DNA of 64,000 nt from Pseudomonas sp. G.S.17 (GTDB taxonomy: Bacteria > Pseudomonadota > Gammaproteobacteria > Pseudomonadales > Pseudomonadaceae), in assembly GCF_038096165.1 (NCBI RefSeq), contig NZ_CP151076.1, positions 3,407,501 through 3,471,500 of the forward strand, given 5' to 3'. The notes under the pieces were generated by a model. The model did not search any database. It was not told the origin of the DNA and saw nothing but the letters and a program-made list of their open reading frames with translations. Shown one piece after another: positions 1 to 64,000 of this stretch (position 1 is its first letter; each line of letters opens with the position of its first letter). The position numbers and the translations under genes are program-made.

Positions 1-40
1 AAACACCGGGATGGAGGCGGAATACAAAGAAATAGTCATG
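1..40 (-). CDS. DUF1993 family protein, N-terminal fragment
   Basis: Only the first 13 codons are inside the window, reading MTISLYSASIPVF on the minus strand from an ATG at 38-40. That opening matches the usual start of DUF1993 proteins, a small helical family of unknown function related to the DinB fold. An AGGAT-like ribosome site lies upstream. It is transcribed away from yceH, so 41-193 is a divergent promoter region. The call rests on 13 residues and family memory only. Confidence 0.6.
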
Positions 41-193
41 ACAGATCCTGAATGAAAGGTAAGCGATTATAGGCACGCTATCCTGGCAACGCAGTTGGTC
101 TTTATTGTCGCCGTCCGGGAAAAGCGCAAAGACAGGCTTCAGACGCTGGAAAATATTCATCACACAGCCTAGGCTGACTGCCCGCCATCGCCT

Positions 194-883
194 ATGGAAA
201 GCGCCATGTCTATCGAACAGCCCTTGACGTCACCTACAGACGCGCCCGACACGACCGACGCGCTGCACTTGAACAGTACGGAATTGCGCATTCTGGGTTG
301 CCTGATCGAAAAACAAGCGACCAGTCCTGAAACCTATCCGCTGACCCTTAACGCTCTGGTAACCGCCTGCAATCAAAAAACCAGCCGCGATCCGGTGATG
401 AACCTGACGCCAGGCCAGGTCGGTCAAAGCCTGCGCGCCCTGGAGGGCCGTCGCCTGACGCGTCTGGTGATGGGCAGCCGTGCGGATCGCTGGGAACACA
501 AGGTCGACAAGGCACTGGAGCTTGTCCCGGCGCAAGTCATTCTGACCGGTCTCTTGTTGCTGCGCGGCCCGCAAACCGTCAACGAGCTGCTCACCCGAAG
601 TAACCGGATGCATGACTTCGAGGACAACGAGCAAGTGGTTCACCAGCTGGAACGCCTGATTTCCCGCAATATGGCCATGTTGGTGCCGCGCCAGTCCGGG
701 CAGCGGGAAGACCGTTACATGCACACCCTGGGCAACCCCGAAGAGCTACAGGAAATACTCGCCAACCGGCAAAACTTGCCAGAGCGCAGTTCCGGCAGCT
801 CAGCATCGGCATCGGCCGAACGTCTGGACGAGCTGGAAGCACGCATTGCAGCACTCGAAGAGCGTTTGGCGAAGCTTGAATAG
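194..883 (+). CDS. yceH: YceH family protein (DUF480)
   Basis: A 229-residue protein of the YceH/DUF480 family, expected to fold as two tandem winged-helix domains. Recognisable segments are [19 protein letters not shown] near residue 32, [10 protein letters not shown] near residue 60, and [20 protein letters not shown] near residue 117. A short coiled coil at the C-terminus ([19 protein letters not shown]) is typical. The biochemical role of YceH is not established. An alternative ATG at 206 would remove four residues and cannot be excluded; the longer start is given. The gene stands alone, divergent from the DUF1993 gene. Confidence 0.9.
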
Positions 884-948
884 CCGATAGCCACCAGGAT
901 CGCACCCTGCCCTGTTAGCCGATCTCGGTAACAGGGCCAAAGCGCTGG

Positions 949-1761
949 TCAGCCGCGAGCAAATGCTGCGGCCAGCTGGAATTGCTCGTTGGTCGGGCGC
1001 ACTCCGGTGTACAGCACGAACTGCTCCAGGGCCTGAATGGCCGCGACTTCATCGCCGCTGATAATGCGTTTCTGCAAACGTCTGGCTGTCTTGATTAACG
1101 GCGTTTCCGCTGGCGTGGCCACCACATCGAAAACCGTCTCGGCGGCCTCAATGGCGTCCTCGTTGAAAGACAACTCTTCCGACTGCGCGCCGCTCATGCC
1201 CAGCGGCGTAACGTTGACCAATAACGGCGGCCGCTCCTCGCCAAGCTCAGCCTGCCAGCGCAACCCACAGGCGTCAGCCAGGGCGCGGCCGGTTTTTTCA
1301 TTACGGGCAATAATCATCCCGCTCGTGAATCCCGCATCACGCATGGCCGACACCACCGCCTTGGCCATGCCGCCGCTGCCGCGCAAGGCAAACTCGCTGC
1401 GTGGCACGGCTCGACTCTGCAGGAGTTGCTCTACAGCGATGTAATCAGTGTTATAAGCCTTTAGATGCCCGTCAGTATTGACGATGGTATTGATCGACTG
1501 AATCGCGGCTGCAGAGGCATCCATCTCGTCGACCCAATCAATACACGCCTCCTTGAACGGCATCGACACGCCACATCCGCGGATGCCGAGGGCACGTATT
1601 CCACCGATTGCGGCAGGAAGGTCGTCAGTCGTAAAAGCCTTATAGTAAAAGTTGAGTCCGAGCTGCTCATACAAGTGATTATGAAAACGCACCCCGAAGT
1701 TACCGGGGCGTCCGGCAAGCGACATGCATAGCTGCGTTTCTTTGTTGGGGACCATCAGCAT
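949..1761 (-). CDS. Shikimate 5-dehydrogenase-like protein
   Basis: A 270-residue member of the shikimate/quinate dehydrogenase family. The substrate-binding domain contains GVSMPFKEA near residue 63, where Lys is the catalytic residue of the family, and INTIVN near residue 90. A nucleotide-binding glycine motif follows near residue 128 (GSGGMAKAV). It resembles the HI0607-type SDH-like paralogues rather than AroE, because the N-terminus lacks the usual FGNPI start and the length is on the short side. Such paralogues reduce dehydroshikimate poorly and their true substrate is unclear. GAGGAG lies six bases before the ATG at 1761. Confidence 0.8.
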   Translation of the reverse strand: MLMVPNKETQLCMSLAGRPGNFGVRFHNHLYEQLGLNFYYKAFTTDDLPAAIGGIRALGIRGCGVSMPFKEACIDWVDEMDASAAAIQSINTIVNTDGHLKAYNTDYIAVEQLLQSRAVPRSEFALRGSGGMAKAVVSAMRDAGFTSGMIIARNEKTGRALADACGLRWQAELGEERPPLLVNVTPLGMSGAQSEELSFNEDAIEAAETVFDVVATPAETPLIKTARRLQKRIISGDEVAAIQALEQFVLYTGVRPTNEQFQLAAAFARG

Positions 1762-1984
1762 TATTTCTCCTCAACGGTATTAGAAAAAACCTGCCCGGCA
1801 GGCGTACTATTCACACCGCATCAGTAAGTGGATCCGGTAGTTATAAACACGCTGGATACCTTACACAAAATTTACGCAACGGCTTCGCAGTTTTCCCTGG
1901 AACCGCTGTCTTAGAATTATCCCGTGGCAGTGCTTGAGAAGAATGCAAGCCCGCGACAACGGGGTTGAAAGCCGAGGAACAGTC

Positions 1985-2368
1985 ATGATTCGTCAAATCC
2001 CCAAGGTTGCCTTGTTAATAGGTGCCCTAGCCCTCGCAGGTCAAGCGAACGCCCATGGCGGCGGTGGTGGTGGCTGGGGTGGTCCGGCAGTAGTCGGTGC
2101 CATCGTCGGCGCTGCGGTCGTGGGTGCAGCGGTCGTGGGTGCAGCGGTTTCGTCAGGCCGTGACCGAACCGTCTATGTCGAACAGCCACAGCCTGTTTAT
2201 GTGCAGCAGCCGGTGTATGTCCAGGCGCCGCCGCCACCGGTTTACTATCAGCCGGGATATCAGGTGGTCGTCCCGCCACCGGTCTACTATCAGCAACGTC
2301 ATTACGGCCCGCCACCCGGCTATTACTACGGCCCGCCCCGTGGCTACTATGATCGCGGTCGCTGGTAA
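1985..2368 (+). CDS. Secreted Gly/Pro/Tyr-rich low-complexity protein
   Basis: A 127-residue protein with a signal peptide (MIRQIPKVALLIGALALAGQANA, predicted cleavage after ANA). A glycine run, a duplicated hydrophobic GAAVVGAAVV stretch and a C-terminal half of PPPVYYQPGY-like and YYGPPRGYY repeats follow. This is the common pseudomonad architecture of small envelope proteins with a glycine-zipper-like segment and a Tyr/Pro tail; function is unknown. The reading frame is open further upstream, but the ATG at 1985 is preceded by GAGGAA and begins the signal peptide, so it is preferred. A terminator follows at 2383. Confidence 0.8.
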   Translation: MIRQIPKVALLIGALALAGQANAHGGGGGGWGGPAVVGAIVGAAVVGAAVVGAAVSSGRDRTVYVEQPQPVYVQQPVYVQAPPPPVYYQPGYQVVVPPPVYYQQRHYGPPPGYYYGPPRGYYDRGRW

Positions 2369-2382
2369 CAGGTGACCTTCAG

Positions 2383-2410
2383 CCCCGCCACTCAGGCGGG
2401 GTTGTTGTTC
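2383..2410 (+). terminator. Rho-independent terminator
   Basis: A 7-bp GC stem (CCCCGCC and GGCGGGG, 2383-2401) with a 5-nt loop is followed by a T-rich stretch. It lies 14 bp after the stop codon of the Gly/Pro/Tyr-rich protein. Confidence 0.75.
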
Positions 2411-2576
2411 GTGAGGTTGAGTAAAGCCAGTCCGGCGACACCGCTAACCCGACAGTCGCTTTCAGAACAGTGACTGGATCGGGGGCCGATCATCATTGGG
2501 GTCGGAATCATTCAACGGATGGCCGGTCATCCTGTAGACAGCCGTATCGAACCTCATAAAAACAAGGAATGCGTTT

Positions 2577-2771
2577 ATGCCGACACAGCACCCGCACCGA
2601 GCCGCTGGACTCTGCACCTCGAACAAGGTCTACAGCGCGCTGACGGAGTTGAAGAGTCTGGAGGGGCATCGCACCGCCAAGCTCCTCGCCCTTCTGGCAC
2701 AAAACCTGGTCGAAAAAGGCCTGCTGACCGATCCGGAAGTCGTTGCAATGCTGGATCTGGTCGTCGACTGA
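2577..2771 (+). CDS. Small conserved hypothetical protein
   Basis: A 64-residue protein with an AAGGAA ribosome site nine bases before the ATG. The predicted C-terminal two thirds are helical (LTELKSLEGHRTAKLLALLAQNLVEKGLLTD, described in pieces: a charged helix, then a leucine-rich helix). The pattern is typical of small soluble pseudomonad proteins without a known domain. There is no operon partner in close range. No function can be assigned. Confidence 0.6.
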   Translation: MPTQHPHRAAGLCTSNKVYSALTELKSLEGHRTAKLLALLAQNLVEKGLLTDPEVVAMLDLVVD

Positions 2772-2886
2772 TCGCTCGCGACCTGTCGGACACTTCTCTT
2801 GTCATCAATGTCGACTATCGAGAGCGGTGATTTCTGCATCCAAGCATGGCGCCTTAAAGTAGCGCCATAGATTGATGGAGGCAGTT

Positions 2887-3069
2887 ATGACCAAGGTTCA
2901 AATCATGTCGGTAGTTGGCAGTGCTGTTCCCGCGAACCTCAGAGAGCGCGGCCTGTTGGCCTGCTGGTATCTGATGCAGAACGGCGAACCCGTCAGCGGC
3001 CCATTCGCATCCTTACCTGCGGCCCAGGCACTTTCCGAGAAACTCGACGGCGCCCAGCTCAACGGCTAA
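2887..3069 (+). CDS. Small conserved hypothetical protein
   Basis: A 60-residue protein. GGAGG at 2877-2881, five bases before the ATG at 2887, decides this start over the in-frame upstream codons. The core reads LACWYLMQNGEPVSGPF, with an ending of AAQALSEKLDGAQ. A strong terminator follows at 3127, so the gene is an independent transcript. No known family could be recognised from the sequence. Confidence 0.6.
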   Translation: MTKVQIMSVVGSAVPANLRERGLLACWYLMQNGEPVSGPFASLPAAQALSEKLDGAQLNG

Positions 3070-3126
3070 AGCTTTTTACAGAATTTGGTTTTACTCGAAA
3101 TCGTGCGTTGCTCCGCACAACCCCTT

Positions 3127-3160
3127 GCCCGCACCCCTCCCCTGGTGCGGGCTTTTTTTT
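3127..3160 (+). terminator. Strong rho-independent terminator
   Basis: A perfect 9-bp stem GCCCGCACC/GGTGCGGGC (3127-3135 with 3144-3152) with an 8-nt loop runs directly into eight T residues. It terminates the small gene ending at 3069. The minus-strand gene ending at 3173 lies just beyond it, so the element separates convergent genes. Confidence 0.9.
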
Positions 3161-3172
3161 GCCCGATCGAAA

Positions 3173-3733
3173 TTAGCTACGCTCGGCCATTGCGGCGTTG
3201 ACCTGACAACGATGCGCCAGTTTTTGCAGGCGCTTTTCAAGGCCCATGAACACCACCCGATCAGCGCGGCCGCTCTCAAGTTCATCAATCAAGTCATTGG
3301 CAACTTGCCGTAATTCATAAGCAATGACCACACGATCATCGTTCAAGTCGTGCTTGTGGGATTCGAACAGGCGATGCAGATAGTCCTGCAACGTGTTTTG
3401 CAAACGGTGCCGATCGGACGCCCGCAAATGATTCAAACTGACGCTGATCTTGGCCAACAACTCGCTGAGCTCACCGCAAAGGTACTGGATACGGCGTGCA
3501 TAACCGGTTTCACGTGTACGCAATTGCTGATGTTGGACTGCAGCATCCTGCTTCTTCTGAATGGCCGGGATAGCAACGGCAGCCATCATTCCGACAATCA
3601 ATCCCGTGGCCTGCACCCAACCCGCCCAATCGGCCGGCCTGGAAAAAAAACCCAAGCCCGACAGGACTACGGCGACAGCACCGGCGACGATCACCAATAC
3701 AGCGTAATCCTTAGTGATAAACCCTTTGGGCAT
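3173..3733 (-). CDS. Inner-membrane hypothetical protein
   Basis: A 186-residue protein. Two transmembrane helices lie near the N-terminus (YAVLVIVAGAVAVVLSGLGFF and a second around VQATGLIVGMMAAVAIPAI). They are followed by a cytoplasmic, mainly helical region of about 130 residues, rich in charged and leucine residues. The frame is open upstream to 3775, but AGGAGT seven bases before the ATG at 3731-3733 fixes the start at MPKGF. No family was recognised. It is divergent from pbpG across about 260 bp that carry no other obvious feature. Confidence 0.65.
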   Translation of the reverse strand: MPKGFITKDYAVLVIVAGAVAVVLSGLGFFSRPADWAGWVQATGLIVGMMAAVAIPAIQKKQDAAVQHQQLRTRETGYARRIQYLCGELSELLAKISVSLNHLRASDRHRLQNTLQDYLHRLFESHKHDLNDDRVVIAYELRQVANDLIDELESGRADRVVFMGLEKRLQKLAHRCQVNAAMAERS

Positions 3734-3997
3734 TGCGCGACTCCTTTGATCTGCGTAGGCAACCATCGATGGCATGGGATGCTAATCGTTGCGCGTCTGG
3801 CGTACCACGACTATTCAACAACCCGCCTTAATCTAGCGCGTTTGTCGGCAGAAGCTGAACCTTGCCTGTCGCCGCAGTTTTATTAGCGAAAGGTCCTACA
3901 ACACCCATCGACAGTAACGAACTGTGCTCCTAAAATGCGGCATCGTTCTTGTAACTCCGTGCGCTATCGTACTTTCCACTCTTAGTGAGCATCTCGC

Positions 3998-4933
3998 TTG
4001 AAAATTCATCTTTCTTTAGTCGGCCTATTATTTGTTCTTACAGGCCCGGCACTCTGCACCAGTGCCCAGGCGAATGAACCCGCCGCCATTTCACGCGACC
4101 CGTCACAACTGCATCTGGCCTCCGGCAGCGCCATGGTCGTCGACTTGCAGACAGACAAAGTCTTGTACTCCAGCAACCCGGACGTGATTGTGCCCATCGC
4201 TTCGGTCACCAAGCTAATGACGGCAATGGTCGTGCTTGACGCAAAGCTGCCCATGGATGAAGTCATCCCGATCAACATTTCGCAAACGCCGGAAATGAAG
4301 GGCGTATTTTCCAGGGTCAAGATTGGCAGCGAATTGCCGCGCAAAGAGATGCTGCTGATTGCCTTGATGTCGTCGGAAAACCGCGCTGCTGCGAGCCTGG
4401 CCCATAGCTATCCTGGCGGTTACGCCGCGTTTATCCAGGCCATGAACGCCAAAGCCAAGGCGCTTGGCATGAAGCACACGGTGTATGTGGAGCCGACCGG
4501 CCTCTCGATCTATAACGTATCGACCGCGCGCGACCTGACCAAACTGGTCCTGGCCGCTCGGAAATATCCGATGCTGAGCGAGTTGAGCACGACGCCAGAG
4601 AAGACCGTGACATTCCGCAAACCCACGTACAGCCTGGGCTTCAGCAATACCGACCACTTGGTCCGCAAATCCACTTGGGACATCAAGCTGACCAAGACCG
4701 GCTTCACCAATCAGGCAGGACACTGCCTGGTGTTACTGACCACCATGGCCAATCGCCCGGTTTCAGTGGTGATCCTCGATGCGTTCGGTAAATACACCCA
4801 CTTCGCCGACGCCAGTCGTTTGCGCCTGTGGATGGAGACAGGCAAAAGCGGCCCGGCGCCTGAAGTTGCCTTGCAGTATAAAAAGGAAAAGAACCTGATC
4901 ATGAAACAGAATGGATTGCAGGCCAAAGAGTAA
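3998..4933 (+). CDS. pbpG: D-alanyl-D-alanine endopeptidase (PBP7-type)
   Basis: A 311-residue periplasmic penicillin-binding protein of the S11 peptidase family. PBP7/PbpG cuts DD-crosslinks in peptidoglycan. A signal peptide ends near CTSAQA (residue 25). All three active-site motifs are visible: SVTK at 69-72, SEN at 126-128 and KTG at 233-235. The length equals that of Pseudomonas PbpG, and the C-terminal membrane-anchor domain of PBP5 is absent, as expected. The start is a TTG with only a weak ribosome site, so expression may be low. A perfect 14-bp inverted repeat follows 30 bp after the stop. Confidence 0.85.
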
Positions 4934-4963
4934 CCGCCCCGCTCTTCATTTCCTGAACTTGGC

Positions 4964-5000
4964 GATCAACTGCAAAGCACCGCGCACTTTGCAGTTGATC
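4964..5000. repeat. Perfect 14-bp inverted repeat downstream of pbpG
   Basis: GATCAACTGCAAAG at 4964-4977 and its exact complement at 4987-5000 are separated by 9 nt. No T tract follows on either strand, so it is a hairpin or protein-binding palindrome rather than a textbook terminator. It may protect or end the pbpG transcript. Confidence 0.6.
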
Positions 5001-5152
5001 GGCAATTGCCACGCCCTAACTTCAGCTGCAACTACCCCGTTTAACAAAAATTTCATCCCCTGACGCATCGCTGTTCAAGCAAACAATCCTCCCATGAGCT
5101 AAACCTCTGTCAACGCTTGCATTAATTCGAGCGGCTTTCAGGAGTACAGAAC

Positions 5153-5611
5153 ATGCTCGTCAAATGGCTTCTGGCCGCGTTGCATCTACTGGCGTTCGGT
5201 TTTGCCCTGGCCGCAGTTTTGGCCCGAGGGCGCGCGTTGCGTCGACTGCGTGACGACGACCCAAGGTCTTTCAGAGATGTCTTCGTCGTCGACAACATCT
5301 GGGGAATAGCCGCCGCAATCCTGCTGATCACCGGCGCCCTTCGCGCGTTTGGCGGTTTTGAAAAAGGCTCGTATTACTACCTGCACCAGCCGCTGTTTCA
5401 CCTGAAGATGCTGGCATTCATTGCGATTGTGGCCTTGGAAGTCATACCCATGTTCGCGTTCATCAAGTGGCGTATAGCGTTCAAAAACCAGGAGCACATT
5501 GACACGCGTCGCGCCCGGAGATTTGCCAGGATCAGCCATGCAGAAGCGGCGTTGATGGTCATCATAGTGATCGCCGCGACCGGGATGGCGCGGGGTAACT
5601 TGCTCAGCTAG
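5153..5611 (+). CDS. DUF2214 family membrane protein
   Basis: A 152-residue integral membrane protein with four predicted transmembrane helices (about residues 3-23, 45-65, 80-100 and 130-148). The conserved family pattern of a first helix ending in ARGRALRR, then VVDNIWGIAAAILLITG and LFHLKMLAFI, identifies DUF2214. Function is unknown; the histidines in the helices recall cytochrome-like or copper-resistance-like membrane proteins, but that is speculation. CAGGAG lies nine bases before the ATG. It converges with the aldehyde dehydrogenase gene, with a shared terminator at 5627-5656. Confidence 0.8.
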   Translation: MLVKWLLAALHLLAFGFALAAVLARGRALRRLRDDDPRSFRDVFVVDNIWGIAAAILLITGALRAFGGFEKGSYYYLHQPLFHLKMLAFIAIVALEVIPMFAFIKWRIAFKNQEHIDTRRARRFARISHAEAALMVIIVIAATGMARGNLLS

Positions 5612-5626
5612 AAGCAGAAACGACAC

Positions 5627-5656
5627 GGCCGCGAAACCTGTGAAGGTTTCGCGGCC
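5627..5656. terminator. Convergent intergenic hairpin terminator
   Basis: Perfect 13-bp arms GGCCGCGAAACCT and AGGTTTCGCGGCC with a 4-nt loop lie between the DUF2214 gene and the convergent aldehyde dehydrogenase. The minus-strand downstream side is T-rich, so termination is most credible for the dehydrogenase gene. The stem could serve both directions. Confidence 0.75.
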
Positions 5657-5680
5657 AAGTCGGACTTGATGCGGGCCGTA

Positions 5681-7111
5681 TCAGTTGTACTGAGTCACCA
5701 GCTTGACATTGAGGTACGCCTCGATGGCTTCGGTGCCGCCTTCAGAGCCGTAACCGGAGTCCTTGATCCCGCCAAATGGAATCTCCGGCAGACCGATCCC
5801 CAAATGGTTGATCGAGAGCATGCCTGCCTCGATATAAGTACTCAACGCATTGGCCGTTTTCATCGACGTGGTGAACGCGTATGACGCGAGTCCGAAAGGC
5901 ACCCGATTGGACTCCTCTAAGGCTTCTTCCAGGGTATCGAAAGGCACCAGCAGGGCAACAGGACCAAAAGGCTCTTCGTTCATGATGCGCATATCGCGAG
6001 TCAGGCCGCTGAGTACAGTGGGCTCAAAGAAATAACCCGGACCTTCAATGGCCTGCCCGCCAGCATGTACGGTCGCACCGGCATCACGCGCATCATCGAC
6101 CAACGCGGCCAGGGCCGGGATGCGTCGCTCATTGGCCACGGGACCCATGGTGGTGGTCGCATCAAGCCCGTTGCCGACCTTGATTTCCCGGGTCAGGCCA
6201 ACGAACTTCTCGGTAAACGCGTCAAACACGCCGCGCTGCACCAGAATTCGAGTCGGGGACACACAGACCTGACCGGCGTTGCGGAACTTGGACATAGTCA
6301 GCACCCGCGCCGCCAGATCGATATCGGCGTCGTCGAAGACCAGTGCCGGTGCGTGCCCGCCCAACTCCATCGTCGCGCGCTTCATGTGCTGACCGGCCAG
6401 GGCCGCCAGTTGCTTGCCCACCGGGGTCGAGCCAGTGAAGGTGACTTTGCGGATCACTGGATGTGGAATCAAATAGCTGGAGATCTGCGCTGGATCGCCA
6501 TAAACCAGACCAATCACACCTGCCGGGACACCGGCGTCGGCGAAGGCACGAATCAATTCGGCAGGTGATGCCGGGGTTTCCTCGGGGGCCTTGATGATGA
6601 TCGAGCAGCCGGCGGCCAATGCCGACGACAACTTGCGCACGATCTGATTGATTGGGAAGTTCCACGGTGTGAAGGCCGCAACTGGACCTACGGGCTCCTT
6701 GATGACTTTTTGTTCGATGCCTGCGCCACGCGACGGAACGATACGCCCGTAACTGCGACGACCTTCCTCAGCGAGCCACTCAACAACATCGGCTGCGGCC
6801 AGGGTTTCGGTGCGCGCTTCGGCCAGCGGCTTGCCTTGTTCCTGAGTCAGGATTCGAGCGATGGTCTCGACGCGCTCACGCAGCAAGTGCGCAGCCTTTT
6901 GCATGATTTTGTAGCGATCGAAGGCCGAGGTCCGACGCCACACCGCAAAACCACGCTCGGCAGCGGCCAGCGCTTCATCGAGGTCGGCGATGTCAGCATG
7001 GGCTACGGTGCCCAGCGTTTCACCGGTAGCGGGATCGATGACTGGCAAGGTTCGACCATCGCGGCTCGCGCGCCACTGGCCGTCGATGAAAAGCTGAACA
7101 TCGGGATACAT
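5681..7111 (-). CDS. NAD(P)-dependent succinate-semialdehyde dehydrogenase family enzyme
   Basis: A 476-residue aldehyde dehydrogenase. The catalytic Asn151 (FTPWNFP), general base Glu249 (MELGGHAP) and nucleophile Cys283 (NAGQVCVSP) are all present, and so is the cofactor motif FTGSTPVGK near residue 225. The length and the VCVSPTR context fit the succinate-semialdehyde / alpha-ketoglutarate-semialdehyde dehydrogenase branch, which oxidises semialdehydes to dicarboxylates. No gabT lies next door, so the physiological substrate is open. GGAGA stands seven bases before the ATG. Confidence 0.8.
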
Positions 7112-7222
7112 AGGGATTCTCCAATCGCATTCAAGTGATGAACGAATTTAGGGGTACCTGCTCGTATTGGTCAAGCCTGAATATATCCCAGGCCCAAAAG
7201 CACCCTTGGATAGCATCGAATC

Positions 7223-7456
7223 TCAGGCCGTCAGCTCTGTTTCACGCTGGGTTGCGGCGTCATCAAAAACGACATAAAGCCGCTCGGCGATCTGGCTTTT
7301 GATCGCCTTGGCCGTCTCCAGCCCGAGCACGAAGCCCTCAGCCTTGCCGCCCGCGCGATTCAGCTCGCTGACCGTGCCGGCCTGAGTGATCGCTTCAAAC
7401 AGTTTTTCAGCGTGCGGGCCTGCGCCTTTAGGGAGGGATATCTGGTCAATGCTCAT
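7223..7456 (-). CDS. Small hypothetical protein
   Basis: A 77-residue protein (MSIDQISLPKGAG onward). AGGAA seven bases upstream of the ATG at 7454-7456 favours this start over an upstream in-frame codon at 7477. A helical stretch AEKLFEAITQAGTVSELNR is followed by a second conserved-looking region FVLGLETAKAIKSQIAERLY. It is probably a cytosolic protein. The family was not recognised and no partner gene is adjacent. Confidence 0.55.
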   Translation of the reverse strand: MSIDQISLPKGAGPHAEKLFEAITQAGTVSELNRAGGKAEGFVLGLETAKAIKSQIAERLYVVFDDAATQRETELTA

Positions 7457-7615
7457 GTAGTAATTCCTGGCGTGCAAAAAGAAAGCAGAAGACCGCGCCG
7501 GGCAACCATTACAAACCAGCCAATTGACCGACGCGGTAAAAAGGTGAACACATGGTAAACCTGTCTGAAGACATCAGGGGCCAGCGATCGCGCGCCGATG
7601 CCAAAGCTGAGCGAA

Positions 7616-8500
7616 TCAGCCTTTTCTGCGTTGCTGCCAGGCGGCGGCCAGACCGCTAAGGCAAATGACAGTAATACCGAACTGCGCGGTCAGCGATGGA
7701 GCGTGGTCGAAGACCAGATAGCCCAGCAGACCTGCGAACACAATCTGGCAGTAGCTGAACGGAGCCAGCATCGCGGGGGCTGCAAAGCGGTAAGCCTGGG
7801 TCAACAGCAAGTGCGCGACCATGCCGCATGTTCCCAGCGCCAGCATCAACGGCAGATGCTTGAGCTCTGGCGTCTTCCAGAAAACAGGCACCAATGCCGA
7901 CATCACAAGGGTATTGAACAGGCCGGCGAAAAAGTTACTGGTCGTCGGGCTGTCATGAGCGCTGACCATGCGAGTCAACAGCTGATAGAAAGCGAAACAC
8001 AACGCCGAACACAGTGGCAGAAGGCTGGCTGGCGTAAACAGCTCGCCACCTGGATGGACGATGATCAGCACGCCGGCAAAACCGACCAGTACGGCCGCCC
8101 ACTGCTTGCGCGTCACGTGCTCGCCCAGCAATGGCACCGACAGCGCAGTGATGAGCAAGGGGGCCAGAAAGTTAACGGCCGTCGCTTCGGCCAGTGGTAT
8201 GTACATCAGGCCGGTGGTGAAAAACAGGCTGGTGCCCAGCAGACACAACGCACGCATCACTTGCAGTTTCAGCCGTTTGGTTCGCAAGACCCGCAAGCCA
8301 GCCGAAGGCATGAAAATGCAGGCCATCAGCAAGGTGTGCACGACGTAACGCACCCAGACCACCATGACGATGGGATAGAAACCCGACAGGTATTTGGACA
8401 GCGTGTCATGCGTAGAGAAGAGAAGAGTCGCCAGAACAATAAGGGCGATACCCTTGAGTGGCTGATTGACGCCGGATAAGGGCGTGCTGGCAGTGCTCAT
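7616..8500 (-). CDS. EamA/DMT family transporter
   Basis: A 294-residue polytopic membrane protein with about ten hydrophobic segments arranged as two EamA repeats (roughly residues 15-140 and 155-285). It belongs to the drug/metabolite transporter superfamily. Repeat landmarks are FLAPLLITALSVPLLGE in the first half and SYCQIVFAGLLGYLVFDHAPS in the second. The reading frame stays open to 8617, but AAGGAA before the ATG at 8498-8500 (MSTASTPLSG) defines the start. The substrate cannot be inferred. It may be the last gene of a unit with the heme oxygenase upstream, though 211 bp separate them. Confidence 0.8.
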   Translation of the reverse strand: MSTASTPLSGVNQPLKGIALIVLATLLFSTHDTLSKYLSGFYPIVMVVWVRYVVHTLLMACIFMPSAGLRVLRTKRLKLQVMRALCLLGTSLFFTTGLMYIPLAEATAVNFLAPLLITALSVPLLGEHVTRKQWAAVLVGFAGVLIIVHPGGELFTPASLLPLCSALCFAFYQLLTRMVSAHDSPTTSNFFAGLFNTLVMSALVPVFWKTPELKHLPLMLALGTCGMVAHLLLTQAYRFAAPAMLAPFSYCQIVFAGLLGYLVFDHAPSLTAQFGITVICLSGLAAAWQQRRKG

Positions 8501-8711
8501 CGAGTTTCCTTGGCGAGGCAGAAAACAGGCACTTGACTGGATGCCAATACGGCAATGTGCCCGCCGTCCCTGAGTGATGGATAGCGCAAGAATATACAAG
8601 CGTCTGCAGTAATCCAAACAAAGCCGAAGAATTCAGGAATATTTATGACCGAGCGGTCCCGCAACGACGCCCAGGTCCACAGCCAGGCGAAGACTTCGTC
8701 CGCATCGGCAA

Positions 8712-9299
8712 TTACCGTAGAACCTGTGAGCGCTCCAACCAACGTTCAAAACTTGTAAAGGTCAGTAGCGCAGACTGGACAATCTGGTCCCGCTGAATGG
8801 GGTCATCAACGCCCGAAAGCAGGGCAAGAAAACTCCTCCACATCGGCCCTGCGGCGCTCCCATAAACATTGAGGAATGCACCACCACTGTCGCTCTCAAT
8901 CGATAACTTGGCCTTTACGATCCGGCTCAATACCTGGCCACCAAGCGTCGCACCTTCCATCACATACATGACACCCAGCGCTTGCAGCCGGTTGTTGAGC
9001 GGGGGCAGTTCATGGCATAGCTCAAGCGCAGCAATTTGTTCCGGAGTGAGCCCCAGCACTTCAAGATCCTGGGCTAGCGCCGCTGCTTTATGTCGACCGA
9101 TAAGGCTCGAGGTATCGAGATCAGAAACCTGATCGAGTTGTCGCTCAAGGGCAAAATAAAAGCCGTAATAGGCTTCCAACAGGCGCCGATAATCACCTCT
9201 GTCCAGGTCATCAGAAACAAATGGCAGTCTTTTCTCGAGGGATTGATGGGGCGCGGCGGTGGCATCGCGCAGTTCCTGATGAACCACAGAGACAGTCAT
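8712..9299 (-). CDS. Biliverdin-producing heme oxygenase
   Basis: A 195-residue bacterial heme oxygenase, which opens heme to biliverdin, CO and iron. The proximal histidine region is ATAAPHQSLEKRLPF near residue 20, and the helix VMYVMEGATLGGQVLSRIV near residue 115 is the glycine-rich distal helix. The family is best known as BphO, the partner of bacteriophytochrome, or as iron-acquisition enzymes such as PigA. Here no phytochrome or hemin receptor gene is adjacent. The frame extends to a TTG at 9341; the ATG at 9297-9299 gives the usual family length and has GGGA close upstream. Confidence 0.85.
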   Translation of the reverse strand: MTVSVVHQELRDATAAPHQSLEKRLPFVSDDLDRGDYRRLLEAYYGFYFALERQLDQVSDLDTSSLIGRHKAAALAQDLEVLGLTPEQIAALELCHELPPLNNRLQALGVMYVMEGATLGGQVLSRIVKAKLSIESDSGGAFLNVYGSAAGPMWRSFLALLSGVDDPIQRDQIVQSALLTFTSFERWLERSQVLR

Positions 9300-9428
9300 C
9301 TTCCCAGGATTCAACGCTGTTTGAGGGTGTGTTTCAACCAAGGTCTTTCAAGTCCGGCAAAGTGTAAGTATTGGTTCACCAATGGACATCGACGCCAAAT
9401 TGCGACGCCGATATCCAGGAGCCATCTT

Positions 9429-11054
9429 TCAGAAAATGTAATCGGTGGTTAAGAAACTCGACTCGCGGTTTCTTATGATGTCACTGATCAGCGCCTTGTT
9501 ACCATCCTGGAATTTGGTTGCAACAAGGGTTCGAATCGAGAATACCCGCAGGGCATCATGCACAGACAACGTTCCCTCCGCCGAGTTTTTCCGGCCGTTA
9601 AACGGAAACTGATCAGGACCGCGCTGACACTGCGCATTGATATTGATGCGACCGACCTGATTGGCAAATGCATCGACCAGACGACCGACCTGGGCAGAGT
9701 CTGTACCGAAGATACTCAGCTGCTGGCCGAAGTCGGAATCCAGGACGTAGTCGATCACTTTTTCCAGATCGCTGTACACCACAACAGGCACCACCGGCCC
9801 GAATTGCTCCTCGTGATAAACCCGCATCTGAGCATTTACCGGATACAACAGCGCAGGGTAAAAAAAAGTTTCGCGGATTTCACCGCCGCCGGGATTGACT
9901 ATTTGCGCGCCTTTTTCCAGCGCATCATCAACCAGCCCCTTGAGGTATTCGGTTTTCCCCGGCTCAGGTAAAGGCGTCAGCGATACGCCCGGATCCCATG
10001 GCATCCCGGGTTTCAACTGGGCGAGCTTGTCGGTGAATTTCTGCAGAAAACTGTCAACCACGTTTTCGTGAACAAACAGAATTTTCAATGCGGTACAGCG
10101 CTGCCCGTTGAATGACAAAGAACCGGTAACACACTCGCTGACCGCATTATCCAGATCGACATCCGGCAAAACGATGCCCGGATTCTTCGCGTCCAGACCC
10201 AGTGCGGCACGCAGGCGATGCGGCTTGGGGTGCAGCTTTTTCAGGTCACTGGCGGCCTTGTTGGTGCCGATAAACGCAAAGACGTCGATCTTGCCGCTGG
10301 CCATCAAGGCACTGACCGTTTCCCGGCCACTGCCGTAGATCACGTTGATCACACCTGCGGGAAAACTGTCACGGAACGCCTCAAGCAGCGGGCGAATCAA
10401 CAACACCCCAAATTTCGCCGGTTTGAACACCACGGTATTACCCATGATCAATGCAGGGATCAGCGTGGTGAAGGTCTCGTTCAGCGGATAGTTGTAAGGG
10501 CCCATGCACAGTGTGACGCCCAACGGCACGCGCCGGATCTGGCCCAGCGTGTCTTGCTCGAGCTCAAAACGGCTCGAACGCCGGTCCAGCTCTTTTAATG
10601 CGTTGATGGTGTCGGTGATGTAGTCGCAAGTCCGATCGAACTCCTTTTCCGAATCCTTGAGATTCTTGCCAATCTCCCACATCAACAACTTGACCACGGC
10701 CTCACGCTGCTCTCGCATAAGTTTGAGGAAGGCCTCGACGTGGCGGATTCGATCCACGACCCGCATCGTCGGCCAACTGCCCTGCCCCCGGTCATAAGCC
10801 TGAACGGCGGCGTCCAATGCCGTCATCGCAGTTGCGGCATCCATCAATGGTGTGCTGCCGAGAATCACCGAGCGGATGCCTTCCGGAGCCGTCAGGCAAA
10901 TCGGGCTGCGCACCGGAGCCAACGGCCCCGGCCACAAATGCAAAGCCCCGCCGACCAGGTATTCGCGCTGCTCGATGGCGTTGCCTGGACGATACTGCTC
11001 CGGAATGTCCTCCAGCGCGGGGAATAATGTTTCAAGTTGGCTGTTAACAGTCAC
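9429..11054 (-). CDS. NADP-dependent glyceraldehyde-3-phosphate dehydrogenase (GapN-like)
   Basis: A 541-residue member of the aldehyde dehydrogenase superfamily, of the GapN-like group that oxidises glyceraldehyde-3-phosphate without phosphorylation and makes NADPH. Asn188 (GPYNYP) and the nucleophile Cys320 (FNGQRC) are present. The general-base segment reads GLDAKNP, so an Asp (288) occupies the place where most aldehyde dehydrogenases have Glu. A long N-terminal region of about 60 residues precedes the core. The start is GTG at 11052-11054, with GAGG and AAGGAA upstream. It is divergent from the tRNA-Asn gene. Confidence 0.8.
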   Translation of the reverse strand: MTVNSQLETLFPALEDIPEQYRPGNAIEQREYLVGGALHLWPGPLAPVRSPICLTAPEGIRSVILGSTPLMDAATAMTALDAAVQAYDRGQGSWPTMRVVDRIRHVEAFLKLMREQREAVVKLLMWEIGKNLKDSEKEFDRTCDYITDTINALKELDRRSSRFELEQDTLGQIRRVPLGVTLCMGPYNYPLNETFTTLIPALIMGNTVVFKPAKFGVLLIRPLLEAFRDSFPAGVINVIYGSGRETVSALMASGKIDVFAFIGTNKAASDLKKLHPKPHRLRAALGLDAKNPGIVLPDVDLDNAVSECVTGSLSFNGQRCTALKILFVHENVVDSFLQKFTDKLAQLKPGMPWDPGVSLTPLPEPGKTEYLKGLVDDALEKGAQIVNPGGGEIRETFFYPALLYPVNAQMRVYHEEQFGPVVPVVVYSDLEKVIDYVLDSDFGQQLSIFGTDSAQVGRLVDAFANQVGRININAQCQRGPDQFPFNGRKNSAEGTLSVHDALRVFSIRTLVATKFQDGNKALISDIIRNRESSFLTTDYIF

Positions 11055-11216
11055 TTCCTTGCACCTCTCGTGAAATTGGCAACAAACACGTTCCCGGCCA
11101 CCTTACGCCAAACCCTTGCCTCGAACGAACCCTCTGCGCAGACTGCCCGTCGGCAACCGAAAATATTTTTCGGGCTTGCTTGACTTCTCCAATCCAATCA
11201 GTAACATAGCGCTCAT

Positions 11217-11292
<76 letters not shown>

Positions 11293-11458
11293 TATTTGAT
11301 TCAAGGGCTTAGGTAGGCTTGTAGGAATTTTCGTCAGTTGTGATGCTTTGGGTATCAAATCTTACGAAACCTGAAATCTACCCTCCCCCCTGAATAGCCG
11401 AGTACTTTGTCGCGCCGCAGCACGCTGTCTCTAATCATTCGATTTAGAGGCAAGCATC

Positions 11459-11623
11459 ATGAAAATCGCAACAATCCTGTCGACCAAAGGCGGACCTGGT
11501 AAAACCACGGTCACTGCCAATCTTGGCGCGTTCTGCGCCGATGCCAATATCCGCACTCTGCTCATTGATCTCGATACACAACCCTCGTTGTCCTCGTTTT
11601 ATCGCCTTGAGCACGAAGCGCCG
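11459..11623 (+). pseudogene. ParA-family ATPase, N-terminal remnant of an integrative element
   Basis: About 55 residues match the N-terminus of ParA/Soj ATPases: the deviant Walker A motif STKGGPGKTTVTANL and the A'-like LLIDLDTQPSLSSFY. After residue 55 the frame loses similarity and the rest of the roughly 280-residue protein is missing. GAGG lies nine bases before the ATG. ParA genes of this kind are the first gene inside PAPI-1/ICEclc-like elements next to their tRNA attachment site, which fits the tRNA-Asn 166 bp upstream and the dnaB fragment downstream. Confidence 0.75.
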
Positions 11624-11741
11624 TACCGATCATCCGCAGATCAATCTTCTCGACACCCCATCCCCGGCGCCGTTAGTTTTCGCCGAGCGGCTACTATCAC
11701 CAACACCCGCATCACATTGAAGACGGCGGGGAGCGCCGCTT

Positions 11742-11882
11742 GTGCGGTTGGCGGTACTCCAGTCTGTCGCCAAGGAGTGCAATTGCCCGGTCATAGCTCT
11801 GTCACAACTCAATCGCTCGCGGGAGAACCGGCCCAACAAACGCCCGCACTCCGGTAACTTGCACGAGTCCGGCACGCTGGAG
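11742..11882 (+). pseudogene. Replicative helicase DnaB, internal remnant
   Basis: About 45 residues match the RecA-like domain of DnaB helicase: [19 protein letters not shown] (Walker B and H3 region) followed by [20 protein letters not shown], where intact proteins read RESGAIEQDAD. The flanks on both sides belong to other sequences. Together with the parA piece it reproduces the parA-dnaB order at the end of PAPI-1-type integrative elements. Confidence 0.8.
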
Positions 11883-11924
11883 CTGCGCTGGTACTCGTTC
11901 CGATGCTTGGCGGGCCGCTGGGTG

Positions 11925-12175
11925 TAAAAGCGATGGAGCAGTTGCTCGGATTATCCGAGAGCTATTTCATCCGCGCATTCAAGACCGCCACCGGCAAAAG
12001 CCCCCACGCTTACCTGATCGACCGACGCCTCGCCAAGGCCCGTACTCTGATGCGCGACTCGAGCGCTGGCCTATCGGACATCGCCCTCACTTGCGGCTTC
12101 AACTCCCAGGCGCACATGACGACCGTTTTCAGGCAGCGTCTGGGTGTCAGTCCCGGACAGTTACGCCGAGGTTAG
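11925..12175 (+). pseudogene. AraC-family regulator, C-terminal HTH remnant
   Basis: About 80 residues of the double helix-turn-helix of an AraC regulator: LGLSESYFIRAFKTATGKSPHAYL and then GLSDIALTCGFNSQAHMTTVFRQRLGVSP, described in two parts. It ends with a normal stop at 12173-12175. The N-terminal effector domain is absent, and the preceding DNA is the dnaB fragment, so this is a truncated gene rather than a small regulator. Expression of the isolated DNA-binding domain is possible but no start signal is seen. Confidence 0.8.
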
Positions 12176-12297
12176 AGGCTCCGATCGCGGCAATTTATCG
12201 CCCGCATTTGACGCTTGGTGGCTGGCAGAAATCGGCCATTAACCCTGCAAATGCGAAAGATTTGGCATACTTTGAGAACAGTCTCAGGAGAGAACTT

Positions 12298-12492
12298 ATG
12301 AGCGCTATGGATATGCCTGAGGGGCAAGTGGTAACAGGCTACATAACCTTTGTCGGGAGCGAGGCATCGCTGGCCGGACCGCTGTTCATGAGCTTCAGCT
12401 ATACCGCCAACGGGCAGCGGTTTCATAAGTCTCTCAACGAAACCGTCGACGCTTGGTCACCTGCAACTCTGCATAAAGCTTCGTACGGGTAG
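12298..12492 (+). CDS. Small hypothetical protein
   Basis: A 64-residue ORF with AGGAGA seven bases before the ATG, which is the main support for it being real. The sequence has a beta-like pattern (VVTGYITFVGSEASLAG, then MSFSYTANGQRFHKSL). It lies between the AraC and DUF4174 remnants, so it could be a surviving accessory gene or part of a decayed one. No family was recognised. Confidence 0.45.
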   Translation: MSAMDMPEGQVVTGYITFVGSEASLAGPLFMSFSYTANGQRFHKSLNETVDAWSPATLHKASYG

Positions 12493-12714
12493 GAGACCCG
12501 GTGCCGGTCTGGTGCTCTCTCACCGCCCCCGAAGTGTGCTGCATCGGCGAAAAACCAGCCGAGAAACCAGCACTTTTGCGGTTGATGGAGGCGCTGGGAG
12601 CGGTAGGGCATTTATGAAATTGATCCACGCCTTGCGCGTTGAAGTCTGACGGTGGCTACGTTTTGACATATTCGCTGCTCAGCCGTGCTGGGCATCCGAT
12701 GCCCGAACCTCTAG

Positions 12715-12870
12715 CCGCTACTGAGCGCACTTGGCGTAAAACCTGATGGCCCGACCCGTCTGCTCCTGGTGGGTAAGGACGGCGGCACAAAGGTTGACCA
12801 ACACGCGCCGTTGGACGCCCGCGCAATCTTCGCCACCATTGACAAAATACCGATGCGCCAAAAACCCTAG
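12715..12870 (+). pseudogene. DUF4174 protein, C-terminal remnant
   Basis: Codons from about 12721 to the TAG at 12868-12870 encode a segment with LLLVGKDGGTKV and AIFATIDKIPMRQ, the conserved end of DUF4174 proteins (small periplasmic proteins of unknown function). An in-frame TAG at 12712-12714 closes the frame upstream and the N-terminal two thirds are missing. Confidence 0.7.
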
Positions 12871-12954
12871 CCTGGCGTTCCCTCAATCTCTCTGGAAAGG
12901 ATATATGGGATATCTTGCCGAGCTGTCGATCCATTCAATACTCCAGGGAATTCA

Positions 12955-13845
12955 ATGCTTAGTTCACTTGTATCAAACGGTCAGTCACCTACGACCGACC
13001 GATCAGAACCGATGGTGCCATGGTGGAGCTTTACCAAGACAGTCCTGGCCGTGACCGCCCTGTCACTGGTGCGTGATGGACGGGTCGAATTGGATGCCCC
13101 TATTTCTGGTCAACCTTTCACGTTGCGCCAGTTACTGCGGCACGAAGCAGGTCTCGGCGATTATGGCGAACTGGCGGAGTATCACGCCGCAGTTGCTGGC
13201 AATGAGTCCGCCTGGTCAGAAAGTGAAATGATGCAACGCCTTGATGGTGCTCGACTTCGATACAGCCCCGGAACCAGTTGGCGCTACTCCAATGTGGGTT
13301 ACTTGCTCATAGGGAGGCTAATTGAAAGGGTGACTGATCTGACGCTTGAAGAAGCAGTGACTCAACGTGCACTAACCCCTTTAGGCCTGTCGAACGTTTG
13401 CTTCGCTAAAACCCGAGCAGACTTACAACAGACCCACCTCGAAAATACATATGACCCCGCCTGGGTCTATCACGGCTTGCTGATCGGCCCGATTTCGCAA
13501 GCGGCGCTATTTCTGGATCGACTGCTCAGCGGAAACCTTCTCCCTGCGGGTTTGCTCCAGCAAATGCAGACAGCACGAAAATTGGGTGGCCCGATTCCCG
13601 GACGCCCGTGGATTACACCTGGATATGGCCTTGGTGTGATGCAAGGTCGGATTGAATGCAGCTTGTCCCTATGCGGACACACAGGCTGCGGACCTGGCAG
13701 TGTCATTGCCGTATACCGTGCCTGCGACGGCGACGCATCAGCTTGTTGCGCTGCTTTCGAGGCAGGCGCCAGTGAAGGCGCTGTCGAAGCCTTCGTTGTT
13801 CGACAACTGCAACAAGCCTTGCGACAAGAGGTTTGGGGCGCCTGA
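12955..13845 (+). CDS. Serine hydrolase of the beta-lactamase / PBP4* family
   Basis: A 296-residue protein with the class C beta-lactamase fold. The nucleophile motif SFTK is at residues 25-28 and the YSN triad near residue 111 (WRYSNVGYLLIGRLIERV). The C-terminal part shows GYGLGVM and CGHTGCGPGSV, corresponding to the HTG-type third motif. No signal peptide is visible and only about 25 residues precede the nucleophile, so the enzyme is probably cytosolic and could be an esterase or peptidase. AGGGAA precedes the ATG. It is an intact gene inside a decayed region. Confidence 0.75.
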   Translation: MLSSLVSNGQSPTTDRSEPMVPWWSFTKTVLAVTALSLVRDGRVELDAPISGQPFTLRQLLRHEAGLGDYGELAEYHAAVAGNESAWSESEMMQRLDGARLRYSPGTSWRYSNVGYLLIGRLIERVTDLTLEEAVTQRALTPLGLSNVCFAKTRADLQQTHLENTYDPAWVYHGLLIGPISQAALFLDRLLSGNLLPAGLLQQMQTARKLGGPIPGRPWITPGYGLGVMQGRIECSLSLCGHTGCGPGSVIAVYRACDGDASACCAAFEAGASEGAVEAFVVRQLQQALRQEVWGA

Positions 13846-13944
13846 GTACTTACCGCGCCCGCCTCCTGATGGGGCAATCAACGTGAGCATACTTGCCAGC
13901 TATTCGTCGCAGTATCATTGCACTGGCCTGGTCGGCGCGGGGGA

Positions 13945-14156
13945 AGCGCTTTCGGGGCAATGGTGTAATAGATCGCCTGGCCGTCAGGATTGAAGGTCAA
14001 ACCGGAGGGAATAATCATCCCGGCAACCGGCTTGGAGACACCGGCTTTTTCCATCTTGGAAATCATCTGCGGCAGCACCGATTCAGACGAACAGGTGCCC
14101 AGCACCGTAAACAGTTCTTCCTTGATGACGCGCAATAATTGGTTATGGCTCCACAA
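13945..14156 (-). pseudogene. DctA C4-dicarboxylate transporter, internal remnant
   Basis: About 65 residues match DctA: VIKEELFTVLGTCSSESVLP (the family signature is LGTSSSES) and PVAGMIIPSGLTFNPDGQAIYYT (usual IPTGYSFNLDG). The serine-rich loop and the conserved NLDG motif are both degraded (Ser to Cys, Leu to Pro). The rest of the roughly 440-residue symporter is missing on both sides. Confidence 0.8.
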
Positions 14157-14584
14157 AAATTTAACACTGGATGGCGGGGAAGCTCCTGCCGATCACTCCG
14201 ATCGGCATTGATCGACGCGCATTGAGCCCTACGCGCAGGTAGCCGACCAATGCCAGTTGTGCGGCATTGAGGGTCGCACCCGTGCTGAGCAACGCCATCT
14301 CGGAGGGCGGCACCGCCGGCATCTCCCGACAGATGACATGCTGCGGCAACACTGCTGAAGCGGGCAAAAGGGAAATCCCAATGCGCCAGCTGCGCGTCAG
14401 CGGTAATCGGTTTGAAGAGTAGAACAGGATCCGCAGGCCAACGCCTTGATGGGCATGATGTAACGATTGAATCAAGCGGACGAAATAGAAAACTCGAGGA
14501 AGATGACAAACCCTCCTTGGAATCACGCAGCGCGCCCTCATAACAACAGCTGTATCCAACATCACCCGAGGGGAAGGACATACC
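14157..14584. other. Gene-poor spacer in the decayed region
   Basis: Between the dctA remnant and msrA no intact gene is seen. Minus-strand frames around 14,165-14,450 look weakly protein-like (a stretch with LLSTGATLNAAQLALVGYLRVGLNARRS), but the frame is broken and no family was recognised. It is probably another gene fragment. Confidence 0.4.
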
Positions 14585-15091
14585 ATGACCAGCCAAACTG
14601 AAACCGCCATCCTCGCAGGCGGCTGCTTCTGGGGCATGCAGGACTTGCTGCGGCGTTACCCCGGCGTGCTGCACACGCGAGTCGGCTACACCGGCGGCGA
14701 TGTGCCGAACGCTACTTACCACAACCACGGCAATCACGCCGAAGCCATTGAAATCGTCTTCGACCCGGCCGTCATCAGTTACCGGCAGATCCTCGAGTTC
14801 TTCTTCCAGATTCATGACCCCAGCACGCCCAACCGTCAGGGCAACGACCTTGGCCCCAGCTATCGTTCGGCGATCTACTACCTCAGCGAACAGCAACGCG
14901 ATGTCGCCGAAGACACCGCCGCCGACGTCGACGCCTCTCAACTGTGGCCTGGCCGTGTGGTTACCGAAATTGAACCGGCGGGACCGTTCTGGGAAGCGGA
15001 GCCAGAGCACCAGGATTACCTGGAACGGATACCCAACGGCTACACCTGCCACTTCATCCGGCCGAACTGGAAACTGCCGAAGCGCGCCTGA
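14585..15091 (+). CDS. msrA: Peptide-methionine (S)-S-oxide reductase
   Basis: A 168-residue MsrA, which repairs methionine-S-sulfoxide. The catalytic motif GGCFWGMQ places the nucleophile at Cys14. Other family marks are the GYTGG loop near residue 35, [11 protein letters not shown] near residue 57 and the [10 protein letters not shown] segment near residue 78. The protein is short, and no clear resolving cysteine pair is seen at the C-terminus, as in the compact one-domain form. GGGGAAGGA lies eight bases before the ATG. It is probably a second copy of msrA, since the core gene usually lies elsewhere. Confidence 0.92.
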
Positions 15092-15278
15092 GATCCGGTA
15101 GAGCCAGCATCAATGCGCAACGCTTTATGTTGTTCTTTTAACAACTGATGATTATTAATGCTTGATCGACTGACCAGCATGACGGCGTTTGTGAAAAACA
15201 CTTTCGGTAGCAAGAATCGGAGCGCGAGTACCGTGCGAACACTCTTATTGTAAGGCTCAAAACCAATAGGAGCCGACC

Positions 15279-15746
15279 ATGACCTTCCGTATATCTGGCC
15301 TTTGCCCTGAACAATTCCAGCCACTTTTTGGCTTGCCTGACCGGGAACTGGCGTCACTTGGGATAAAGCGCTACATCGTCGACAGCAAACCAGGTTTTCC
15401 TGACCGTATCGAAATGAAAGATGCAGAGCTGGGTCAGAGCGTGCTGTTACTTAATCATGTCTGCCAGCCGGCCAATACACCCTACCGTGCCTCACACGCT
15501 ATTTTCATACGTGAGGGTGCCACTCGGATCTATGACGCAGTTGATCAGGTTCCTGAGGCAATGCGAATTCGCCTGTTATCCCTTCGTGCTTACGCGGAGG
15601 ACGGGATGATGCTCGACGCAGATGTCGCCGAGGGAACAGCAATAGAACCGATAATCAGTAGGTTGTTTGATAATCCAGAGGTGAGCTACATCCACGTCCA
15701 CAATGCCAAACGGGGCTGTTACTCAGGGCGTATTGATCGGGCATAG
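15279..15746 (+). CDS. DUF1203 family protein
   Basis: A 155-residue protein matching DUF1203. The characteristic segments are an N-terminal FRISGL, CQPANTPYRASHAIFIREGA in the middle, MRIRLLSLRAYAEDGMM, and a C-terminal YIHVHNAKRGCYSGRI. The family has no known function. AGGAG precedes the ATG by seven bases. About 120 bp upstream, at 15,158-15,200, the codons MLDRLTSMTAFVKN resemble the first residues of a LysR regulator and may be another short remnant. Confidence 0.8.
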   Translation: MTFRISGLCPEQFQPLFGLPDRELASLGIKRYIVDSKPGFPDRIEMKDAELGQSVLLLNHVCQPANTPYRASHAIFIREGATRIYDAVDQVPEAMRIRLLSLRAYAEDGMMLDADVAEGTAIEPIISRLFDNPEVSYIHVHNAKRGCYSGRIDRA

Positions 15747-15845
15747 TCATCGTCGGCTTGGGGCCAGCGCTTCAGTGCGTTTTACAGCGCGTGACTGTTG
15801 CTTGCCATCAGGCCCCGAGACCACGCCAATCAAGGCCACTTGGGC

Positions 15846-16003
15846 TCAGCCTGAAACCGTGCTGATGAATTTCCGTAAGTCGGCCAGCATCAACTCAGGC
15901 TGCTCCCATGCCGCGAAATGACCACCCGATGACATTTCAGTCCAGTGCACGATGTTGAAGGTCTTCTCAATGAATGAACGAGGCGGCGGCACAAAAACCA
16001 CAT
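15846..16003 (-). pseudogene. Epoxide hydrolase / alpha-beta hydrolase, C-terminal remnant
   Basis: About 50 residues match the end of epoxide-hydrolase-type proteins: FNIVHWTEMSSGGHFAAWEQPE, given here as the motifs NIVHWTEM and GGHFAAWEQPE, with the catalytic His in the second. A normal stop follows. The nucleophile elbow, the cap and the rest of the protein are missing, and the DNA upstream to 16,276 shows no other recognisable coding sequence. Confidence 0.75.
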
Positions 16004-16276
16004 CGTGCCCATTGGCTACGAGCGGATCAAGAAGGTGTTCGATTGTAAGCGAACACCAAACACACCTTGTGAAACTGACCGGCGCCTCTCCTGATACAAA
16101 CTCCCCCGCAACACTACCCCCGTTCCATCGGCAGTCTTCAGTCAATACGAAGATCTCCGCACGGCCCAGAAATTTCGAGCACCGTGGTCAATAGATTGGG
16201 GAGCAACTGAGGCGATCAATCAGCCATTGTCCAACTGGCCCCGGCAGTGAGTCTGTCGCGTGAACTGCGCAGATAT

Positions 16277-16747
16277 CTATTTAACTCCCTCCTGCGGCGA
16301 ACCTTCCACATCGAGCGTAGCCAGAGCGCCAGCAGCTAAGTCCTGTTCGTCCAATACGGAGGCCCGCGCCAGCGCTTGCGTATCGATATACTCCCGGATG
16401 TTCGTCAGTTTTCCATTTCGCACAGTAATGGCGAAAACCCAATCGTCCTCCCACGTCCTGTTCGTCGCTTTAATTCTCCCCCTGGCGAAGCCGACGACCA
16501 GAACCCGGTCTCCCTGCGCTACGAATTCGCGGGGCTCCATGAATGAAGTTTCCATCGTTTCGGATTGCGTCTGAAACAAATCCGCCAATCCCGCATGCCC
16601 GCGGCGGGTGCCGGCCAGCGGCCAGTCCTCGCCCGGAATGATCCACTCGATATCTTCGGCAGACAACGCCAGCAGACCTTGCATATCGCCGCGGCCGATT
16701 GCTGCAAACGCATCCTTCACAATCTGGACATTCGCTTTTACGTTCAT
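16277..16747 (-). CDS. NTF2-like / SnoaL-like family protein
   Basis: A 156-residue single-domain cone-fold protein. The N-terminal helix VQIVKDAFAAIGRGDMQGLLAL and the strand DIEWIIPGEDWPLAG, with the later WVFAITVRNGKLTNIREYID, are the usual SnoaL-like landmarks. Such proteins bind or isomerise small hydrophobic substrates and are often co-transcribed with dehydrogenases. GGAGA lies nine bases before the ATG. It is 63 bp downstream of the reductase gene starting at 17431 and is likely the last gene of that four-gene unit. Confidence 0.75.
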   Translation of the reverse strand: MNVKANVQIVKDAFAAIGRGDMQGLLALSAEDIEWIIPGEDWPLAGTRRGHAGLADLFQTQSETMETSFMEPREFVAQGDRVLVVGFARGRIKATNRTWEDDWVFAITVRNGKLTNIREYIDTQALARASVLDEQDLAAGALATLDVEGSPQEGVK

Positions 16748-16810
16748 CGAAATCTCTCCGTTTCTCTCACTTCTGATCTCGACGCTATGGACCTGACGGG
16801 TGTCGGCGAT

Positions 16811-17431
16811 TCAGCCGATATCGACGTTCAAGGCGATGTCCCAAGTGCCGGCGCCGTTTTTGGCCAGGCCGATCATCATCAGGCCGAGCGCCTCGAGCGT
16901 CTGCGCCATGTGCAGGCCGCCGACATCCAGCGGACGCAGCCCGAGACTTTCGATGAACGTCGAGACGCGCGCCTTGGCCTCCGGATCGTCGGCGGCGATG
17001 AACGCGTCGAGGCGCCCACCCTTGGCAAGGACGTGGCCGAAAAGCGTGTTGAACGCCTTCACGACATGCGCGCCTGCGGGGGCGATCCTGGCGATCTCCT
17101 GCGCACCAGAACTGCCTGCGGGAGAGACAAGGCCCTTGAGGTCCGGGGAGGCCGTGTTGGTGATGTCGATGATCACCTTGCCATCGAGCGCGTCCCCGTA
17201 GTCGGCCACCACCGACGCCGCACCGGTGTACGGCACGGCGAGGATGACGATGTCGCCGGCTGGAGTGGCCCCGTACTTGCCTGTGATCGCTCCGGCTGCG
17301 AGCTGGTCGGCCAGCGCCTGCGCCTTGGCGGGGTCGCGGCTGACCACCTCAACGATGTATCCCGCTTTGGCGGCACGACCGGCGATCGCCGCGGCCATGC
17401 CTCCTGAACCGATGATGCTGATAGTGCTCAT
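16811..17431 (-). CDS. NADP-binding reductase of the F420-dependent oxidoreductase-like family (copy 2)
   Basis: A 206-residue protein with one Rossmann domain at the N-terminus (ISIIGSGGMAAAIAGRAAKAG) and the family strand GDIVILAVPY near residue 60. A conserved segment AHVVKAFNTLFGHVLAKGG follows near residue 120. Proteins of this kind use NADPH with unknown partners; pseudomonads lack classical F420, so the name refers only to the fold. It is strongly similar to the protein encoded at 18631-19266 (many identical blocks, such as FIESLGLRP), so the two are paralogues flanking an epimerase-like gene. GGAGA precedes the ATG. Confidence 0.8.
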   Translation of the reverse strand: MSTISIIGSGGMAAAIAGRAAKAGYIVEVVSRDPAKAQALADQLAAGAITGKYGATPAGDIVILAVPYTGAASVVADYGDALDGKVIIDITNTASPDLKGLVSPAGSSGAQEIARIAPAGAHVVKAFNTLFGHVLAKGGRLDAFIAADDPEAKARVSTFIESLGLRPLDVGGLHMAQTLEALGLMMIGLAKNGAGTWDIALNVDIG

Positions 17432-17570
17432 GTGTAATCTCCAAATGAATTCGGGTATTGCCCGCCGTCTTTGAACGGGCTTCCCCCGGTTAGTATCCCG
17501 TGTGTGCCGGGCCGCATCCGCCGCCCCTATGCCATGTTCGGGTCGAACGGATCACGGCATCGCGACGTTG

Positions 17571-17604
17571 CTGTTCGCCGGACTCTTTGCGACTCGGCGA
17601 ACAG
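17571..17604 (-). terminator. Possible intercistronic hairpin
   Basis: A perfect 10-bp inverted repeat, CTGTTCGCCG at 17571-17580 and CGGCGAACAG at 17595-17604, with a 14-nt loop. It lies just after the stop of the epimerase-like gene on the minus strand. No T tract follows, so it may be an attenuator or mRNA-end structure rather than a full terminator. Confidence 0.4.
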
Positions 17605-17615
17605 CCTCAGCTCAC

Positions 17616-18581
17616 TCAGGCGGCAGGGAAGTAGTGCCCATTGTCCATATCGGCAAACAGGCCGGGCTGCACTGGTGTCCAGCCGAGCGTCTGGCGCGTG
17701 ATATCGTTCGACGCCGGGGTATCCAGCGTCACCAGGTTCGCGAGGAAGCCGAAGAAACCCGGCCCCATCATTACGTCTACGGGAATGGGCACGACGGGAA
17801 GGTTCAGACGGCTGCCAACGGCCTGCGCGATCTCGCGGTACGGGATAGACCCTTCGGCAACCGCGTGCCAGCATCTGCCAGCGGGACCCTTCTCCAGCGC
17901 CAGACGGAACAGGGTAGCGAGGTCGCGGGCATGCACTGCCGCCCACCGGTTGGAGCCGTCGCCGGGGAAGCCAACGACGCCCTTTTCCTTTGCTTGCCCG
18001 ATCAGGACCTGAAGGAAACCGGCCTTGTCGGTTGAGCTGTGCATGATTTCAGAAATGCGCACGACCGAAGACCGCACGCCCCGCTCTGCGAGACCGATGA
18101 CGGTAAGCTCCACGATGTTACGAACCCGCAGGGAGCCCTTATATTGATCGCCAGCCGGAGAAAGAGCCGGATCATCCTCGGTCGCCGGTCGGCTCTGCAG
18201 CGGCCCAGGAACCGGCCACCCCACGTTAGTCGGCGAACCGATGCTTCCCGATACGACCAGCGGCTTTCCCGTTCCAGCCAGTGCATCACCGTAAGCAAGC
18301 ATGATCTGGACTTCCGCTGCGGCAACAGCGTCGAGCCCGCCGACCGGAAGCAGGTCTTGTCTGTGCGCGACGTGGATCACACCGTCGGCGGCTGCAGCCG
18401 CCTCCTTGAGCCCGTCGAGATCATCGAGATCACCGCGACGCACCTTTGCGCCGAGCGCAGTGAGCGCCTGCGCCGCACTGTCCGACCGGGCCAAAGCGGT
18501 GACCTCGTGGCCGGCGGCGATGAGGTCGGAGATGATGTATGGACCGGAATGGCCGGTCCCGCCAGTGACGAATACGTGCAT
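17616..18581 (-). CDS. NAD-dependent epimerase/dehydratase-like oxidoreductase (extended SDR)
   Basis: A 321-residue atypical/extended short-chain dehydrogenase. The N-terminal nucleotide site is VFVTGGTGHSGPYIISDL and the second strand ends in a basic ALARSD, suggesting NADP preference. A long C-terminal substrate domain (HARDLATLFRLALEKG, FFGFLANLVTLDTPASNDITRQTLGW) is typical of this NmrA/epimerase-like group. The frame continues upstream to 18869, but AAGGAA before the ATG at 18579-18581 fixes the start. It sits 49 bp after one reductase gene and 184 bp before its paralogue, in the same orientation. Confidence 0.8.
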   Translation of the reverse strand: MHVFVTGGTGHSGPYIISDLIAAGHEVTALARSDSAAQALTALGAKVRRGDLDDLDGLKEAAAAADGVIHVAHRQDLLPVGGLDAVAAAEVQIMLAYGDALAGTGKPLVVSGSIGSPTNVGWPVPGPLQSRPATEDDPALSPAGDQYKGSLRVRNIVELTVIGLAERGVRSSVVRISEIMHSSTDKAGFLQVLIGQAKEKGVVGFPGDGSNRWAAVHARDLATLFRLALEKGPAGRCWHAVAEGSIPYREIAQAVGSRLNLPVVPIPVDVMMGPGFFGFLANLVTLDTPASNDITRQTLGWTPVQPGLFADMDNGHYFPAA

Positions 18582-18630
18582 GTTGGTGTTCCTTGTAAGT
18601 GATGGGATGCGAGAAGTTCTGCGAGCGCAC

Positions 18631-19266
18631 TCAGCCGAGAATGCTGACGCCGATTGAGAAGTTGTTGTGCTTGACGGAGTGGGCGATGAGGCCCAGCGAA
18701 AGCAGGCAGGCATGCTCCAGCGTTCGGGCCATGAGTAGCGGCCCTGTATCCATAGGACGCAGTCCGAGGCTCTCGATGAACGCCGAAACGCGTGCCTTCG
18801 CCTGTGCGTCGTCCCCGGCGATGAACACATCCAGCGGGTGACCCTCCACAGAACCGGCAGCCAGGACATGGGAGAACTGGCTGTTGAACGCCTTGACGAC
18901 TTCGGCGTCGACCGGGGCGACTTTGGCGATTTCCTGTGCGCCGAAAGTGTCCTTAGGGGTCACAAAGCTTGTGAAGTCGGGGGCGACGGGGTTGGTGATG
19001 TCGACAAGAAGCTTGCCTGCCAGTGCTTCGCCGTACTGCTTCACCACGTCGAGAACAGCGGCGTAGGGAACCGCCAGAATGACAATATCCCCCGCCGGGG
19101 CGGCGCCGTACGTTCCTGTCGTCGCGCCGGCTCCCACTTGCGTGACCAGTGCCCGCGCCTTGGCGGCGTCACGGCTCATCACCTCGACGGTGTGTCCGGC
19201 CTTGGCGGCAAGGCCGCCGATCGCTGCGGCCATGCCACCTGAGCCGATGATGCTGATAGTGCTCAT
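18631..19266 (-). CDS. NADP-binding reductase of the F420-dependent oxidoreductase-like family (copy 1)
   Basis: A 211-residue Rossmann-fold protein (STISIIGSGGMAAAIGGLAAKAG at the start, then GDIVILAVPYAAV and VVKAFNSQFSHVLA). It is the first gene of a minus-strand operon with an epimerase-like gene, the second copy of itself and an NTF2-like gene. AAGGAA before the ATG at 19264-19266 selects this start over the in-frame ATG at 19299. Two ACTTGC/GCAA-type palindromes lie about 95-140 bp upstream next to a broken HxlR regulator. The physiological substrate is unknown. Confidence 0.8.
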   Translation of the reverse strand: MSTISIIGSGGMAAAIGGLAAKAGHTVEVMSRDAAKARALVTQVGAGATTGTYGAAPAGDIVILAVPYAAVLDVVKQYGEALAGKLLVDITNPVAPDFTSFVTPKDTFGAQEIAKVAPVDAEVVKAFNSQFSHVLAAGSVEGHPLDVFIAGDDAQAKARVSAFIESLGLRPMDTGPLLMARTLEHACLLSLGLIAHSVKHNNFSIGVSILG

Positions 19267-19360
19267 GTGCAGTTTCCTTACAGATATGGGGTTGATCATT
19301 CATGGACTGCCGATGCGATCCGGCGACCGTGCTCAACGTACGAGCCATGCTGACCTCTTC

Positions 19361-19408
19361 ACTTGCAAATAGCAAGTAACTACCAGAAATTAACTTGCAA
19401 TATGCAAC
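19361..19408. promoter_or_regulatory. Tandem palindromic operator candidates
   Basis: ACTTGC-N5-GCAAGT at 19361-19377 is a perfect 6-bp inverted repeat. A second, partly degraded copy, ACTTGC-N5-GCAA, lies at 19393-19407. The two are 32 bp apart, about three helical turns. They sit between the reductase operon (start 19266) and the remnant of an HxlR-type regulator on the other strand, the usual place for the operators of such a regulator. Confidence 0.6.
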
Positions 19409-19425
19409 CAATATTAAGATCTAGC

Positions 19426-19550
19426 CATGAAAGCAACATCAACAGAGACGTTCGGTCCCATTGCGCAGTGAACTATGGCGTGGAGATCTTCGGCGACCGG
19501 TGGGCGCTCTTGATCATTCGCGACATCGTTTTTGTGGGTAAGAAGACAAT
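19426..19550 (+). pseudogene. HxlR-family regulator, frameshifted N-terminal remnant
   Basis: An ATG at 19426 begins MKATSTETFG, and after a frame change the codons read HCAVNYGVEIFGDRWALLIIRDIVF, shown here as the HxlR signature VNYGVEIFGDRW and LLIIRDIVF. The winged-helix core and C-terminus are missing and the sequence changes abruptly at about 19550. It is divergent from the reductase operon, as HxlR regulators often are from their targets. Confidence 0.7.
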
Positions 19551-19559
19551 GGTGTCGAT

Positions 19560-19751
19560 CTCACAGCCGTAACCCTCCTTGGAAATCGTCTGCAATACAT
19601 CGGTAAGGAGCATGCCGCTTTCCTAATTGAGTCCGGCAAACTTCACAGGCTTGCCCGAACCACACCAGCTGGCAGCGTAAGTCGATGCGCTGCCCGTTAC
19701 CAATCCCAAAGACAGCAGACAAGCCATCACGCTGTTTTTCATCTTCATCAT
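19560..19751 (-). pseudogene. Choline/betaine ABC substrate-binding protein, N-terminal remnant with nonsense codon
   Basis: From the ATG cluster at 19743-19751 the codons read a signal peptide (MKNSVMACLLSLGLVTGSASTYA) and then SWCGSGKPVKFAGLN, a TAG, and ESGMLLTDVLQTISKEGYGC. In intact proteins of this choline/glycine-betaine binding family the TAG position is Trp (NWESGMLLTD), a one-base TGG to TAG change. The gene is cut at about 19560. Confidence 0.75.
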
Positions 19752-19847
19752 CGGCGCTCCTATGCACTGAAATAATCAAATCAGGTTTGGGCAGATGCCA
19801 GCAAAACAGGCTCAATCAGCAGTGCAGCGGCTGCGAGCGAAAGAAGA

Positions 19848-20228
19848 TCAGGCAGATTTATATATTGTTGGAAACCAATCTTCGCGCAGCCGTTGACCGG
19901 TCTGCATGTCATGTCCTGGAAGCGGCGGAGATGTACGCCCCGGGCGCTCCAGGTAACGAATATCATCACCTACCCAACGCTGCGAAAGCACCCGCCGCCG
20001 CTGCGCCGCCCCATTACCCCTGGCGCCGTGCACAGTACGAAAATCGAAAAACACTGCGTCGCCCGGCTGCATCTCCCACTCCAGCACCGGCATTCCTTCT
20101 TCTGCGTCAGGATCAGGGGCGTCCCGATAACCTTCGGCGCCCTTGTAAAAGTCACTCTGATCAGCCCAGTGAACCGGTCTAATCCCTTTCTCCCAACGAT
20201 GGGAGCCTGGCAGCAGTCTCAACGTTGA
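19848..20228 (-). pseudogene. Phytanoyl-CoA dioxygenase family protein, C-terminal remnant
   Basis: About 125 residues match the second half of an Fe(II)/2-oxoglutarate dioxygenase of the PhyH family: LRLLPGSHRWEKG, DAVFFDFRTVHGARGN with the distal iron-binding His, and RRRVLSQRWVGDD with the 2-oxoglutarate-binding Arg. The N-terminal half with the HxD motif is missing and no start is seen. The frame ends at a normal stop at 19848. Confidence 0.8.
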
Positions 20229-20248
20229 TCTGACAGAAGCACGAGCCT

Positions 20249-20527
20249 TTGCAGACATCTGAGAACGTAACCCGGGCTCATAGCTTCGAATTCCAACGCG
20301 GCCTGGTAGCCAACGGGTTTGGTGTAGCGCTGACCTACACCGGGCCATTTGGCGACCGAAACTACGATGGTCTACCTCTGGTCTGTCGACCCATTAAGCA
20401 GGCACTTCCTCCTCAGCGAATCGTCCTGGCCTATGACCAACGTTATCCTCTAACCCCTGCGGCCGAAGCATTCAAGGCGAAGGCCCTGGAATGGTTCTCG
20501 GAGCGGCAGACATTTTCATCAATCTAG
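20249..20527 (+). pseudogene. LysR-family regulator, C-terminal remnant
   Basis: The frame encodes the last roughly 80 residues of a LysR effector domain: RGLVANGFGVALTYTGPFGD and GLPLVCRPIKQALPPQRIVLAYD, given as motifs GLVANGFGVALTY and PLVCRPIK. A helix and a normal stop at 20525-20527 follow. The DNA-binding domain and most of the effector domain are missing. It faces the dioxygenase remnant, so both may derive from one lost locus. Confidence 0.7.
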
Positions 20528-20574
20528 CGCGGCCAGGCTCAAAGTTAGTGAACTTCGTTGGCAATTGCGGCAGT

Positions 20575-20620
20575 CAAAAACAGCCGTTACTGCTCATAAA
20601 CGTTATGAGCCCTGTTTTTG
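20575..20620 (-). terminator. Terminator of the RND efflux operon
   Basis: GCTCATAA-ACG-TTATGAGC (20592-20610) is a perfect 8-bp stem overlapping the stop codon of the RND gene. It is enclosed by CAAAAACAG/CTGTTTTTG arms (20575-20583 and 20612-20620). Read on the minus strand it ends in a run of T, consistent with rho-independent termination. Confidence 0.6.
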
Positions 20621-23600
20621 CGTAATAGGCTTGCCCCCGGGACGGATCTTGAACCAGATGGAATACATGGCAGGAAGGAAGACCAAGGTCATGACGGTCC
20701 CCCCTAAGGTGCCTCCAATCAGGGTGTAAGCCAGGGTGCCCCAGAACACTGAGTGCGTTAGCGGGATGAATGCCAGGATCGCCGCCACCGCCGTGAGCAA
20801 TACCGGGCGAGCTCGCTGTATAGTTGCTTCAACTACCGCATGGAACCGATCAAGCCCTTCCTTTGCGTTGTGATCGATTTGCCCGATCAGGATCAAGGTG
20901 TTGCGCATCAGAATGCCGGACAGCGCGATCAGCCCTACCAGGGCGTTGATACCGAATGGCTGGTTGAACAGAAGTAGTGTTGGCACTACGCCAATCAATC
21001 CAAGTGGCGCGGTAAGGAAAACCATCACCATCGCAGACATCGACCGTACCTGGACGATGATGATCAGCAAGGTGATTGCAATCATGATCGGAAACAGCGG
21101 CAGTAAGGCCACGGTGGCCTTTGCTGACTCCTCAATCGACCCGGCTTGCTCAATCCGATACCCATCTGGGAGGCTGTCGATGATGGACTGCAACTCGCTC
21201 ATGATCTTCGAGGACACATCCGGTGGTTGCAGGTCTTCAGCAATATCTCCACGCACGGTGATTGTCGGCATGCGGTCTCGGCGCCGAAGAATGGGGTCCT
21301 CCATGCGCACACTGACCTCGCCTATCTGCGAAAGCGGAATACGCTGACCGGCAGAACCTACCAGGGTGAAGCCTTCAATTTTCGCAGGGTCGAGCCGGAT
21401 ATCTCCTGCTGCCCGCCCCATCACCGCTACTGAACGGATGTCTTCACGCACAGAAGTGATCGGGATACCTGAGAGCAGGAACTGTAATTGCTGGGCTACT
21501 GTGCTCGACGTCAGCCCGACTGCCTGCAATCGGTCCTGATCCAGAGAGAAATGCAGCGTGGGCATTCGTGGTCCCCAATCGCTGTTGACGGTCCGCATCA
21601 TCGGACTTGCCAGCATGACGGATTCGACCCGGCCAGCGATCTCACGCAATGTGTCCGGATTTGGCCCCGTCACGCGATACGCGACAGGAAACGGTGAGTA
21701 AGGACCGAACACGAGTTGTGTAACGCGAACCCGAGCTTCAGGTGCGAGCCCCTGAGCAACAGCCTCACGAATCCGTAGCTTGAGGGCCTCGCGCGCCTTC
21801 TGACTTTCAGTCAGGACGACGATCTTCGCGAATGAGGGGTCCGGAAGCTCCGGTGCCATTGCCAGATAAAAACGCGGCGAGCCCTGGCCGATGTAAGACG
21901 TGACGATCTTTGCTGCATCCTGCTTTTGCAGCCATGCTTCGACTTTTGCTGTCGTGGTGCTGGTCTGCTCAATGGAAGTGCCATAGGGCATTTGCACTTC
22001 GATTAACACTTCCGGACGATCCGACGTCGGGAAGAATTGTTTTTTAACGAGTCCCATCCCAAGAATCGCCATTACAAATGCAGCGATGACCGCACCAGCC
22101 ACCCACCATTTCCAAGCAATGACATGAGCCAGCGTTCGTCGAAAACGGTTGTAATGCGGGGTGTCATAAATAGCGGCATGCCCGCCTTCAACCGGCTTGA
22201 TTTCTGGCAACATCTTCACACCCAGATAGGGCGTGAAGACCACTGCAACTACCCAGGAGGCAATCAAAGCGATACCGACAATCCAGAACATGTTGCTGGT
22301 GTACTCGCCAGCAGTCGACTGCGCAAAACCATTAGGCATGAAGCCAACAGCAGTCACTAATGTCCCGGCAAGCATTGGAGCTGCTGTGTGGCTCCAGGCG
22401 TAGGCTGATGCCTTGATACGGTCGTAGCCTTCTTCCATCTTCACCACCATCATTTCGATGGCAATGATGGCGTCGTCCACCAACAGACCCAGCGCCAGAA
22501 TCAATGATCCCAGCGTAATACGGTCAAAGTTCTTGCCCGAGGCTTCCATCACCACGAAGACAATAGCCAGTGTGAGCGGCACGGCCGCGGCGACGACCAC
22601 ACCCACTCGCCAGCCCATACTGAGGAAGCAGACCAGCATCACAACAAGCAGCGCGACGAAGAATTTGATCATGAACTCGTCAACGGCCGAGCTGATGTTC
22701 ACCGACTGATCAGTGACCTTCGAAAGCGTCATTCCCAATGGCATGCCTTGATTGATTTTGGCCGTCTCGGCATCCAGCGCTTTGCCAAGGTCCAGGCCGT
22801 TCCAACCGTCACGCATCACGAGACCCAGCAACAGCGCCGGTTCACCCTGGTTGCGGACCAGAAAAGTTGCGGGGTCTTCGTACCCGCGCTCCACTGTCGC
22901 CACGTCCGAGAGCTTCAGTGTTTTAGCCTCCACCACAATGGGCGTGTTGCGGACTTTCTCCAGCTTGTCGAGGGCGCCATCCAGACGTAGAAATACTTGA
23001 GGCCCGCTGGTTTCAATCGAGCCGGCAGGCGTCAAAACGTTCTGGTTGTTGAGCGCCGAAAATATGTCCTGAGCAGTGATACCCAGTGTCGCCAGCCGCT
23101 CATGGGAGAACGATACGAAAATACGTTCGGCTTGTTCACCGATGATATTGATCTTCTTCACGCCCGGTACATGAAGCAAACGCTGGCGCAGCGATTCAGC
23201 ATCGCGCACGAGTAACCGCTGAGGCTCTCCTTTTGCCTTTAACGCAAAGAGCGCAAAAGTTACGTCCGAGAATTCATCATTGACCATCGGACCGATGACG
23301 CCCGCAGGCAAGGATTTCGCTGCATCACTAAGTTTTTTACGAGCTTGATAAAACTCTTCCTGCACCTGGGAAGGCGGTGTTTTGTCCACGAGTGAGACCA
23401 TGGTGAACGCCAGGCCTGGCCGGGTGTAGGTCTCGCTACGGTCGTACCATTTCAATTCCTGCATACGTTTTTCAAGCGGCTCAGCAACCAGATCCTGCAT
23501 CTCTTGCGCGGTAGCGCCAGGCCAAGCAGAAATGACGGTCATTTGCTTGACGGTGAAGGGTGGATCTTCCGCACGCCCCAGTTTGAAAAATGAAAGCGTT

Positions 23601-23689
23601 CCTGCCACTGCGATCAGGAAGATGAGAAACAGCGTGATAGATCGTTCGCGCACGGCCAGTGCAGACAGGTTGAAACGTCCCCCGCTCAT
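20603..23689 (-). CDS. RND efflux pump inner-membrane transporter (AcrB/MexK-like)
   Basis: A 1028-residue proton-driven efflux transporter. The layout is twelve transmembrane helices, with the first near residue 20 and two large periplasmic loops (about 40-335 and 560-860). The central helix 4 segment LGLLVDDAIIAIEMM (residues about 402-416) contains the proton-relay Asp pair. FFPTSDRPEVLIEVQMPYG opens the second periplasmic half. Such proteins export drugs, solvents or fatty-acid-like compounds. The ATG overlaps the stop of the adaptor gene by four bases (ATGA), so translation is coupled. No intact outer-membrane factor gene is in the operon. Confidence 0.9.
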   Translation of the reverse strand: MSGGRFNLSALAVRERSITLFLIFLIAVAGTLSFFKLGRAEDPPFTVKQMTVISAWPGATAQEMQDLVAEPLEKRMQELKWYDRSETYTRPGLAFTMVSLVDKTPPSQVQEEFYQARKKLSDAAKSLPAGVIGPMVNDEFSDVTFALFALKAKGEPQRLLVRDAESLRQRLLHVPGVKKINIIGEQAERIFVSFSHERLATLGITAQDIFSALNNQNVLTPAGSIETSGPQVFLRLDGALDKLEKVRNTPIVVEAKTLKLSDVATVERGYEDPATFLVRNQGEPALLLGLVMRDGWNGLDLGKALDAETAKINQGMPLGMTLSKVTDQSVNISSAVDEFMIKFFVALLVVMLVCFLSMGWRVGVVVAAAVPLTLAIVFVVMEASGKNFDRITLGSLILALGLLVDDAIIAIEMMVVKMEEGYDRIKASAYAWSHTAAPMLAGTLVTAVGFMPNGFAQSTAGEYTSNMFWIVGIALIASWVVAVVFTPYLGVKMLPEIKPVEGGHAAIYDTPHYNRFRRTLAHVIAWKWWVAGAVIAAFVMAILGMGLVKKQFFPTSDRPEVLIEVQMPYGTSIEQTSTTTAKVEAWLQKQDAAKIVTSYIGQGSPRFYLAMAPELPDPSFAKIVVLTESQKAREALKLRIREAVAQGLAPEARVRVTQLVFGPYSPFPVAYRVTGPNPDTLREIAGRVESVMLASPMMRTVNSDWGPRMPTLHFSLDQDRLQAVGLTSSTVAQQLQFLLSGIPITSVREDIRSVAVMGRAAGDIRLDPAKIEGFTLVGSAGQRIPLSQIGEVSVRMEDPILRRRDRMPTITVRGDIAEDLQPPDVSSKIMSELQSIIDSLPDGYRIEQAGSIEESAKATVALLPLFPIMIAITLLIIIVQVRSMSAMVMVFLTAPLGLIGVVPTLLLFNQPFGINALVGLIALSGILMRNTLILIGQIDHNAKEGLDRFHAVVEATIQRARPVLLTAVAAILAFIPLTHSVFWGTLAYTLIGGTLGGTVMTLVFLPAMYSIWFKIRPGGKPITQKQGS

Positions 23690-24792
23690 GGTCGTTCCCC
23701 GGTGACACCGGCACCCTGCTGCACCAGTACTTCCTCACCGTCGTGAAGTAAGTGCGCCCCCAGTGCCACGACCTGCTCACCGGCGTTGAGAGCGCCACTC
23801 ACCCTCGCCGAATCGTCACTCAGACCCAGCACGTGAACAGCACGCCAGGTTACTTTTGCAGGTGTACCTGCAATGACCCAAACACCCGGCCCCTGACCTG
23901 GGTCATGGATGGCGGCAATGGGTACCGCCAACGCATCCAGGACGCCTTTGCTTCCAGCGATATCGATCGTGACTGTTGAACCGAGTGGCGCGCTGACGTT
24001 TGCTCCCTCAAGCACATACCTGGCTTCGAAAGTACGCGTCAGTGGATCTGCAGCGTCAGAGAGCAGCCGCAGCGTTGCAGGGATCACGCTCGCGCCGTTT
24101 CCATACAACCTCGCCTTGGCCTGGTCACCAATGGCTGGGCGCAATGTTTCGGGTAACTGGACAATGCCCTCCCGCTGGCCAGCCTTGGCTAGCCTGACAA
24201 CGGGCTGACCTGCACTTACGACCTGTCCAGGCTCTGCCAAGGTGTCAACCACTACCCCATCGGCGTCAGCCAGTAAAACTGCGTAGCCTGTTGCGTTGTG
24301 AGCAACGTTAGCCTGGGCTTGCGCAGCATTCAGCTCTGCCCTTGCCGTGTCAGCCAAGGCCTTTATCCGGTCGTATGCCGAAGCGGAGATAGCACCAACA
24401 GTCACCAGGTTGCGATTGCGGGCTTCGTCATCTGCGGTCTGCTTGGCTCGCGCGCCCGCGGCCGCAACCGCTTGCTGTTGAACCAGTGCCTGGAGACCAA
24501 GGTCAATGGGGTCCAGACGCATAAGCGGCTGACCGCGTTTGACGGTTTGGCCGGTATCAACCAAACGCTCCAGCACCTTCCCCGACACCCGAAATCCCAA
24601 GTCGCTCTGAACGCGAGCGACCACAACACCGGTGAACGAGCGTGATGTGTCATCAGCACGCGCGACAGCTGCGGTCCTTACCAAAGGAGGTTGAATACGT
24701 GGATCGCGCACGCTCGACGATTCGCCGCATGCAGTCAAAACGAAAGGCGATAAACAAAAAGCGGCAATGATTGCAGGTCTGGACCGGAGCAT
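23686..24792 (-). CDS. RND efflux periplasmic adaptor lipoprotein
   Basis: A 368-residue membrane-fusion protein of the HlyD/AcrA family. The signal sequence ends in the lipobox LTAC, so Cys22 should be lipidated. Order of domains: lipoyl-like half motif DLGFRVSGKVLERLVDTGQTV near residue 67, a short alpha-helical hairpin around residues 100-170, the second lipoyl half with VVDTLAEPGQVVSAGQPV near residue 185, then a beta-barrel and membrane-proximal domain. GGGG lies close before the ATG. Its promoter region carries a GTGAC-N14-GTCAC palindrome matching one upstream of tetR. Confidence 0.88.
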   Translation of the reverse strand: MLRSRPAIIAAFCLSPFVLTACGESSSVRDPRIQPPLVRTAAVARADDTSRSFTGVVVARVQSDLGFRVSGKVLERLVDTGQTVKRGQPLMRLDPIDLGLQALVQQQAVAAAGARAKQTADDEARNRNLVTVGAISASAYDRIKALADTARAELNAAQAQANVAHNATGYAVLLADADGVVVDTLAEPGQVVSAGQPVVRLAKAGQREGIVQLPETLRPAIGDQAKARLYGNGASVIPATLRLLSDAADPLTRTFEARYVLEGANVSAPLGSTVTIDIAGSKGVLDALAVPIAAIHDPGQGPGVWVIAGTPAKVTWRAVHVLGLSDDSARVSGALNAGEQVVALGAHLLHDGEEVLVQQGAGVTGERP

Positions 24793-24840
24793 GGGACCCC
24801 TTACTTCAATTAAGTGAGCAGGGAACCGATTCTCCAGATA

Positions 24841-24864
24841 GTGACCAATTTAGTCAATAGTCAC
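24841..24864. promoter_or_regulatory. Candidate TetR operator upstream of the efflux operon
   Basis: GTGAC-N14-GTCAC lies 49-72 bp upstream of the adaptor start and 5 bp from the end of the tetR gene. On the minus strand it overlaps TTGACT, a good -35 box candidate. The same arm and spacer length recurs upstream of tetR at 25522-25545. Confidence 0.6.
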
Positions 24865-24868
24865 ACAC

Positions 24869-25483
24869 CTAAGGCGCTAGACTTCGCAGTATCAGAGCCG
24901 AGAGATGCACAGGAGCTGTCGACACGATGTCCAGGTTGTACTGCAACTGCACCGGGTTGATGAAAGGCCGCATTACCAGGTAAATCGCCTGAACCGCCTC
25001 GTCCAGCGGAGTCTTGCGCTCAAACTCACCCGACTCTCTGCCCTCAAGTAGAATTTGCTGGATTAACTGGCGAAGGTCTTCGTCATGCGCCGCGGCAGAA
25101 GGCCAATGATCGCGGCCTGCGACAGCTGCAATGTCATAGAGCTTTCGGTCGTGAAAAAACAAATCGCTGCCAGCTTCCACAAGCGACCGGAACAAGCGGC
25201 GCAGCTTCTCGGAAGCTGTTGGCGCATCGCGGATTGCCGAGTTCACGATGGCCATGATCATCGCAAGCCGATTCGAGCAGATGACCTCTCCAATGGCCTG
25301 CTTGGAGTCAAAGAATTTGTAGATGTAAGCCTTGGAAAAGCCGATAGCCTTGGCAAGATCGGAGACCGTGGTTTTCTCATAGCCGTAATGTCCGAAATGC
25401 TGTGTTGCCGCTTCTACAACCTGATCGCGGACGCTATGGTCGGATGGACCGCGCGATGGCGGCGTCTTGATTTGATTAGTCAT
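24869..25483 (-). CDS. TetR-family transcriptional regulator of the efflux operon
   Basis: A 204-residue regulator. The N-terminal helix-turn-helix TTVSDLAKAIGFSKAYIYKFF (residues about 38-58) is typical of TetR. The C-terminal ligand-binding domain carries LRRLFRSLVEAGSDLFF and ends with PFINPVQLQYNLDIV, a pattern seen in TetR repressors beside RND pumps. It is transcribed in the same direction as the adaptor and transporter genes, with 76 bp between. TGGAAAT precedes the ATG. Matching palindromes in front of both transcription units suggest repression of itself and of the pump. Confidence 0.85.
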   Translation of the reverse strand: MTNQIKTPPSRGPSDHSVRDQVVEAATQHFGHYGYEKTTVSDLAKAIGFSKAYIYKFFDSKQAIGEVICSNRLAMIMAIVNSAIRDAPTASEKLRRLFRSLVEAGSDLFFHDRKLYDIAAVAGRDHWPSAAAHDEDLRQLIQQILLEGRESGEFERKTPLDEAVQAIYLVMRPFINPVQLQYNLDIVSTAPVHLSALILRSLAP

Positions 25484-25521
25484 ATTTCCAGCTTAGCTCT
25501 GTAAACATTTATTGAGAACCA

Positions 25522-25545
25522 GTGACTTAACCGTAACATAGTCAC
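25522..25545. promoter_or_regulatory. Candidate TetR operator upstream of tetR
   Basis: GTGAC-N14-GTCAC (6-bp arms AGTGAC/GTCACT) lies 39-62 bp upstream of the tetR start and before the remnant outer-membrane gene on the other strand. Arm sequence and 14-bp spacer are the same as at 24841-24864, while the spacer bases differ, which argues for protein binding rather than chance duplication. Confidence 0.6.
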
Positions 25546-25571
25546 TGCGTAGATCAACTCAAGGAATTTCA

Positions 25572-25800
25572 ATGCGCCCGCTTTGTACGTACGTACCGGT
25601 TTTGAGTACCGGCCCACTGTCGAGCTGCGCCACAGGTCCGGACTACCACCGGCAAGCCAGATATTACAGCGCATCCCACCAGTAATGCCGCCTGGTGGAG
25701 TTTTGATGATCCTTTACTGAGTAACTTCGTCTCAAGCGCGCTTGCGCAGAATCTCGATCTCGCTCAAGCCAGTGCGCAACGTACCCAAGGTCAGTGTACG
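25572..25800 (+). pseudogene. RND outer-membrane factor lipoprotein (OprM/NodT family), N-terminal remnant
   Basis: An ATG at 25572 with AAGGAA upstream opens a lipoprotein signal ending in LSSC and the family start CATGPDY. The frame stops at a TAA after about 39 codons. In another frame the similarity continues (WWSFDDPLLSNFVSSALAQNL, then LAQASAQ), the typical W-x-x-F-x-D-P-L-L helix of outer-membrane factors. The remaining roughly 400 residues are gone. It is divergent from the tetR-adaptor-transporter operon and was probably its third component. Confidence 0.75.
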
Positions 25801-25802
25801 AG

Positions 25803-26747
25803 CTAAGCGGCCGGGAAATGGAGGGGAGCACGATGACAATTCAGACACCAGACGACACCGGTAACCAGCAGTGCAATGGCCGCCAGCTCATATTTATCGG
25901 GTAGTCGATGTTCCCATAAAAATCCAAAAACAAGTGCGGCCAACGTTTCAATCACGAGCACTTGCCCACTGAGTGCCAGCGGTAACAGTCGGCTCGCCTG
26001 ATTCCAGCATGCGCCTCCCACAACCGAAGACAAAAGTGCTACCCCTGCGGCCACCCAGAGAAAATCCAGCCATTCGGAGATACTATGGGTACCAGCCTCA
26101 AACCCAAAGACAGGCACTGCCAAAAGCAGTGACTGAGCCCCCGTCATGAGCCCTGCCAGCAGGGCCCAGTCGTGCGAGGAAACACTGGCTACCTGCACCA
26201 GCCGCCTGGCATTGCTCACCGCGAACCAACTCCACGTCACCAATGCGCCTGTCGCGCATAGAATCCCGGCAATATTTGTCAACGTATCGGGCCTGTCACT
26301 ATTGATCAGCGCCCGCCAGCTGATAAGTACGACTCCACCTACAGCGCAGCACAGCGAGGGGAAGAGCTTGCGCAAAGAAACAGCGCTTGCGTCATTACGA
26401 CCTGCCAAGGTTACGAACACCGGGATGAGTCCGACAATCAGGGAAGTTGTGGCAATGCCAACCAACTGCACACCCGTGCCCACCAGCGAGTAGTAGATGA
26501 GGTTCCCGATCAGGCTAAGCCAGAAGAGTGACTTCCAATCGGCCATCGTGAGATTGACGCATACGCGCCGCCAACGCGGCATAAGCAGGGCCGCCGAGAT
26601 CGCGCCATAGCAGAGGAATCTTATAACTGCGAATTGCAAACCGCTCAGACCCGGAGTTAGCTGCGGGCCGAGGAAAATCACTCCCCAACATAGACCCGCG
26701 CAAACACCGTAGCCGATGCCCTTCAGCAGTAATCGATCAGCAAACAT
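25803..26747 (-). CDS. EamA/DMT family transporter
   Basis: A 314-residue membrane protein with about ten transmembrane segments and two EamA repeats. Typical segments are GVCAGLCWGVIFLGPQL at the start, LIYYSLVGTGVQLVGIATTSLIVGL near residue 83, and VIETLAALVFGFLWEHRLPD near the end of the second repeat. The protein probably exports a small metabolite or amino acid. It is immediately downstream of the decayed outer-membrane gene and 79 bp downstream of an AraC regulator in the same orientation, which may control it. Confidence 0.8.
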   Translation of the reverse strand: MFADRLLLKGIGYGVCAGLCWGVIFLGPQLTPGLSGLQFAVIRFLCYGAISAALLMPRWRRVCVNLTMADWKSLFWLSLIGNLIYYSLVGTGVQLVGIATTSLIVGLIPVFVTLAGRNDASAVSLRKLFPSLCCAVGGVVLISWRALINSDRPDTLTNIAGILCATGALVTWSWFAVSNARRLVQVASVSSHDWALLAGLMTGAQSLLLAVPVFGFEAGTHSISEWLDFLWVAAGVALLSSVVGGACWNQASRLLPLALSGQVLVIETLAALVFGFLWEHRLPDKYELAAIALLVTGVVWCLNCHRAPLHFPAA

Positions 26748-26826
26748 TTCACCAGCGCTCCAAAGCGTAAAGCAAGAAGTCTGGAGCAGCTGACTTGGAG
26801 AGTATTGTCGGTAACTGTGGGCTTTT

Positions 26827-27639
26827 TTACCCAGACTGTTTTTGCGCTTTGCGATAAACCGCCGGGGTCGTGGCGCTCACACGCTGCATGGTTCGGGTAA
26901 GCGATGCTTGGTCGGAAAAACCTGCACGCAAAGCAATCTCGGCTATCGGCAATGAGGTGCTACGCAACCATCGTTGAGCTTCCTGGATGCGTAAATCGGT
27001 CAACCAGACTTGAGGACTCATGGCAAACAACTGGCGGAATCGCTGGTGCAGTTGACTCATGCTCATGTTTGCTACTTGAGCCATGACCTCGTTGCTCCAG
27101 TTTGCTCCAGGATTTGCCCGCAGGCTGGCGATCAATTGCTCCATGGGGGATGAAAACCATGAGGTATCCGAGCCAAGGGACGAGAGAAGCAGAGGGGCCA
27201 GCTGTGAGGCGCTGATGGAAAGTTGCTCATTACCTATCAGCTCAGCGAACTCGATAAGCCGCCGGGTCGCCGGAGAAATAGGCAAGTATATTCTCTGAGC
27301 CAGACGCCCCATCTCGAGTGTCTCCAGCATTGTCCGTGCACAGTCCAAAACCAAAAAACGGCTATCGACATGAGTGTGCTGCGAATGCACCGAGCCGGGC
27401 GTTACAAGCGCGGCTAATGACTGATCAATGCAGCCCCCGCGACCGTCCACGTCAATCTCCATTCGGCCACGAACCGGCAGTACCAATTGAGCGTGGTCAT
27501 GGTGGTGGTGAGGGTTTTCCCTCTCGTAACTGCGAACTTCAAGGCTTAGCAACATTAGCGCACCATTCGGCCAGTCTGGTGATTCGAGGTTTGGCGTTCC
27601 ACATTGCCCGCGCGCACCGCAGGAGAATGCTAAATGCAA
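26827..27639 (-). CDS. AraC-family transcriptional regulator
   Basis: A regulator of up to 270 residues. The N-terminal cupin-like half contains the His-rich stretch ENPHHHHDHAQLVLPVRGRM near residue 41, a sign of metal- or ligand-binding cupins. The C-terminal half holds two helix-turn-helices: MAQVANMSMSQLHQRFRQLF and PIAEIALRAGFSDQASLTRTMQR. The frame begins at a TTG with no clear ribosome site; an ATG at 27553-27555 would give 242 residues. It probably controls the DMT transporter directly downstream. Confidence 0.78.
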   Translation of the reverse strand: MHLAFSCGARGQCGTPNLESPDWPNGALMLLSLEVRSYERENPHHHHDHAQLVLPVRGRMEIDVDGRGGCIDQSLAALVTPGSVHSQHTHVDSRFLVLDCARTMLETLEMGRLAQRIYLPISPATRRLIEFAELIGNEQLSISASQLAPLLLSSLGSDTSWFSSPMEQLIASLRANPGANWSNEVMAQVANMSMSQLHQRFRQLFAMSPQVWLTDLRIQEAQRWLRSTSLPIAEIALRAGFSDQASLTRTMQRVSATTPAVYRKAQKQSG

Positions 27640-27843
27640 GCTCCAGCATTGCGGCCCCTCATCGTTTCTTTCGAATTAGTACCTGGGTCCCAGCGGGTGC
27701 CCACCAATTTTAGCAACTTAATCACTGTCAGGTTAATAGGGGCCGACCACTCTCGGGATTGCCATACGGATGCTGATTTTACAGCGCATCGATCCGCAGA
27801 TCGATGCGAGTGAGGCATTCGCTTTAACTCAACGCCTTCTAGA

Positions 27844-29364
27844 TCAAGTGCGCAGGATCTCGTCGATAACACTCTTTTTCGGACGCATGGCGCTATAGAC
27901 CTGCCAGATAATGAAGACCAGCGCCAGACCGAGGAACGAGGCGGCGATAGGATTGGAGAGGAATGACAGAAAGTTGCCATCCGACAGCATCAGCCCGCGA
28001 CGCAGGTTGGTTTCAGCCATAGGCCCCAGAATGAAGCCGATGATAAACGGTGCTGCTGGCATGCCGGCCTTGACGAACCCATAACCCAGCACACCGAACA
28101 ACAGAATCGACCAGACATCGAACAGGCGGCTGGACAAGCCGAACGCCCCGACCACACAGAGCACCAGAATGATCGGCAGCAAAATATGTTTAGGCACATC
28201 CAGCAGCTTGATGAACAGGCGCAGGCCGTAGAATTCCATGAACAGCATCATGAAGGTGGCGACGATCAATGCAGCAAAGATCGTGTACACCAGCGGACCC
28301 TGACTGATAAACAGCAGCGGTCCTGGCTGAATGCCGTGAATCAGAAAACCTCCCAGCATGATCGCGGTAACAGTGTCACCGGGAATACCCAGGGTCATCA
28401 ACGGCATCATGGCGCCGCCGATACCGGCGTTATTCGCCGTTTCACTGGCTACGACGCCACCGATATTGCCTTTGCCGTAGGAGTCCGGGTCTTTGGCGCG
28501 CTTCTTGGCGATGATGTAAGCCACGAGGTTGGAAGTACCGGCACCGATGCCCGGCAAAATGCCAATGCCCAAGCCTATTAACCCGGAGCGAAAGGCGTTC
28601 GGCAGCTGCTCGCGAAACTCCTTGAGCGAGAAGCCGAAGCCTTTGATGTTTTTCATGCTGACTGAGCGTGCCTTGCCTTGTTTGGCGTGACGGCCATTTT
28701 CAGCAAGCTTGATGATTTCGGCCACAGCAAACATGCCGATCATCACCGTGAGCATGGAAAAGCCGCCGTTTAGTTCGGGGAAGCCGAAGGTAAAGCGGCG
28801 GATCGCTTCAACGGGAGCAATACCTACGGTAGAGACGGCAAAGCCCAATGCCCCAGCAAACAGCCCTTTGGCCATGGAGCCCGCAGACAGCGTGGCAATC
28901 AGGGTCAAGGAGAACACCGCGATCGCGAAATACTCATGCGGACCGAAGCGTAGCGCGACCTTGGCTAGCTCCGGAGCGATGAACATCAGCGCCGCAATAC
29001 TGAACAGGGTCCCCAGGAAAGAAAAGACGATACCGATGCCCAGCGCTTTGACGCCATGGCCCTGCTCCATCAGCGGCCCACCGTCGAACACCGTGGCGAT
29101 AGAAGACGGCGTTCCGGGTATTTTCAGCAGAATCGCTGAAATCAGCCCCCCTGACGTGGCACCGATAAACAGCGACACCAGCAGCGAAAGACCCGCCTGG
29201 GGCCCCATTGTAAAAGTCAGCGGAAGGCACAACGCGACGGCCATGGTAGCCGACAGGCCGGGCACGGCGCCGAAGACGATGCCCACAGCCACGCCGATGG
29301 CCATCAGTAACATGATGTTGATCGAGAAGACGGCACCGAAGCCTTGCTGCAACAAGTCGAGCAT
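27844..29364 (-). CDS. Tripartite tricarboxylate transporter, TctA-type large permease
   Basis: A 506-residue membrane subunit of the TTT family with about eleven to twelve transmembrane segments. The family signature GVAVGIVFGAVPGLSATMAVAL lies near residue 22. A second glycine-rich copy is at GLGIGILPGIGAGTSNLVAYIIAKK near residue 265, reflecting an internal repeat, and GVVASETANNAGIGGAMMPLMTLGIPG follows. The ATG at 29362-29364 with GGAG eight bases upstream is preferred to a TTG two codons earlier. It lies 11 bp after tctB in a tctC-tctB-tctA order. Confidence 0.9.
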   Translation of the reverse strand: MLDLLQQGFGAVFSINIMLLMAIGVAVGIVFGAVPGLSATMAVALCLPLTFTMGPQAGLSLLVSLFIGATSGGLISAILLKIPGTPSSIATVFDGGPLMEQGHGVKALGIGIVFSFLGTLFSIAALMFIAPELAKVALRFGPHEYFAIAVFSLTLIATLSAGSMAKGLFAGALGFAVSTVGIAPVEAIRRFTFGFPELNGGFSMLTVMIGMFAVAEIIKLAENGRHAKQGKARSVSMKNIKGFGFSLKEFREQLPNAFRSGLIGLGIGILPGIGAGTSNLVAYIIAKKRAKDPDSYGKGNIGGVVASETANNAGIGGAMMPLMTLGIPGDTVTAIMLGGFLIHGIQPGPLLFISQGPLVYTIFAALIVATFMMLFMEFYGLRLFIKLLDVPKHILLPIILVLCVVGAFGLSSRLFDVWSILLFGVLGYGFVKAGMPAAPFIIGFILGPMAETNLRRGLMLSDGNFLSFLSNPIAASFLGLALVFIIWQVYSAMRPKKSVIDEILRT

Positions 29365-29375
29365 GCTCAAGACTC

Positions 29376-29867
29376 CTAGAAATTCGTCAGGCCAGCGGGC
29401 AGCATCAAATCGAAGGCCTCGCGGAACAGCAGATAAATGACAGCCGAGGTCGTCAAGGCGATCAGGGCGTAGGTAACGTGCCGTACCTTATGATCGAGCG
29501 GCGTCAACACGATGAATTGCAGATACAGGTAAATCACGGTCATGATCGGAAACCCTATCGGGTTCATCAGCGCGATATAGCCCACGATCAAAGCCAGGGT
29601 CTTGACCACGGTCTTTACATCAATAGCGCTGTTCGTCTCCTCTGCATCGATCTTCGGGAGGTTGTCGGCAGGTGCTTGTGGTGTAGAAAAAGCGCCGAAC
29701 AGCTGTATGACGGCAAGCAGGCAGAGCATCCCTGCCAGCAGGACTGGAACGAAAGCGGCATCGATACCGGAGTGGCCCGGTAGTTTAAGGGTCATCAGTA
29801 AATAGCCCAGTGCGGTGCCGAGCATGGCAGCGCCGATAATCAGCTCTTTTTTCTTGCAAGTGGCCAT
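29376..29867 (-). CDS. Tripartite tricarboxylate transporter, TctB-type small subunit
   Basis: A 163-residue protein with four predicted transmembrane helices (about residues 12-30, 38-58, 85-105 and 125-150). That is the standard organisation of the TctB subunit, which supports the large permease. The central loop of about 30 polar residues is also usual. GAGG precedes the ATG. It is separated from the binding-protein gene by a stable 13-bp hairpin, which may lower its expression compared with the binding protein. Confidence 0.85.
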   Translation of the reverse strand: MATCKKKELIIGAAMLGTALGYLLMTLKLPGHSGIDAAFVPVLLAGMLCLLAVIQLFGAFSTPQAPADNLPKIDAEETNSAIDVKTVVKTLALIVGYIALMNPIGFPIMTVIYLYLQFIVLTPLDHKVRHVTYALIALTTSAVIYLLFREAFDLMLPAGLTNF

Positions 29868-29894
29868 CGAAAAACCTCGGGAAATAGTCCAAGT

Positions 29895-29926
29895 GAAGCT
29901 GGCTGGCGCTCAAGCCAGCCAGCTTC
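29895..29926 (-). promoter_or_regulatory. Intercistronic hairpin between binding-protein and permease genes
   Basis: GAAGCTGGCTGGC (29895-29907) and its exact complement (29914-29926) enclose a 6-nt loop, five bases after the stop of the tctC-type gene. No T tract follows. Such stems protect upstream mRNA or partly terminate, giving more binding protein than membrane subunits. Confidence 0.7.
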
Positions 29927-29931
29927 AGGTG

Positions 29932-30906
29932 TTACTTGGTGCGCAGAGCATCCTTGAACTGCATGAAGTCGTCACGGGTCTTGGCGAGGATTTTCCTGGA
30001 CTCTTCGGTGCCATAGTAAGCAACCGGCTGCTTGAATTTTTTCAGTTCCTCGGCGTACTCGGGAATTTCGGTGATCTGCTTCATGATGTCAGCCATCTTG
30101 GTCACGATTGCTGCGTCGGTGCCCTTTGGAAACGCTACGACGTAAGGCTTGTCGATGGTGAAGTCGACCCCTTGTTCCTTGAAGGTCGGGACATTACCCA
30201 GCATAGCGTTGCGTTCGGCGTTAGGCTGGCCCAGAGCGACCATTTGGCCGCCGTTGACATAGTCCTGCACAGAGCCGTAGCTGATTGCGCCCAAGTCGAT
30301 GCGCGCGCCGAGTAGTGCGACTACTTTCTCTGATACGGTGCCCGCATCGACCATTTTCAGTTTGACGCCGGTGATTTTCTCGAACATCAGGCCCTGGATA
30401 TGAGAAAAGCTACCCATCTCGGTGCCGTAGATGACACTTTCAGGCTTGGCCTTGGCCTTGGCAATCAGGTCCTTGACGCTGGTCACTCCGGATTGAGTGG
30501 AGGCCACGAATACCGCGCCCTTGTCCACACCGGCAATGCAGGAAACGTCAAACGCTTCGAAGCTGTCATCGGACAGGCCCGCGACTTCGTTGACGATCAG
30601 TTGGCCTGGATGGGTAAACAGAATGGTGTTGCCGTCCGCTGCTGCGCTCTTGACCTGCTCGGCAGCCAGCGTGCCCCCGCCACCGGCGACGTTGGTCACC
30701 ACCATGGTTTTGCCGGTGATCTTGTTGAAATATTTGGCCATCATGCGTGCGTTGAAGTCGGTGTCACCGCCGGGATTGGCAATCACCACGACCTGCACCG
30801 GACGCGTCGGCCATTTAACGTCAGCTGCGAACGCGACGTTGTGTGAGGTGATCGCACCCATGCCAACGAGGGCAGAGAGAAGGGAGACGCGTAGTGTTTT
30901 TATCAT
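29932..30906 (-). CDS. Tripartite tricarboxylate transporter, TctC-type substrate-binding protein
   Basis: A 324-residue periplasmic solute receptor of the Bug family. A signal peptide ends near NVAFA (residue 27), and WPTRPVQVVVIANPGGDTDFNAR follows, the conserved first ligand loop. VTNVAGGGGTLAAEQV near residue 70 and a long C-terminal lobe ending in ALRTK complete the fold. These receptors bind carboxylates such as citrate or aromatic acids; the ligand is not predictable here. GGAGC precedes the ATG. It is the first gene of the operon. Confidence 0.9.
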   Translation of the reverse strand: MIKTLRVSLLSALVGMGAITSHNVAFAADVKWPTRPVQVVVIANPGGDTDFNARMMAKYFNKITGKTMVVTNVAGGGGTLAAEQVKSAAADGNTILFTHPGQLIVNEVAGLSDDSFEAFDVSCIAGVDKGAVFVASTQSGVTSVKDLIAKAKAKPESVIYGTEMGSFSHIQGLMFEKITGVKLKMVDAGTVSEKVVALLGARIDLGAISYGSVQDYVNGGQMVALGQPNAERNAMLGNVPTFKEQGVDFTIDKPYVVAFPKGTDAAIVTKMADIMKQITEIPEYAEELKKFKQPVAYYGTEESRKILAKTRDDFMQFKDALRTK

Positions 30907-31004
30907 TGGAATGCTCCGGTTTTAGAAAACTACCGAACTCATGGGCTCGGCTGAAGTTGTAACTATTTATGTCGATGCGCCGACCTGTAAACGAATAGCC
31001 GTTA

Positions 31005-31289
31005 TCAATGGTTAGCGCAGGAGGTAATCAAGACGTGTTCGGCGCAAACAGCACCGCTGGTGCGAGTATCAGAAACAATGAGCTGACATCCGATAGGTGA
31101 GCAAGCAGCAATTACCCAACTGCTCAGTGGCGAAGTATTCTCGGGGGACAAGAAAATGCTGAGTTCCGCGCTCTGCTGAGCCTGGCGGGTCAATCGTGCC
31201 AAGGCCTGAACGGGCGAATTGAGGAGTCGACGGCGATTTCGGGAGTGCTGCTTGGTGCTCTCAAGGGGAATAGCGAGGGTCGTTAGCAT
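31005..31289 (-). CDS. Small hypothetical ORF
   Basis: A 94-codon ORF. Support is the ribosome site GAGGT upstream and its position beside a palindrome (31320-31339). The predicted protein has an Arg-rich N-terminus (KQHSRNRRRLL) and a mixed C-terminal half, with no recognisable domain, signal or repeat. It may be a leader-region ORF or not a gene at all. Confidence 0.3.
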   Translation of the reverse strand: MLTTLAIPLESTKQHSRNRRRLLNSPVQALARLTRQAQQSAELSIFLSPENTSPLSSWVIAACSPIGCQLIVSDTRTSGAVCAEHVLITSCANH

Positions 31290-31319
31290 GGTTTGACCTC
31301 AATTTATTATTATTGGAAT

Positions 31320-31339
31320 GTCATATGTTGTCGTATGAC
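31320..31339. promoter_or_regulatory. Candidate operator in the tctC/MFS divergent region
   Basis: GTCATA (31320-31325) and TATGAC (31334-31339) form a 6-bp inverted repeat with 8 bp between. A related site, GTCGTACGA, lies at 31516-31524. The shape is close to GntR/FadR-type sites, but no such regulator gene is in the window. Confidence 0.4.
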
Positions 31340-31707
31340 TTGAGTGTTTTTTACCAAGCGGACGCACTGCTGTCAATGTGCAATCGAAAGCTGGAAAACG
31401 CTCAAACTGTGCTGCGTTAACTCCTGAACATAAGCCCTGGCCGGTTTCGAACCGCACGATCACAAATGAGTCAGTCACGAGCAACGAAGGAAAGTTAAAG
31501 GATGTTATTTTTCGAGTCGTACGATAACTTAGCCAGCCTTGGGCCAAGCTGCTCAGGCTAAACCTGAATAGGCAAGCAAGCGTCACCCGTCAGCTTCGCT
31601 GAGCCGAAAACAAAAATAACAACAGGACAATGTCATGCACGCCTATCTCCTGCCAGCGGTGGATTGGGTCGGGGCAGGCTTGTTCGATCATTGGAAGATC
31701 AACTCAG

Positions 31708-33042
31708 ATGCTTGCAACCAAACCGGGCCGGGTCCGTTACTCGATCCTGCTGATGCTGTTTTTTGTCACTTCGGTGACCTTCGCCGACCGCTCCAGCCTG
31801 TCCATTGCCGGTTCTGCCTTGCAGGCGGATCTGGGGATCGATGCCTTGACCCTCGGCTACATCTTCTCGGCCTTTGGCTGGGCCTACGTGATTGGTCAGA
31901 TTCCTGGCGGCTGGCTATGTGATCGCTTTGGCGCGCGGCGGGTCTATGGCATCGCGCTGTTCAGTTGGTCGCTGTTTACCCTGCTGCAGGGTTTGGTCGG
32001 TGTATTGCCGCTGAGCTGGACGATCGCCAGCCTGTTTCTCCTACGGATGGCCGTTGGCTTTGCCGGGGCACCTTGCTTCCCGGGCAACGCACGCATCATT
32101 GCCGCCTGGTTTCCCAGCGCAGAGCGCGCCACAGCGACGGCCATTTCCAGTTCGGCGCAATACTCCGCCACCGCGATCTTCGCGCCCTTGATGGGCTGGG
32201 TTGTCCAGGCGATGGGCTGGCAGTACGTATTCATCGTGCTGGGTGGATTTGGCCTGTTGTTCAGCATCATCTGGTTCAGAGTCATCCATGGACCGCGTGA
32301 GCACCCGACAATCACCCACGCCGAATTCACCCATATCGAATCCGGCGGCGGGTTGATGGATCTTGAACCACGCGTTGGCGATTCAAACGGTTCGCAGTGG
32401 CGTTACTTCAAATTACTGCTGAGCCACCGCACGCTGATAGGCCTGTATTTAGGCCAATACTGCAACAACGCGATTACCTATTTTTTCCTGACATGGTTCC
32501 CCGTCTACCTGGTGCAGGCGCGCGGCATGACGATTTTGTCCGCGGGTTTTTTCACCGCCTTGCCAGCAATCAGCGGTTTCGTGGGTGGCGTCCTGGGCGG
32601 TTTGATATCGGATGGCCTGTTGCGTCGGGGCTATTCCCTGACACTGGCGCGCAAGCTTCCGATTGTCTGCGGCTTGCTGCTGTCGAGCAGCATGGTGCTG
32701 TGCATTTACGTTCAGAGTGACGCCGCCGTGGTCGGGCTTATGGCCTTGGCATTCTTCGGTAAGGGGTTCGGCTCGCATGGCTGGACGTTGGTCGCCGATA
32801 TTTCGCCGCGCCAGATCATCGGCCTTTCAGGCGGTCTGTTCAACACCTTTGGCAATCTGGCGGCGATCACCACACCGATCGTGGTCGGCTACCTGGTCAG
32901 TCGCACCGGCTCATTTGATTCGGCGCTGGTTTACGTCGCCGCCAATGCCTTGCTGGCAGTGTTTTTCTATCTGGTCGTGGTGGGGCGCATTCACCGGATT
33001 GATCTTGACGATTTGCCGGTCCGTACGCCGGCAACCGAATGA
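31708..33042 (+). CDS. MFS transporter (anion:cation symporter type)
   Basis: A 444-residue major-facilitator protein with 12 transmembrane helices. The loop 2-3 motif GGWLCDRFGARRVYG and the FADRSSLSIAG segment at the end of the first helix match the glucarate/galactarate-type ACS subfamily, which takes up sugar acids and other organic anions. The frame opens at 31630, but hydrophobic sequence and family length begin at the ATG at 31708 (MLATKPGRVRYSILLML), so this start is preferred; the upstream ATG at 31630 with AGGA cannot be excluded. It lies 48 bp before an FAD dehydrogenase gene. Confidence 0.82.
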   Translation: MLATKPGRVRYSILLMLFFVTSVTFADRSSLSIAGSALQADLGIDALTLGYIFSAFGWAYVIGQIPGGWLCDRFGARRVYGIALFSWSLFTLLQGLVGVLPLSWTIASLFLLRMAVGFAGAPCFPGNARIIAAWFPSAERATATAISSSAQYSATAIFAPLMGWVVQAMGWQYVFIVLGGFGLLFSIIWFRVIHGPREHPTITHAEFTHIESGGGLMDLEPRVGDSNGSQWRYFKLLLSHRTLIGLYLGQYCNNAITYFFLTWFPVYLVQARGMTILSAGFFTALPAISGFVGGVLGGLISDGLLRRGYSLTLARKLPIVCGLLLSSSMVLCIYVQSDAAVVGLMALAFFGKGFGSHGWTLVADISPRQIIGLSGGLFNTFGNLAAITTPIVVGYLVSRTGSFDSALVYVAANALLAVFFYLVVVGRIHRIDLDDLPVRTPATE

Positions 33043-33090
33043 ACGAGTCAGTGCCCTTTTCTTCCGGGCTGACAATAAAAGGAGCGTGTC

Positions 33091-34509
33091 ATGAGCCATT
33101 TGAGTAAAGCACTGATACAGGCACTCGAGCAGGTGGTCGGCCAGGCTGGCCTGATCCACGATGCCGAGCGCATGCAGAGCTATCTGAGTGACTGGCGCAA
33201 CGCCTATCGCGGCCAAGCTGCGCTGGTGGTGCGTCCAGCCAGTACCGCCGAGGTCGCTGAGGTCGTACGTTTGTGTCGTGAGGCTGGTGTCGCCCTGGTG
33301 CCCCAAGGTGGTAATACCGGCCTGTGCGGCGGCTCGATTCCGGACGACTCAGGCACTCAGGTCGTACTGTCGCTGACGCGGATGACCGCTATCCGCGCCA
33401 TCGACCCGGCCAATGAAACTATTACGGTAGAGGCTGGAGTGATCCTGCAGCGGTTGCAGGAGGCCGCTGCTGAGGTGGGGCGCCTCTTCCCTCTGTCGCT
33501 TGGCGCCGAAGGTAGTTGCACCGTCGGCGGCAACCTGGCAACCAACGCTGGCGGAACTGCTGTATTACGCTACGGCAACATGCGCGACCTTACCCTGGGG
33601 CTCGAAGTGGTGCTCGCGGATGGGCGAGTGTGGGATGGTTTGCGCGGTCTGCGTAAAGATAATACCGGCTATGACCTCAAGCACTTGTTCATCGGTTCGG
33701 AGGGTACTTTGGGGATCATTACTGCCGCAGTGCTCAAGCTGTTCCCTGCCGTGCGCAGCCTGACCACTGCCTGGGTGGCGTTGCCAAGCCCACAGGCGGC
33801 GGTCGACCTGATCGGTCGTATGCGCACGTTGTGTGGCGACCGCCTGACGGGCTTTGAATTGATGTCCCGACAAAGTGTGGAGTTCGTTTTACAGCACGTG
33901 GCCGGTTGCAACGACCTGTTCAACGAAGTCCACCCTTGGTACGTATTGATCGAACTCAGCGATACGCTGATTGATGCGCCGCTGGCCCAAATGCTGGAAA
34001 ACGGCCTGAGCGAAGCCTTGGAACAAGGCGAGGCGCTCGACGCTGTGGTCGCCAGCAACGAGACACAGGTCGCGGGGCTGTGGGCGTTACGCGAAGGCAT
34101 ATCCGAAGCCCAGAACCATGAAGGCCCGAGCCTGAAACACGATATCAGCGTGCCTGTCAGCAGCATTCCGGCGTTCATCGAAACGACTGACCGTAAGCTT
34201 CTGGAAGCTTTTCCGGGCGTGCGTATCGTCGCTTACGGGCACGTGGGCGACGGCAACCTGCATTACAACATCAGCAAACCGATCGGCGCGCAGGACGCCC
34301 CTTTCAAGGCGCAAGCCGAAGCGATCATGCACGTTATTTACGACGCGACTGTAGCCTTTGCGGGCAGCATCAGCGCCGAGCATGGCCTCGGCCAGGCCAA
34401 ACGCGATGCCGCCCTGCGCTACAAGGCGCCCCTGGAGTTGGAATTGATGCGAACCCTCAAACAGGCGCTGGACCCTGCCGGCTTGATGAACCCCGGCAAG
34501 CTGCTGTAA
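33091..34509 (+). CDS. FAD-linked D-2-hydroxyacid dehydrogenase (D2HGDH / GlcD family)
   Basis: A 472-residue VAO-type flavoprotein. The FAD-binding N-terminal domain has the signature VPQGGNTGLCGG near residue 73 and LSLGAEGSCTVGGNLATNAGG near residue 134. The C-terminal FAD-oxidase domain includes HVGDGNLHYN near residue 387 and ends in the usual DPAGLMNPGKLL. Enzymes of this type oxidise D-lactate, D-2-hydroxyglutarate or glycolate-like acids with electrons going to the respiratory chain. AAAGGAG precedes the ATG. With the MFS carrier immediately upstream it forms an uptake-and-oxidation pair. Confidence 0.85.
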   Translation: MSHLSKALIQALEQVVGQAGLIHDAERMQSYLSDWRNAYRGQAALVVRPASTAEVAEVVRLCREAGVALVPQGGNTGLCGGSIPDDSGTQVVLSLTRMTAIRAIDPANETITVEAGVILQRLQEAAAEVGRLFPLSLGAEGSCTVGGNLATNAGGTAVLRYGNMRDLTLGLEVVLADGRVWDGLRGLRKDNTGYDLKHLFIGSEGTLGIITAAVLKLFPAVRSLTTAWVALPSPQAAVDLIGRMRTLCGDRLTGFELMSRQSVEFVLQHVAGCNDLFNEVHPWYVLIELSDTLIDAPLAQMLENGLSEALEQGEALDAVVASNETQVAGLWALREGISEAQNHEGPSLKHDISVPVSSIPAFIETTDRKLLEAFPGVRIVAYGHVGDGNLHYNISKPIGAQDAPFKAQAEAIMHVIYDATVAFAGSISAEHGLGQAKRDAALRYKAPLELELMRTLKQALDPAGLMNPGKLL

Positions 34510-34528
34510 CAACCGCAATTGAGGTCTT

Positions 34529-35902
34529 TCAATCAGGGGAAGATGACGCGCTCACGCTCCGTTTATGGAACGTCATTTTCCCCCAGATCAACCCGATGAC
34601 CGCAGCAACAGATGAGGCTGCCAGCACACTGAGTTTGGCGGATGACAGTAATGCAGGATCGGCAAACGCCAACGATGCAATGAAGATAGACATGGTGAAG
34701 CCAATCCCGGCCAACAGCCCAACCAGCCCTACCCCACTCCACGTCACGCCATCGGGTAACTTGCAAATGTTCAGTTTGACCAGCGCCACGCTGGCCAGCA
34801 TGACGCCCAGCGGCTTGCCAAGCACCAACGCCAACATCACGCCCACGAACACTTTCTGTGAAAGTGCCTCGTCGAGGTTGGCGCCCGCGAAGCTCACCCC
34901 TGCGTTAGCCAGAGCGAACAGTGGCATGACGCCAAACGCCACCCATGGGTGCAACCCAACCTGGATTCGCTGTACGGGAGGCAGCACTTCACGCTGGGCG
35001 AGGCGCAATTGCTTAAGCGGTTCAGCTACGGCCTGCGGGTTGTCTTTGGCCTGAGAAAAGCGATCCATCAACTCATGAAAAGTCCGTCCGATTGTTTCCA
35101 GTGGACGCTCCGTTGTCGGCTTGGAGTTCACCGGCGTCATGAGCCCGAGTATCACACCCGCCAGTGTTGGATGAACCCCGGTTTTCAGCAGGCCAAACCA
35201 GACAATCGCGCCGGGCACAACGTAGGCATACGCCTTGCCAATACCCATTCGCTGTAAAACCAATACCAGTGCCAAACCGCCCAAGGCGACGACCAGCCCA
35301 AGATAATCAAGGCTAGCGGTGTAGAAAATCGCGATGATCAAAATGGCCACAATGTCATCGATAATTGCCAGTGCCAACAGCAGAATGCGTACGCCACTTG
35401 GGATCGATTTGCCCAACAGTGCGAGTACCCCGACAGCAAACGCGATGTCGGTCGCGGTAGGCACAGCCCAGCCAGCACTCGCCTCGCTGCCGTGATTGAG
35501 CAGCGTGTAAATGATTGCCGGCATCATGACACCGCCCAGCGCCGCCCCTAACGGCAACGTCGCAAGTTTCATATTTGCCAGTGCACCGTCCTTGATCTCC
35601 TGACGTATTTCAGCACCAACCACCAAGAAGAAGATCGTCATCAAGCCGTCGTTGACCAGAAAATGCAGTGAGCGAGAGACGCTAAAATCGCCCAACCCCA
35701 AGGTGATCTGCGTATTCCAGAAATGCTCGTAGGAATCGGCAACTGGACTGTTGGCCCAAATCAGCGCCGCCAGGGCAGCAAGCAGAAGGACAATGCCGCT
35801 GACCGCTTCAATGTGGGAGAACCGCTCCAATGCTGAGAACGCACGTTCGGTTAAAACCTGAGGACGAGGGATGGCAGGTGAGGCGGAGTTTTTTTCAGAC
35901 AC
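34529..35902 (-). CDS. nhaA: Na+/H+ antiporter NhaA (copy 1)
   Basis: A 457-residue NhaA with about twelve transmembrane helices. The ion-binding Asp pair is in [19 protein letters not shown], and [20 protein letters not shown] carries the other conserved helix. [12 protein letters not shown] in the second helix region is typical. NhaA exchanges Na+ or Li+ for H+ at alkaline pH. The reading frame is open to 36055, but a GTG at 35900-35902 with GGAG seven bases upstream (VSEKNSAS) gives a normal N-terminus. Directly upstream is a conserved leader element also found before the second nhaA. Confidence 0.92.
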
Positions 35903-35962
35903 GAGAACACTCCGTTGGCGGCCCGACCAACGTTTGCATTTAACCTGCGCAGTGCCGTATGC
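35903..35962 (-). promoter_or_regulatory. Candidate cation riboswitch in the nhaA leader (copy 1)
   Basis: Read on the minus strand, the leader has CAGGTTAA, 19 bases later GGTCGGGCCGCC (35917-35928) held by the stem CGTTGG/CCAACG, and then GGAG before the GTG start. The same block, with a different stem sequence, precedes the second nhaA at 51548-51598. The arrangement fits an nhaA-type Li+/Na+ riboswitch. Confidence 0.6.
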
Positions 35963-36140
35963 AACAACGCACCCAGCGCGATGATAAGAAGCTGGCGGTT
36001 GAGATGCAAATTGCCATCTCCCGTCGTGGCATGAAACTTCTGCCCTAGGCAACACTCAATCAGGCCATAGCGTGATGGCACACATCACTGATGTTGAACG
36101 GGCCTCCCCACGATGGGCCCTACTATTGAAGGTACGAACT

Positions 36141-37418
36141 ATGATCGCTCGTTGGCGCTGGCTGCTTAATCAACTGACCAAGCGACTGTGGTTCAGAGCC
36201 AGCCTGTTTTCGCTGCTCGGTGTGGCAACTGCGCTGCTTGCGGTTGCCTTCAAAGATTTCATTCCCGAGTCGCTGCCGACCCGGATCGGTGCCGACGCTG
36301 TCGACAAGATTCTGGGAATCATCGCCTCCAGCATGCTGGCCGTCACCACCTTCTCGCTAAGTACGATGGTGACTGCCTATGGCGCTGCGAGCAGCGGCGT
36401 TACGCCACGTGCGACCACGCTGGTGATGGAAGACACCACCACACAAAATGCGCTGGCCACTTTTATTGGCTCATTTCTGTTCAGCTTGGTCGGCATCATT
36501 GCGCTCAGCACTGGAGCCTACGGTAGACAAGGCAGAGTGCTGCTGTTTGCCGTAACCATCGCGGTGGTGATCCTGATCGTCTATACGCTTTTGCGCTGGA
36601 TCGATCATTTGTCCAAGCTCGGGCGTGTAGGCGAAACCATTGACCGTGTCGAGAACGTTGCAATGGAAGCCATCAGCAGCAGGATCCAATGGCCTTGCAT
36701 GGGCGCATCGGCTTACCCCATCGATGGCGTGCTTGCACCCTGCGCCCAACCGGTAAAAAGTCGCGACACCGGTTACGTGCAGCACATTGACGTGCACGCA
36801 CTGGGCCTCATCGCCAAAGAGCATCAGCTGCAAATCTATATGGAAATTCTCCCGGGGAGCTTCGTGCACTTGGGTTTGCCACTTGCTCACACAGTGGCCT
36901 TGAACAACGGCAGGGTTGACGATCAAGATCCATTGGCTGAAAAAATTCTCGGGGCTGTGACGCTGGGGGTCCGACGAACTTTCGAACACGACCCACGGTT
37001 CGGACTTTCGGTGCTTTCCGAAATTGCTTCACGCGCCCTCTCACCAGCAGTCAATGACCCTGGGACGGCCATTGACGTCATTGGACGTGGAGTCAGAACC
37101 CTGACGTGTTGGGGCAAACCACAACTCACGACTTCGCAGATAGATTCAGACTGCGAGCAGGTTTACCTGCGTGGCCTGACAGTGGATGACCTGTTCGATG
37201 ACTTCTTCGCACCGATCGCCAGAGATGGCGCGGCTTTAATCGAAGTGGATCTGCGCTTGATGAAGGCTCTTGTGAGCCTGTCGCAGATAAATCCAGGCGT
37301 ATTCCACGAGCAATGTGCCAAGCACGCGGATCTGCTGCTCAAACGCGCAAACATCGCGCTTGCGCTGCCGGAAGACAAAGACCAACTCAGCGCACTGGCC
37401 CGCCAGTTGATGGTGTAA
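36141..37418 (+). CDS. DUF2254 family membrane protein
   Basis: A 425-residue protein with four transmembrane segments in the N-terminal third (about residues 22-42, 58-78, 100-122 and 128-148). A large cytoplasmic domain follows, with conserved VQHIDVHALGLIAKEHQLQI and LSEIASRALSPAVNDPGTAI, which identify DUF2254. Function is unknown; the family is usually suggested to be a membrane channel or transporter component. An ATG at 36141 with GAAGGTA upstream is preferred over the ORF opening at 36072. It is divergent from nhaA copy 1 across about 240 bp. Confidence 0.8.
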   Translation: MIARWRWLLNQLTKRLWFRASLFSLLGVATALLAVAFKDFIPESLPTRIGADAVDKILGIIASSMLAVTTFSLSTMVTAYGAASSGVTPRATTLVMEDTTTQNALATFIGSFLFSLVGIIALSTGAYGRQGRVLLFAVTIAVVILIVYTLLRWIDHLSKLGRVGETIDRVENVAMEAISSRIQWPCMGASAYPIDGVLAPCAQPVKSRDTGYVQHIDVHALGLIAKEHQLQIYMEILPGSFVHLGLPLAHTVALNNGRVDDQDPLAEKILGAVTLGVRRTFEHDPRFGLSVLSEIASRALSPAVNDPGTAIDVIGRGVRTLTCWGKPQLTTSQIDSDCEQVYLRGLTVDDLFDDFFAPIARDGAALIEVDLRLMKALVSLSQINPGVFHEQCAKHADLLLKRANIALALPEDKDQLSALARQLMV

Positions 37419-37634
37419 GTCCCCTCGCCCCGCCAGAATGACGTCCTCGGTGCTAATGATGCGAGCTGGCCATGAAATGCTGGAAGAAAAGCATGATCGA
37501 GGCTGCGGTTCAAACGTAAAGGCCTCGCGAAACACCTGCGTACAGATTGGCTAGCAACTTGCCACCTTCTTTCGCCTGCATCGACTACAGTGCAATGACT
37601 CTGCATAAAGCCATAACAAGACGGAGCATTCCCA

Positions 37635-38588
37635 ATGCGAGTAACACAGCGTTTTACCCTTCTGGCCGCCGCGGCCACCCTGGCAGTCACCAGCGCAGCG
37701 CAAGCAGCACCGGTGTTTATCAACATACTCACCGGGGGCACCAGCGGGGTTTATTACCCGATTGGGGTTGCCTTGTCGCAAATCTACGGTGAAGCCATAC
37801 CTGGAGTGAAGACCTCGGTTCAGGCCACCAAGGCATCGGTGGAGAATTTGAACCTGCTGCAGTCCGGGCGTGGTGAGTTGGCCTTTGCCCTCGGTGATTC
37901 GGTTGCGGACGCCAAAAATGGAGTGGAAGACGCGGGTTTCAAAACACCGCTTACCAAGTTGCGCGCGATTGCAGGCGCTTATCCCAATTACATTCAAATC
38001 GTGGCCAGCAAGGAATCGGGCATCAAGACCCTGGCAGACCTCAAAGGCAAAACTGTATCGGTCGGGGCACCGAAATCAGGCACGGAACTGAACGCACGGG
38101 CGATCTTCAAGGCCGCGGGGCTGACCTATGAGGATATGGGCAAGGTTCAATACCTGCCTTTTGCCGAATCTGTCGAGCTGATTAAAAACCGACAACTGGA
38201 CGCAACCCTGCAATCTTCCGGGCTAGGCATGGCGGCCATACGCGACCTTTCCTCGGTCATGCCGCTGAACTACGTCTCCATCCCCACTGATGTGGTGGCG
38301 AAAATTGGTAACGCGGCTTATCAGAGCGCAATGATTCCCGCCAACACCTATGACGGACAGCCAGAGGCAGTCCCGACCGTCGCGATTACCAATATCCTCG
38401 TTACCCGTGATGATGTACCCGATGAGGTTGCCTATCAGATGGCCAAGCTGATCTTCGAAAACCTCACACGTCTGGGCAACTCTCACTCTGCGGCTAAAGA
38501 CATCAAGCTGGAAAATGCAGCCAAAAATCTGCCCATCCCGCTGCATCCAGGTGCCGAGCGTTACTACAAAGAAAAAGGCGTGCTCTAA
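37635..38588 (+). CDS. TAXI-family TRAP transporter solute-binding protein
   Basis: A 317-residue periplasmic receptor of the TAXI type. The signal peptide ends near SAAQA (residue 24). The core opens with INILTGGTSGVYYPIGVALSQIYGE, the TAXI signature, and the hinge region carries VSVGAPKSGTELNARAIFKAAG near residue 135. The C-terminus ends with IPLHPGAERYYKEKGVL, the usual HPGA-RYY end of this family. GGAG precedes the ATG by eight bases. It is the first gene of a three-gene TRAP operon, and a stable hairpin lies between it and the permease gene. Confidence 0.9.
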   Translation: MRVTQRFTLLAAAATLAVTSAAQAAPVFINILTGGTSGVYYPIGVALSQIYGEAIPGVKTSVQATKASVENLNLLQSGRGELAFALGDSVADAKNGVEDAGFKTPLTKLRAIAGAYPNYIQIVASKESGIKTLADLKGKTVSVGAPKSGTELNARAIFKAAGLTYEDMGKVQYLPFAESVELIKNRQLDATLQSSGLGMAAIRDLSSVMPLNYVSIPTDVVAKIGNAAYQSAMIPANTYDGQPEAVPTVAITNILVTRDDVPDEVAYQMAKLIFENLTRLGNSHSAAKDIKLENAAKNLPIPLHPGAERYYKEKGVL

Positions 38589-38596
38589 CAAACCAA

Positions 38597-38625
38597 GGCG
38601 CAGCGGCGCACAGTGCCGCTGCGCC
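38597..38625 (+). promoter_or_regulatory. Intercistronic hairpin between TAXI receptor and TRAP permease genes
   Basis: GGCGCAGCGGC (38597-38607) and its exact complement (38615-38625) enclose a 7-nt loop, just after the stop of the receptor gene, and no T tract follows. This mirrors the hairpin between the tctC-type and tctB-type genes at 29895-29926. Confidence 0.65.
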
Positions 38626-38668
38626 CGCACATCGCTCGATTTCAATGTGGTCATGAGGCAGGCAGGAC

Positions 38669-40696
38669 ATGAGTGAAGATCATCACGGCATTCCCGCGAA
38701 CCCGCGGGACTGGCCAAAAACCTTATTTTATGTGGCGCTGGCGTTTTCGATCTTTCAGATCATCACGGCCGCGTTTGCGCCGATTTCCAGTCAGATCTTG
38801 CGCGCCGTACACGTGGGGTTTCTGCTCTGGGTAGTGTTTCTGAGTTATCCGGCTTATGGCAGGAATCGTCCCTGGCAGCCGTTGGCCTGGGTACTTAGCC
38901 TGGCCGGTATTGTCACGGCTTTGTATCAGTGGGTATTTGAGGCGGATCTGATTCAGCGCTCGGGCGATCTGACAACCAGCGACATGGTGATCGGGCTGGT
39001 CTTGATTGCACTGGTGTTCGAGGCCGCCCGACGGGTAATGGGAATTGCATTACCGATGATCTGTGGCCTGTTCCTGGCCTATGGGTTGTTGGGTGAATAC
39101 TTGCCCGGCGACCTGGCACACCGAGGGTATGGCTTCGACCAGATCGTCAACCAGCTGTCTTTTGGCACCGAAGGGTTGTACGGCACGCCGACTTACGTGT
39201 CCGCCACCTACATCTTTCTGTTTATCCTGTTCGGTGCGTTCCTTGAACAGGCAGGCATGATCAAGCTGTTCACTGATTTCGCCATGGGGCTGTTCGGGCA
39301 CAAAACCGGGGGGCCAGCCAAGGTAGCGGTAGTTTCGTCGGCACTGATGGGCACCATCACCGGCTCGGGCATCGCCAACGTCGTCACCACCGGGCAGTTC
39401 ACTATTCCGCTGATGAAGCGCTTCGGCTATCGGGCAGCATTCGCCGGGGGCGTAGAAGCAACCTCCAGCATGGGCAGCCAATTGATGCCGCCGGTGATGG
39501 GCGCAGTCGCGTTCATCATGGCCGAAACCATCAACGTCCCTTTTGTGGAAATCGCCAAGGCGGCATTGATCCCCGCCATCCTCTATTTTGGCTCGGTGTT
39601 CTGGATGGTTCATCTGGAAGCCAAGCGCTCCAATCTCCAGGGACTCCCCAAAGACCAATGCCCCAGCGCGTTAGGTGCCGTGAAGGAAAACTGGTACCTG
39701 CTGATTCCACTATTGGTGCTGGTCTATCTACTGTTTTCCGGGCGCACCCCGCTGTTCTCCGGCATGGTCGGGTTGGCATTGACCGCTATCGTGATCCTCG
39801 GCTCGGCGATCATTCTCAGGGTGTCCAGCTTCGCTTTGCGCTGCGCCTTCTGGATTGCGCTTGGCGTGCTGTGCGTCGGTTTCTTCCAGTTGGGGATCGC
39901 TGTGATCTTTGCGGTCATAGCGGTTCTGGTGGCGGCGTGCTGGTTCATCAAGGGTGGCCGGGACACCTTGACCATCTGCCTGCACGCGCTGGTCGATGGC
40001 GCACGCCACGCCGTACCGGTAGGGATTGCCTGTGCGTTAGTCGGCATCATCATCGGTGTGGTGTCACTGACCGGCGTTGCATCGACCTTCGCTGGCTACA
40101 TTTTGGCGATTGGCCGGGACAATCTGCTGCTGTCGCTGATCCTGACCATGATCACCTGCCTGGTGTTGGGCATGGGCATCCCGACCATTCCCAACTACAT
40201 CATCACCAGTTCAATAGCCGCACCGGCCCTGTTGGAGTTGGGGGTTCCACTGATTGTGTCGCACATGTTCGTGTTCTATTTCGGCATCCTTGCAGACCTG
40301 ACCCCACCGGTCGCCCTCGCCTGCTTTGCCGCTGCGCCGATTGCCAAGGAGACAGGATTCAAGATCAGTCTGTGGGCGGTGCGTATTGCGCTGGCTGGAT
40401 TCGTCATTCCATTCATGGCGGTCTACAACCCGGCGCTTATGCTGCAAGGTGACAATCTGTGGATGACGGCTTACATGCTGATCAAGACAACACTGGCAGT
40501 GGGCCTGTGGGGCATGGCCTCGACCGGGTATCTGCAACAGAAGATGCCAATATGGGAGCGCTCGCTGAGCTTCATCGCCGGGGCTTTACTGGTAGTGGCT
40601 CTGCCGTTCACCGATGAGATCGGCTTTGCGCTAGGCATACTGGTCATCGCCCTACACTACTGGCGCGCTCGCCAGACAGGCTTGGCGAAAGCATGA
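38669..40696 (+). CDS. TRAP transporter fused permease (DctQM-type)
   Basis: A 675-residue membrane protein combining the small and large TRAP subunits, as is normal in TAXI systems. About five helices at the N-terminus precede a DctM-like body with GAFLEQAGMIKLF, GPAKVAVVSSALMGTITGSGIANVVTTG near residue 210 and GMGIPTIPNYIITSSIAAPAL near residue 500. The protein moves carboxylates using the Na+ gradient. GCAGGCAGGAC precedes the ATG. The stop overlaps the start of the DUF1850 gene by four bases (ATGA). Confidence 0.9.
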   Translation: MSEDHHGIPANPRDWPKTLFYVALAFSIFQIITAAFAPISSQILRAVHVGFLLWVVFLSYPAYGRNRPWQPLAWVLSLAGIVTALYQWVFEADLIQRSGDLTTSDMVIGLVLIALVFEAARRVMGIALPMICGLFLAYGLLGEYLPGDLAHRGYGFDQIVNQLSFGTEGLYGTPTYVSATYIFLFILFGAFLEQAGMIKLFTDFAMGLFGHKTGGPAKVAVVSSALMGTITGSGIANVVTTGQFTIPLMKRFGYRAAFAGGVEATSSMGSQLMPPVMGAVAFIMAETINVPFVEIAKAALIPAILYFGSVFWMVHLEAKRSNLQGLPKDQCPSALGAVKENWYLLIPLLVLVYLLFSGRTPLFSGMVGLALTAIVILGSAIILRVSSFALRCAFWIALGVLCVGFFQLGIAVIFAVIAVLVAACWFIKGGRDTLTICLHALVDGARHAVPVGIACALVGIIIGVVSLTGVASTFAGYILAIGRDNLLLSLILTMITCLVLGMGIPTIPNYIITSSIAAPALLELGVPLIVSHMFVFYFGILADLTPPVALACFAAAPIAKETGFKISLWAVRIALAGFVIPFMAVYNPALMLQGDNLWMTAYMLIKTTLAVGLWGMASTGYLQQKMPIWERSLSFIAGALLVVALPFTDEIGFALGILVIALHYWRARQTGLAKA

Positions 40697-41079
40697 TCGG
40701 CTTGTGTCTGGGCCTTGCCGGTGTGGTCTGGGCCCAACTTCCCATTTCCACCTTTACGCTCGCCTGGAACCACACCATCGAAAAAATCCGCTGGGAGGAA
40801 GACTATCGCGTCACCGAGCTGGGCCTGTTGTTGGGGGAGGCCCGAGTTCGGGGCACTGGCGCGGGCATGGATATACCACAAGGCGCTCAGCTCAAAAATG
40901 GCAGTTGGCATTACCACCGTCAGTTGCCCCCCCTGCAACCTCTGAAGCTTGGGCGAACGCCGGAAGCTGGCGACTTCGAGCTGTGCTTCGATGACTCCTG
41001 CCATTTGATGAGCAAATGGGTCGGAGCACCCAATGCCCGTGACGCGGCCATAGAGCTTTGGACCTGTACGTCAAACTGA
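40693..41079 (+). CDS. DUF1850 family protein, accessory to TAXI-TRAP transporters
   Basis: A 128-residue protein. An N-terminal hydrophobic segment (MIGLCLGLAGVVWA) is followed by FTLAWNHTIEKIRWEEDYRV, which is the conserved start of DUF1850. Two cysteines appear in LCFDDSCHLM. The family occurs next to TAXI-TRAP permeases, as here, where the two genes overlap by four bases. Role unknown; a periplasmic or membrane-bound helper is a reasonable guess from context only. Confidence 0.8.
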   Translation: MIGLCLGLAGVVWAQLPISTFTLAWNHTIEKIRWEEDYRVTELGLLLGEARVRGTGAGMDIPQGAQLKNGSWHYHRQLPPLQPLKLGRTPEAGDFELCFDDSCHLMSKWVGAPNARDAAIELWTCTSN

Positions 41080-41140
41080 GGCTGCGATTACCAGAAAAAT
41101 TCTCTGCGAAATAGAGTACTGCCCTTACCGCCAGGCCAGC

Positions 41141-41160
41141 GCAAACGCAAACGCAAACGC
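41141..41160. repeat. Short hexanucleotide repeat
   Basis: Three consecutive GCAAAC units plus part of a fourth lie between the convergent DUF1850 and ModA-like genes. This is a simple tandem repeat outside coding sequence; its number could vary by slippage. Confidence 0.6.
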
Positions 41161-41162
41161 GG

Positions 41163-41954
41163 CTAGTGGATGGGTTTCAATCCGCTTTGCTCAAGCGCTT
41201 CGCGCCCCTTGTCCGATTCCATGTAGTCAAGCAAAGCCATGGCCTCGGCAGGATGTGAACTGTTTTTCAACACACCGCCCGAATACAAAATCATTTGCTG
41301 GGCCTTATCAGGAATCAGGCCAACGATATCAATACCGGGTATCGATATGAGTTCACTCAACTGCTGAACGCCCAACTGAGCCTCACCACGGGCCACGACG
41401 TTACCCACCGGCTCGTCGGGGACGGCCTTGCTCTTGAGCTTGAAGTTCTGATCCAGCGCCATGTGCGGGAAGAGCCAGTGAGACAGATAAGCGCCGCCTG
41501 AGCTGCCTGAATAAGCTACCGAATCGGCGCTGATCAAGGTCTGGCGAAACGCCTTCATACTGCCGATATCGGGCTTGACGGCACCTTCAAGCACAGCCAT
41601 GGCGATGAATGATTTACCCAGATCGACCCGTGTACTTTTGTCGACCTGGCCTTGGGCAATAAGCTTGTCCAGCACCACACCGACAGTTAGTACCACATCC
41701 GCTTGCTCATTGCGGTCAAGGCGATTGGGAATCGCCTGCGGGCTCGGTCCTCTGGGTGGAGCAGCCTTGACGGCGAGCTTGACGCCAGTGGTTTTTTCGT
41801 ACTCAGGAGCGATGGCCTGCACCGCCCCCATGACGCCACTGGAACTGAGAAGCGTCAGGGTCACGGGTGTGTTTTGCGGCGCATCATCCGCATAGCTGAC
41901 GCCCGGACTTAACAACACACAGGACAACAAAACAGGTTTGAATAAAAAGCGCAC
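41163..41954 (-). CDS. Periplasmic substrate-binding protein (ModA-like)
   Basis: A 263-residue binding protein of the ModA/SBP_bac_11 class. The signal peptide (VRFLFKPVLLSCVLLSPGVSYA) starts at a GTG at 41952-41954 with GAGGAA nine bases upstream. LTLLSSSGVMGAVQAIAPEYEK is the family start, VAYSGSSGGAYLSHWL corresponds to the second ligand loop, and LYSGGVLKNSSHPAEAMALLDYM is the usual C-terminal region. No ABC permease or ATPase gene is adjacent, so it is an orphan receptor; molybdate is not certain, because such orphans bind other oxyanions or organic acids. Confidence 0.78.
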   Translation of the reverse strand: MRFLFKPVLLSCVLLSPGVSYADDAPQNTPVTLTLLSSSGVMGAVQAIAPEYEKTTGVKLAVKAAPPRGPSPQAIPNRLDRNEQADVVLTVGVVLDKLIAQGQVDKSTRVDLGKSFIAMAVLEGAVKPDIGSMKAFRQTLISADSVAYSGSSGGAYLSHWLFPHMALDQNFKLKSKAVPDEPVGNVVARGEAQLGVQQLSELISIPGIDIVGLIPDKAQQMILYSGGVLKNSSHPAEAMALLDYMESDKGREALEQSGLKPIH

Positions 41955-42015
41955 GGCAGGCAGTTCCTCGGATGGGAAAACCTTCACGCTAAAACAAGCG
42001 CCGGCTCGCGCCGCG

Positions 42016-42045
42016 TTAACTCGCATTAAGAAAAATTTAGATTAA
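42016..42045. promoter_or_regulatory. TTAA-repeat element upstream of the response-regulator gene
   Basis: TTAA at 42016, TTAA at 42026, TTAG at 42037 and TTAA at 42042 give spacings of 6 and 7 bases between the first three. That resembles a PmrA-type box (TTAA-N7-TTAA). It lies 70-100 bp before the response-regulator start. A similar array occurs at 44167-44191. Confidence 0.45.
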
Positions 42046-42114
42046 TGGACAAACGTACCGGCTCAAGGTGCAGTTGCCGTTAGAATGCATGCCCTTCTCA
42101 GCCTGGAGACCCGA

Positions 42115-42792
42115 ATGAATCGTGCACTGGTCATCGAGGATGACGACGTCACGGCACAGGCGATCATTGCCGAGCTTAGTGCCCATGGTTTCAGTACGCA
42201 GTGGGCCAACAACGGACGCGAAGGCCTTGCCATGGCAATCGCCGGTGGCCACCAGGTGATCACCCTGGATCGCATGTTGCCCGACTACGATGGGCTGACC
42301 ATCGTCAGCACGTTACGTCAGTTGGCAATTCAAACGCCGGTTCTGATGATAAGCGCTTTGTCGGACATCGACGAGCGCGTACGCGGTCTGCGCTCCGGAG
42401 GAGACGATTACCTCACCAAACCGTTTTCAATGGTGGAAATGATCGCGCGGGTGGAGGTCCTGCTTAGAGATCCTGCGCCCGGCAGCACCGACCACTGCCT
42501 GAACTTTGGCGGCCTGCACATCGGCTTGATAACACAGACCGTGACACTCAACGGCGATGCAATCGCCCTCCTTCCCACCGAGCTCAAGCTCCTGACCTAC
42601 CTGATGCGTAACGCTGGACAATTGGTCACGCGTACCATGTTGTTTCAGGAAGTATGGGGTTACCACTTCGACCCAGGCACCAACATTATCGACGTGCATA
42701 TCGGACGTCTGCGCAAAAAAATAGAAGCTGATGGCGCTCCGGCCATCCAGACGATTCGCGGGTCAGGTTATGTTCTGGTTGAAAAAAACTGA
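42115..42792 (+). CDS. OmpR/PhoB-family response regulator
   Basis: A 225-residue response regulator. The receiver domain has the acidic pair at residues 8-11 (EDDD), the phospho-acceptor Asp52 (TLDRMLPDYDG) and Lys102 (YLTKPFS). A winged-helix domain follows, with LPTELKLLTYLMRNAGQLVTR and VDVHIGRLRKKIE near residue 200. GGAG before the ATG at 42115 is preferred to the upstream start at 42085. The sensor-kinase gene begins inside the last codons, so the two are translationally coupled. The TTAA repeats upstream may be its own binding site. Confidence 0.9.
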   Translation: MNRALVIEDDDVTAQAIIAELSAHGFSTQWANNGREGLAMAIAGGHQVITLDRMLPDYDGLTIVSTLRQLAIQTPVLMISALSDIDERVRGLRSGGDDYLTKPFSMVEMIARVEVLLRDPAPGSTDHCLNFGGLHIGLITQTVTLNGDAIALLPTELKLLTYLMRNAGQLVTRTMLFQEVWGYHFDPGTNIIDVHIGRLRKKIEADGAPAIQTIRGSGYVLVEKN

Positions 42793-44170
42793 GCGCTGGC
42801 GCTCCAGCAATAGCCGCCTGATCGGTTTATATGCGCTGTTTTTTGTGGCGTGGTGCGCGGTATTCACCGGTGTGCTGTATTGGCAGATTTCAGCCTATCT
42901 GGGCACTGTCGCCGAACGCACGCTGATGCAGCGTGCGCATTATTACCAGAAGGTGGACGACGCCACACTGCTGGCTGAACTGTCCAGCAACGATGCGTAT
43001 TCCGTCCCAGGGATCGACGCATATGGCCTGTTCGAAGCGGATGGCAGGCACATCACGGGAGATCTGCTCAGGCTACGCGCGACACTTCCTGACGACGGCC
43101 TCGTCCATTATCTGGAGCGTGGTTTGAGTATTGCCCTGCCCAGTGAGGAAACCCGCAGCAGCTACGCACTCAGGCAAAACCGGGCTGACGGCAGGATCTT
43201 GATTCTGGCTCGTGACGGGGGTTCGATTGCGGCCGTCGGAGGCATCATCGGGCAGGCTTTGTTCTGGGGACTGTCACTGACCCTGATCCCCGGCCTGATA
43301 GGCTGGCGCCTGCTGCGAAGGCGCCCCATTCGCCGGGTGGAGAAATTACAGCGCAGCACTGAAAGCATCGTCTCGGGCAACCTGGGCGAGCGTTTGCCAC
43401 TTTCTGATCGTCGCGACGAACTGGACATGCTTGCCCATGCCGTAAACACCATGCTTGAGCACATCGAACAACTGATGCTGGAGGTCAAAAGCGTTTGCGA
43501 TGGTATTGCACACGATTTGCGAACACCGCTGACCCGGCTTCGTGCACGGCTTTATCAATTGCAAAAGTTACCTCTAGAACAGGGCTACGCCGACACGCTG
43601 AATCTGGCGCTGGAAGAGAGCGAGTCCATCATGTCCCGATTCCAGGGCCTGCTGCGTATCTCAGAATTGGAAGATACCCGGCGGCGCTCGGCTTTCATCA
43701 CGTTTGCGCCAGGGCTACTACTACAACAGGCCCACGAATTCTACGAGCCACTGGCCCAGGAAAAAGGCCAGCGGTTGATCCTGCTGATAACGGATGAATG
43801 CCCGACACTGCAAGGCGATGTCTCGCTGTTGTTTGAGGCGCTCGTTAATCTTATAGATAACGCGATCAAGTTCACTCAGGCGGGCGGTGAAATCCAGTTG
43901 AGCTGCGTGCCAAGGGAGCACAGTGTGCATATCGAAGTGCTCGATAATGGCCCGGGCATCCCCATCGACGAACGCAACAGTGTTACCCGACGCCTGTATC
44001 GCGGCGACGCCACGAGACAGCAACCCGGTAACGGGCTCGGCCTCTCGCTCGTCGCGGCCATTGCGCGCCTTCATGGGTTTGGCTTGAACATCGGAGAGGG
44101 GAATCAGGGCCCTGGTACCCGGATCACACTGGATTGCCCGCTACGTGAGGTCGTGCCAGAGGCTTATTAA
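42770..44170 (+). CDS. Sensor histidine kinase
   Basis: A 466-residue inner-membrane histidine kinase. Transmembrane helix 1 (about 17-38), a periplasmic sensor of about 115 residues, helix 2 (about 155-178), HAMP (about 180-230), a dimerisation domain with the phospho-acceptor His248 (DGIAHDLRTPLTRL) and a catalytic domain with LVNLIDNAIKFTQAGG, DNGPGIP and GNGLGLSLVAAIARLHGF. The ATG lies inside the response-regulator gene, an overlap of 23 bp. The stop is 79 bp before a DD-carboxypeptidase gene. The signal is unknown. Confidence 0.9.
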   Translation: MFWLKKTERWRSSNSRLIGLYALFFVAWCAVFTGVLYWQISAYLGTVAERTLMQRAHYYQKVDDATLLAELSSNDAYSVPGIDAYGLFEADGRHITGDLLRLRATLPDDGLVHYLERGLSIALPSEETRSSYALRQNRADGRILILARDGGSIAAVGGIIGQALFWGLSLTLIPGLIGWRLLRRRPIRRVEKLQRSTESIVSGNLGERLPLSDRRDELDMLAHAVNTMLEHIEQLMLEVKSVCDGIAHDLRTPLTRLRARLYQLQKLPLEQGYADTLNLALEESESIMSRFQGLLRISELEDTRRRSAFITFAPGLLLQQAHEFYEPLAQEKGQRLILLITDECPTLQGDVSLLFEALVNLIDNAIKFTQAGGEIQLSCVPREHSVHIEVLDNGPGIPIDERNSVTRRLYRGDATRQQPGNGLGLSLVAAIARLHGFGLNIGEGNQGPGTRITLDCPLREVVPEAY

Positions 44171-44191
44171 ACAATTCTTAATCCCGGTTAA
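44167..44191. promoter_or_regulatory. TTAA-repeat element upstream of the DD-carboxypeptidase gene
   Basis: TTAA at 44167, 44178 and 44188 gives spacings of 7 and 6 bases, the mirror of the array at 42016-42045. It overlaps the end of the kinase gene, 60-80 bp before the carboxypeptidase start, so the response regulator may activate this gene. Confidence 0.45.
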
Positions 44192-44249
44192 TTTGAGGCG
44201 ACATGATCGTTCATCTAGGTTGGCGGACCTTCCGACGACCCAAGGCTTC

Positions 44250-45485
44250 ATGTTCGTGAAACATCCGACACTATGGCTCGCTCTGACACTTGTTTGCGCT
44301 CACGCTTTACCGGCGTTGGCTGCCCCCTCAGGCCCCATGATCCCCTCAGCGCCTCAGCTTAATGCCAAATCCTGGGTACTCATGGATGCCGGCAGCGGTG
44401 ACATTATCACCAGTCACGACCCTCATGAGCGACTGCCTCCTGCCAGCCTGACCAAATTGATGACGGTCTATGTAGCCACCAATGAGATCCTGGCTAACCG
44501 CCTCAAAGCGGATGATCTGGTGACGATCAGCGAAAACGCCTGGCGCACCGGGGGCTCACGCATGTTCCTTGACCCTCGCAGTCAAGTGCCCGTGCAAGAC
44601 CTGCTGCGAGGCATCGTGATCGGTTCGGGCAACGACGCCAGTGTTGCGTTGGCCGAGCATATCGCGGGCAGTGAAGACAGCTTTGCCGACCTGATGAATG
44701 CCACTGCAGAAAAACTTGGACTGCTGGACACCCACTTCCTGAACCCCACAGGCTTGCCTGTGCCTGATCACTACTCATCGGCTCAGGACATGGCGAGCCT
44801 CGCCCGGGCAATTATCATCGATGAGTCGGCTTACTACTCGCTGTACAAGCAGAAGCACTTCACCTGGAACGGTATACGCCAGCCCAACAGAAACCTGTTG
44901 CTGTGGCGCGACAGTTCGGTTGACGGCCTGAAGACAGGCCATACCGAAGCTGCGGGTTACTGCATGGTCACCTCCGCAGTGCGAGACGGGCGACGCCTGA
45001 TTACTGCAGTATTTGGCTCCTCCTCAAAAAATAATCGTGCCAATGACGCAGGAAAACTGCTGACCTACGGATTCCGTTTCTTCGATACTCAGACCTATGC
45101 CAAAGCCGCTCAAGTGCTGGCTAACCCGATGATATGGAAAGGTGAAAACCGCACGGTGCAGGTTGGGTTACTGGACGATCTTTCCCTCACCCTGCCGAAG
45201 AATCCGAAACGCACAACCGAAACTCGCCTGAACATCAACGAGCCTCTTACGGCGCCAATTGCCATGGGGGCAGTGGTCGGTACTCTGACGCTTTACGAGG
45301 GTGACAAGAAGCTGGCGACCCGGCCTTTGATTGCACTTGAGGCTCAGGCTTCAGGCGGTTGGTGGGCACGCACATGGGATACGTTGAAACTCTTCATTCT
45401 CGACCTTTTTGGCGCTGCTGCAGGATCTTTGGAGACTAATGCCAGTGGAGTGGTTGACAGCTTGCAGCGTTCCGGCAGCGCTTAA
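44250..45485 (+). CDS. D-alanyl-D-alanine carboxypeptidase (PBP5/6-type)
   Basis: A 411-residue penicillin-binding protein that trims the terminal D-Ala from peptidoglycan. The signal peptide ends near ALAA (residue 25). The active-site motifs are SLTK at 66-69, SGN at 126-128 and KTG at 228-230. A second domain follows, and the C-terminus has an amphipathic helix (TLKLFILDLFGAAAG) that would anchor it to the outer face of the inner membrane. AAGG lies before the ATG at 44250. The last residues are extended and Ser/Ala-rich. TTAA repeats upstream link it to the adjacent two-component system. Confidence 0.85.
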   Translation: MFVKHPTLWLALTLVCAHALPALAAPSGPMIPSAPQLNAKSWVLMDAGSGDIITSHDPHERLPPASLTKLMTVYVATNEILANRLKADDLVTISENAWRTGGSRMFLDPRSQVPVQDLLRGIVIGSGNDASVALAEHIAGSEDSFADLMNATAEKLGLLDTHFLNPTGLPVPDHYSSAQDMASLARAIIIDESAYYSLYKQKHFTWNGIRQPNRNLLLWRDSSVDGLKTGHTEAAGYCMVTSAVRDGRRLITAVFGSSSKNNRANDAGKLLTYGFRFFDTQTYAKAAQVLANPMIWKGENRTVQVGLLDDLSLTLPKNPKRTTETRLNINEPLTAPIAMGAVVGTLTLYEGDKKLATRPLIALEAQASGGWWARTWDTLKLFILDLFGAAAGSLETNASGVVDSLQRSGSA

Positions 45486-45727
45486 TCATCCCACAGACTC
45501 AATGGTTGAGCTGAAAACTGCCAAACGGGCTAACCCATCGCTGACTAAACCGGACATTGGCAGCCGCTCTGCGGCTACGAGTCGTAGCTGATATCCAATA
45601 TGGCTGATCAACCGGTTTTTTTGGCAATGCGGGTCAGAATAGGGAACCATCTATCCCGTTCTACCATCCGAACAGAGAGCATCAATACAAATGCACGCCA
45701 GAACGTGCCCTAACCAAGGAGGCTCTC

Positions 45728-47398
45728 ATGGGTCAAAACCCAAAGGATGAACCACCGATCAATCCTCAGCACGTCAGTGAGGACGGCATTCCTGCTCCCA
45801 GCGGAGCAGCTAATCTGATCGATACCGACTATGTCATCGGTCAAGACAACATCAAAGGTGATTTTTCTTTCTCGCTCGATATCCATGGCAAAGTTTTTAT
45901 CATTTCGGCAGCGGCAATATTGCTGTTCGTCATTTTGACGTTAGCGCTTCAGAATGAAGTTGAACCCCTTTTCAGTTCGGTCCGCGACTGGCTGACCAGC
46001 CACCTTGCCTGGTTCTTCATGAGCGTGGCCAACGTATTTGTTGTGCTGTGCCTGGCGCTGATTGTGTCTCCGCTGGGTAAGGTCCGCCTCGGCGGCAGAG
46101 ATGCCAAACCAGACCACACTTACGTGGGCTGGTTTTCAATGCTTTTTGCTGCCGGCATGGGCATCGGTTTGATGTTCTATGGCGTTGCCGAACCTATGTC
46201 GCACTACGCAGCTTCAATGGGCGGTGTCACCCTTGACGCCAATGGAGCTCGCACCGACTGGGCACCGCTGGCAGGCGCTGCAGGCGATATGAAAATGTCC
46301 GCCGACCTGGCAATGGCCTCGACGATCTTCCACTGGGGACTGCACCCTTGGGCGATTTACGCGATTGTCGCCTTGTCCCTGGCGTTGTTTTCGTACAACA
46401 AGGGCCTACCACTCTCAATACGCTCGATTTTCTATCCATTACTGGGCGAACGTGTCTGGGGATGGCCAGGGCACATCATCGATATTCTCGCGGTTTTCGC
46501 CACGTTGTTCGGTTTGGCGACATCCTTGGGGATTGGCGCAGAACAGGCGGCCGCGGGGATTGAGTACTTATTCGGTATCAAGTCCACAAATCTAAGCAAA
46601 GTCTTGCTGATCATCGGTATCACCCTGATCGCACTCTGGTCGGTGCTGGCAGGGTTGGACAAGGGCGTGAAGATGCTGTCCCAGATCAACATGGGTTTGG
46701 CGCTGCTCTTGCTTTTGTTCATTATCGTAGTGGGCCCGACCCTGGCGATTTTTACTGGCTTCTTCAAGAATCTGGTGACCTACGCCGAGTATCTACCGGC
46801 ACTGTCCAACCCCTTCGGACGCACCGACACCGAATTTACCCAAGGCTGGACTGCCTTCTACTGGGCGTGGTGGATCAGTTGGTCGCCCTTTGTCGGGATG
46901 TTTATCGCCCGCGTCAGTCGCGGTCGAACCGTGCGAGAGTTTCTGGTCTCGGTATTGCTGGTGCCTACGCTGGTTTCGGTATTGTGGATGACAACGTTCG
47001 GTGGAACAGCGATTGATCAAGCCACTGTCCAGGGCTTTGTCGGGGTCAAGGATGCCGTCCTGGAGCTCAAACTGTTCGCGATGCTGGGGCACCTACCGCT
47101 CAAGGAAATCACCTCGTTCCTGGGAATTATCCTGGTCATTGTCTTCTTCATCACGTCCTCGGATTCCGGCTCCCTGGTGATCGACACTATTACAGCCGGT
47201 GGCAAAGTCGATGCACCTGTCCCACAGCGCGTGTTTTGGGCGGTCATTGAGGGTGTAATCGCTATCGCCCTGCTCCTCGGTGGTGGCCTGGTCGCGTTGC
47301 AGGCGATGGCGGTCTCAACCGGCCTGCCGTTCGCAATTGTATTGATGCTGGGCTGTATTTCGCTGGTCAAGGGCCTGATGTCTGAGCCCAGATCCTGA
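45728..47398 (+). CDS. BCCT-family transporter
   Basis: A 556-residue betaine/choline/carnitine-type transporter with 12 transmembrane helices and a polar N-terminal tail of about 50 residues. The signature GWFSMLFAAGMGIGLMFYGVAEP near residue 137 and WAWWISWSPFVGMFIARVSRGRT near residue 380 are the substrate-binding segments of the family. The long regulatory C-terminal tail of osmosensory BetT is lacking. AAGGAGG precedes the ATG. An intercistronic hairpin separates it from a mechanosensitive-channel gene downstream. Confidence 0.88.
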   Translation: MGQNPKDEPPINPQHVSEDGIPAPSGAANLIDTDYVIGQDNIKGDFSFSLDIHGKVFIISAAAILLFVILTLALQNEVEPLFSSVRDWLTSHLAWFFMSVANVFVVLCLALIVSPLGKVRLGGRDAKPDHTYVGWFSMLFAAGMGIGLMFYGVAEPMSHYAASMGGVTLDANGARTDWAPLAGAAGDMKMSADLAMASTIFHWGLHPWAIYAIVALSLALFSYNKGLPLSIRSIFYPLLGERVWGWPGHIIDILAVFATLFGLATSLGIGAEQAAAGIEYLFGIKSTNLSKVLLIIGITLIALWSVLAGLDKGVKMLSQINMGLALLLLLFIIVVGPTLAIFTGFFKNLVTYAEYLPALSNPFGRTDTEFTQGWTAFYWAWWISWSPFVGMFIARVSRGRTVREFLVSVLLVPTLVSVLWMTTFGGTAIDQATVQGFVGVKDAVLELKLFAMLGHLPLKEITSFLGIILVIVFFITSSDSGSLVIDTITAGGKVDAPVPQRVFWAVIEGVIAIALLLGGGLVALQAMAVSTGLPFAIVLMLGCISLVKGLMSEPRS

Positions 47399-47434
47399 TG
47401 AGCTGCTGAGCTACGAGAATCTGAATTTACTTTA

Positions 47435-47468
47435 CCTGCGAGGCGTACCGCTGTTACGCCCTCGCAGG
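47435..47468 (+). promoter_or_regulatory. Intercistronic hairpin between BCCT and MscS genes
   Basis: CCTGCGAGGCGTA (47435-47447) pairs with TACGCCCTCGCAGG (47455-47468) over about 13 bases with one extra base, giving a stem with a 7-nt loop 36 bp after the transporter stop. It would attenuate or end the transcript before the channel gene. Confidence 0.55.
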
Positions 47469-47485
47469 ATTCTACTGAGGACGGC

Positions 47486-48598
47486 ATGGTTCAACAAACT
47501 ATCGATTTTTTTATACACTACCAGCTCTTAGGCATTGCACTTGCCAACTGGGCGTTAGCTATTCTAGCTGCAACGATAAGCTTCCTGTGCGCCAGGACTG
47601 TCATCGGTTTTTTCCTCACCAAACTCCAGGCGAAACCATCACAACCCAACGCCCCCATCAGTCATATCACGATTGAAGTGCTTTCAGGCACCAGTAACAC
47701 CCTGTTGCTACTTGCATCGATACTGATAGGCATCGGCGTACTTGACTTGCCTGAGCGTTGGTTGGCCAGAGTCGGCAGCCTTTGGTTTGTTGTCGCGGCG
47801 CTGCAGGTTGGCCTGTGGGCGAATCGGGCTATTGCACTCGCGCTATCCCGGTACTTCCGACGTCACGGGTCCAGTGAAACTTTCCAAGGCAGTGCGCTGG
47901 CGACGTTGAGTGTGTGGGGAGCGAAAGTATTGTTATGGGTCATCGTCGTGATGTCCATGCTTTCAAACGTGGGTGTAAACATTACTGCCTTCGTCGCCAG
48001 TCTTGGTGTCGGCGGCATTGCCATTGCGCTGGCTGTCCAGAATATACTGGCCGATGTTTTCGCTTCACTGTCTATTGCTGTAGACAAGCCCTTTGAGATT
48101 GGGGATTTCATTGTTGTCGGTTCGCTGTCAGGTACCGTAGAACATGTGGGCCTGAAGACAACCCGGATACGTAGTCTGGGTGGCGAACAGATCGTGATGG
48201 CAAACGCAGAAATGATCGGCAGTACGATACAAAACTACAAGCGACTTCAAGAGCGTCGTATTGTATTTGAAATCGCGCTCACCTATGCCTGCTCCCCTCA
48301 ACAAGCCAGAGAAGTTCCAAAACTTATCGAGAATATCGTCGGGGATCAAAATAAAGCCAGATTTGATCGCTCCCATTTACGGACCTTTGGTAATAGCGCG
48401 CTAGAGTTCGAAACTGTCTACATCGTGCTGGATCCAAGTTACAACGTTTACATGGATGTTCAGCAGGAAATCAACCTTGGGATACTGGAGGCTTTCACTA
48501 AGCTGGGCGTCAGTTTCGCCCATCCTTCCCGCACGATCCATGTAGCCTCAGTACCTAATGACAGCGCTCTCGCTACCCTTACCAACCACGCCATTTAA
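47486..48598 (+). CDS. MscS-family mechanosensitive channel
   Basis: A 370-residue channel with transmembrane helices at about 12-35, 58-80, 95-112, 138-160 and the pore helix. The pore and beta-domain signature ASLGVGGIAIALAVQNILADVFASLSI near residue 170 is characteristic of MscS, and PFEIGDFIVVG follows. Longer than E. coli MscS, with extra N-terminal helices, so it belongs to the mid-size YbdG/YnaI-like group. TGAGGAC precedes the ATG. Release of osmolytes on hypo-osmotic shock is the general role, and the neighbour takes up osmolytes. Confidence 0.85.
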   Translation: MVQQTIDFFIHYQLLGIALANWALAILAATISFLCARTVIGFFLTKLQAKPSQPNAPISHITIEVLSGTSNTLLLLASILIGIGVLDLPERWLARVGSLWFVVAALQVGLWANRAIALALSRYFRRHGSSETFQGSALATLSVWGAKVLLWVIVVMSMLSNVGVNITAFVASLGVGGIAIALAVQNILADVFASLSIAVDKPFEIGDFIVVGSLSGTVEHVGLKTTRIRSLGGEQIVMANAEMIGSTIQNYKRLQERRIVFEIALTYACSPQQAREVPKLIENIVGDQNKARFDRSHLRTFGNSALEFETVYIVLDPSYNVYMDVQQEINLGILEAFTKLGVSFAHPSRTIHVASVPNDSALATLTNHAI

Positions 48599-48709
48599 AC
48601 GAAGGCACGGGTTGCAATGTTTCCATTTTCTTTCGAAAACCAACCCTATTAACGTTATAGGAGACCTTGGATCTTTGTGGAAAAACGTCTGATTGATCAA
48701 AGCAACAGA

Positions 48710-49435
48710 TCAATCCCAAAACGCCCCGATGGGAGTGGATGGACAATAGTTATTGGCTATTTGCGCCTGCAGTAACTCAGCAGTAGCGAGGGCGTCGGTT
48801 AGCGCGTGGTGGGCGTGGTAGTTCGGGAGGTTGTAGCGTGCGCGGCTGTCAGCCAGCCTTATCGAACGCTGAGGACGGAGCAGAAGCCGGTCGAGCCATC
48901 CCGGTTTCTGTCGATGCATTCGTGCTTCCAGTTGCATTGTATCAATGACCGGAAATTGCAGCCCTTCTCCTAGATAATGGCGAAATGCCTGATCAAGAAA
49001 GCCTCGCTCAATATTTCGGTAATGTACGACCATCACTTTTCCTGCCATGGCGCCCAACAGAGCCTCCACAATCTCAGTCAGTGGGGGGGCATGCAAAATA
49101 TCGCTATGGGTGATGTGGTGGAAGGTGATCGATTGTCCGTTCAGCTCTGATGGCGGCTTTATCACCCAATACAATGCCTGACCACAACGTACCCGTTGCA
49201 AGGTGAAAGGTATCAGGCCGATGCTGACAATGCTGTGGGCCTGGGCGTTGAGGCCGGTAGTTTCCACATCCATCGCAAGCAGTTGCACTTGCTCTATGGG
49301 TGTCTGCGCGGCAACGGTTCCAGCTTCATAGAATGTGTGCAGGCAAGGATGGATGGCGTTCTTCGCCAATACCTGAAACCTGGCCGCCCAGTCCAGCGCT
49401 TCAGGTTTGCGAGCAGATCTGCTACCCCTCATCAC
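48710..49435 (-). CDS. 3'-5' exonuclease (DEDDh, DnaQ-like)
   Basis: A 241-residue exonuclease of the DnaQ fold. Exo I is AMDVETTGLNA (Asp56, Glu58), Exo II is near MVVHYRNIERGFLDQ with an Asp, and Exo III is HHALTDALATAELL with the His and Asp. About 45 residues precede the core. The ATG overlaps the stop of the CBS/DUF294 gene by four bases, so the two are translationally coupled. This pair recurs in pseudomonads and is thought to belong to a signalling or nucleotide-metabolism unit; the substrate is unknown. Confidence 0.85.
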   Translation of the reverse strand: MMRGSRSARKPEALDWAARFQVLAKNAIHPCLHTFYEAGTVAAQTPIEQVQLLAMDVETTGLNAQAHSIVSIGLIPFTLQRVRCGQALYWVIKPPSELNGQSITFHHITHSDILHAPPLTEIVEALLGAMAGKVMVVHYRNIERGFLDQAFRHYLGEGLQFPVIDTMQLEARMHRQKPGWLDRLLLRPQRSIRLADSRARYNLPNYHAHHALTDALATAELLQAQIANNYCPSTPIGAFWD

Positions 49436-51309
49436 GACTGACGCCTTTTGCCCGGATAGCGAAACCGTAGAAAGTTCTGCGCATTGCTCAAAACCTTGAA
49501 CGCCTCTTTAAGATTGTGCCGTTCACTGGTGGAAAAGCGCTCTGGCTCAATGTAGTTATCCGGCGTCGCACCTTGCTCGAGCGCGTCTGCCTGATGCCGG
49601 ATGCGGACCATGGACAAAAACTCCAATGCATATCGCAGATGCTCCACCGCATCGGGCTGTATGAGCTGGGTGGCACTGATCGCATCGAGACGATCAAAGG
49701 AGTTCTGCGCCGTGCTTGCGCAGGCCAGAGCGTGTATGCGGATGAGGTCGGTTAGCGGGGCCGTACCCCTGCTCTTCAAATTGATAATTCTCTTCTGCTG
49801 GCCGTCTGTTTCTACTACAAACGTACGAAAGAACCCCAAGGGCGGGGTGCGGTTTAGCGCGATTCGGGCCATAGCGTTAAGAAATACGGGATGAGTCCTG
49901 GATTTCTCCGCGCACAACGTCTTGAGCTCCTGGACCAATTCAAGCTGGCCATACACGCCGTCCAGATCGAAAAAAATACTGCTGTTAAGTAGCGTCGCGG
50001 CATTCGGCGTTTCGATCCACTGATCAAAGTAGGCACACCACACTCGCAGCGGCTGCCGCCATTGATCATTGGTCGCCATGACTCCACCCTTGCAATAGCT
50101 ATATCCGCAAGCTGCCAGGCCATCACTGACGAATGTGGCCAGGCTTTGGAAGTAGCTGTCATGCAGAGCGGGATCGAACCCATCATCCAGGACCAAGGCG
50201 TTGTCTTGGTCGGTCACCAGCAACTGTTCATCCCGGGCCATAGAGCCCAGCACCATGAAGCAATAAGGCACTGGCGGCGGGCCCAGTTCTTTCTCCGCCA
50301 GTTCGATCAGGCGCTGGGTAAAGGCCCGGCCGATACCTGAAATCGCACTGCCGATCATGCGCGCTGTTGCGCCCTCACGGACCATGCGAATGTAGGTTCC
50401 GCGAAGTTCTCGTAGCAATGAGCGCAGCCCTGCGACTGACGTCTGATTGGATATTCGGTTGACCAGGTACAGGCTGCTCTGGGACTCGTACCGGATGATA
50501 TCCGACAGATTGATCAGCCCTAGAGTACTGCCGTTGTAGACGACTGGCAGGTGATGAATATTACGCCTCAGCATGACCAACATGGCCTCGAACACCGAGT
50601 CATCGGCCTGTATTGCTACGGGGTCGGGGGACATGATTTCGCTGATGGATGTAGAGACATCGCTTCGCCCCACAGCAACCACGCGGGTGCGCAAATCCCT
50701 GTCAGTCACGATCCCGACCATCTTCGCCGCTTCACCCTCCACTGGAGCCATGACCACGACACAAGCAACGCTTTGTTCGGTCATGACTTTCGCGGCTTCA
50801 TGCACCGAAGTATCGGATGTCACCCAAACCAAAGCACGTGATATCAAGGCCCTGCATTTAAGTTGGGTCAGCTCACTCGCTCGGCCCTGTGCCTCGACTG
50901 CAGACTTGAGCCTGGAGTGACCTTCAGCCTCGACAAAGTCGGCAAAGGCATCGTGCAGAGAGCACATTTGGGCGAACACATCCGCGGGGATGAAGTAGAT
51001 CAGGCTGTCTTCCAGGGCTCGAGCGGGAAACCGAACTTTGTTGCTACGCAGCAAGCCGGCCTGCCCGAAGATATCGCCCTCAACGAGCCGGTTGTAGAGC
51101 TCACCATTTCGGCGATAAACCTCCACTGCCCCACTGCGCACGTAGTGCAGGTCCTGAATAACTGCACCCGCCTCAAGAATATCGCTACCGGCCTTGAAAT
51201 AGCTGACTTCTACGCGCTGGGCTATGGCATCCAGCGATGCCTGCGGCAGCGTATCGAAAGGTGCAAAGCGTTGAAGGTGGTCGCGAATCTCCAGTAACTC
51301 GATTTGCAT
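49432..51309 (-). CDS. Cyclic-nucleotide-binding/CBS/DUF294 nucleotidyltransferase-like protein
   Basis: A 625-residue multidomain protein. Order: cyclic-nucleotide-binding-like domain (about 15-130, with VRSGAVEVYRRNGELYNRLVEGDIFGQ), two CBS motifs (about 160-285, SDVSTSISEIMSPDPVAIQADDSVFEAM), DUF294 putative nucleotidyltransferase domain (about 330-470, with GSMARDEQLLVTDQDNALVLDD) and DUF294 C-terminal domain. The GS...D-x-D pattern of the DUF294 core is visible, as in PII-uridylyltransferase-like enzymes. GAGG precedes the ATG. It is the first gene of a two-gene unit with the exonuclease. Confidence 0.85.
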   Translation of the reverse strand: MQIELLEIRDHLQRFAPFDTLPQASLDAIAQRVEVSYFKAGSDILEAGAVIQDLHYVRSGAVEVYRRNGELYNRLVEGDIFGQAGLLRSNKVRFPARALEDSLIYFIPADVFAQMCSLHDAFADFVEAEGHSRLKSAVEAQGRASELTQLKCRALISRALVWVTSDTSVHEAAKVMTEQSVACVVVMAPVEGEAAKMVGIVTDRDLRTRVVAVGRSDVSTSISEIMSPDPVAIQADDSVFEAMLVMLRRNIHHLPVVYNGSTLGLINLSDIIRYESQSSLYLVNRISNQTSVAGLRSLLRELRGTYIRMVREGATARMIGSAISGIGRAFTQRLIELAEKELGPPPVPYCFMVLGSMARDEQLLVTDQDNALVLDDGFDPALHDSYFQSLATFVSDGLAACGYSYCKGGVMATNDQWRQPLRVWCAYFDQWIETPNAATLLNSSIFFDLDGVYGQLELVQELKTLCAEKSRTHPVFLNAMARIALNRTPPLGFFRTFVVETDGQQKRIINLKSRGTAPLTDLIRIHALACASTAQNSFDRLDAISATQLIQPDAVEHLRYALEFLSMVRIRHQADALEQGATPDNYIEPERFSTSERHNLKEAFKVLSNAQNFLRFRYPGKRRQS

Positions 51310-51547
51310 GAAACCTCAGAATTGATGAGCAAGGGGGATGAACGGGCTGAGTGCCTGCGCCAAGGGGACACCGGAGCTCCACCAAATCACATGTCAGCGT
51401 GATGTTCAACCCGCCGATGCTGGTGTAAAGAGGCCAGCGTCAGGAAGCAGTGTTAGTGCTGATTTCCTACTTATCCGGCATCGCGTCGCCTCCCGATAGA
51501 CGTTTTGTGTAGTATGTGCCGCTGGGTGTCACCGCAAAATGCGGCAA

Positions 51548-51598
51548 GGCAGGTTTAACTTAGCGCAGGTCGGGCCGCCGCGCGGGGTTATTGCGCCT
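51548..51598 (+). promoter_or_regulatory. Candidate cation riboswitch in the nhaA leader (copy 2)
   Basis: The leader contains CAGGTTTAA (51550-51558) and, 18 bases after its first base, GGTCGGGCCGCC (51568-51579) enclosed by the stem GCGC/GCGC. It ends with TTGCGCC just before the ATG at 51599, which has no ordinary ribosome site. The block and spacing match the leader of the other nhaA (35903-35962) with compensating stem changes. Confidence 0.6.
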
Positions 51599-52825
51599 AT
51601 GAACCTGGATCCTTCGCGCCTTGAAAAAGGCCAAAATCATCGTGCATCACCCGCCACACTGGCTTTTCTCTATCGGTTTTTCGCAGCTGAATCCGCTGGT
51701 GGTTTGATCTTGATGGCGGCTGCTTTGGCAGCTCTCGTCGTAGCTAATTCCCCTTGGTCTGAAACTTACTTTTCGACTCTGCATATTAAAATTTTCGGTC
51801 TCTCGATTGAACATTGGGTCAACGATGGGTTGATGGCGATTTTTTTCATGCTGGTTGGGTTGGAGATCAAGCGCGAAATGCTGGTGGGCCAGCTATCGAG
51901 CTGGAGCCAGCGCGCGCTTCCTGGCTTCGCTGCGCTGGGTGGCATGCTGATCCCTGCCATGATCTACATCGCAGTCAATTGGGGAAACAGTGAAACTCTT
52001 GGCGGCTGGGCAATTCCCGCAGCCACCGATATTGCCTTTGCCCTAGGCGTACTGTCGCTGCTCGGAAAGCGTGTGCCGATCTCCTTGAAAATCTTCCTGT
52101 CCGCCTTAGCGATTCTTGATGACCTTGGGGCAGTGCTCATCATCGCGTTGTTCTATACCAGTGGTTTATCAGTCAGCATGTTATTGGCATCGCTGGCCGT
52201 TATCGCTTTTCTGGTTGTGCTCAACCGTTGTGGGGTGAGAAGGCTTTGGCCTTACCTCGTGGCCGGCGGGCTACTCTGGTTCTTCATGCTCCAGTCCGGC
52301 ATCCATGCGACCCTGGCCGGTGTCATTCTTGCGCTATGCATTCCGCTAGGTGATTCGAACAACGATCGAAAATCTCCGCTTCTCTACCTAGAGGAAAAGC
52401 TGCATCCGTGGGTCGCTTTCGCCGTTGTGCCTGTCTTTGGTTTTGCCAATGCGGGGGTATCTCTTGCGGGCATTTCGCCAGGTAACCTGGTCGATCCTGT
52501 ACCGCTGGGCGTGGCTCTCGGGCTATTGCTGGGTAAGCAACTGGGGGTGTTTGGCTTCGCGGCGCTGATCATTCGTTCAGGTCTGGCAAAACTGCCGGAG
52601 GGCTGCGGTTGGTTCCAGCTGTATGGCATCGCACTCCTGTGCGGCATTGGCTTCACGATGAGCCTGTTTATCGGCGCTTTGGCCTTCGCAGGTCATCCGC
52701 TTCTGGTCGACGAGGTAAAGGTTGGCGTATTGCTGGGCTCCATCCTTTCCGCCGTTCTAGGAGTTGTCGTTCTTCTAAGCGTTAGACCTGCTGAGGACCT
52801 AAAGTTGGACCCGGATCCGAAATGA
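51599..52825 (+). CDS. nhaA: Na+/H+ antiporter NhaA (copy 2)
   Basis: A 408-residue NhaA close to the E. coli length. The Asp pair is in [20 protein letters not shown], and [25 protein letters not shown], given as [14 protein letters not shown], is the conserved helix. [13 protein letters not shown] and [13 protein letters not shown] also match. The ATG at 51599 directly follows the conserved leader; the frame is open to 51539, but the leader would then be coding. It is not a recent duplicate of copy 1, since only family motifs are shared. It is divergent from the CBS/DUF294 operon. Confidence 0.92.
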
Positions 52826-53314
52826 CCAGGTAATCCCGAACCCGATCTGCTCGATAAGTCAGTGATCGGCGCGGGTGACTGAGAGTTCAAGCGACCAAAA
52901 TTTTCCAGCTGCTGGATCATGTCGTCGTGGCCGCCAGGGTGGCCGACGACGATGTGTAGGCAGACTTTCTCCAGGAGGAGCCGGTCCTGCTGCGGGTTGT
53001 CGACGGTCGAGGGATCCAAGGCTAAGGCGATCGCAGTGGCCAACTCTCCTAAATCCGAAACGGTGCATTGCGCAGGGCGTTCAGTTGCCGGGCGAAGGCC
53101 AAATTTCTACCATCAATTCGATACACAGGTGAGCCTATCACGTGAAATCTGAGTTCGACGCCTGTGCGGCGATTCAAGATTTCAATCTCATGCGCGTACT
53201 TTTCCGCCGTGAAGACCACATCCGACTTTTTCAACAGAATCGGCCTGGAGCGGACGTTCGCGGGTGGCTGCTACAACCCAATATAGAGGGCGCATTAGTC
53301 AGGGGCGAAGCGTT
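52826..53314. other. Gene-poor region
   Basis: No confident gene. Minus-strand codons around 52,870-53,043 (a stretch with DNPQQDRLLLEKVCLHIVVGHPGGHDD) and 53,049-53,234 (61 codons opening with TTG) look protein-like, but have no ribosome site and no recognised family. They may be fragments of one old gene. No mobile element or terminator is clear. Confidence 0.35.
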
Positions 53315-54190
53315 CTATCCTCTCAGAACAAGAGACATGTCTGGGTATCTACCACACATAAAGTCGACGAATGCGCGAACCTTTGGAGCCGTAAGGCGCC
53401 TGGACGTATGCAAGACCCAAAGCGCTGGTTCAACACCTGACACCGTGCCCCACTGAACCAAATCACCACGGGCAAGCGGGTCCCATGCAATGGACTGTGG
53501 AATGAGGGCTGCACCGCCACCGGCTATGGCCGCATCGCGGACCATTAGCAATGAAGAGAAGCGCATTTTCGGGATCGGCTCCAGGACCAACTGCCCGCCA
53601 TCGAGACTCCAGTGGGTGGGCTGGAACGTTGAGGTCACGATGGCCGGAACGGGTCTGATTGCGCCGGGCATCGGCCTGGGTATTTCAGGCGCCGCCACAA
53701 CTATCAGCCGGTCCTTGGCGAAGCACCGTCCGACCAGGCTGCTATCCGGGCTCGGATTGATTCGAATGGCGACGTCAAATTGCTCCTCGACTAGGTCGAC
53801 CATGCGATCTTCCGCCACGACCTCAATCAAGACTTCCGGATAGATCGCACAGAACTCGGCGCCAATACGCCCCATCGCGAGCTGCGAGAACAGAATCGGG
53901 GCAGCGACTCGCAAACGTCCGCGAGGCGCTGATACGCCTTCACCTGCTGCCGTCAAGGCTTCGCTCACTTCACTCAGCGGCCCTTCAGTGCGAGACATCA
54001 GCGCCTCACCAGCGTCGGTGAGTTTCAGACCACGCGCGCTGCGCTCAATCAGCCTTACGCCCAGTTGTTCTTCAAGATCGGCGATTCGGCGCGACAAGGT
54101 GGCTTTGGAAATACCGCTCGCACGGCTTGCCTTTCCCAGCCCCGAATGGGTGGCGACGAGAATGAAATCGATCAGCGCGTTCAGGTTCAT
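53315..54190 (-). CDS. LysR-family transcriptional regulator
   Basis: A 291-residue regulator. The N-terminal helix-turn-helix is GLGKASRASGISKATLSRRIADLEEQLGVRLIERSARG, with the recognition part ISKATLSRRIADLE at about residues 26-39. The effector-binding domain (about 90-290) is complete and ends near LVLRG. It belongs to the CrgA/DsdC-like branch, which keeps the four-residue ADLE-QLG pattern. It is divergent from an NmrA-family gene, a usual regulator-target arrangement. Confidence 0.85.
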   Translation of the reverse strand: MNLNALIDFILVATHSGLGKASRASGISKATLSRRIADLEEQLGVRLIERSARGLKLTDAGEALMSRTEGPLSEVSEALTAAGEGVSAPRGRLRVAAPILFSQLAMGRIGAEFCAIYPEVLIEVVAEDRMVDLVEEQFDVAIRINPSPDSSLVGRCFAKDRLIVVAAPEIPRPMPGAIRPVPAIVTSTFQPTHWSLDGGQLVLEPIPKMRFSSLLMVRDAAIAGGGAALIPQSIAWDPLARGDLVQWGTVSGVEPALWVLHTSRRLTAPKVRAFVDFMCGRYPDMSLVLRG

Positions 54191-54429
54191 GGTGTTCCAT
54201 ATTTGAAACGAGGTGTCTTCATATTGTGATCTTCGTTTTGTAAGTGCAACGGATTACTTTCTCGTCATCGGAACCAGCGGCACGCTTCAGTCGAGGATCG
54301 GCGTGATAGTTGGCTTCGCTGATATCCCCAATGCAATCGAACGCAATCGCACGGTTTCAGGCACTGGCAAGGTCGGTGCGGGCTCCACTCTCTGATCCAC
54401 CCCCCTATATTCAACGCAGGATTTATAAA

Positions 54430-55299
54430 ATGAGCATTCTGGTTATTGGTTCCACGGGCACTATTGGCTCACTCGTCACTCAAGGCCTTGCTGATGCGGG
54501 CGCCGAGGTTAAAGCCCTTGTGCGCCAAGCGGGCAAGCGGGAACTCCCGGCAAACGTCACCGAAGTTGTTGCAGACCTAACTGACGTCGCTTCGATGCGC
54601 GTTGCGCTCTCGTCGGTGCGCACCCTGTTCTTGCTCAATGCCGTGACGCCCGACGAGGTAACCCAGGCCCTTATCACGTTAAACCTTGCTCGCGAGGCGG
54701 GTATCGAGCGCTTCGTTTATCTTTCGGTGATTCATGCCGACAAGTTCACCAATGTCCCGCACTTCACTGGCAAGCATACCGTTGAACGCATGATCGAGAG
54801 CCTCGACATTCCTGCAACGGTTCTGCGTCCGGCTTACTTCATGCAAAACGACCGCATGGTCCAACAGACGATTCAGAACTACTCGGTATACCCAATGCCC
54901 ATCGGTTCGGCGGGCGTGTCGATGATTGATGCGCGCGACATCGCAGATGTCGCCGTTGCAGAATTACTGCGACGCGACGAGGCATCCACTGCGCTGGAAG
55001 GTGTAACGCTGGATTTGGTTGGGCCGCAACCACTCACCGGCGCGTCCGTGGCGAAGACCTGGAGTGCAGCTCTGGGCCGCGAGATTGCCTACGGGAGTGA
55101 TGACCTGGCCGCTTTCGAAGGACAGCTGGCTTCGTATGGTCCCACCTGGCTGGCTTATGACATGCGCCTGATGATGGCGGGTATCCAGACCTTCGGCATG
55201 CAATCAACTGAAGGAACGGTGGAAAAGCTTCAGACCATCATTGGACACCCGCTGCGCACCTACGAAGACTTCGTGCGCGAGGCCGTTGCCGAGGTTTAA
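54430..55299 (+). CDS. NmrA-family NAD(P)-binding protein
   Basis: A 289-residue atypical SDR. The Rossmann motif VIGSTGTIGSLVTQGLADAG is at residues 5-24 and ALVRQAGKRELP follows. YFMQNDRMVQQTI near residue 139 and VSMIDARDIADVAVAELL near residue 169 are typical of NmrA-like proteins, which either bind NADP as sensors or reduce quinones (the NQO-like group). The catalytic Tyr-x-x-x-Lys of classic SDRs is not evident. AGGA lies eight bases before the ATG. It is divergent from the LysR gene and may be its target. Confidence 0.82.
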   Translation: MSILVIGSTGTIGSLVTQGLADAGAEVKALVRQAGKRELPANVTEVVADLTDVASMRVALSSVRTLFLLNAVTPDEVTQALITLNLAREAGIERFVYLSVIHADKFTNVPHFTGKHTVERMIESLDIPATVLRPAYFMQNDRMVQQTIQNYSVYPMPIGSAGVSMIDARDIADVAVAELLRRDEASTALEGVTLDLVGPQPLTGASVAKTWSAALGREIAYGSDDLAAFEGQLASYGPTWLAYDMRLMMAGIQTFGMQSTEGTVEKLQTIIGHPLRTYEDFVREAVAEV

Positions 55300-55328
55300 G
55301 CAGCCATGGCAAAGGGCTAAGTTGAGAC

Positions 55329-56258
55329 TTAACGCACTACACACTCCACAGCGGCGCTTGATCCTGATGAGGTAGCCTTGCTTGGCAATGAGGAAGAGAA
55401 CGCAGGGGGCGGCGCAAACCCTAACGCTGGGGATGCAGGCACCATGACCGGCGGCTGCGTGAAACTGGGGGTGTAGCCAAACTGCCCTGCCGCGAAACTT
55501 GTGGTTCCGCCGCGATTGGTGAGGTTAATCAAGCCATCAATGACCTGAACATATAAACCCGGTGACAGACTCGGACCAGCAGCCGGGACGACCGCCGCGA
55601 CAGTCGACAGACTCCCTGCAACCTTTGAATCCAGCCAGGCAACCGCTCGGGCCAACCGATAGGAATAACGGGCGGCGATGACGGACGTAAACGCGCCGTA
55701 GGATGTATCACTCTGGATGGCTGCGGCCTCGAATTCAGCACCCGTCAACGCCAGATAGCGGGAAAGACGTTCAATACCGGCAACTGCCTTGGGCTCCGGA
55801 CGATACTGCACCACGACACTGGCCGACTGCAGGGCAATGCTCGCAGCCGGGGTCACCAGCGTCACGCGATCAAGGCTGCGTTGCCCAAGCTTGCCGACGT
55901 CCGAACGCAGGCCGCCCTGCTTCAGGGTTAACAGCAATTGGTCCTGCGCGGGCATCGACGCGTCAAAGACATAGGTATTGAGCGTCACCACTGTATCGGG
56001 CTGCAACGTGAGCTGACTGTCGTCGCTGAAACGGATCTGCGCATAACCCTTGCCCTGGGTCGAAATCGTATCCCCCGCCTCGACCGTCGACTGAGCACTT
56101 AGAATCCGCATACTGCCATCCGCTTTATTCACGAACAGCGGTCCACTCAAGTGAGTGACGATCCCCGCCCCCGGCGCGGCCTGAACCCAAGCCGCCGAGC
56201 CCAGAAGCGTAGCCAGCAAAAGTGACTTAATTGCAGTACATTTTTTTCGGGACTTCAT
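55329..56258 (-). CDS. Secreted FecR-domain protein in the TPS operon
   Basis: A 309-residue protein with a signal peptide (KKCTAIKSLLLATLLGSAAWVQA) and a FecR domain near residues 45-130 (GYAQIRFSDDSQLTLQPDTVVTLN, LTLKQGGLRSDVGKLG). No transmembrane helix is seen, unlike regulatory FecR. A second region with GLYVQVIDGLINLTNRGGTTSFAAGQFGY repeats the motif VIDGLINLTN and ends in a Pro/Ser-rich tail. The start ATG (56256-56258) overlaps the 3' end of the TpsA gene by 32 bp; the longer open frame upstream is an artefact of the repeat. FecR here may bind peptidoglycan or the TpsA product. Confidence 0.75.
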   Translation of the reverse strand: MKSRKKCTAIKSLLLATLLGSAAWVQAAPGAGIVTHLSGPLFVNKADGSMRILSAQSTVEAGDTISTQGKGYAQIRFSDDSQLTLQPDTVVTLNTYVFDASMPAQDQLLLTLKQGGLRSDVGKLGQRSLDRVTLVTPAASIALQSASVVVQYRPEPKAVAGIERLSRYLALTGAEFEAAAIQSDTSYGAFTSVIAARYSYRLARAVAWLDSKVAGSLSTVAAVVPAAGPSLSPGLYVQVIDGLINLTNRGGTTSFAAGQFGYTPSFTQPPVMVPASPALGFAPPPAFSSSLPSKATSSGSSAAVECVVR

Positions 56259-58569
56259 TGTTTGTACTCTGGGCACTGGATGCAAGGGGACTGGAAGGAG
56301 CGACAGATTTCTTGTCGGCTTCACTGAATTTGTCACTAATAAGCGGCGCTTCGTTGAACGTCTGATCCAGCGAATTGTTTGTAACGCGAACCAGTTGCTC
56401 AGTCGCCTGCTGCACCGGCTTTGAGGGCGCCGAGGTGGTCGATGGCGTCGTGACCTGACAGAGCGCAGAAGTAGACGACACAGAACAGGTTTCCTTGGCC
56501 GCAGCATCAGCAGCTGCTTTTGCCGCAGCATCAGCAGCCGCTTTGGCCGCAGCATCAGCAGCCGCTTTGGCCGCAGCATCAGCAGCCGCTTTGGCCGCAG
56601 CATCAGCCGCCGCTTTGGCCGCAGCATCAGCCGCCGCCTTGGCCGCAGCATCAGCAGCTGCTTTTGCCGCAGCATCAGCCGCCGCTTTGGCCGCAGCATC
56701 AGCCGCCGCTTTGGCCGCAGCATCAGCCGCCGCCTTGGCCGCAGCATCGGCAGCCGCTTTGGCCGCAGCATCAGCAGCCGCTTTGGCCGCAGCATCAGCA
56801 GCCGCTTTGGCCGCAGCATCGGCAGCCGCTTTGGCCGAAGCGTCAGCAGCCGCTTGGGCAGCAGCATCGGCAGCAGCCTGCGCAGCGGCTTGTGCGGCAG
56901 CTTGAGCTGCGGCTTGAGCCGCGGCTTGTGCGGCCGCTTGAGCCGCAGCAATCTCGGCAGGCGTTGGGCCAGGTGGCACGAGTGGCGGCGTAATGACCGT
57001 GCCATTCATATCGCTGATGGTCAGCGTACCGCCAGCAGTGGGCACCCCCTCTTTGTAAACCTGCCCAGTGCCCGTGGCCAGGCCAGCACTGTTGTCGTTG
57101 GCCGTCAGGGTAATGTTTCCCGCAAAACGAATCAGGGAATTGACGTAGATGTTATTGCCAGCCTGCGCCGTCAGGCTCACCCCAGTGTTGGTATTTTCGA
57201 ACCCGGTATAGAACGTAATGTTGTTGCTGGCCTGCAGCACCACGTTACTGGTCGCGTTTTTCAGCAGGCCGGAATCAATTTCGGTGGATTCGTCAGGGTC
57301 GTTGGCAAAGGCAGAGACATCGCTCAGGGTCTTGGAGGTGCCCGCCGCCGGCGTGTTTACTTTAATGTCCTTCGGGTCGAGCAACCAAGTGCCGCTTTTG
57401 CCGTTCGCCGCACGGGTATCGACCCGTGCGCCGGTCACGTCGAGCACATTGGCTGAAGTTTCGACGAAGCCGCCGTCACCGGACGAAGCACCGCCACGGG
57501 CGGAAATCCCACCGTAAACCCGCGCCGTCTGCGAACCCCAGACGATCACCCTGCCCCCCTTGCCACTGGTCAGCGCGTCCGCCGATATCTGCGCATCCTT
57601 GCTGACATAGGCTTGCCGGGCGTTCTGCACCGCAGGATTTTTGCCTTGATAGTCGCCGCCGACCAACACCGTTCCGCCGCCTAGCTTGCCGCTGGCATCG
57701 ACTCGCGCGTCCGCCATCAAGCCTACCTGTTCGCCGAGCACTTGGATCTCACCACCTTGACCTACGCCGGTGGCAGTGGTGGTGCTGCCGGCTTCCAGCA
57801 AGGTAGTGCGGCTGGCCTTCAAGACGATCTTGCCATTCTCGCCGACGGTGGCACTGTTGGCATTGACCGTGCCGCGCTGATTCACGAGCGCGCCGTAAAT
57901 GCCGACCGTACCGCCCTGGGCAATGATGCTGCCCAGGTTCAGCGCCTGGTCATCGGTGGCCGATACCACCACATGCATGCCGGGATTACTGGAGTCGACC
58001 AGCTGCACCGAATGCCCCGCCGCCAACATTGTTTCGCCCTGCGGTGTATTGATGATGCCGGTATTGGTCACATCCGGCGCGATCAGGTAGACCTGGCCGC
58101 CGGAAGGTGTGGTAATTGCCCCTTGGTTGGACACTGCGCCGGCAAAACCATCCGCGGCGAAACGATTATTGCCAGAGAGGAAGTCACTGTTGGACATCGC
58201 CAGGCTCGACGCCACCAGGCCAGCCACGTTGATCTGCGAATTGGCGCCAAACAGGATGCCGTTAGGGTTGATCAAAAACACCCGGCCGTTGGACTGCAGC
58301 GTCCCCAGTATCACGCTGGGGTCTTGACCGGTAATACGGTTGAGCACGCTGCTGTTGCCGCTCTGCTGCAGGAACCTCACCATCTCGCCCTGGGCGACGG
58401 AAAAGCTCGACCAGTTGATGATCGCATTGGGGCTGTTGGTGATCGTTAGCTGGTTGCCCTGCTGCGCGAAGCTGACCTGACCGTTCACGACGACAGGATT
58501 GAGCGGGGCCGCCATGCCGTTGCCGGCGGCAACCAGGCACGCGCCGATAAAGGTGATTTTTATTTTCAT
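56227..58569 (-). CDS. TpsA-type exoprotein with filamentous haemagglutinin N-terminal domain and Ala-rich repeat stalk
   Basis: A 780-residue two-partner-secretion cargo. A signal peptide (to about residue 21) precedes the TPS domain (about 22-270) with NPNGILFG at 101-108. A beta-helix region continues with GKSGTWLLDPKDIKV near residue 400. After a Pro-rich linker a stalk of about 150 residues consists of AAAQ units and then about 14 units of AAADAAAK (56494-56830). The last roughly 90 residues are Ser/Thr-rich with a Cys pair (ETCSVSSTSALC) and a terminal MYCN. It is short for the family and probably surface-attached. It lies 7 bp after TpsB. Confidence 0.88.
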   Translation of the reverse strand: MKIKITFIGACLVAAGNGMAAPLNPVVVNGQVSFAQQGNQLTITNSPNAIINWSSFSVAQGEMVRFLQQSGNSSVLNRITGQDPSVILGTLQSNGRVFLINPNGILFGANSQINVAGLVASSLAMSNSDFLSGNNRFAADGFAGAVSNQGAITTPSGGQVYLIAPDVTNTGIINTPQGETMLAAGHSVQLVDSSNPGMHVVVSATDDQALNLGSIIAQGGTVGIYGALVNQRGTVNANSATVGENGKIVLKASRTTLLEAGSTTTATGVGQGGEIQVLGEQVGLMADARVDASGKLGGGTVLVGGDYQGKNPAVQNARQAYVSKDAQISADALTSGKGGRVIVWGSQTARVYGGISARGGASSGDGGFVETSANVLDVTGARVDTRAANGKSGTWLLDPKDIKVNTPAAGTSKTLSDVSAFANDPDESTEIDSGLLKNATSNVVLQASNNITFYTGFENTNTGVSLTAQAGNNIYVNSLIRFAGNITLTANDNSAGLATGTGQVYKEGVPTAGGTLTISDMNGTVITPPLVPPGPTPAEIAAAQAAAQAAAQAAAQAAAQAAAQAAADAAAQAAADASAKAAADAAAKAAADAAAKAAADAAAKAAADAAAKAAADAAAKAAADAAAKAAADAAAKAAADAAAKAAADAAAKAAADAAAKAAADAAAKAAADAAAKAAADAAAKAAADAAAKETCSVSSTSALCQVTTPSTTSAPSKPVQQATEQLVRVTNNSLDQTFNEAPLISDKFSEADKKSVAPSSPLASSAQSTNNEVPKKMYCN
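56494..56853 (-). repeat. 24-bp tandem repeats encoding AAADAAAK
   Basis: About 14 units of 24 bp plus one variant unit (AAADASAK), with synonymous differences at third positions. They encode an alanine-rich helix inside the TpsA-type protein. All six frames stay open, so several long but spurious ORFs run through the block. Confidence 0.9.
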
Positions 58570-58576
58570 GACATCC

Positions 58577-60160
58577 TCAAAACGACAAGCTCAGGCGGGC
58601 ATGCAGGCGATTGTCACCGCGCTCGGTCTCACTGGCCTCGGCGTGCAGCACGTGACCGTAGTCGACCTGTAGGTTCAGATTGCGGCGATACGCCACCCGC
58701 ACGCCTAGCCCCGTACTGCTCAAGGCGACATGGGTGAATTCGCCGGGCAAAGCGTGGTTACGCGTCAGGTATGCATTGTCGTAGAACGCCAGCGCACGAC
58801 ACTGCCAGCTGCCACCACCACAAATCGGCGGCGTATAGGCCTCAAAGTTGCTGCTGATGCCCGAGTCATTGGACACCTCACGCTCACGGAAACCGCGCAC
58901 CGACATGGCCCCGCCTGCGCCAAACTGCTCGCCCGGGATCAGCGCATCGTTGCTGTACTGCCCGTTCACGACACCCCGCAACTGCCAGTCAGCCGGCAGT
59001 GCCTGGGTGATGTTGGCCGCCAGACGCAATGCGTTGTAATCGTCTCGGGCGTCGGTACGTGCCAGATCGAAATCGCTCTGCCGACCACGGGAGCCACCGG
59101 CCAGGTTATGCACCAGGGTGACGGCGAAATTGGCATCGCCATCCAGACGCACCCAGGTGCCCTGGTAACCCAGGCTGAGGGGATGCACGGTGATGTCGTT
59201 GCCGAGCTGGACATCTTCGGCTTCAAGGTTGTTTTTGTAGGCCTTGTAGTCGATGCCATACACGATCTTGGACTGGTAGTTACCGTCCGTGGCCAGGTTA
59301 TGGTTATAGCGCCCGCCAAAGATCGTGCCTTTGCCGCTGACCGCGAGATCAAAAATACCGGCGGTGACCAGACCGTTGTCCACGTCCGAGTAGCTGGTGA
59401 AGAAGTCCAGAGAATCGCCCAGTTCATATAAAGGCAGGTGATAACCAAGCCCATAGACGCTGACTCGCTCGGGCTTCTCGAGCGTTGTGGTGTATTGCAG
59501 GCTCATGACCTGATCGCGACCGAACAGGTTCGCGTTCTGAAGGACCGCCCCCATATAGGTCTTGCCGGTTTCCATGGTGCCACTGTTGTCCATGTTTAGC
59601 GATGCGCTCCACGGCGACTCGTCCGTGACTTGCAGCTCGGCATCAACTGCGGCTTGTGCATCACTGTCTTTGAGCTTCATCACGGTCTGTTTGGCCGGAT
59701 TCTCGTTCGCCAGCTTCAGGCTTTTGGAAATCGCCGTCAGGTCGGGCGTCTGGCCCTCCCTGAGGCCCGGCAAGGCATAGCGGACATTGCCGTTGCTGAA
59801 ATGCTGGTTGCCCGCAATCCTGACCTGGCCAATGCGAGCTTCCACGACCTGAAAGACCACCACCCCACCGTTCAACTCCTGCTCGGGAAGGTCTACACGT
59901 ACCAGTTGATATCCGCGCCGGTGATAGGCGGCTTCCAACGCCTCCTGGGCCTTGACCACATCGCCAAAATCACGCTGGCGACCCATGAAGTCCGCCACAC
60001 TTTGATCAAGCTCATGAGCCGGTAACAGGGTATTGCCGCGCACGTCGAACTTATTGATATCGAAACGGGGGGAAGCGGACGCAACTTCATCGGCAGCGGC
60101 CAGACTGGCGCATGCGACCAGTGAGGCAGGCACCAGAAACAGCAACGAGCGGTAGGTCAT
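58577..60160 (-). CDS. TpsB-type outer-membrane transporter (ShlB/FhaC family)
   Basis: A 527-residue outer-membrane secretion pore of two-partner systems. The signal peptide ends near LAAADEVA (residue 24). Two POTRA domains lie at about 35-105 and 110-185, with INKFDVRGNTLLP at the start of the first. The 16-strand barrel follows, with the conserved lid-loop motif SVRGFRERE near residue 417 and a C-terminal strand ending in Phe (LHARLSLSF). It exports the TpsA protein encoded 7 bp downstream. It is the first gene of a TpsB-TpsA-FecR operon. Confidence 0.92.
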   Translation of the reverse strand: MTYRSLLFLVPASLVACASLAAADEVASASPRFDINKFDVRGNTLLPAHELDQSVADFMGRQRDFGDVVKAQEALEAAYHRRGYQLVRVDLPEQELNGGVVVFQVVEARIGQVRIAGNQHFSNGNVRYALPGLREGQTPDLTAISKSLKLANENPAKQTVMKLKDSDAQAAVDAELQVTDESPWSASLNMDNSGTMETGKTYMGAVLQNANLFGRDQVMSLQYTTTLEKPERVSVYGLGYHLPLYELGDSLDFFTSYSDVDNGLVTAGIFDLAVSGKGTIFGGRYNHNLATDGNYQSKIVYGIDYKAYKNNLEAEDVQLGNDITVHPLSLGYQGTWVRLDGDANFAVTLVHNLAGGSRGRQSDFDLARTDARDDYNALRLAANITQALPADWQLRGVVNGQYSNDALIPGEQFGAGGAMSVRGFREREVSNDSGISSNFEAYTPPICGGGSWQCRALAFYDNAYLTRNHALPGEFTHVALSSTGLGVRVAYRRNLNLQVDYGHVLHAEASETERGDNRLHARLSLSF

Positions 60161-60261
60161 TGTTTGGCCCTTGGGCAGCAGTTAGATACGCAAACACTCA
60201 AATACGCACTGCATGCCGAGCCTGCAGGGGTTTTCTCCTCCACAGTCTAGCCTGTGTAATA

Positions 60262-60525
60262 TCAAACTGGAATCACCCGACTACCGTGTCGACGATTGGC
60301 AGTTCGAAGTCGCATCTGCGCGGTGATCTCAAACTGTACGGGCCGTCGTGTCTTTTGCTGCACGACCATTTCCCTGGCTGCGATGAAATTCCCATGGGCC
60401 ACATCACGAACACGTAGTTTCGTCAGATCTCATGCACGTAGCTTACTGTCGATTGCTGGATCGAAAAGCGCTGGATCTCTCACTTTTTGGGCAAGCTCAA
60501 GGCTGATCCTGATGCCCCAAATGAG
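60262..60525 (-). pseudogene. Tyrosine recombinase (integrase), internal remnant with nonsense codon
   Basis: Minus-strand codons read WGIRISLELAQKVRDPALFDPAIDSKLRA, a TGA, then DLTKLRVRDVAHGNFIAAREMVVQQKTRRPVQFEIT, listed here as the motifs ALFDPAIDSKL and LRVRDVAHGNF. In intact phage-integrase relatives the TGA position is Cys (LRACDL). The catalytic C-terminal domain is missing. The fragment lies between the TPS operon and a LysR gene. Confidence 0.7.
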
Positions 60526-60544
60526 GCAGTTAACACTCAGTTCG

Positions 60545-61432
60545 CTAATTCCCTAATACGTCGCTGAGGTGGGTTACCAGTGCGCGCACCTTGGCCGAAG
60601 GCTTGGGGCCCGACGGAAATACCGCAAACGCCTTTAAAGGCTCGAGCTCGTAGTCGGGCAACAATTGCACAAGGCTGCCATCGTTTAGCTCCTGTGCTGA
60701 CATGATCGTTGTCACATTGGCGATGCCAAGACCCGCCAGTGCAGCAGCCAGAATACCTGGTGCTGCATCGATCTTGACTCTTCCACGCAACGTCACAATC
60801 CGCTCCGTACCTGCCTTGAACAGTTTTAATGTGCTTTTCTCCGGAAAGCGTTGTTCGTGCAAGAGTGCGTCGTGAAGTTCCAGTTCTTCAGGTGCTTTTG
60901 GCACTCCTCTCTTGGCGAGGTATGCCGGCGACGCCACTAGCACTCGCGCCACTGAAGCAATTTGCCGAGCGCCGAACGTGGAATCCTCAAGCGTGCCCAT
61001 TCGGATTGCCATGTCGACTCCGGCTGACACCAGGTTCTGCCGCTCATCTCGCATGGTGATTTCGACTCGCAGATCAGGGTAACGCTCCAGGAAACCGGGC
61101 AAGACGGGAATGACCGCTCGGGTACCGTACATAATAGGTACCGCAAGGCGAATGGTGCCACGCAGGGAATCGATTCCTCGAGCCGCATCTTCAGCGTCCT
61201 CCAGGTCGGCAGCAGCTTGGCGAGCTCTCTCCAGAAACGCAGCACCTGCTTCAGTGAGTGCCACATTCCGGGTCGTACGTAGCAAGAGCTTCACACCCAG
61301 ACGAGTTTCCAATCCCGTGACGATACGCGAGGTCGATGGCTGTGAAAGCCCAAGCTTCCGGGCGGCACGGGAGAAGCTTCCCGACTCCGCGACACGGGTG
61401 AAAACTTCGATCTCAAGCCAGCGATCAGTCAT
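60545..61432 (-). CDS. LysR-family transcriptional regulator
   Basis: A 295-residue regulator with the helix-turn-helix GSFSRAARKLGLSQPSTSRIVTGLE (recognition part LSQPSTSRIVTGLE at about residues 29-42). The effector domain opens at LRGTIRLAVPIMYG near residue 93. A normal C-terminus ends before the integrase remnant. It is divergent from a glutathione S-transferase gene, across 171 bp that probably hold its binding sites. No ligand can be inferred. Confidence 0.85.
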   Translation of the reverse strand: MTDRWLEIEVFTRVAESGSFSRAARKLGLSQPSTSRIVTGLETRLGVKLLLRTTRNVALTEAGAAFLERARQAAADLEDAEDAARGIDSLRGTIRLAVPIMYGTRAVIPVLPGFLERYPDLRVEITMRDERQNLVSAGVDMAIRMGTLEDSTFGARQIASVARVLVASPAYLAKRGVPKAPEELELHDALLHEQRFPEKSTLKLFKAGTERIVTLRGRVKIDAAPGILAAALAGLGIANVTTIMSAQELNDGSLVQLLPDYELEPLKAFAVFPSGPKPSAKVRALVTHLSDVLGN

Positions 61433-61603
61433 TCACATTCCAAATAAGTGTTGTGAGAAATGGCAGTATTATTTTGCCTGAAGAAAGAGTTTACCTTGGT
61501 CTCGTCACCCAATAAGCCTGACGGAGAACATTCGTGATCCTGGAAGGTTATCGAGCCCCTGCAAGCTTGATTTAACAACCAACGTCACTGTGTGAGGAAA
61601 ACA

Positions 61604-62263
61604 ATGTCCATTAAAATCTACGGCGATCCGGGCTCAGGTAGCCTTCGTCGTGTCACTGCTGCTGCCGCAATCATGGGCGTCGATATTGAACGTATGAATG
61701 TCGACTTATTCAAGGGTGAAAGTCATACCCCTGAGTTTCTGAAGCTGAACCCGCACGGCCTCACTCCCGTGCTTGAAGACGGCGATACCGTCATCTGGGA
61801 AGCGTCAGCCATTAATTTGTACCTTGCCGAGAAAGCCAACTCAAACCTGCTTGGACGGACTCAGTCAGAGAAGTTGGAGGTCCTGCAATGGATGTTCTGG
61901 TCGGGTGAGCAATGGCGGATATTCTCCACTCTTCTTTTCAATGAGTGGGCGGGCGCAGCGTTCATGAGCAAGCCTGAGACCGAGGCGATCGTCCAGTTGG
62001 CGATGACCAATATTCGCAACGCTGCACACGTTCTGGATTCCCATCTCACGACCCGAAAATTCATCGTCGGTGATGCGTTGACCCTCGCCGACATTGATAT
62101 CGCAGCACCTTTTTCGCAGTACAAACGGACTGGCGCGCCTTTCGGAGAGTTCCCGAACCTGGTCGCGTGGCAACAGCGTCTTCTCGAGACCGTACCCGCA
62201 TGGGCTGCTACTCGTGATGAGGTAGAAAAGCGGATGGTTGGAGCCCTCAGCGCCGTAAGCTGA
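61604..62263 (+). CDS. Glutathione S-transferase family protein
   Basis: A 219-residue two-domain GST. The thioredoxin-like N-terminal domain opens with IKIYGDPGSGSLRRV and carries the cis-Pro loop LNPHGLTPVLEDGD near residue 50 and WEASAINLYLAEK near residue 67. The helical C-terminal domain (about 90-210) has FIVGDALTLADIDIAAPF, the N-capping box. It matches the theta/beta-like bacterial group, which conjugates glutathione or acts as a chaperone-like protein. GAGGAAAACA before the ATG at 61604 defines the start. It is the likely target of the divergent LysR. Confidence 0.85.
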   Translation: MSIKIYGDPGSGSLRRVTAAAAIMGVDIERMNVDLFKGESHTPEFLKLNPHGLTPVLEDGDTVIWEASAINLYLAEKANSNLLGRTQSEKLEVLQWMFWSGEQWRIFSTLLFNEWAGAAFMSKPETEAIVQLAMTNIRNAAHVLDSHLTTRKFIVGDALTLADIDIAAPFSQYKRTGAPFGEFPNLVAWQQRLLETVPAWAATRDEVEKRMVGALSAVS

Positions 62264-62502
62264 CCGCTGCACGGCTAAATCAGCCTGAAGCCCACAAACC
62301 AAGATCATGATGGTCCGCTATGAGTCGCTTTCTGCCTCTCGCGACGGGCAAAAAACGGCCAGAAGTGGACCTTCAGCTTTCGTCCAAAACATGTGCCAGT
62401 GCGCTCAAACCACGCATCCTGACAGCCTGATCGGACGAATTAAACCTGCCGCCCTCACACGAATGCGGAGCGTCACCCAGCTCAGTATTTCCCAGCATTC
62501 TG

Positions 62503-62865
62503 CTAGGGCAAAGTGTCGCGCTTGGCGAAGATGCTTGCCATTTGCGCCGCGTTCTCGGTTCCCCAGGTGCACAGCGGCATGATCGCTTCAGCCAGGCTGC
62601 TACCGAGCGGGGTCAGCGTGTAGTCCACCCGCGGGGGCACTTCTTTGTAGTCGTTCCGCGCCAGTACGTGATCGGCCTCCAGATCCTTCAATTGCTGGAT
62701 CAGCACCTTGTCGCTGACGCCGGGGATCAAACGTTTGAGCTCGCCGTAGCGCTTCGGTCCGTCCCGTAGGAAAAACAGGACCAGCGGTTTCCACTTGCCC
62801 GAGATGATGCGCAGCGTGGCGTTGAGCCCGCAGCCGGTGCCGCAGATTTCAGAAGTCGTCGTCAT
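62503..62865 (-). CDS. HxlR-family transcriptional regulator
   Basis: A 120-residue winged-helix regulator. CGTGCGLNATLRIISGKWKPLVLFFLRDG, listed as the motifs CGLNATLRIISGKWK and LFFLRDG, is the HxlR signature, followed by the wing region VDYTLTPLGSSL. N-terminal cysteines (CGTGC) may sense oxidants or quinones, as in related regulators. It is divergent from an SDR gene with an inverted repeat between them, the same arrangement as the broken HxlR at 19426 and its reductase operon. Confidence 0.88.
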   Translation of the reverse strand: MTTTSEICGTGCGLNATLRIISGKWKPLVLFFLRDGPKRYGELKRLIPGVSDKVLIQQLKDLEADHVLARNDYKEVPPRVDYTLTPLGSSLAEAIMPLCTWGTENAAQMASIFAKRDTLP

Positions 62866-62871
62866 TTTTTG

Positions 62872-62889
62872 GTACTTACCTAAAAGTGC
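62872..62889. promoter_or_regulatory. HxlR operator candidate
   Basis: GTACTT-N6-AAGTGC is a near-perfect 6-bp inverted repeat located 7 bp upstream of the HxlR start and 90 bp upstream of the SDR start. GTACTTA-like palindromes are usual for HxlR regulators that control a divergent oxidoreductase gene. Confidence 0.55.
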
Positions 62890-62978
62890 ATACTTGTCGT
62901 TAGGTTATTAGGCCTGCATCCTTGGTCTCAAGCAAGCAGTTCCCTGTTTGCACACAACTCCAAGGAAAAATACACGTC

Positions 62979-63713
62979 ATGACCAGACTGAATGGAAAGA
63001 CCGCCGTGATCACCGGCGGCGCTACCGGCATCGGCCTCGCCGCTGCAAAGCGCTTTATCGAGGAAGGCGCCTTCGTCTTCATCTTCGGCCGCCGGCAGGA
63101 AGCGCTCGACGCCGCCGTGGCCGATCTCGGGCCCAATGCCCGCGCGGTAAAGGGTTCGGTTTCCGATGAGGCCGACCTCGACCGACTCTACGCAGCGGTG
63201 AAGGCCGAGCGCGGAACCCTCGACATCGTCTTCGCCAATGCTGGAGCGGGAAGCCAGCTTGCGCTCGGCAAGATCACCGCCGAGCACATTGACGAAACCT
63301 TCGACACCAACGTGAAGGGTACGATCTTCACGGTCCAGAAGGCGCTGCCGCTGATGGGCCAGGGCGGTTCAATCATCCTGACCGGGTCGAGCGCCGGCAC
63401 CACGGGCGCCCCGGCATTTAGTGCCTACAGTGCGAGCAAGGCAGCAGTGCGCAACCTCGCGAAGACCTGGGCGGAGGATCTTAAGGGCACCGGCATCCGG
63501 GTAAACGTGCTGTCGCCCGGCCCGACGGCGACCGATCTCGCGAAGCAGGCTCTAGGCGAGGAAGGCATGAAAGTCTTCGCCTCGATGAATCCGCTCCAGC
63601 GCATGGCTGAACCGGCGGAGATCGGAGCGGTAGCCGCTTTTCTCGCCTCACAGGACAGCAGCTTCATGACCGCCAGCGAGGTTGCCGTCGACGGCGGCCT
63701 GGCGCAAATCTGA
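62979..63713 (+). CDS. SDR family NAD(P)-dependent oxidoreductase
   Basis: A 244-residue classical short-chain dehydrogenase. The cofactor motif is TGGATGIGLAAAKRF near residue 12, NAG is near residue 84, and the catalytic triad is Ser (TGSSAGTTG near 134) and YSASK (Tyr near 149, Lys near 153). The C-terminus ends in the common VDGGLAQI. AAGGAA before the ATG at 62979 selects the start; the frame opens earlier at 62922. It is followed by a strong hairpin and an NADP-binding reductase gene. The codon use is very GC-rich, like the 16.8-19.3 kb cluster. Confidence 0.88.
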   Translation: MTRLNGKTAVITGGATGIGLAAAKRFIEEGAFVFIFGRRQEALDAAVADLGPNARAVKGSVSDEADLDRLYAAVKAERGTLDIVFANAGAGSQLALGKITAEHIDETFDTNVKGTIFTVQKALPLMGQGGSIILTGSSAGTTGAPAFSAYSASKAAVRNLAKTWAEDLKGTGIRVNVLSPGPTATDLAKQALGEEGMKVFASMNPLQRMAEPAEIGAVAAFLASQDSSFMTASEVAVDGGLAQI

Positions 63714-63720
63714 CCCTACT

Positions 63721-63759
63721 CCCTACGGCGCTCCACTCAATATTCGGAGCGCCGTAGGG
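63721..63759 (+). terminator. Intercistronic hairpin after the SDR gene
   Basis: CCCTACGGCGCTCC (63721-63734) and its exact 14-bp complement (63746-63759) enclose an 11-nt loop, eight bases after the SDR stop. No T tract follows and the next ribosome site is only 13 bp away, so it is more likely an mRNA-end or attenuation stem than a full terminator. Confidence 0.6.
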
Positions 63760-63782
63760 CTCGGCAAACTGAAGGAAAATAT

Positions 63783-64000
63783 ATGAGCTACGCAATTATC
63801 GGCTTCGGCAATATTGGCCAGGCCCTGGCCAAGGCATTTGCCCGAAGCGGCATCGAAGTATCCGTTGCAACCACTCGTGACCCGGAGAGCTTTGCCTCCG
63901 CTGCGGCCGCGATCGGACCCACGATCATTCCCAAAACCCTGGCGGAAGCCGTCAAGGCGGACATCGTCTTTTTGGCGATCCGTTTCGAGTCACACCCGGA
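63783..64000 (+). CDS. NADP-binding reductase of the F420-dependent oxidoreductase-like family, 5' part
   Basis: The first 72 codons of a Rossmann-fold protein (AIIGFGNIGQALAKAFARSG at the start, then KADIVFLAIRFESHPE at the window end). It belongs to the same family as the two reductases at 16811-17431 and 18631-19266, though the N-terminal motif is IIGFGNIG rather than IIGSGGMA. AAGGAAAAT precedes the ATG. The gene is cut by the window end. Confidence 0.8.
   Translation, partial: MSYAIIGFGNIGQALAKAFARSGIEVSVATTRDPESFASAAAAIGPTIIPKTLAEAVKADIVFLAIRFESHP

Follow-up and report, generated by a model that had tools for sequence, protein, structure and literature searches.

The nhaA-I RNAs were described as Li+-I riboswitches, with which expression is on in the presence of Li+ (White et al. 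2022, PMC9646797). According to the main text of that paper, they bind Li+ at tens of millimolar, the strand that joins P1 to P2 shows the most noticeable structural change with Li+, and Li+ sensing and activation were shown by in-line probing and by reporter assays with a translational fusion. The aptamer of a Pseudomonas monteilii nhaA was among the nhaA-I RNAs probed there, and action at the ribosome site was offered by its authors as a speculation for most nhaA-I RNAs (PMC9646797).

Two nhaA-I aptamers in the window

The window, i.e. the whole stretch of DNA analysed (64 kb), was scanned against all Rfam families, with the gathering score as cut-off (37 bits for RF03057). Three matches over the gathering score were obtained, one to a tRNA and two to nhaA-I (RF03057), at 51524-51582 on the forward strand (45.9 bits, E 6.5e-6) and at 35974-35913 on the reverse strand (50.0 bits, E 6.6e-7). 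The sequence-only reading had placed a known nhaA riboswitch class, or a relative of one, in both nhaA leaders and had named the covariance models of nhaA-I and nhaA-II as the check; the former matched both leaders and the latter neither. Throughout the 64 kb, no match at the gathering score was found for nhaA-II or for Na+-I (DUF1646 motif), and RF03057 was the sole Rfam family to reach its own gathering score in the two leaders. Since RF03057 alone reached its gathering score in the two leaders, these were assigned to nhaA-I and not to nhaA-II; by sequence, both are instances of the nhaA-I / Li+-I riboswitch, an already described class. Each copy spans model positions 1-55 of 55, with P1, the CAGGUU joining strand and P2 with GGU-CGGGCC-GCC, and the testable defining features of nhaA-I were found in the window copies, namely the model match, the P1/CAGGUU/P2 architecture, a P2 that covaries in homologues and a location in an ion-transporter leader. 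The features of the two loci are as follows (groups A and B are defined below).

51524..51582, forward strand: nhaA-I / Li+-I aptamer before the group-A nhaA (RF03057, 45.9 bits)
51532..51544, forward strand: upper P1 hairpin, CCGC/GCGG (Rfam alignment, fold)
51550..51558, forward strand: conserved joining strand J1/2, CAGGTTTAA (Rfam alignment)
51563..51583, forward strand: P2 hairpin GCGC(A)GGT-CGGGCC-GCCGCGC with conserved loop (Rfam alignment; homologue covariation)
51584..51588, forward strand: likely Shine-Dalgarno GGGGT, directly 3' of P2 (sequence)
51599..52825, forward strand: nhaA, group A, 408 aa (TIGR00773 and NF007111 over cut-off, PF06965)
34529..35902, reverse strand: nhaA, group B, 457 aa, start GTG 35902 (TIGR00773 over cut-off, PF06965)
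35910..35913, reverse strand: Shine-Dalgarno GGAG, one base in common with P2 (sequence)
35913..35974, reverse strand: second nhaA-I / Li+-I aptamer (RF03057, 50.0 bits)
35981..36010, reverse strand: promoter-like TTTGCA-18-TATCAT, ending 6 bases before the aptamer (consensus scan)

Three non-standard pairs were seen in the lower P1 of the 51524 copy in the Rfam alignment, and its P2 carries a bulged A at 51567, between GCGC and GG. The equivalent of the window's GGGGT is GGAG in most other distinct group-A leaders. The promoter-like site was the one found by the consensus scan of 35880-36120 (0.1 expected), and none was found by the same kind of scan for the 51524 copy in 51400-51640.

The element had first been noticed as an identical 12-mer, GGTCGGGCCGCC, and its two exact occurrences were confirmed (51568-51579, forward strand, and 35928-35917, reverse strand), with 0.09 matches expected by chance in the window and 0/100 shuffles reaching two. 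It corresponds to the conserved P2 segment of nhaA-I, and the CAGGTT(T)AA element reported ahead of it corresponds to the joining strand (CAGGTTTAA at 51550 and CAGGTTAAA at 35947, 18 and 19 bases ahead of the 12-mer, start to start, respectively). The distances from the start of the 12-mer to the start codon were also as given, 31 bases (ATG 51599) and 26 bases (GTG 35902), respectively. The stems enclosing the 12-mer were found as claimed, except that the bulged A at 51567 had gone unmentioned. The extent then assigned to the first copy, 51548-51598, does hold the element but leaves out its 5' part (GGGTG and the P1 hairpin, 51524-51549), the true start lying 24 bases earlier.

Four PF06965 genes are present in this genome (6.27 Mb, two contigs), and only the two nhaA-I matches were obtained in it at E <= 0.001; at the other two nhaA loci (L031 and L033), no Rfam family over the gathering score was found in scans that took in 1.5 kb of flank to either side. 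With the NhaA proteins of L033 and L031, the 51599 protein shares 69% and 55% identity, respectively, and with the 35902 NhaA 41%. It is thus closer to its switchless relatives than to the other switch-bearing protein, and related paralogues therefore differ in carrying the switch. The distant similarity of the two window proteins that had been asserted was upheld by the last figure (439 aligned columns). A recent duplication, which the sequence-only reading had already discounted, was excluded on the grounds of this 41% identity and of the retention of the divergent pair in two further genomes that were examined. Inside the divergent pair (window 34529-52825), TRAP-type, BCCT-like and other genes were noted, their names being read off translations.

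Distribution in the genus and covariation of P2

A total of 398 genomes of the genus, evenly drawn from a larger group, were surveyed, and nhaA-I was matched in 95/398 at E <= 0.001 and in 90/398 over the gathering cut-off. There were 107 match places listed, 101 over the cut-off and 6 below it, and all were inspected; 98 of the 101 lay before nhaA and 3 before a recombinase operon. The places L108-L111 (below the cut-off and not before nhaA) were dropped as chance matches and L030, L052 and L071 were set aside as recombinase-linked, and 100 nhaA leaders (98 over the cut-off) were retained. The class is thus patchy across the genus yet nearly always tied to nhaA (98/101), so that its rare exceptions, among them the recombinase operon, are worth testing.

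The retained leaders were divided by their NhaA proteins into group A (best match to the 51599 protein, n=17), group B (at least 70% identical to the 35902 protein, n=41) and group C (57-66% identical to the 35902 protein, n=42), and the nearest-neighbour leader fell in its own NhaA group in 17/17, 41/41 and 42/42 cases, respectively. The 12-mer is exact in 90 of the 100 leaders, nine end in GCT (varying at the last base only) and one begins with A and ends in GCT (varying at the first and last bases). Its exact form was accordingly present in 90/100 of the retained nhaA leaders, a figure that is partly circular as evidence because the leaders were gathered with a model containing the 12-mer, and only two of this genome's four nhaA genes have a match. 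At the place of window 51593-51601, GTGCCTATG was read in 8/14 distinct group-A leader segments, with an in-frame GTG nearer the Shine-Dalgarno; the window reads GCGCCTATG there, so that ATG 51599 is the sole remaining start.

Two places over the cut-off were found in eleven genomes, with the combinations A+B (six), B+B (two) and C plus a recombinase locus (three). In three of the six A+B genomes (the window's included), the two copies share a contig and are divergent, at distances of about 10, 16 and 17 kb; in the other three they are on different contigs. All 11 window genes tested were found between the nhaA pair, in the same order and 82-97% identical, in G155 (L113), and 5/11, again 82-97% identical, in G050 (L112).

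For P2, arm pairs were counted over all 100 nhaA leaders (39 distinct P2 arm pairs, one bulge or mismatch allowed); 35/39 form all 4 counted pairs and the other 4 form 3, and arms recombined between different sequences form 4 pairs in 47%. The alignment was made with 38/81 distinct P2 segments, i.e. all 31 of group B and 7/50 from groups A and C, and these seven were picked for P2 pairing without a shifted bulge, a choice that favours pairing. Among the 38 aligned leaders, 97.7% of P2 cells were paired and both-side changes were present in four of the seven P2 pairs (four being reached by 11/500 shuffles); the covariation score was reached by 0/500 shuffles, these shuffle figures not being probabilities because the sequences are related. 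The score was 0.303 in register and no higher than 0.155 when the partners were slid. The number of further P2 pair types in the same 38 leaders was not above shuffles (8 versus a mean of 7.3, with 122/500 reaching 8). The analysis shows that P2 covaries in homologous nhaA leaders, which settles in the affirmative the covariation check proposed earlier. Compensatory change, claimed at that time from the two window copies, is thin when judged from these alone and is present in P2 of the wider homologue set.

Proposed mechanism, folding and other readings

Each of the two nhaA genes is, with a probability of about 0.9, led by a Li+-I (nhaA-I) riboswitch through which Li+ would turn NhaA production on, the ligand and the on-switching being inferred from the published class. 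This reading is supported by family membership, the covarying P2, the gene link and the position adjoining the ribosome site, all of which come from the present analysis. The aptamer would fold into hairpins P1 and P2, and the ion site would be formed by the invariant P2 loop together with the CAGGTT strand between the hairpins. Rising Li+ would stabilise the aptamer, by which the ribosome would gain the Shine-Dalgarno/start region just 3' of P2, and NhaA would be made and Li+ expelled. The identity of two regulatory leaders is thereby fixed, and both NhaA pumps are predicted to be Li+-induced.

The Shine-Dalgarno lies directly 3' of P2 in both copies (GGGGT at 51584-51588 and GGAG at 35913-35910), a position that fits action at the ribosome site. 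When P2 was forced in the folding calculation, which leaves out the ion and tertiary contacts, the mean unpaired probability of the Shine-Dalgarno went from 0.38 to 0.29 (group A), from 0.56 to 0.49 (group B) and from 0.54 to 0.54 (group C), and that of the start region from 0.37 to 0.40, from 0.34 to 0.40 and from 0.33 to 0.33, respectively; simple folding with P2 forced thus gave no rise in predicted Shine-Dalgarno exposure in groups A, B and C. In the unconstrained ensembles of groups A and C, the P2 5' arm competes by pairing with bases just before the ATG, and the loop CCGC pairs with GCGG beside the Shine-Dalgarno (mean pair probabilities about 0.25-0.4); the competing pairing in the group B ensemble is a different one.

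Candidate off-pairings were scored per distinct sequence against mononucleotide shuffles and were rejected. Pairing of the P2 5' arm (GCGCAG, 51563-51568) with TTGCGC (51591-51596) reached p<0.05 in 6/14 A, 1/29 B and 4/31 C sequences, that of CAGGTTTA in J1/2 with TGAACCTG in the start region (51600-51607) in 5/14 A, 3/32 B and 8/37 C, and that of the P2 loop with the GCCUGAU of group B in 0/14 A, 5/32 B and 2/37 C. In this modelling, pairings that would hide the start region in the off-state are weakly supported.

The same fold is also used by Na+-II variants, in which one base, a C for U at position 54 (D. propionicus RNA), is partly responsible for the change (main text of PMC9646797), and the window leaders could be such Na+ sensors instead of Li+ sensors. 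The variants presented in that text come from Deltaproteobacteria only, have terminator stems and stand before genes of unknown function, whereas both window copies precede nhaA. No terminator-like site on the transcribed strand was found for either leader (51400-51640; 35880-36120), one being present on the opposite strand in the scan of 35880-36120, and both copies have U (in the GGU of P2) at the position matched, by inference only, to the Li+/Na+ site. Sensing of Na+ by these leaders was accordingly regarded as quite improbable. Decay of the 51524 copy into a non-functional riboswitch might be suspected from its bulged A in P2, its GGGG ribosome site and its weak lower P1 with non-standard pairs, and its score is the lower of the two (45.9 bits). 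That score is well over the cut-off, however, and the copy shares its P1 form GGGTGTCACCGC and its P2 arm GCGC(A)GG with other group-A leaders, and its GGGG ribosome site with L029 and L074; because they recur in this way, the odd features were taken to belong to group A or its closest members, and decay appears very improbable indeed.

The identity of the 12-mer in both copies would also be expected if the element were a remnant of a recent duplication of nhaA with its leader, or of gene conversion, with no selection on structure. The simple form of this explanation is refuted, because the proteins are 41% identical, P2 covaries and the nearest neighbour falls within the same NhaA group for 100/100 leaders, and the explanation in general is hardly credible.

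Recombinase-linked aptamers and comparison with known systems

Outside the window, an nhaA-I match over the cut-off without nhaA downstream was found in three genus members (L030, L052 and L071), in which the next long gene encodes a serine recombinase (in L030, PF00239 with HTH_7). Relatives of the recombinase were present in 15/298 genus genomes at E <= 1e-40, and only the genomes of these three places had one at >= 90% identity. When named genomes were searched with the recombinase, seven loci were obtained; one of them, at 45% identity, is in Henriciella, and the other six are in Pseudomonas (P. argentinensis, P. straminea, P. flavescens and three unnamed species). nhaA-I was over the cut-off in 5/6 of the Pseudomonas loci, the aptamer of the sixth (L137) being visibly damaged, and the Henriciella locus had no nhaA-I over the cut-off. 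L135 and L138 are identical with L030 and L071, and the distinct lineages number seven, i.e. the six Pseudomonas loci and L052. Across these lineages, an ATG or GTG situated, where measured, 19-20 bases after the loop opens a frame of 28-45 codons that begins IPA or IPV, and in 6/7 the stop codon of this frame and the start of the recombinase gene overlap as ATGA (the exception is L137). When four of the short ORFs were compared, the differences by codon position were not by themselves evidence of strong protein constraint. A purC-like protein, identified by reading translations, is encoded upstream at several recombinase-linked loci (L030, L052, L071, L135-L140).

The aptamer at L030:1501-1558 (reverse strand) reads GGCCGGGCC in place of GGUCGGGCC, and this U-to-C change may fall at the position that published variants link to Na+ sensing. 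The main text of PMC9646797 contains neither the word resolvase nor the word recombinase. It is tentatively proposed, at somewhat less than an even chance, that the Li+-I aptamer has been recruited beyond ion transporters in P. straminea, P. flavescens, P. argentinensis and kin, where it would drive the expression of a short ORF whose translation is coupled (ATGA) to that of a serine recombinase, and that the window holds a two-pump Li+ regulon in the form of a conserved divergent nhaA pair, each gene with its own Li+ switch and perhaps a different threshold. If the recruitment is true, alkali-ion stress would switch on DNA recombination.

As far as the known systems are set out in the main text of PMC9646797, nhaA-II / Li+-II resembles the window copies in preceding nhaA and sensing Li+, but it has no similarity to nhaA-I in sequence or architecture. 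The consensus of Na+-I (DUF1646 motif) resembles nhaA-I, and Na+-II variants are unlike the window copies in having terminators and other gene links. The nhaA-I / Li+-I class itself (RF03057) agrees with the window copies in the model match, the nhaA downstream and the adjoining ribosome site. Compared with that class as published, the bulged A in P2 of the 51524 copy was the only difference found apart from the number of copies, the window having two in one genome, for two NhaA paralogues.
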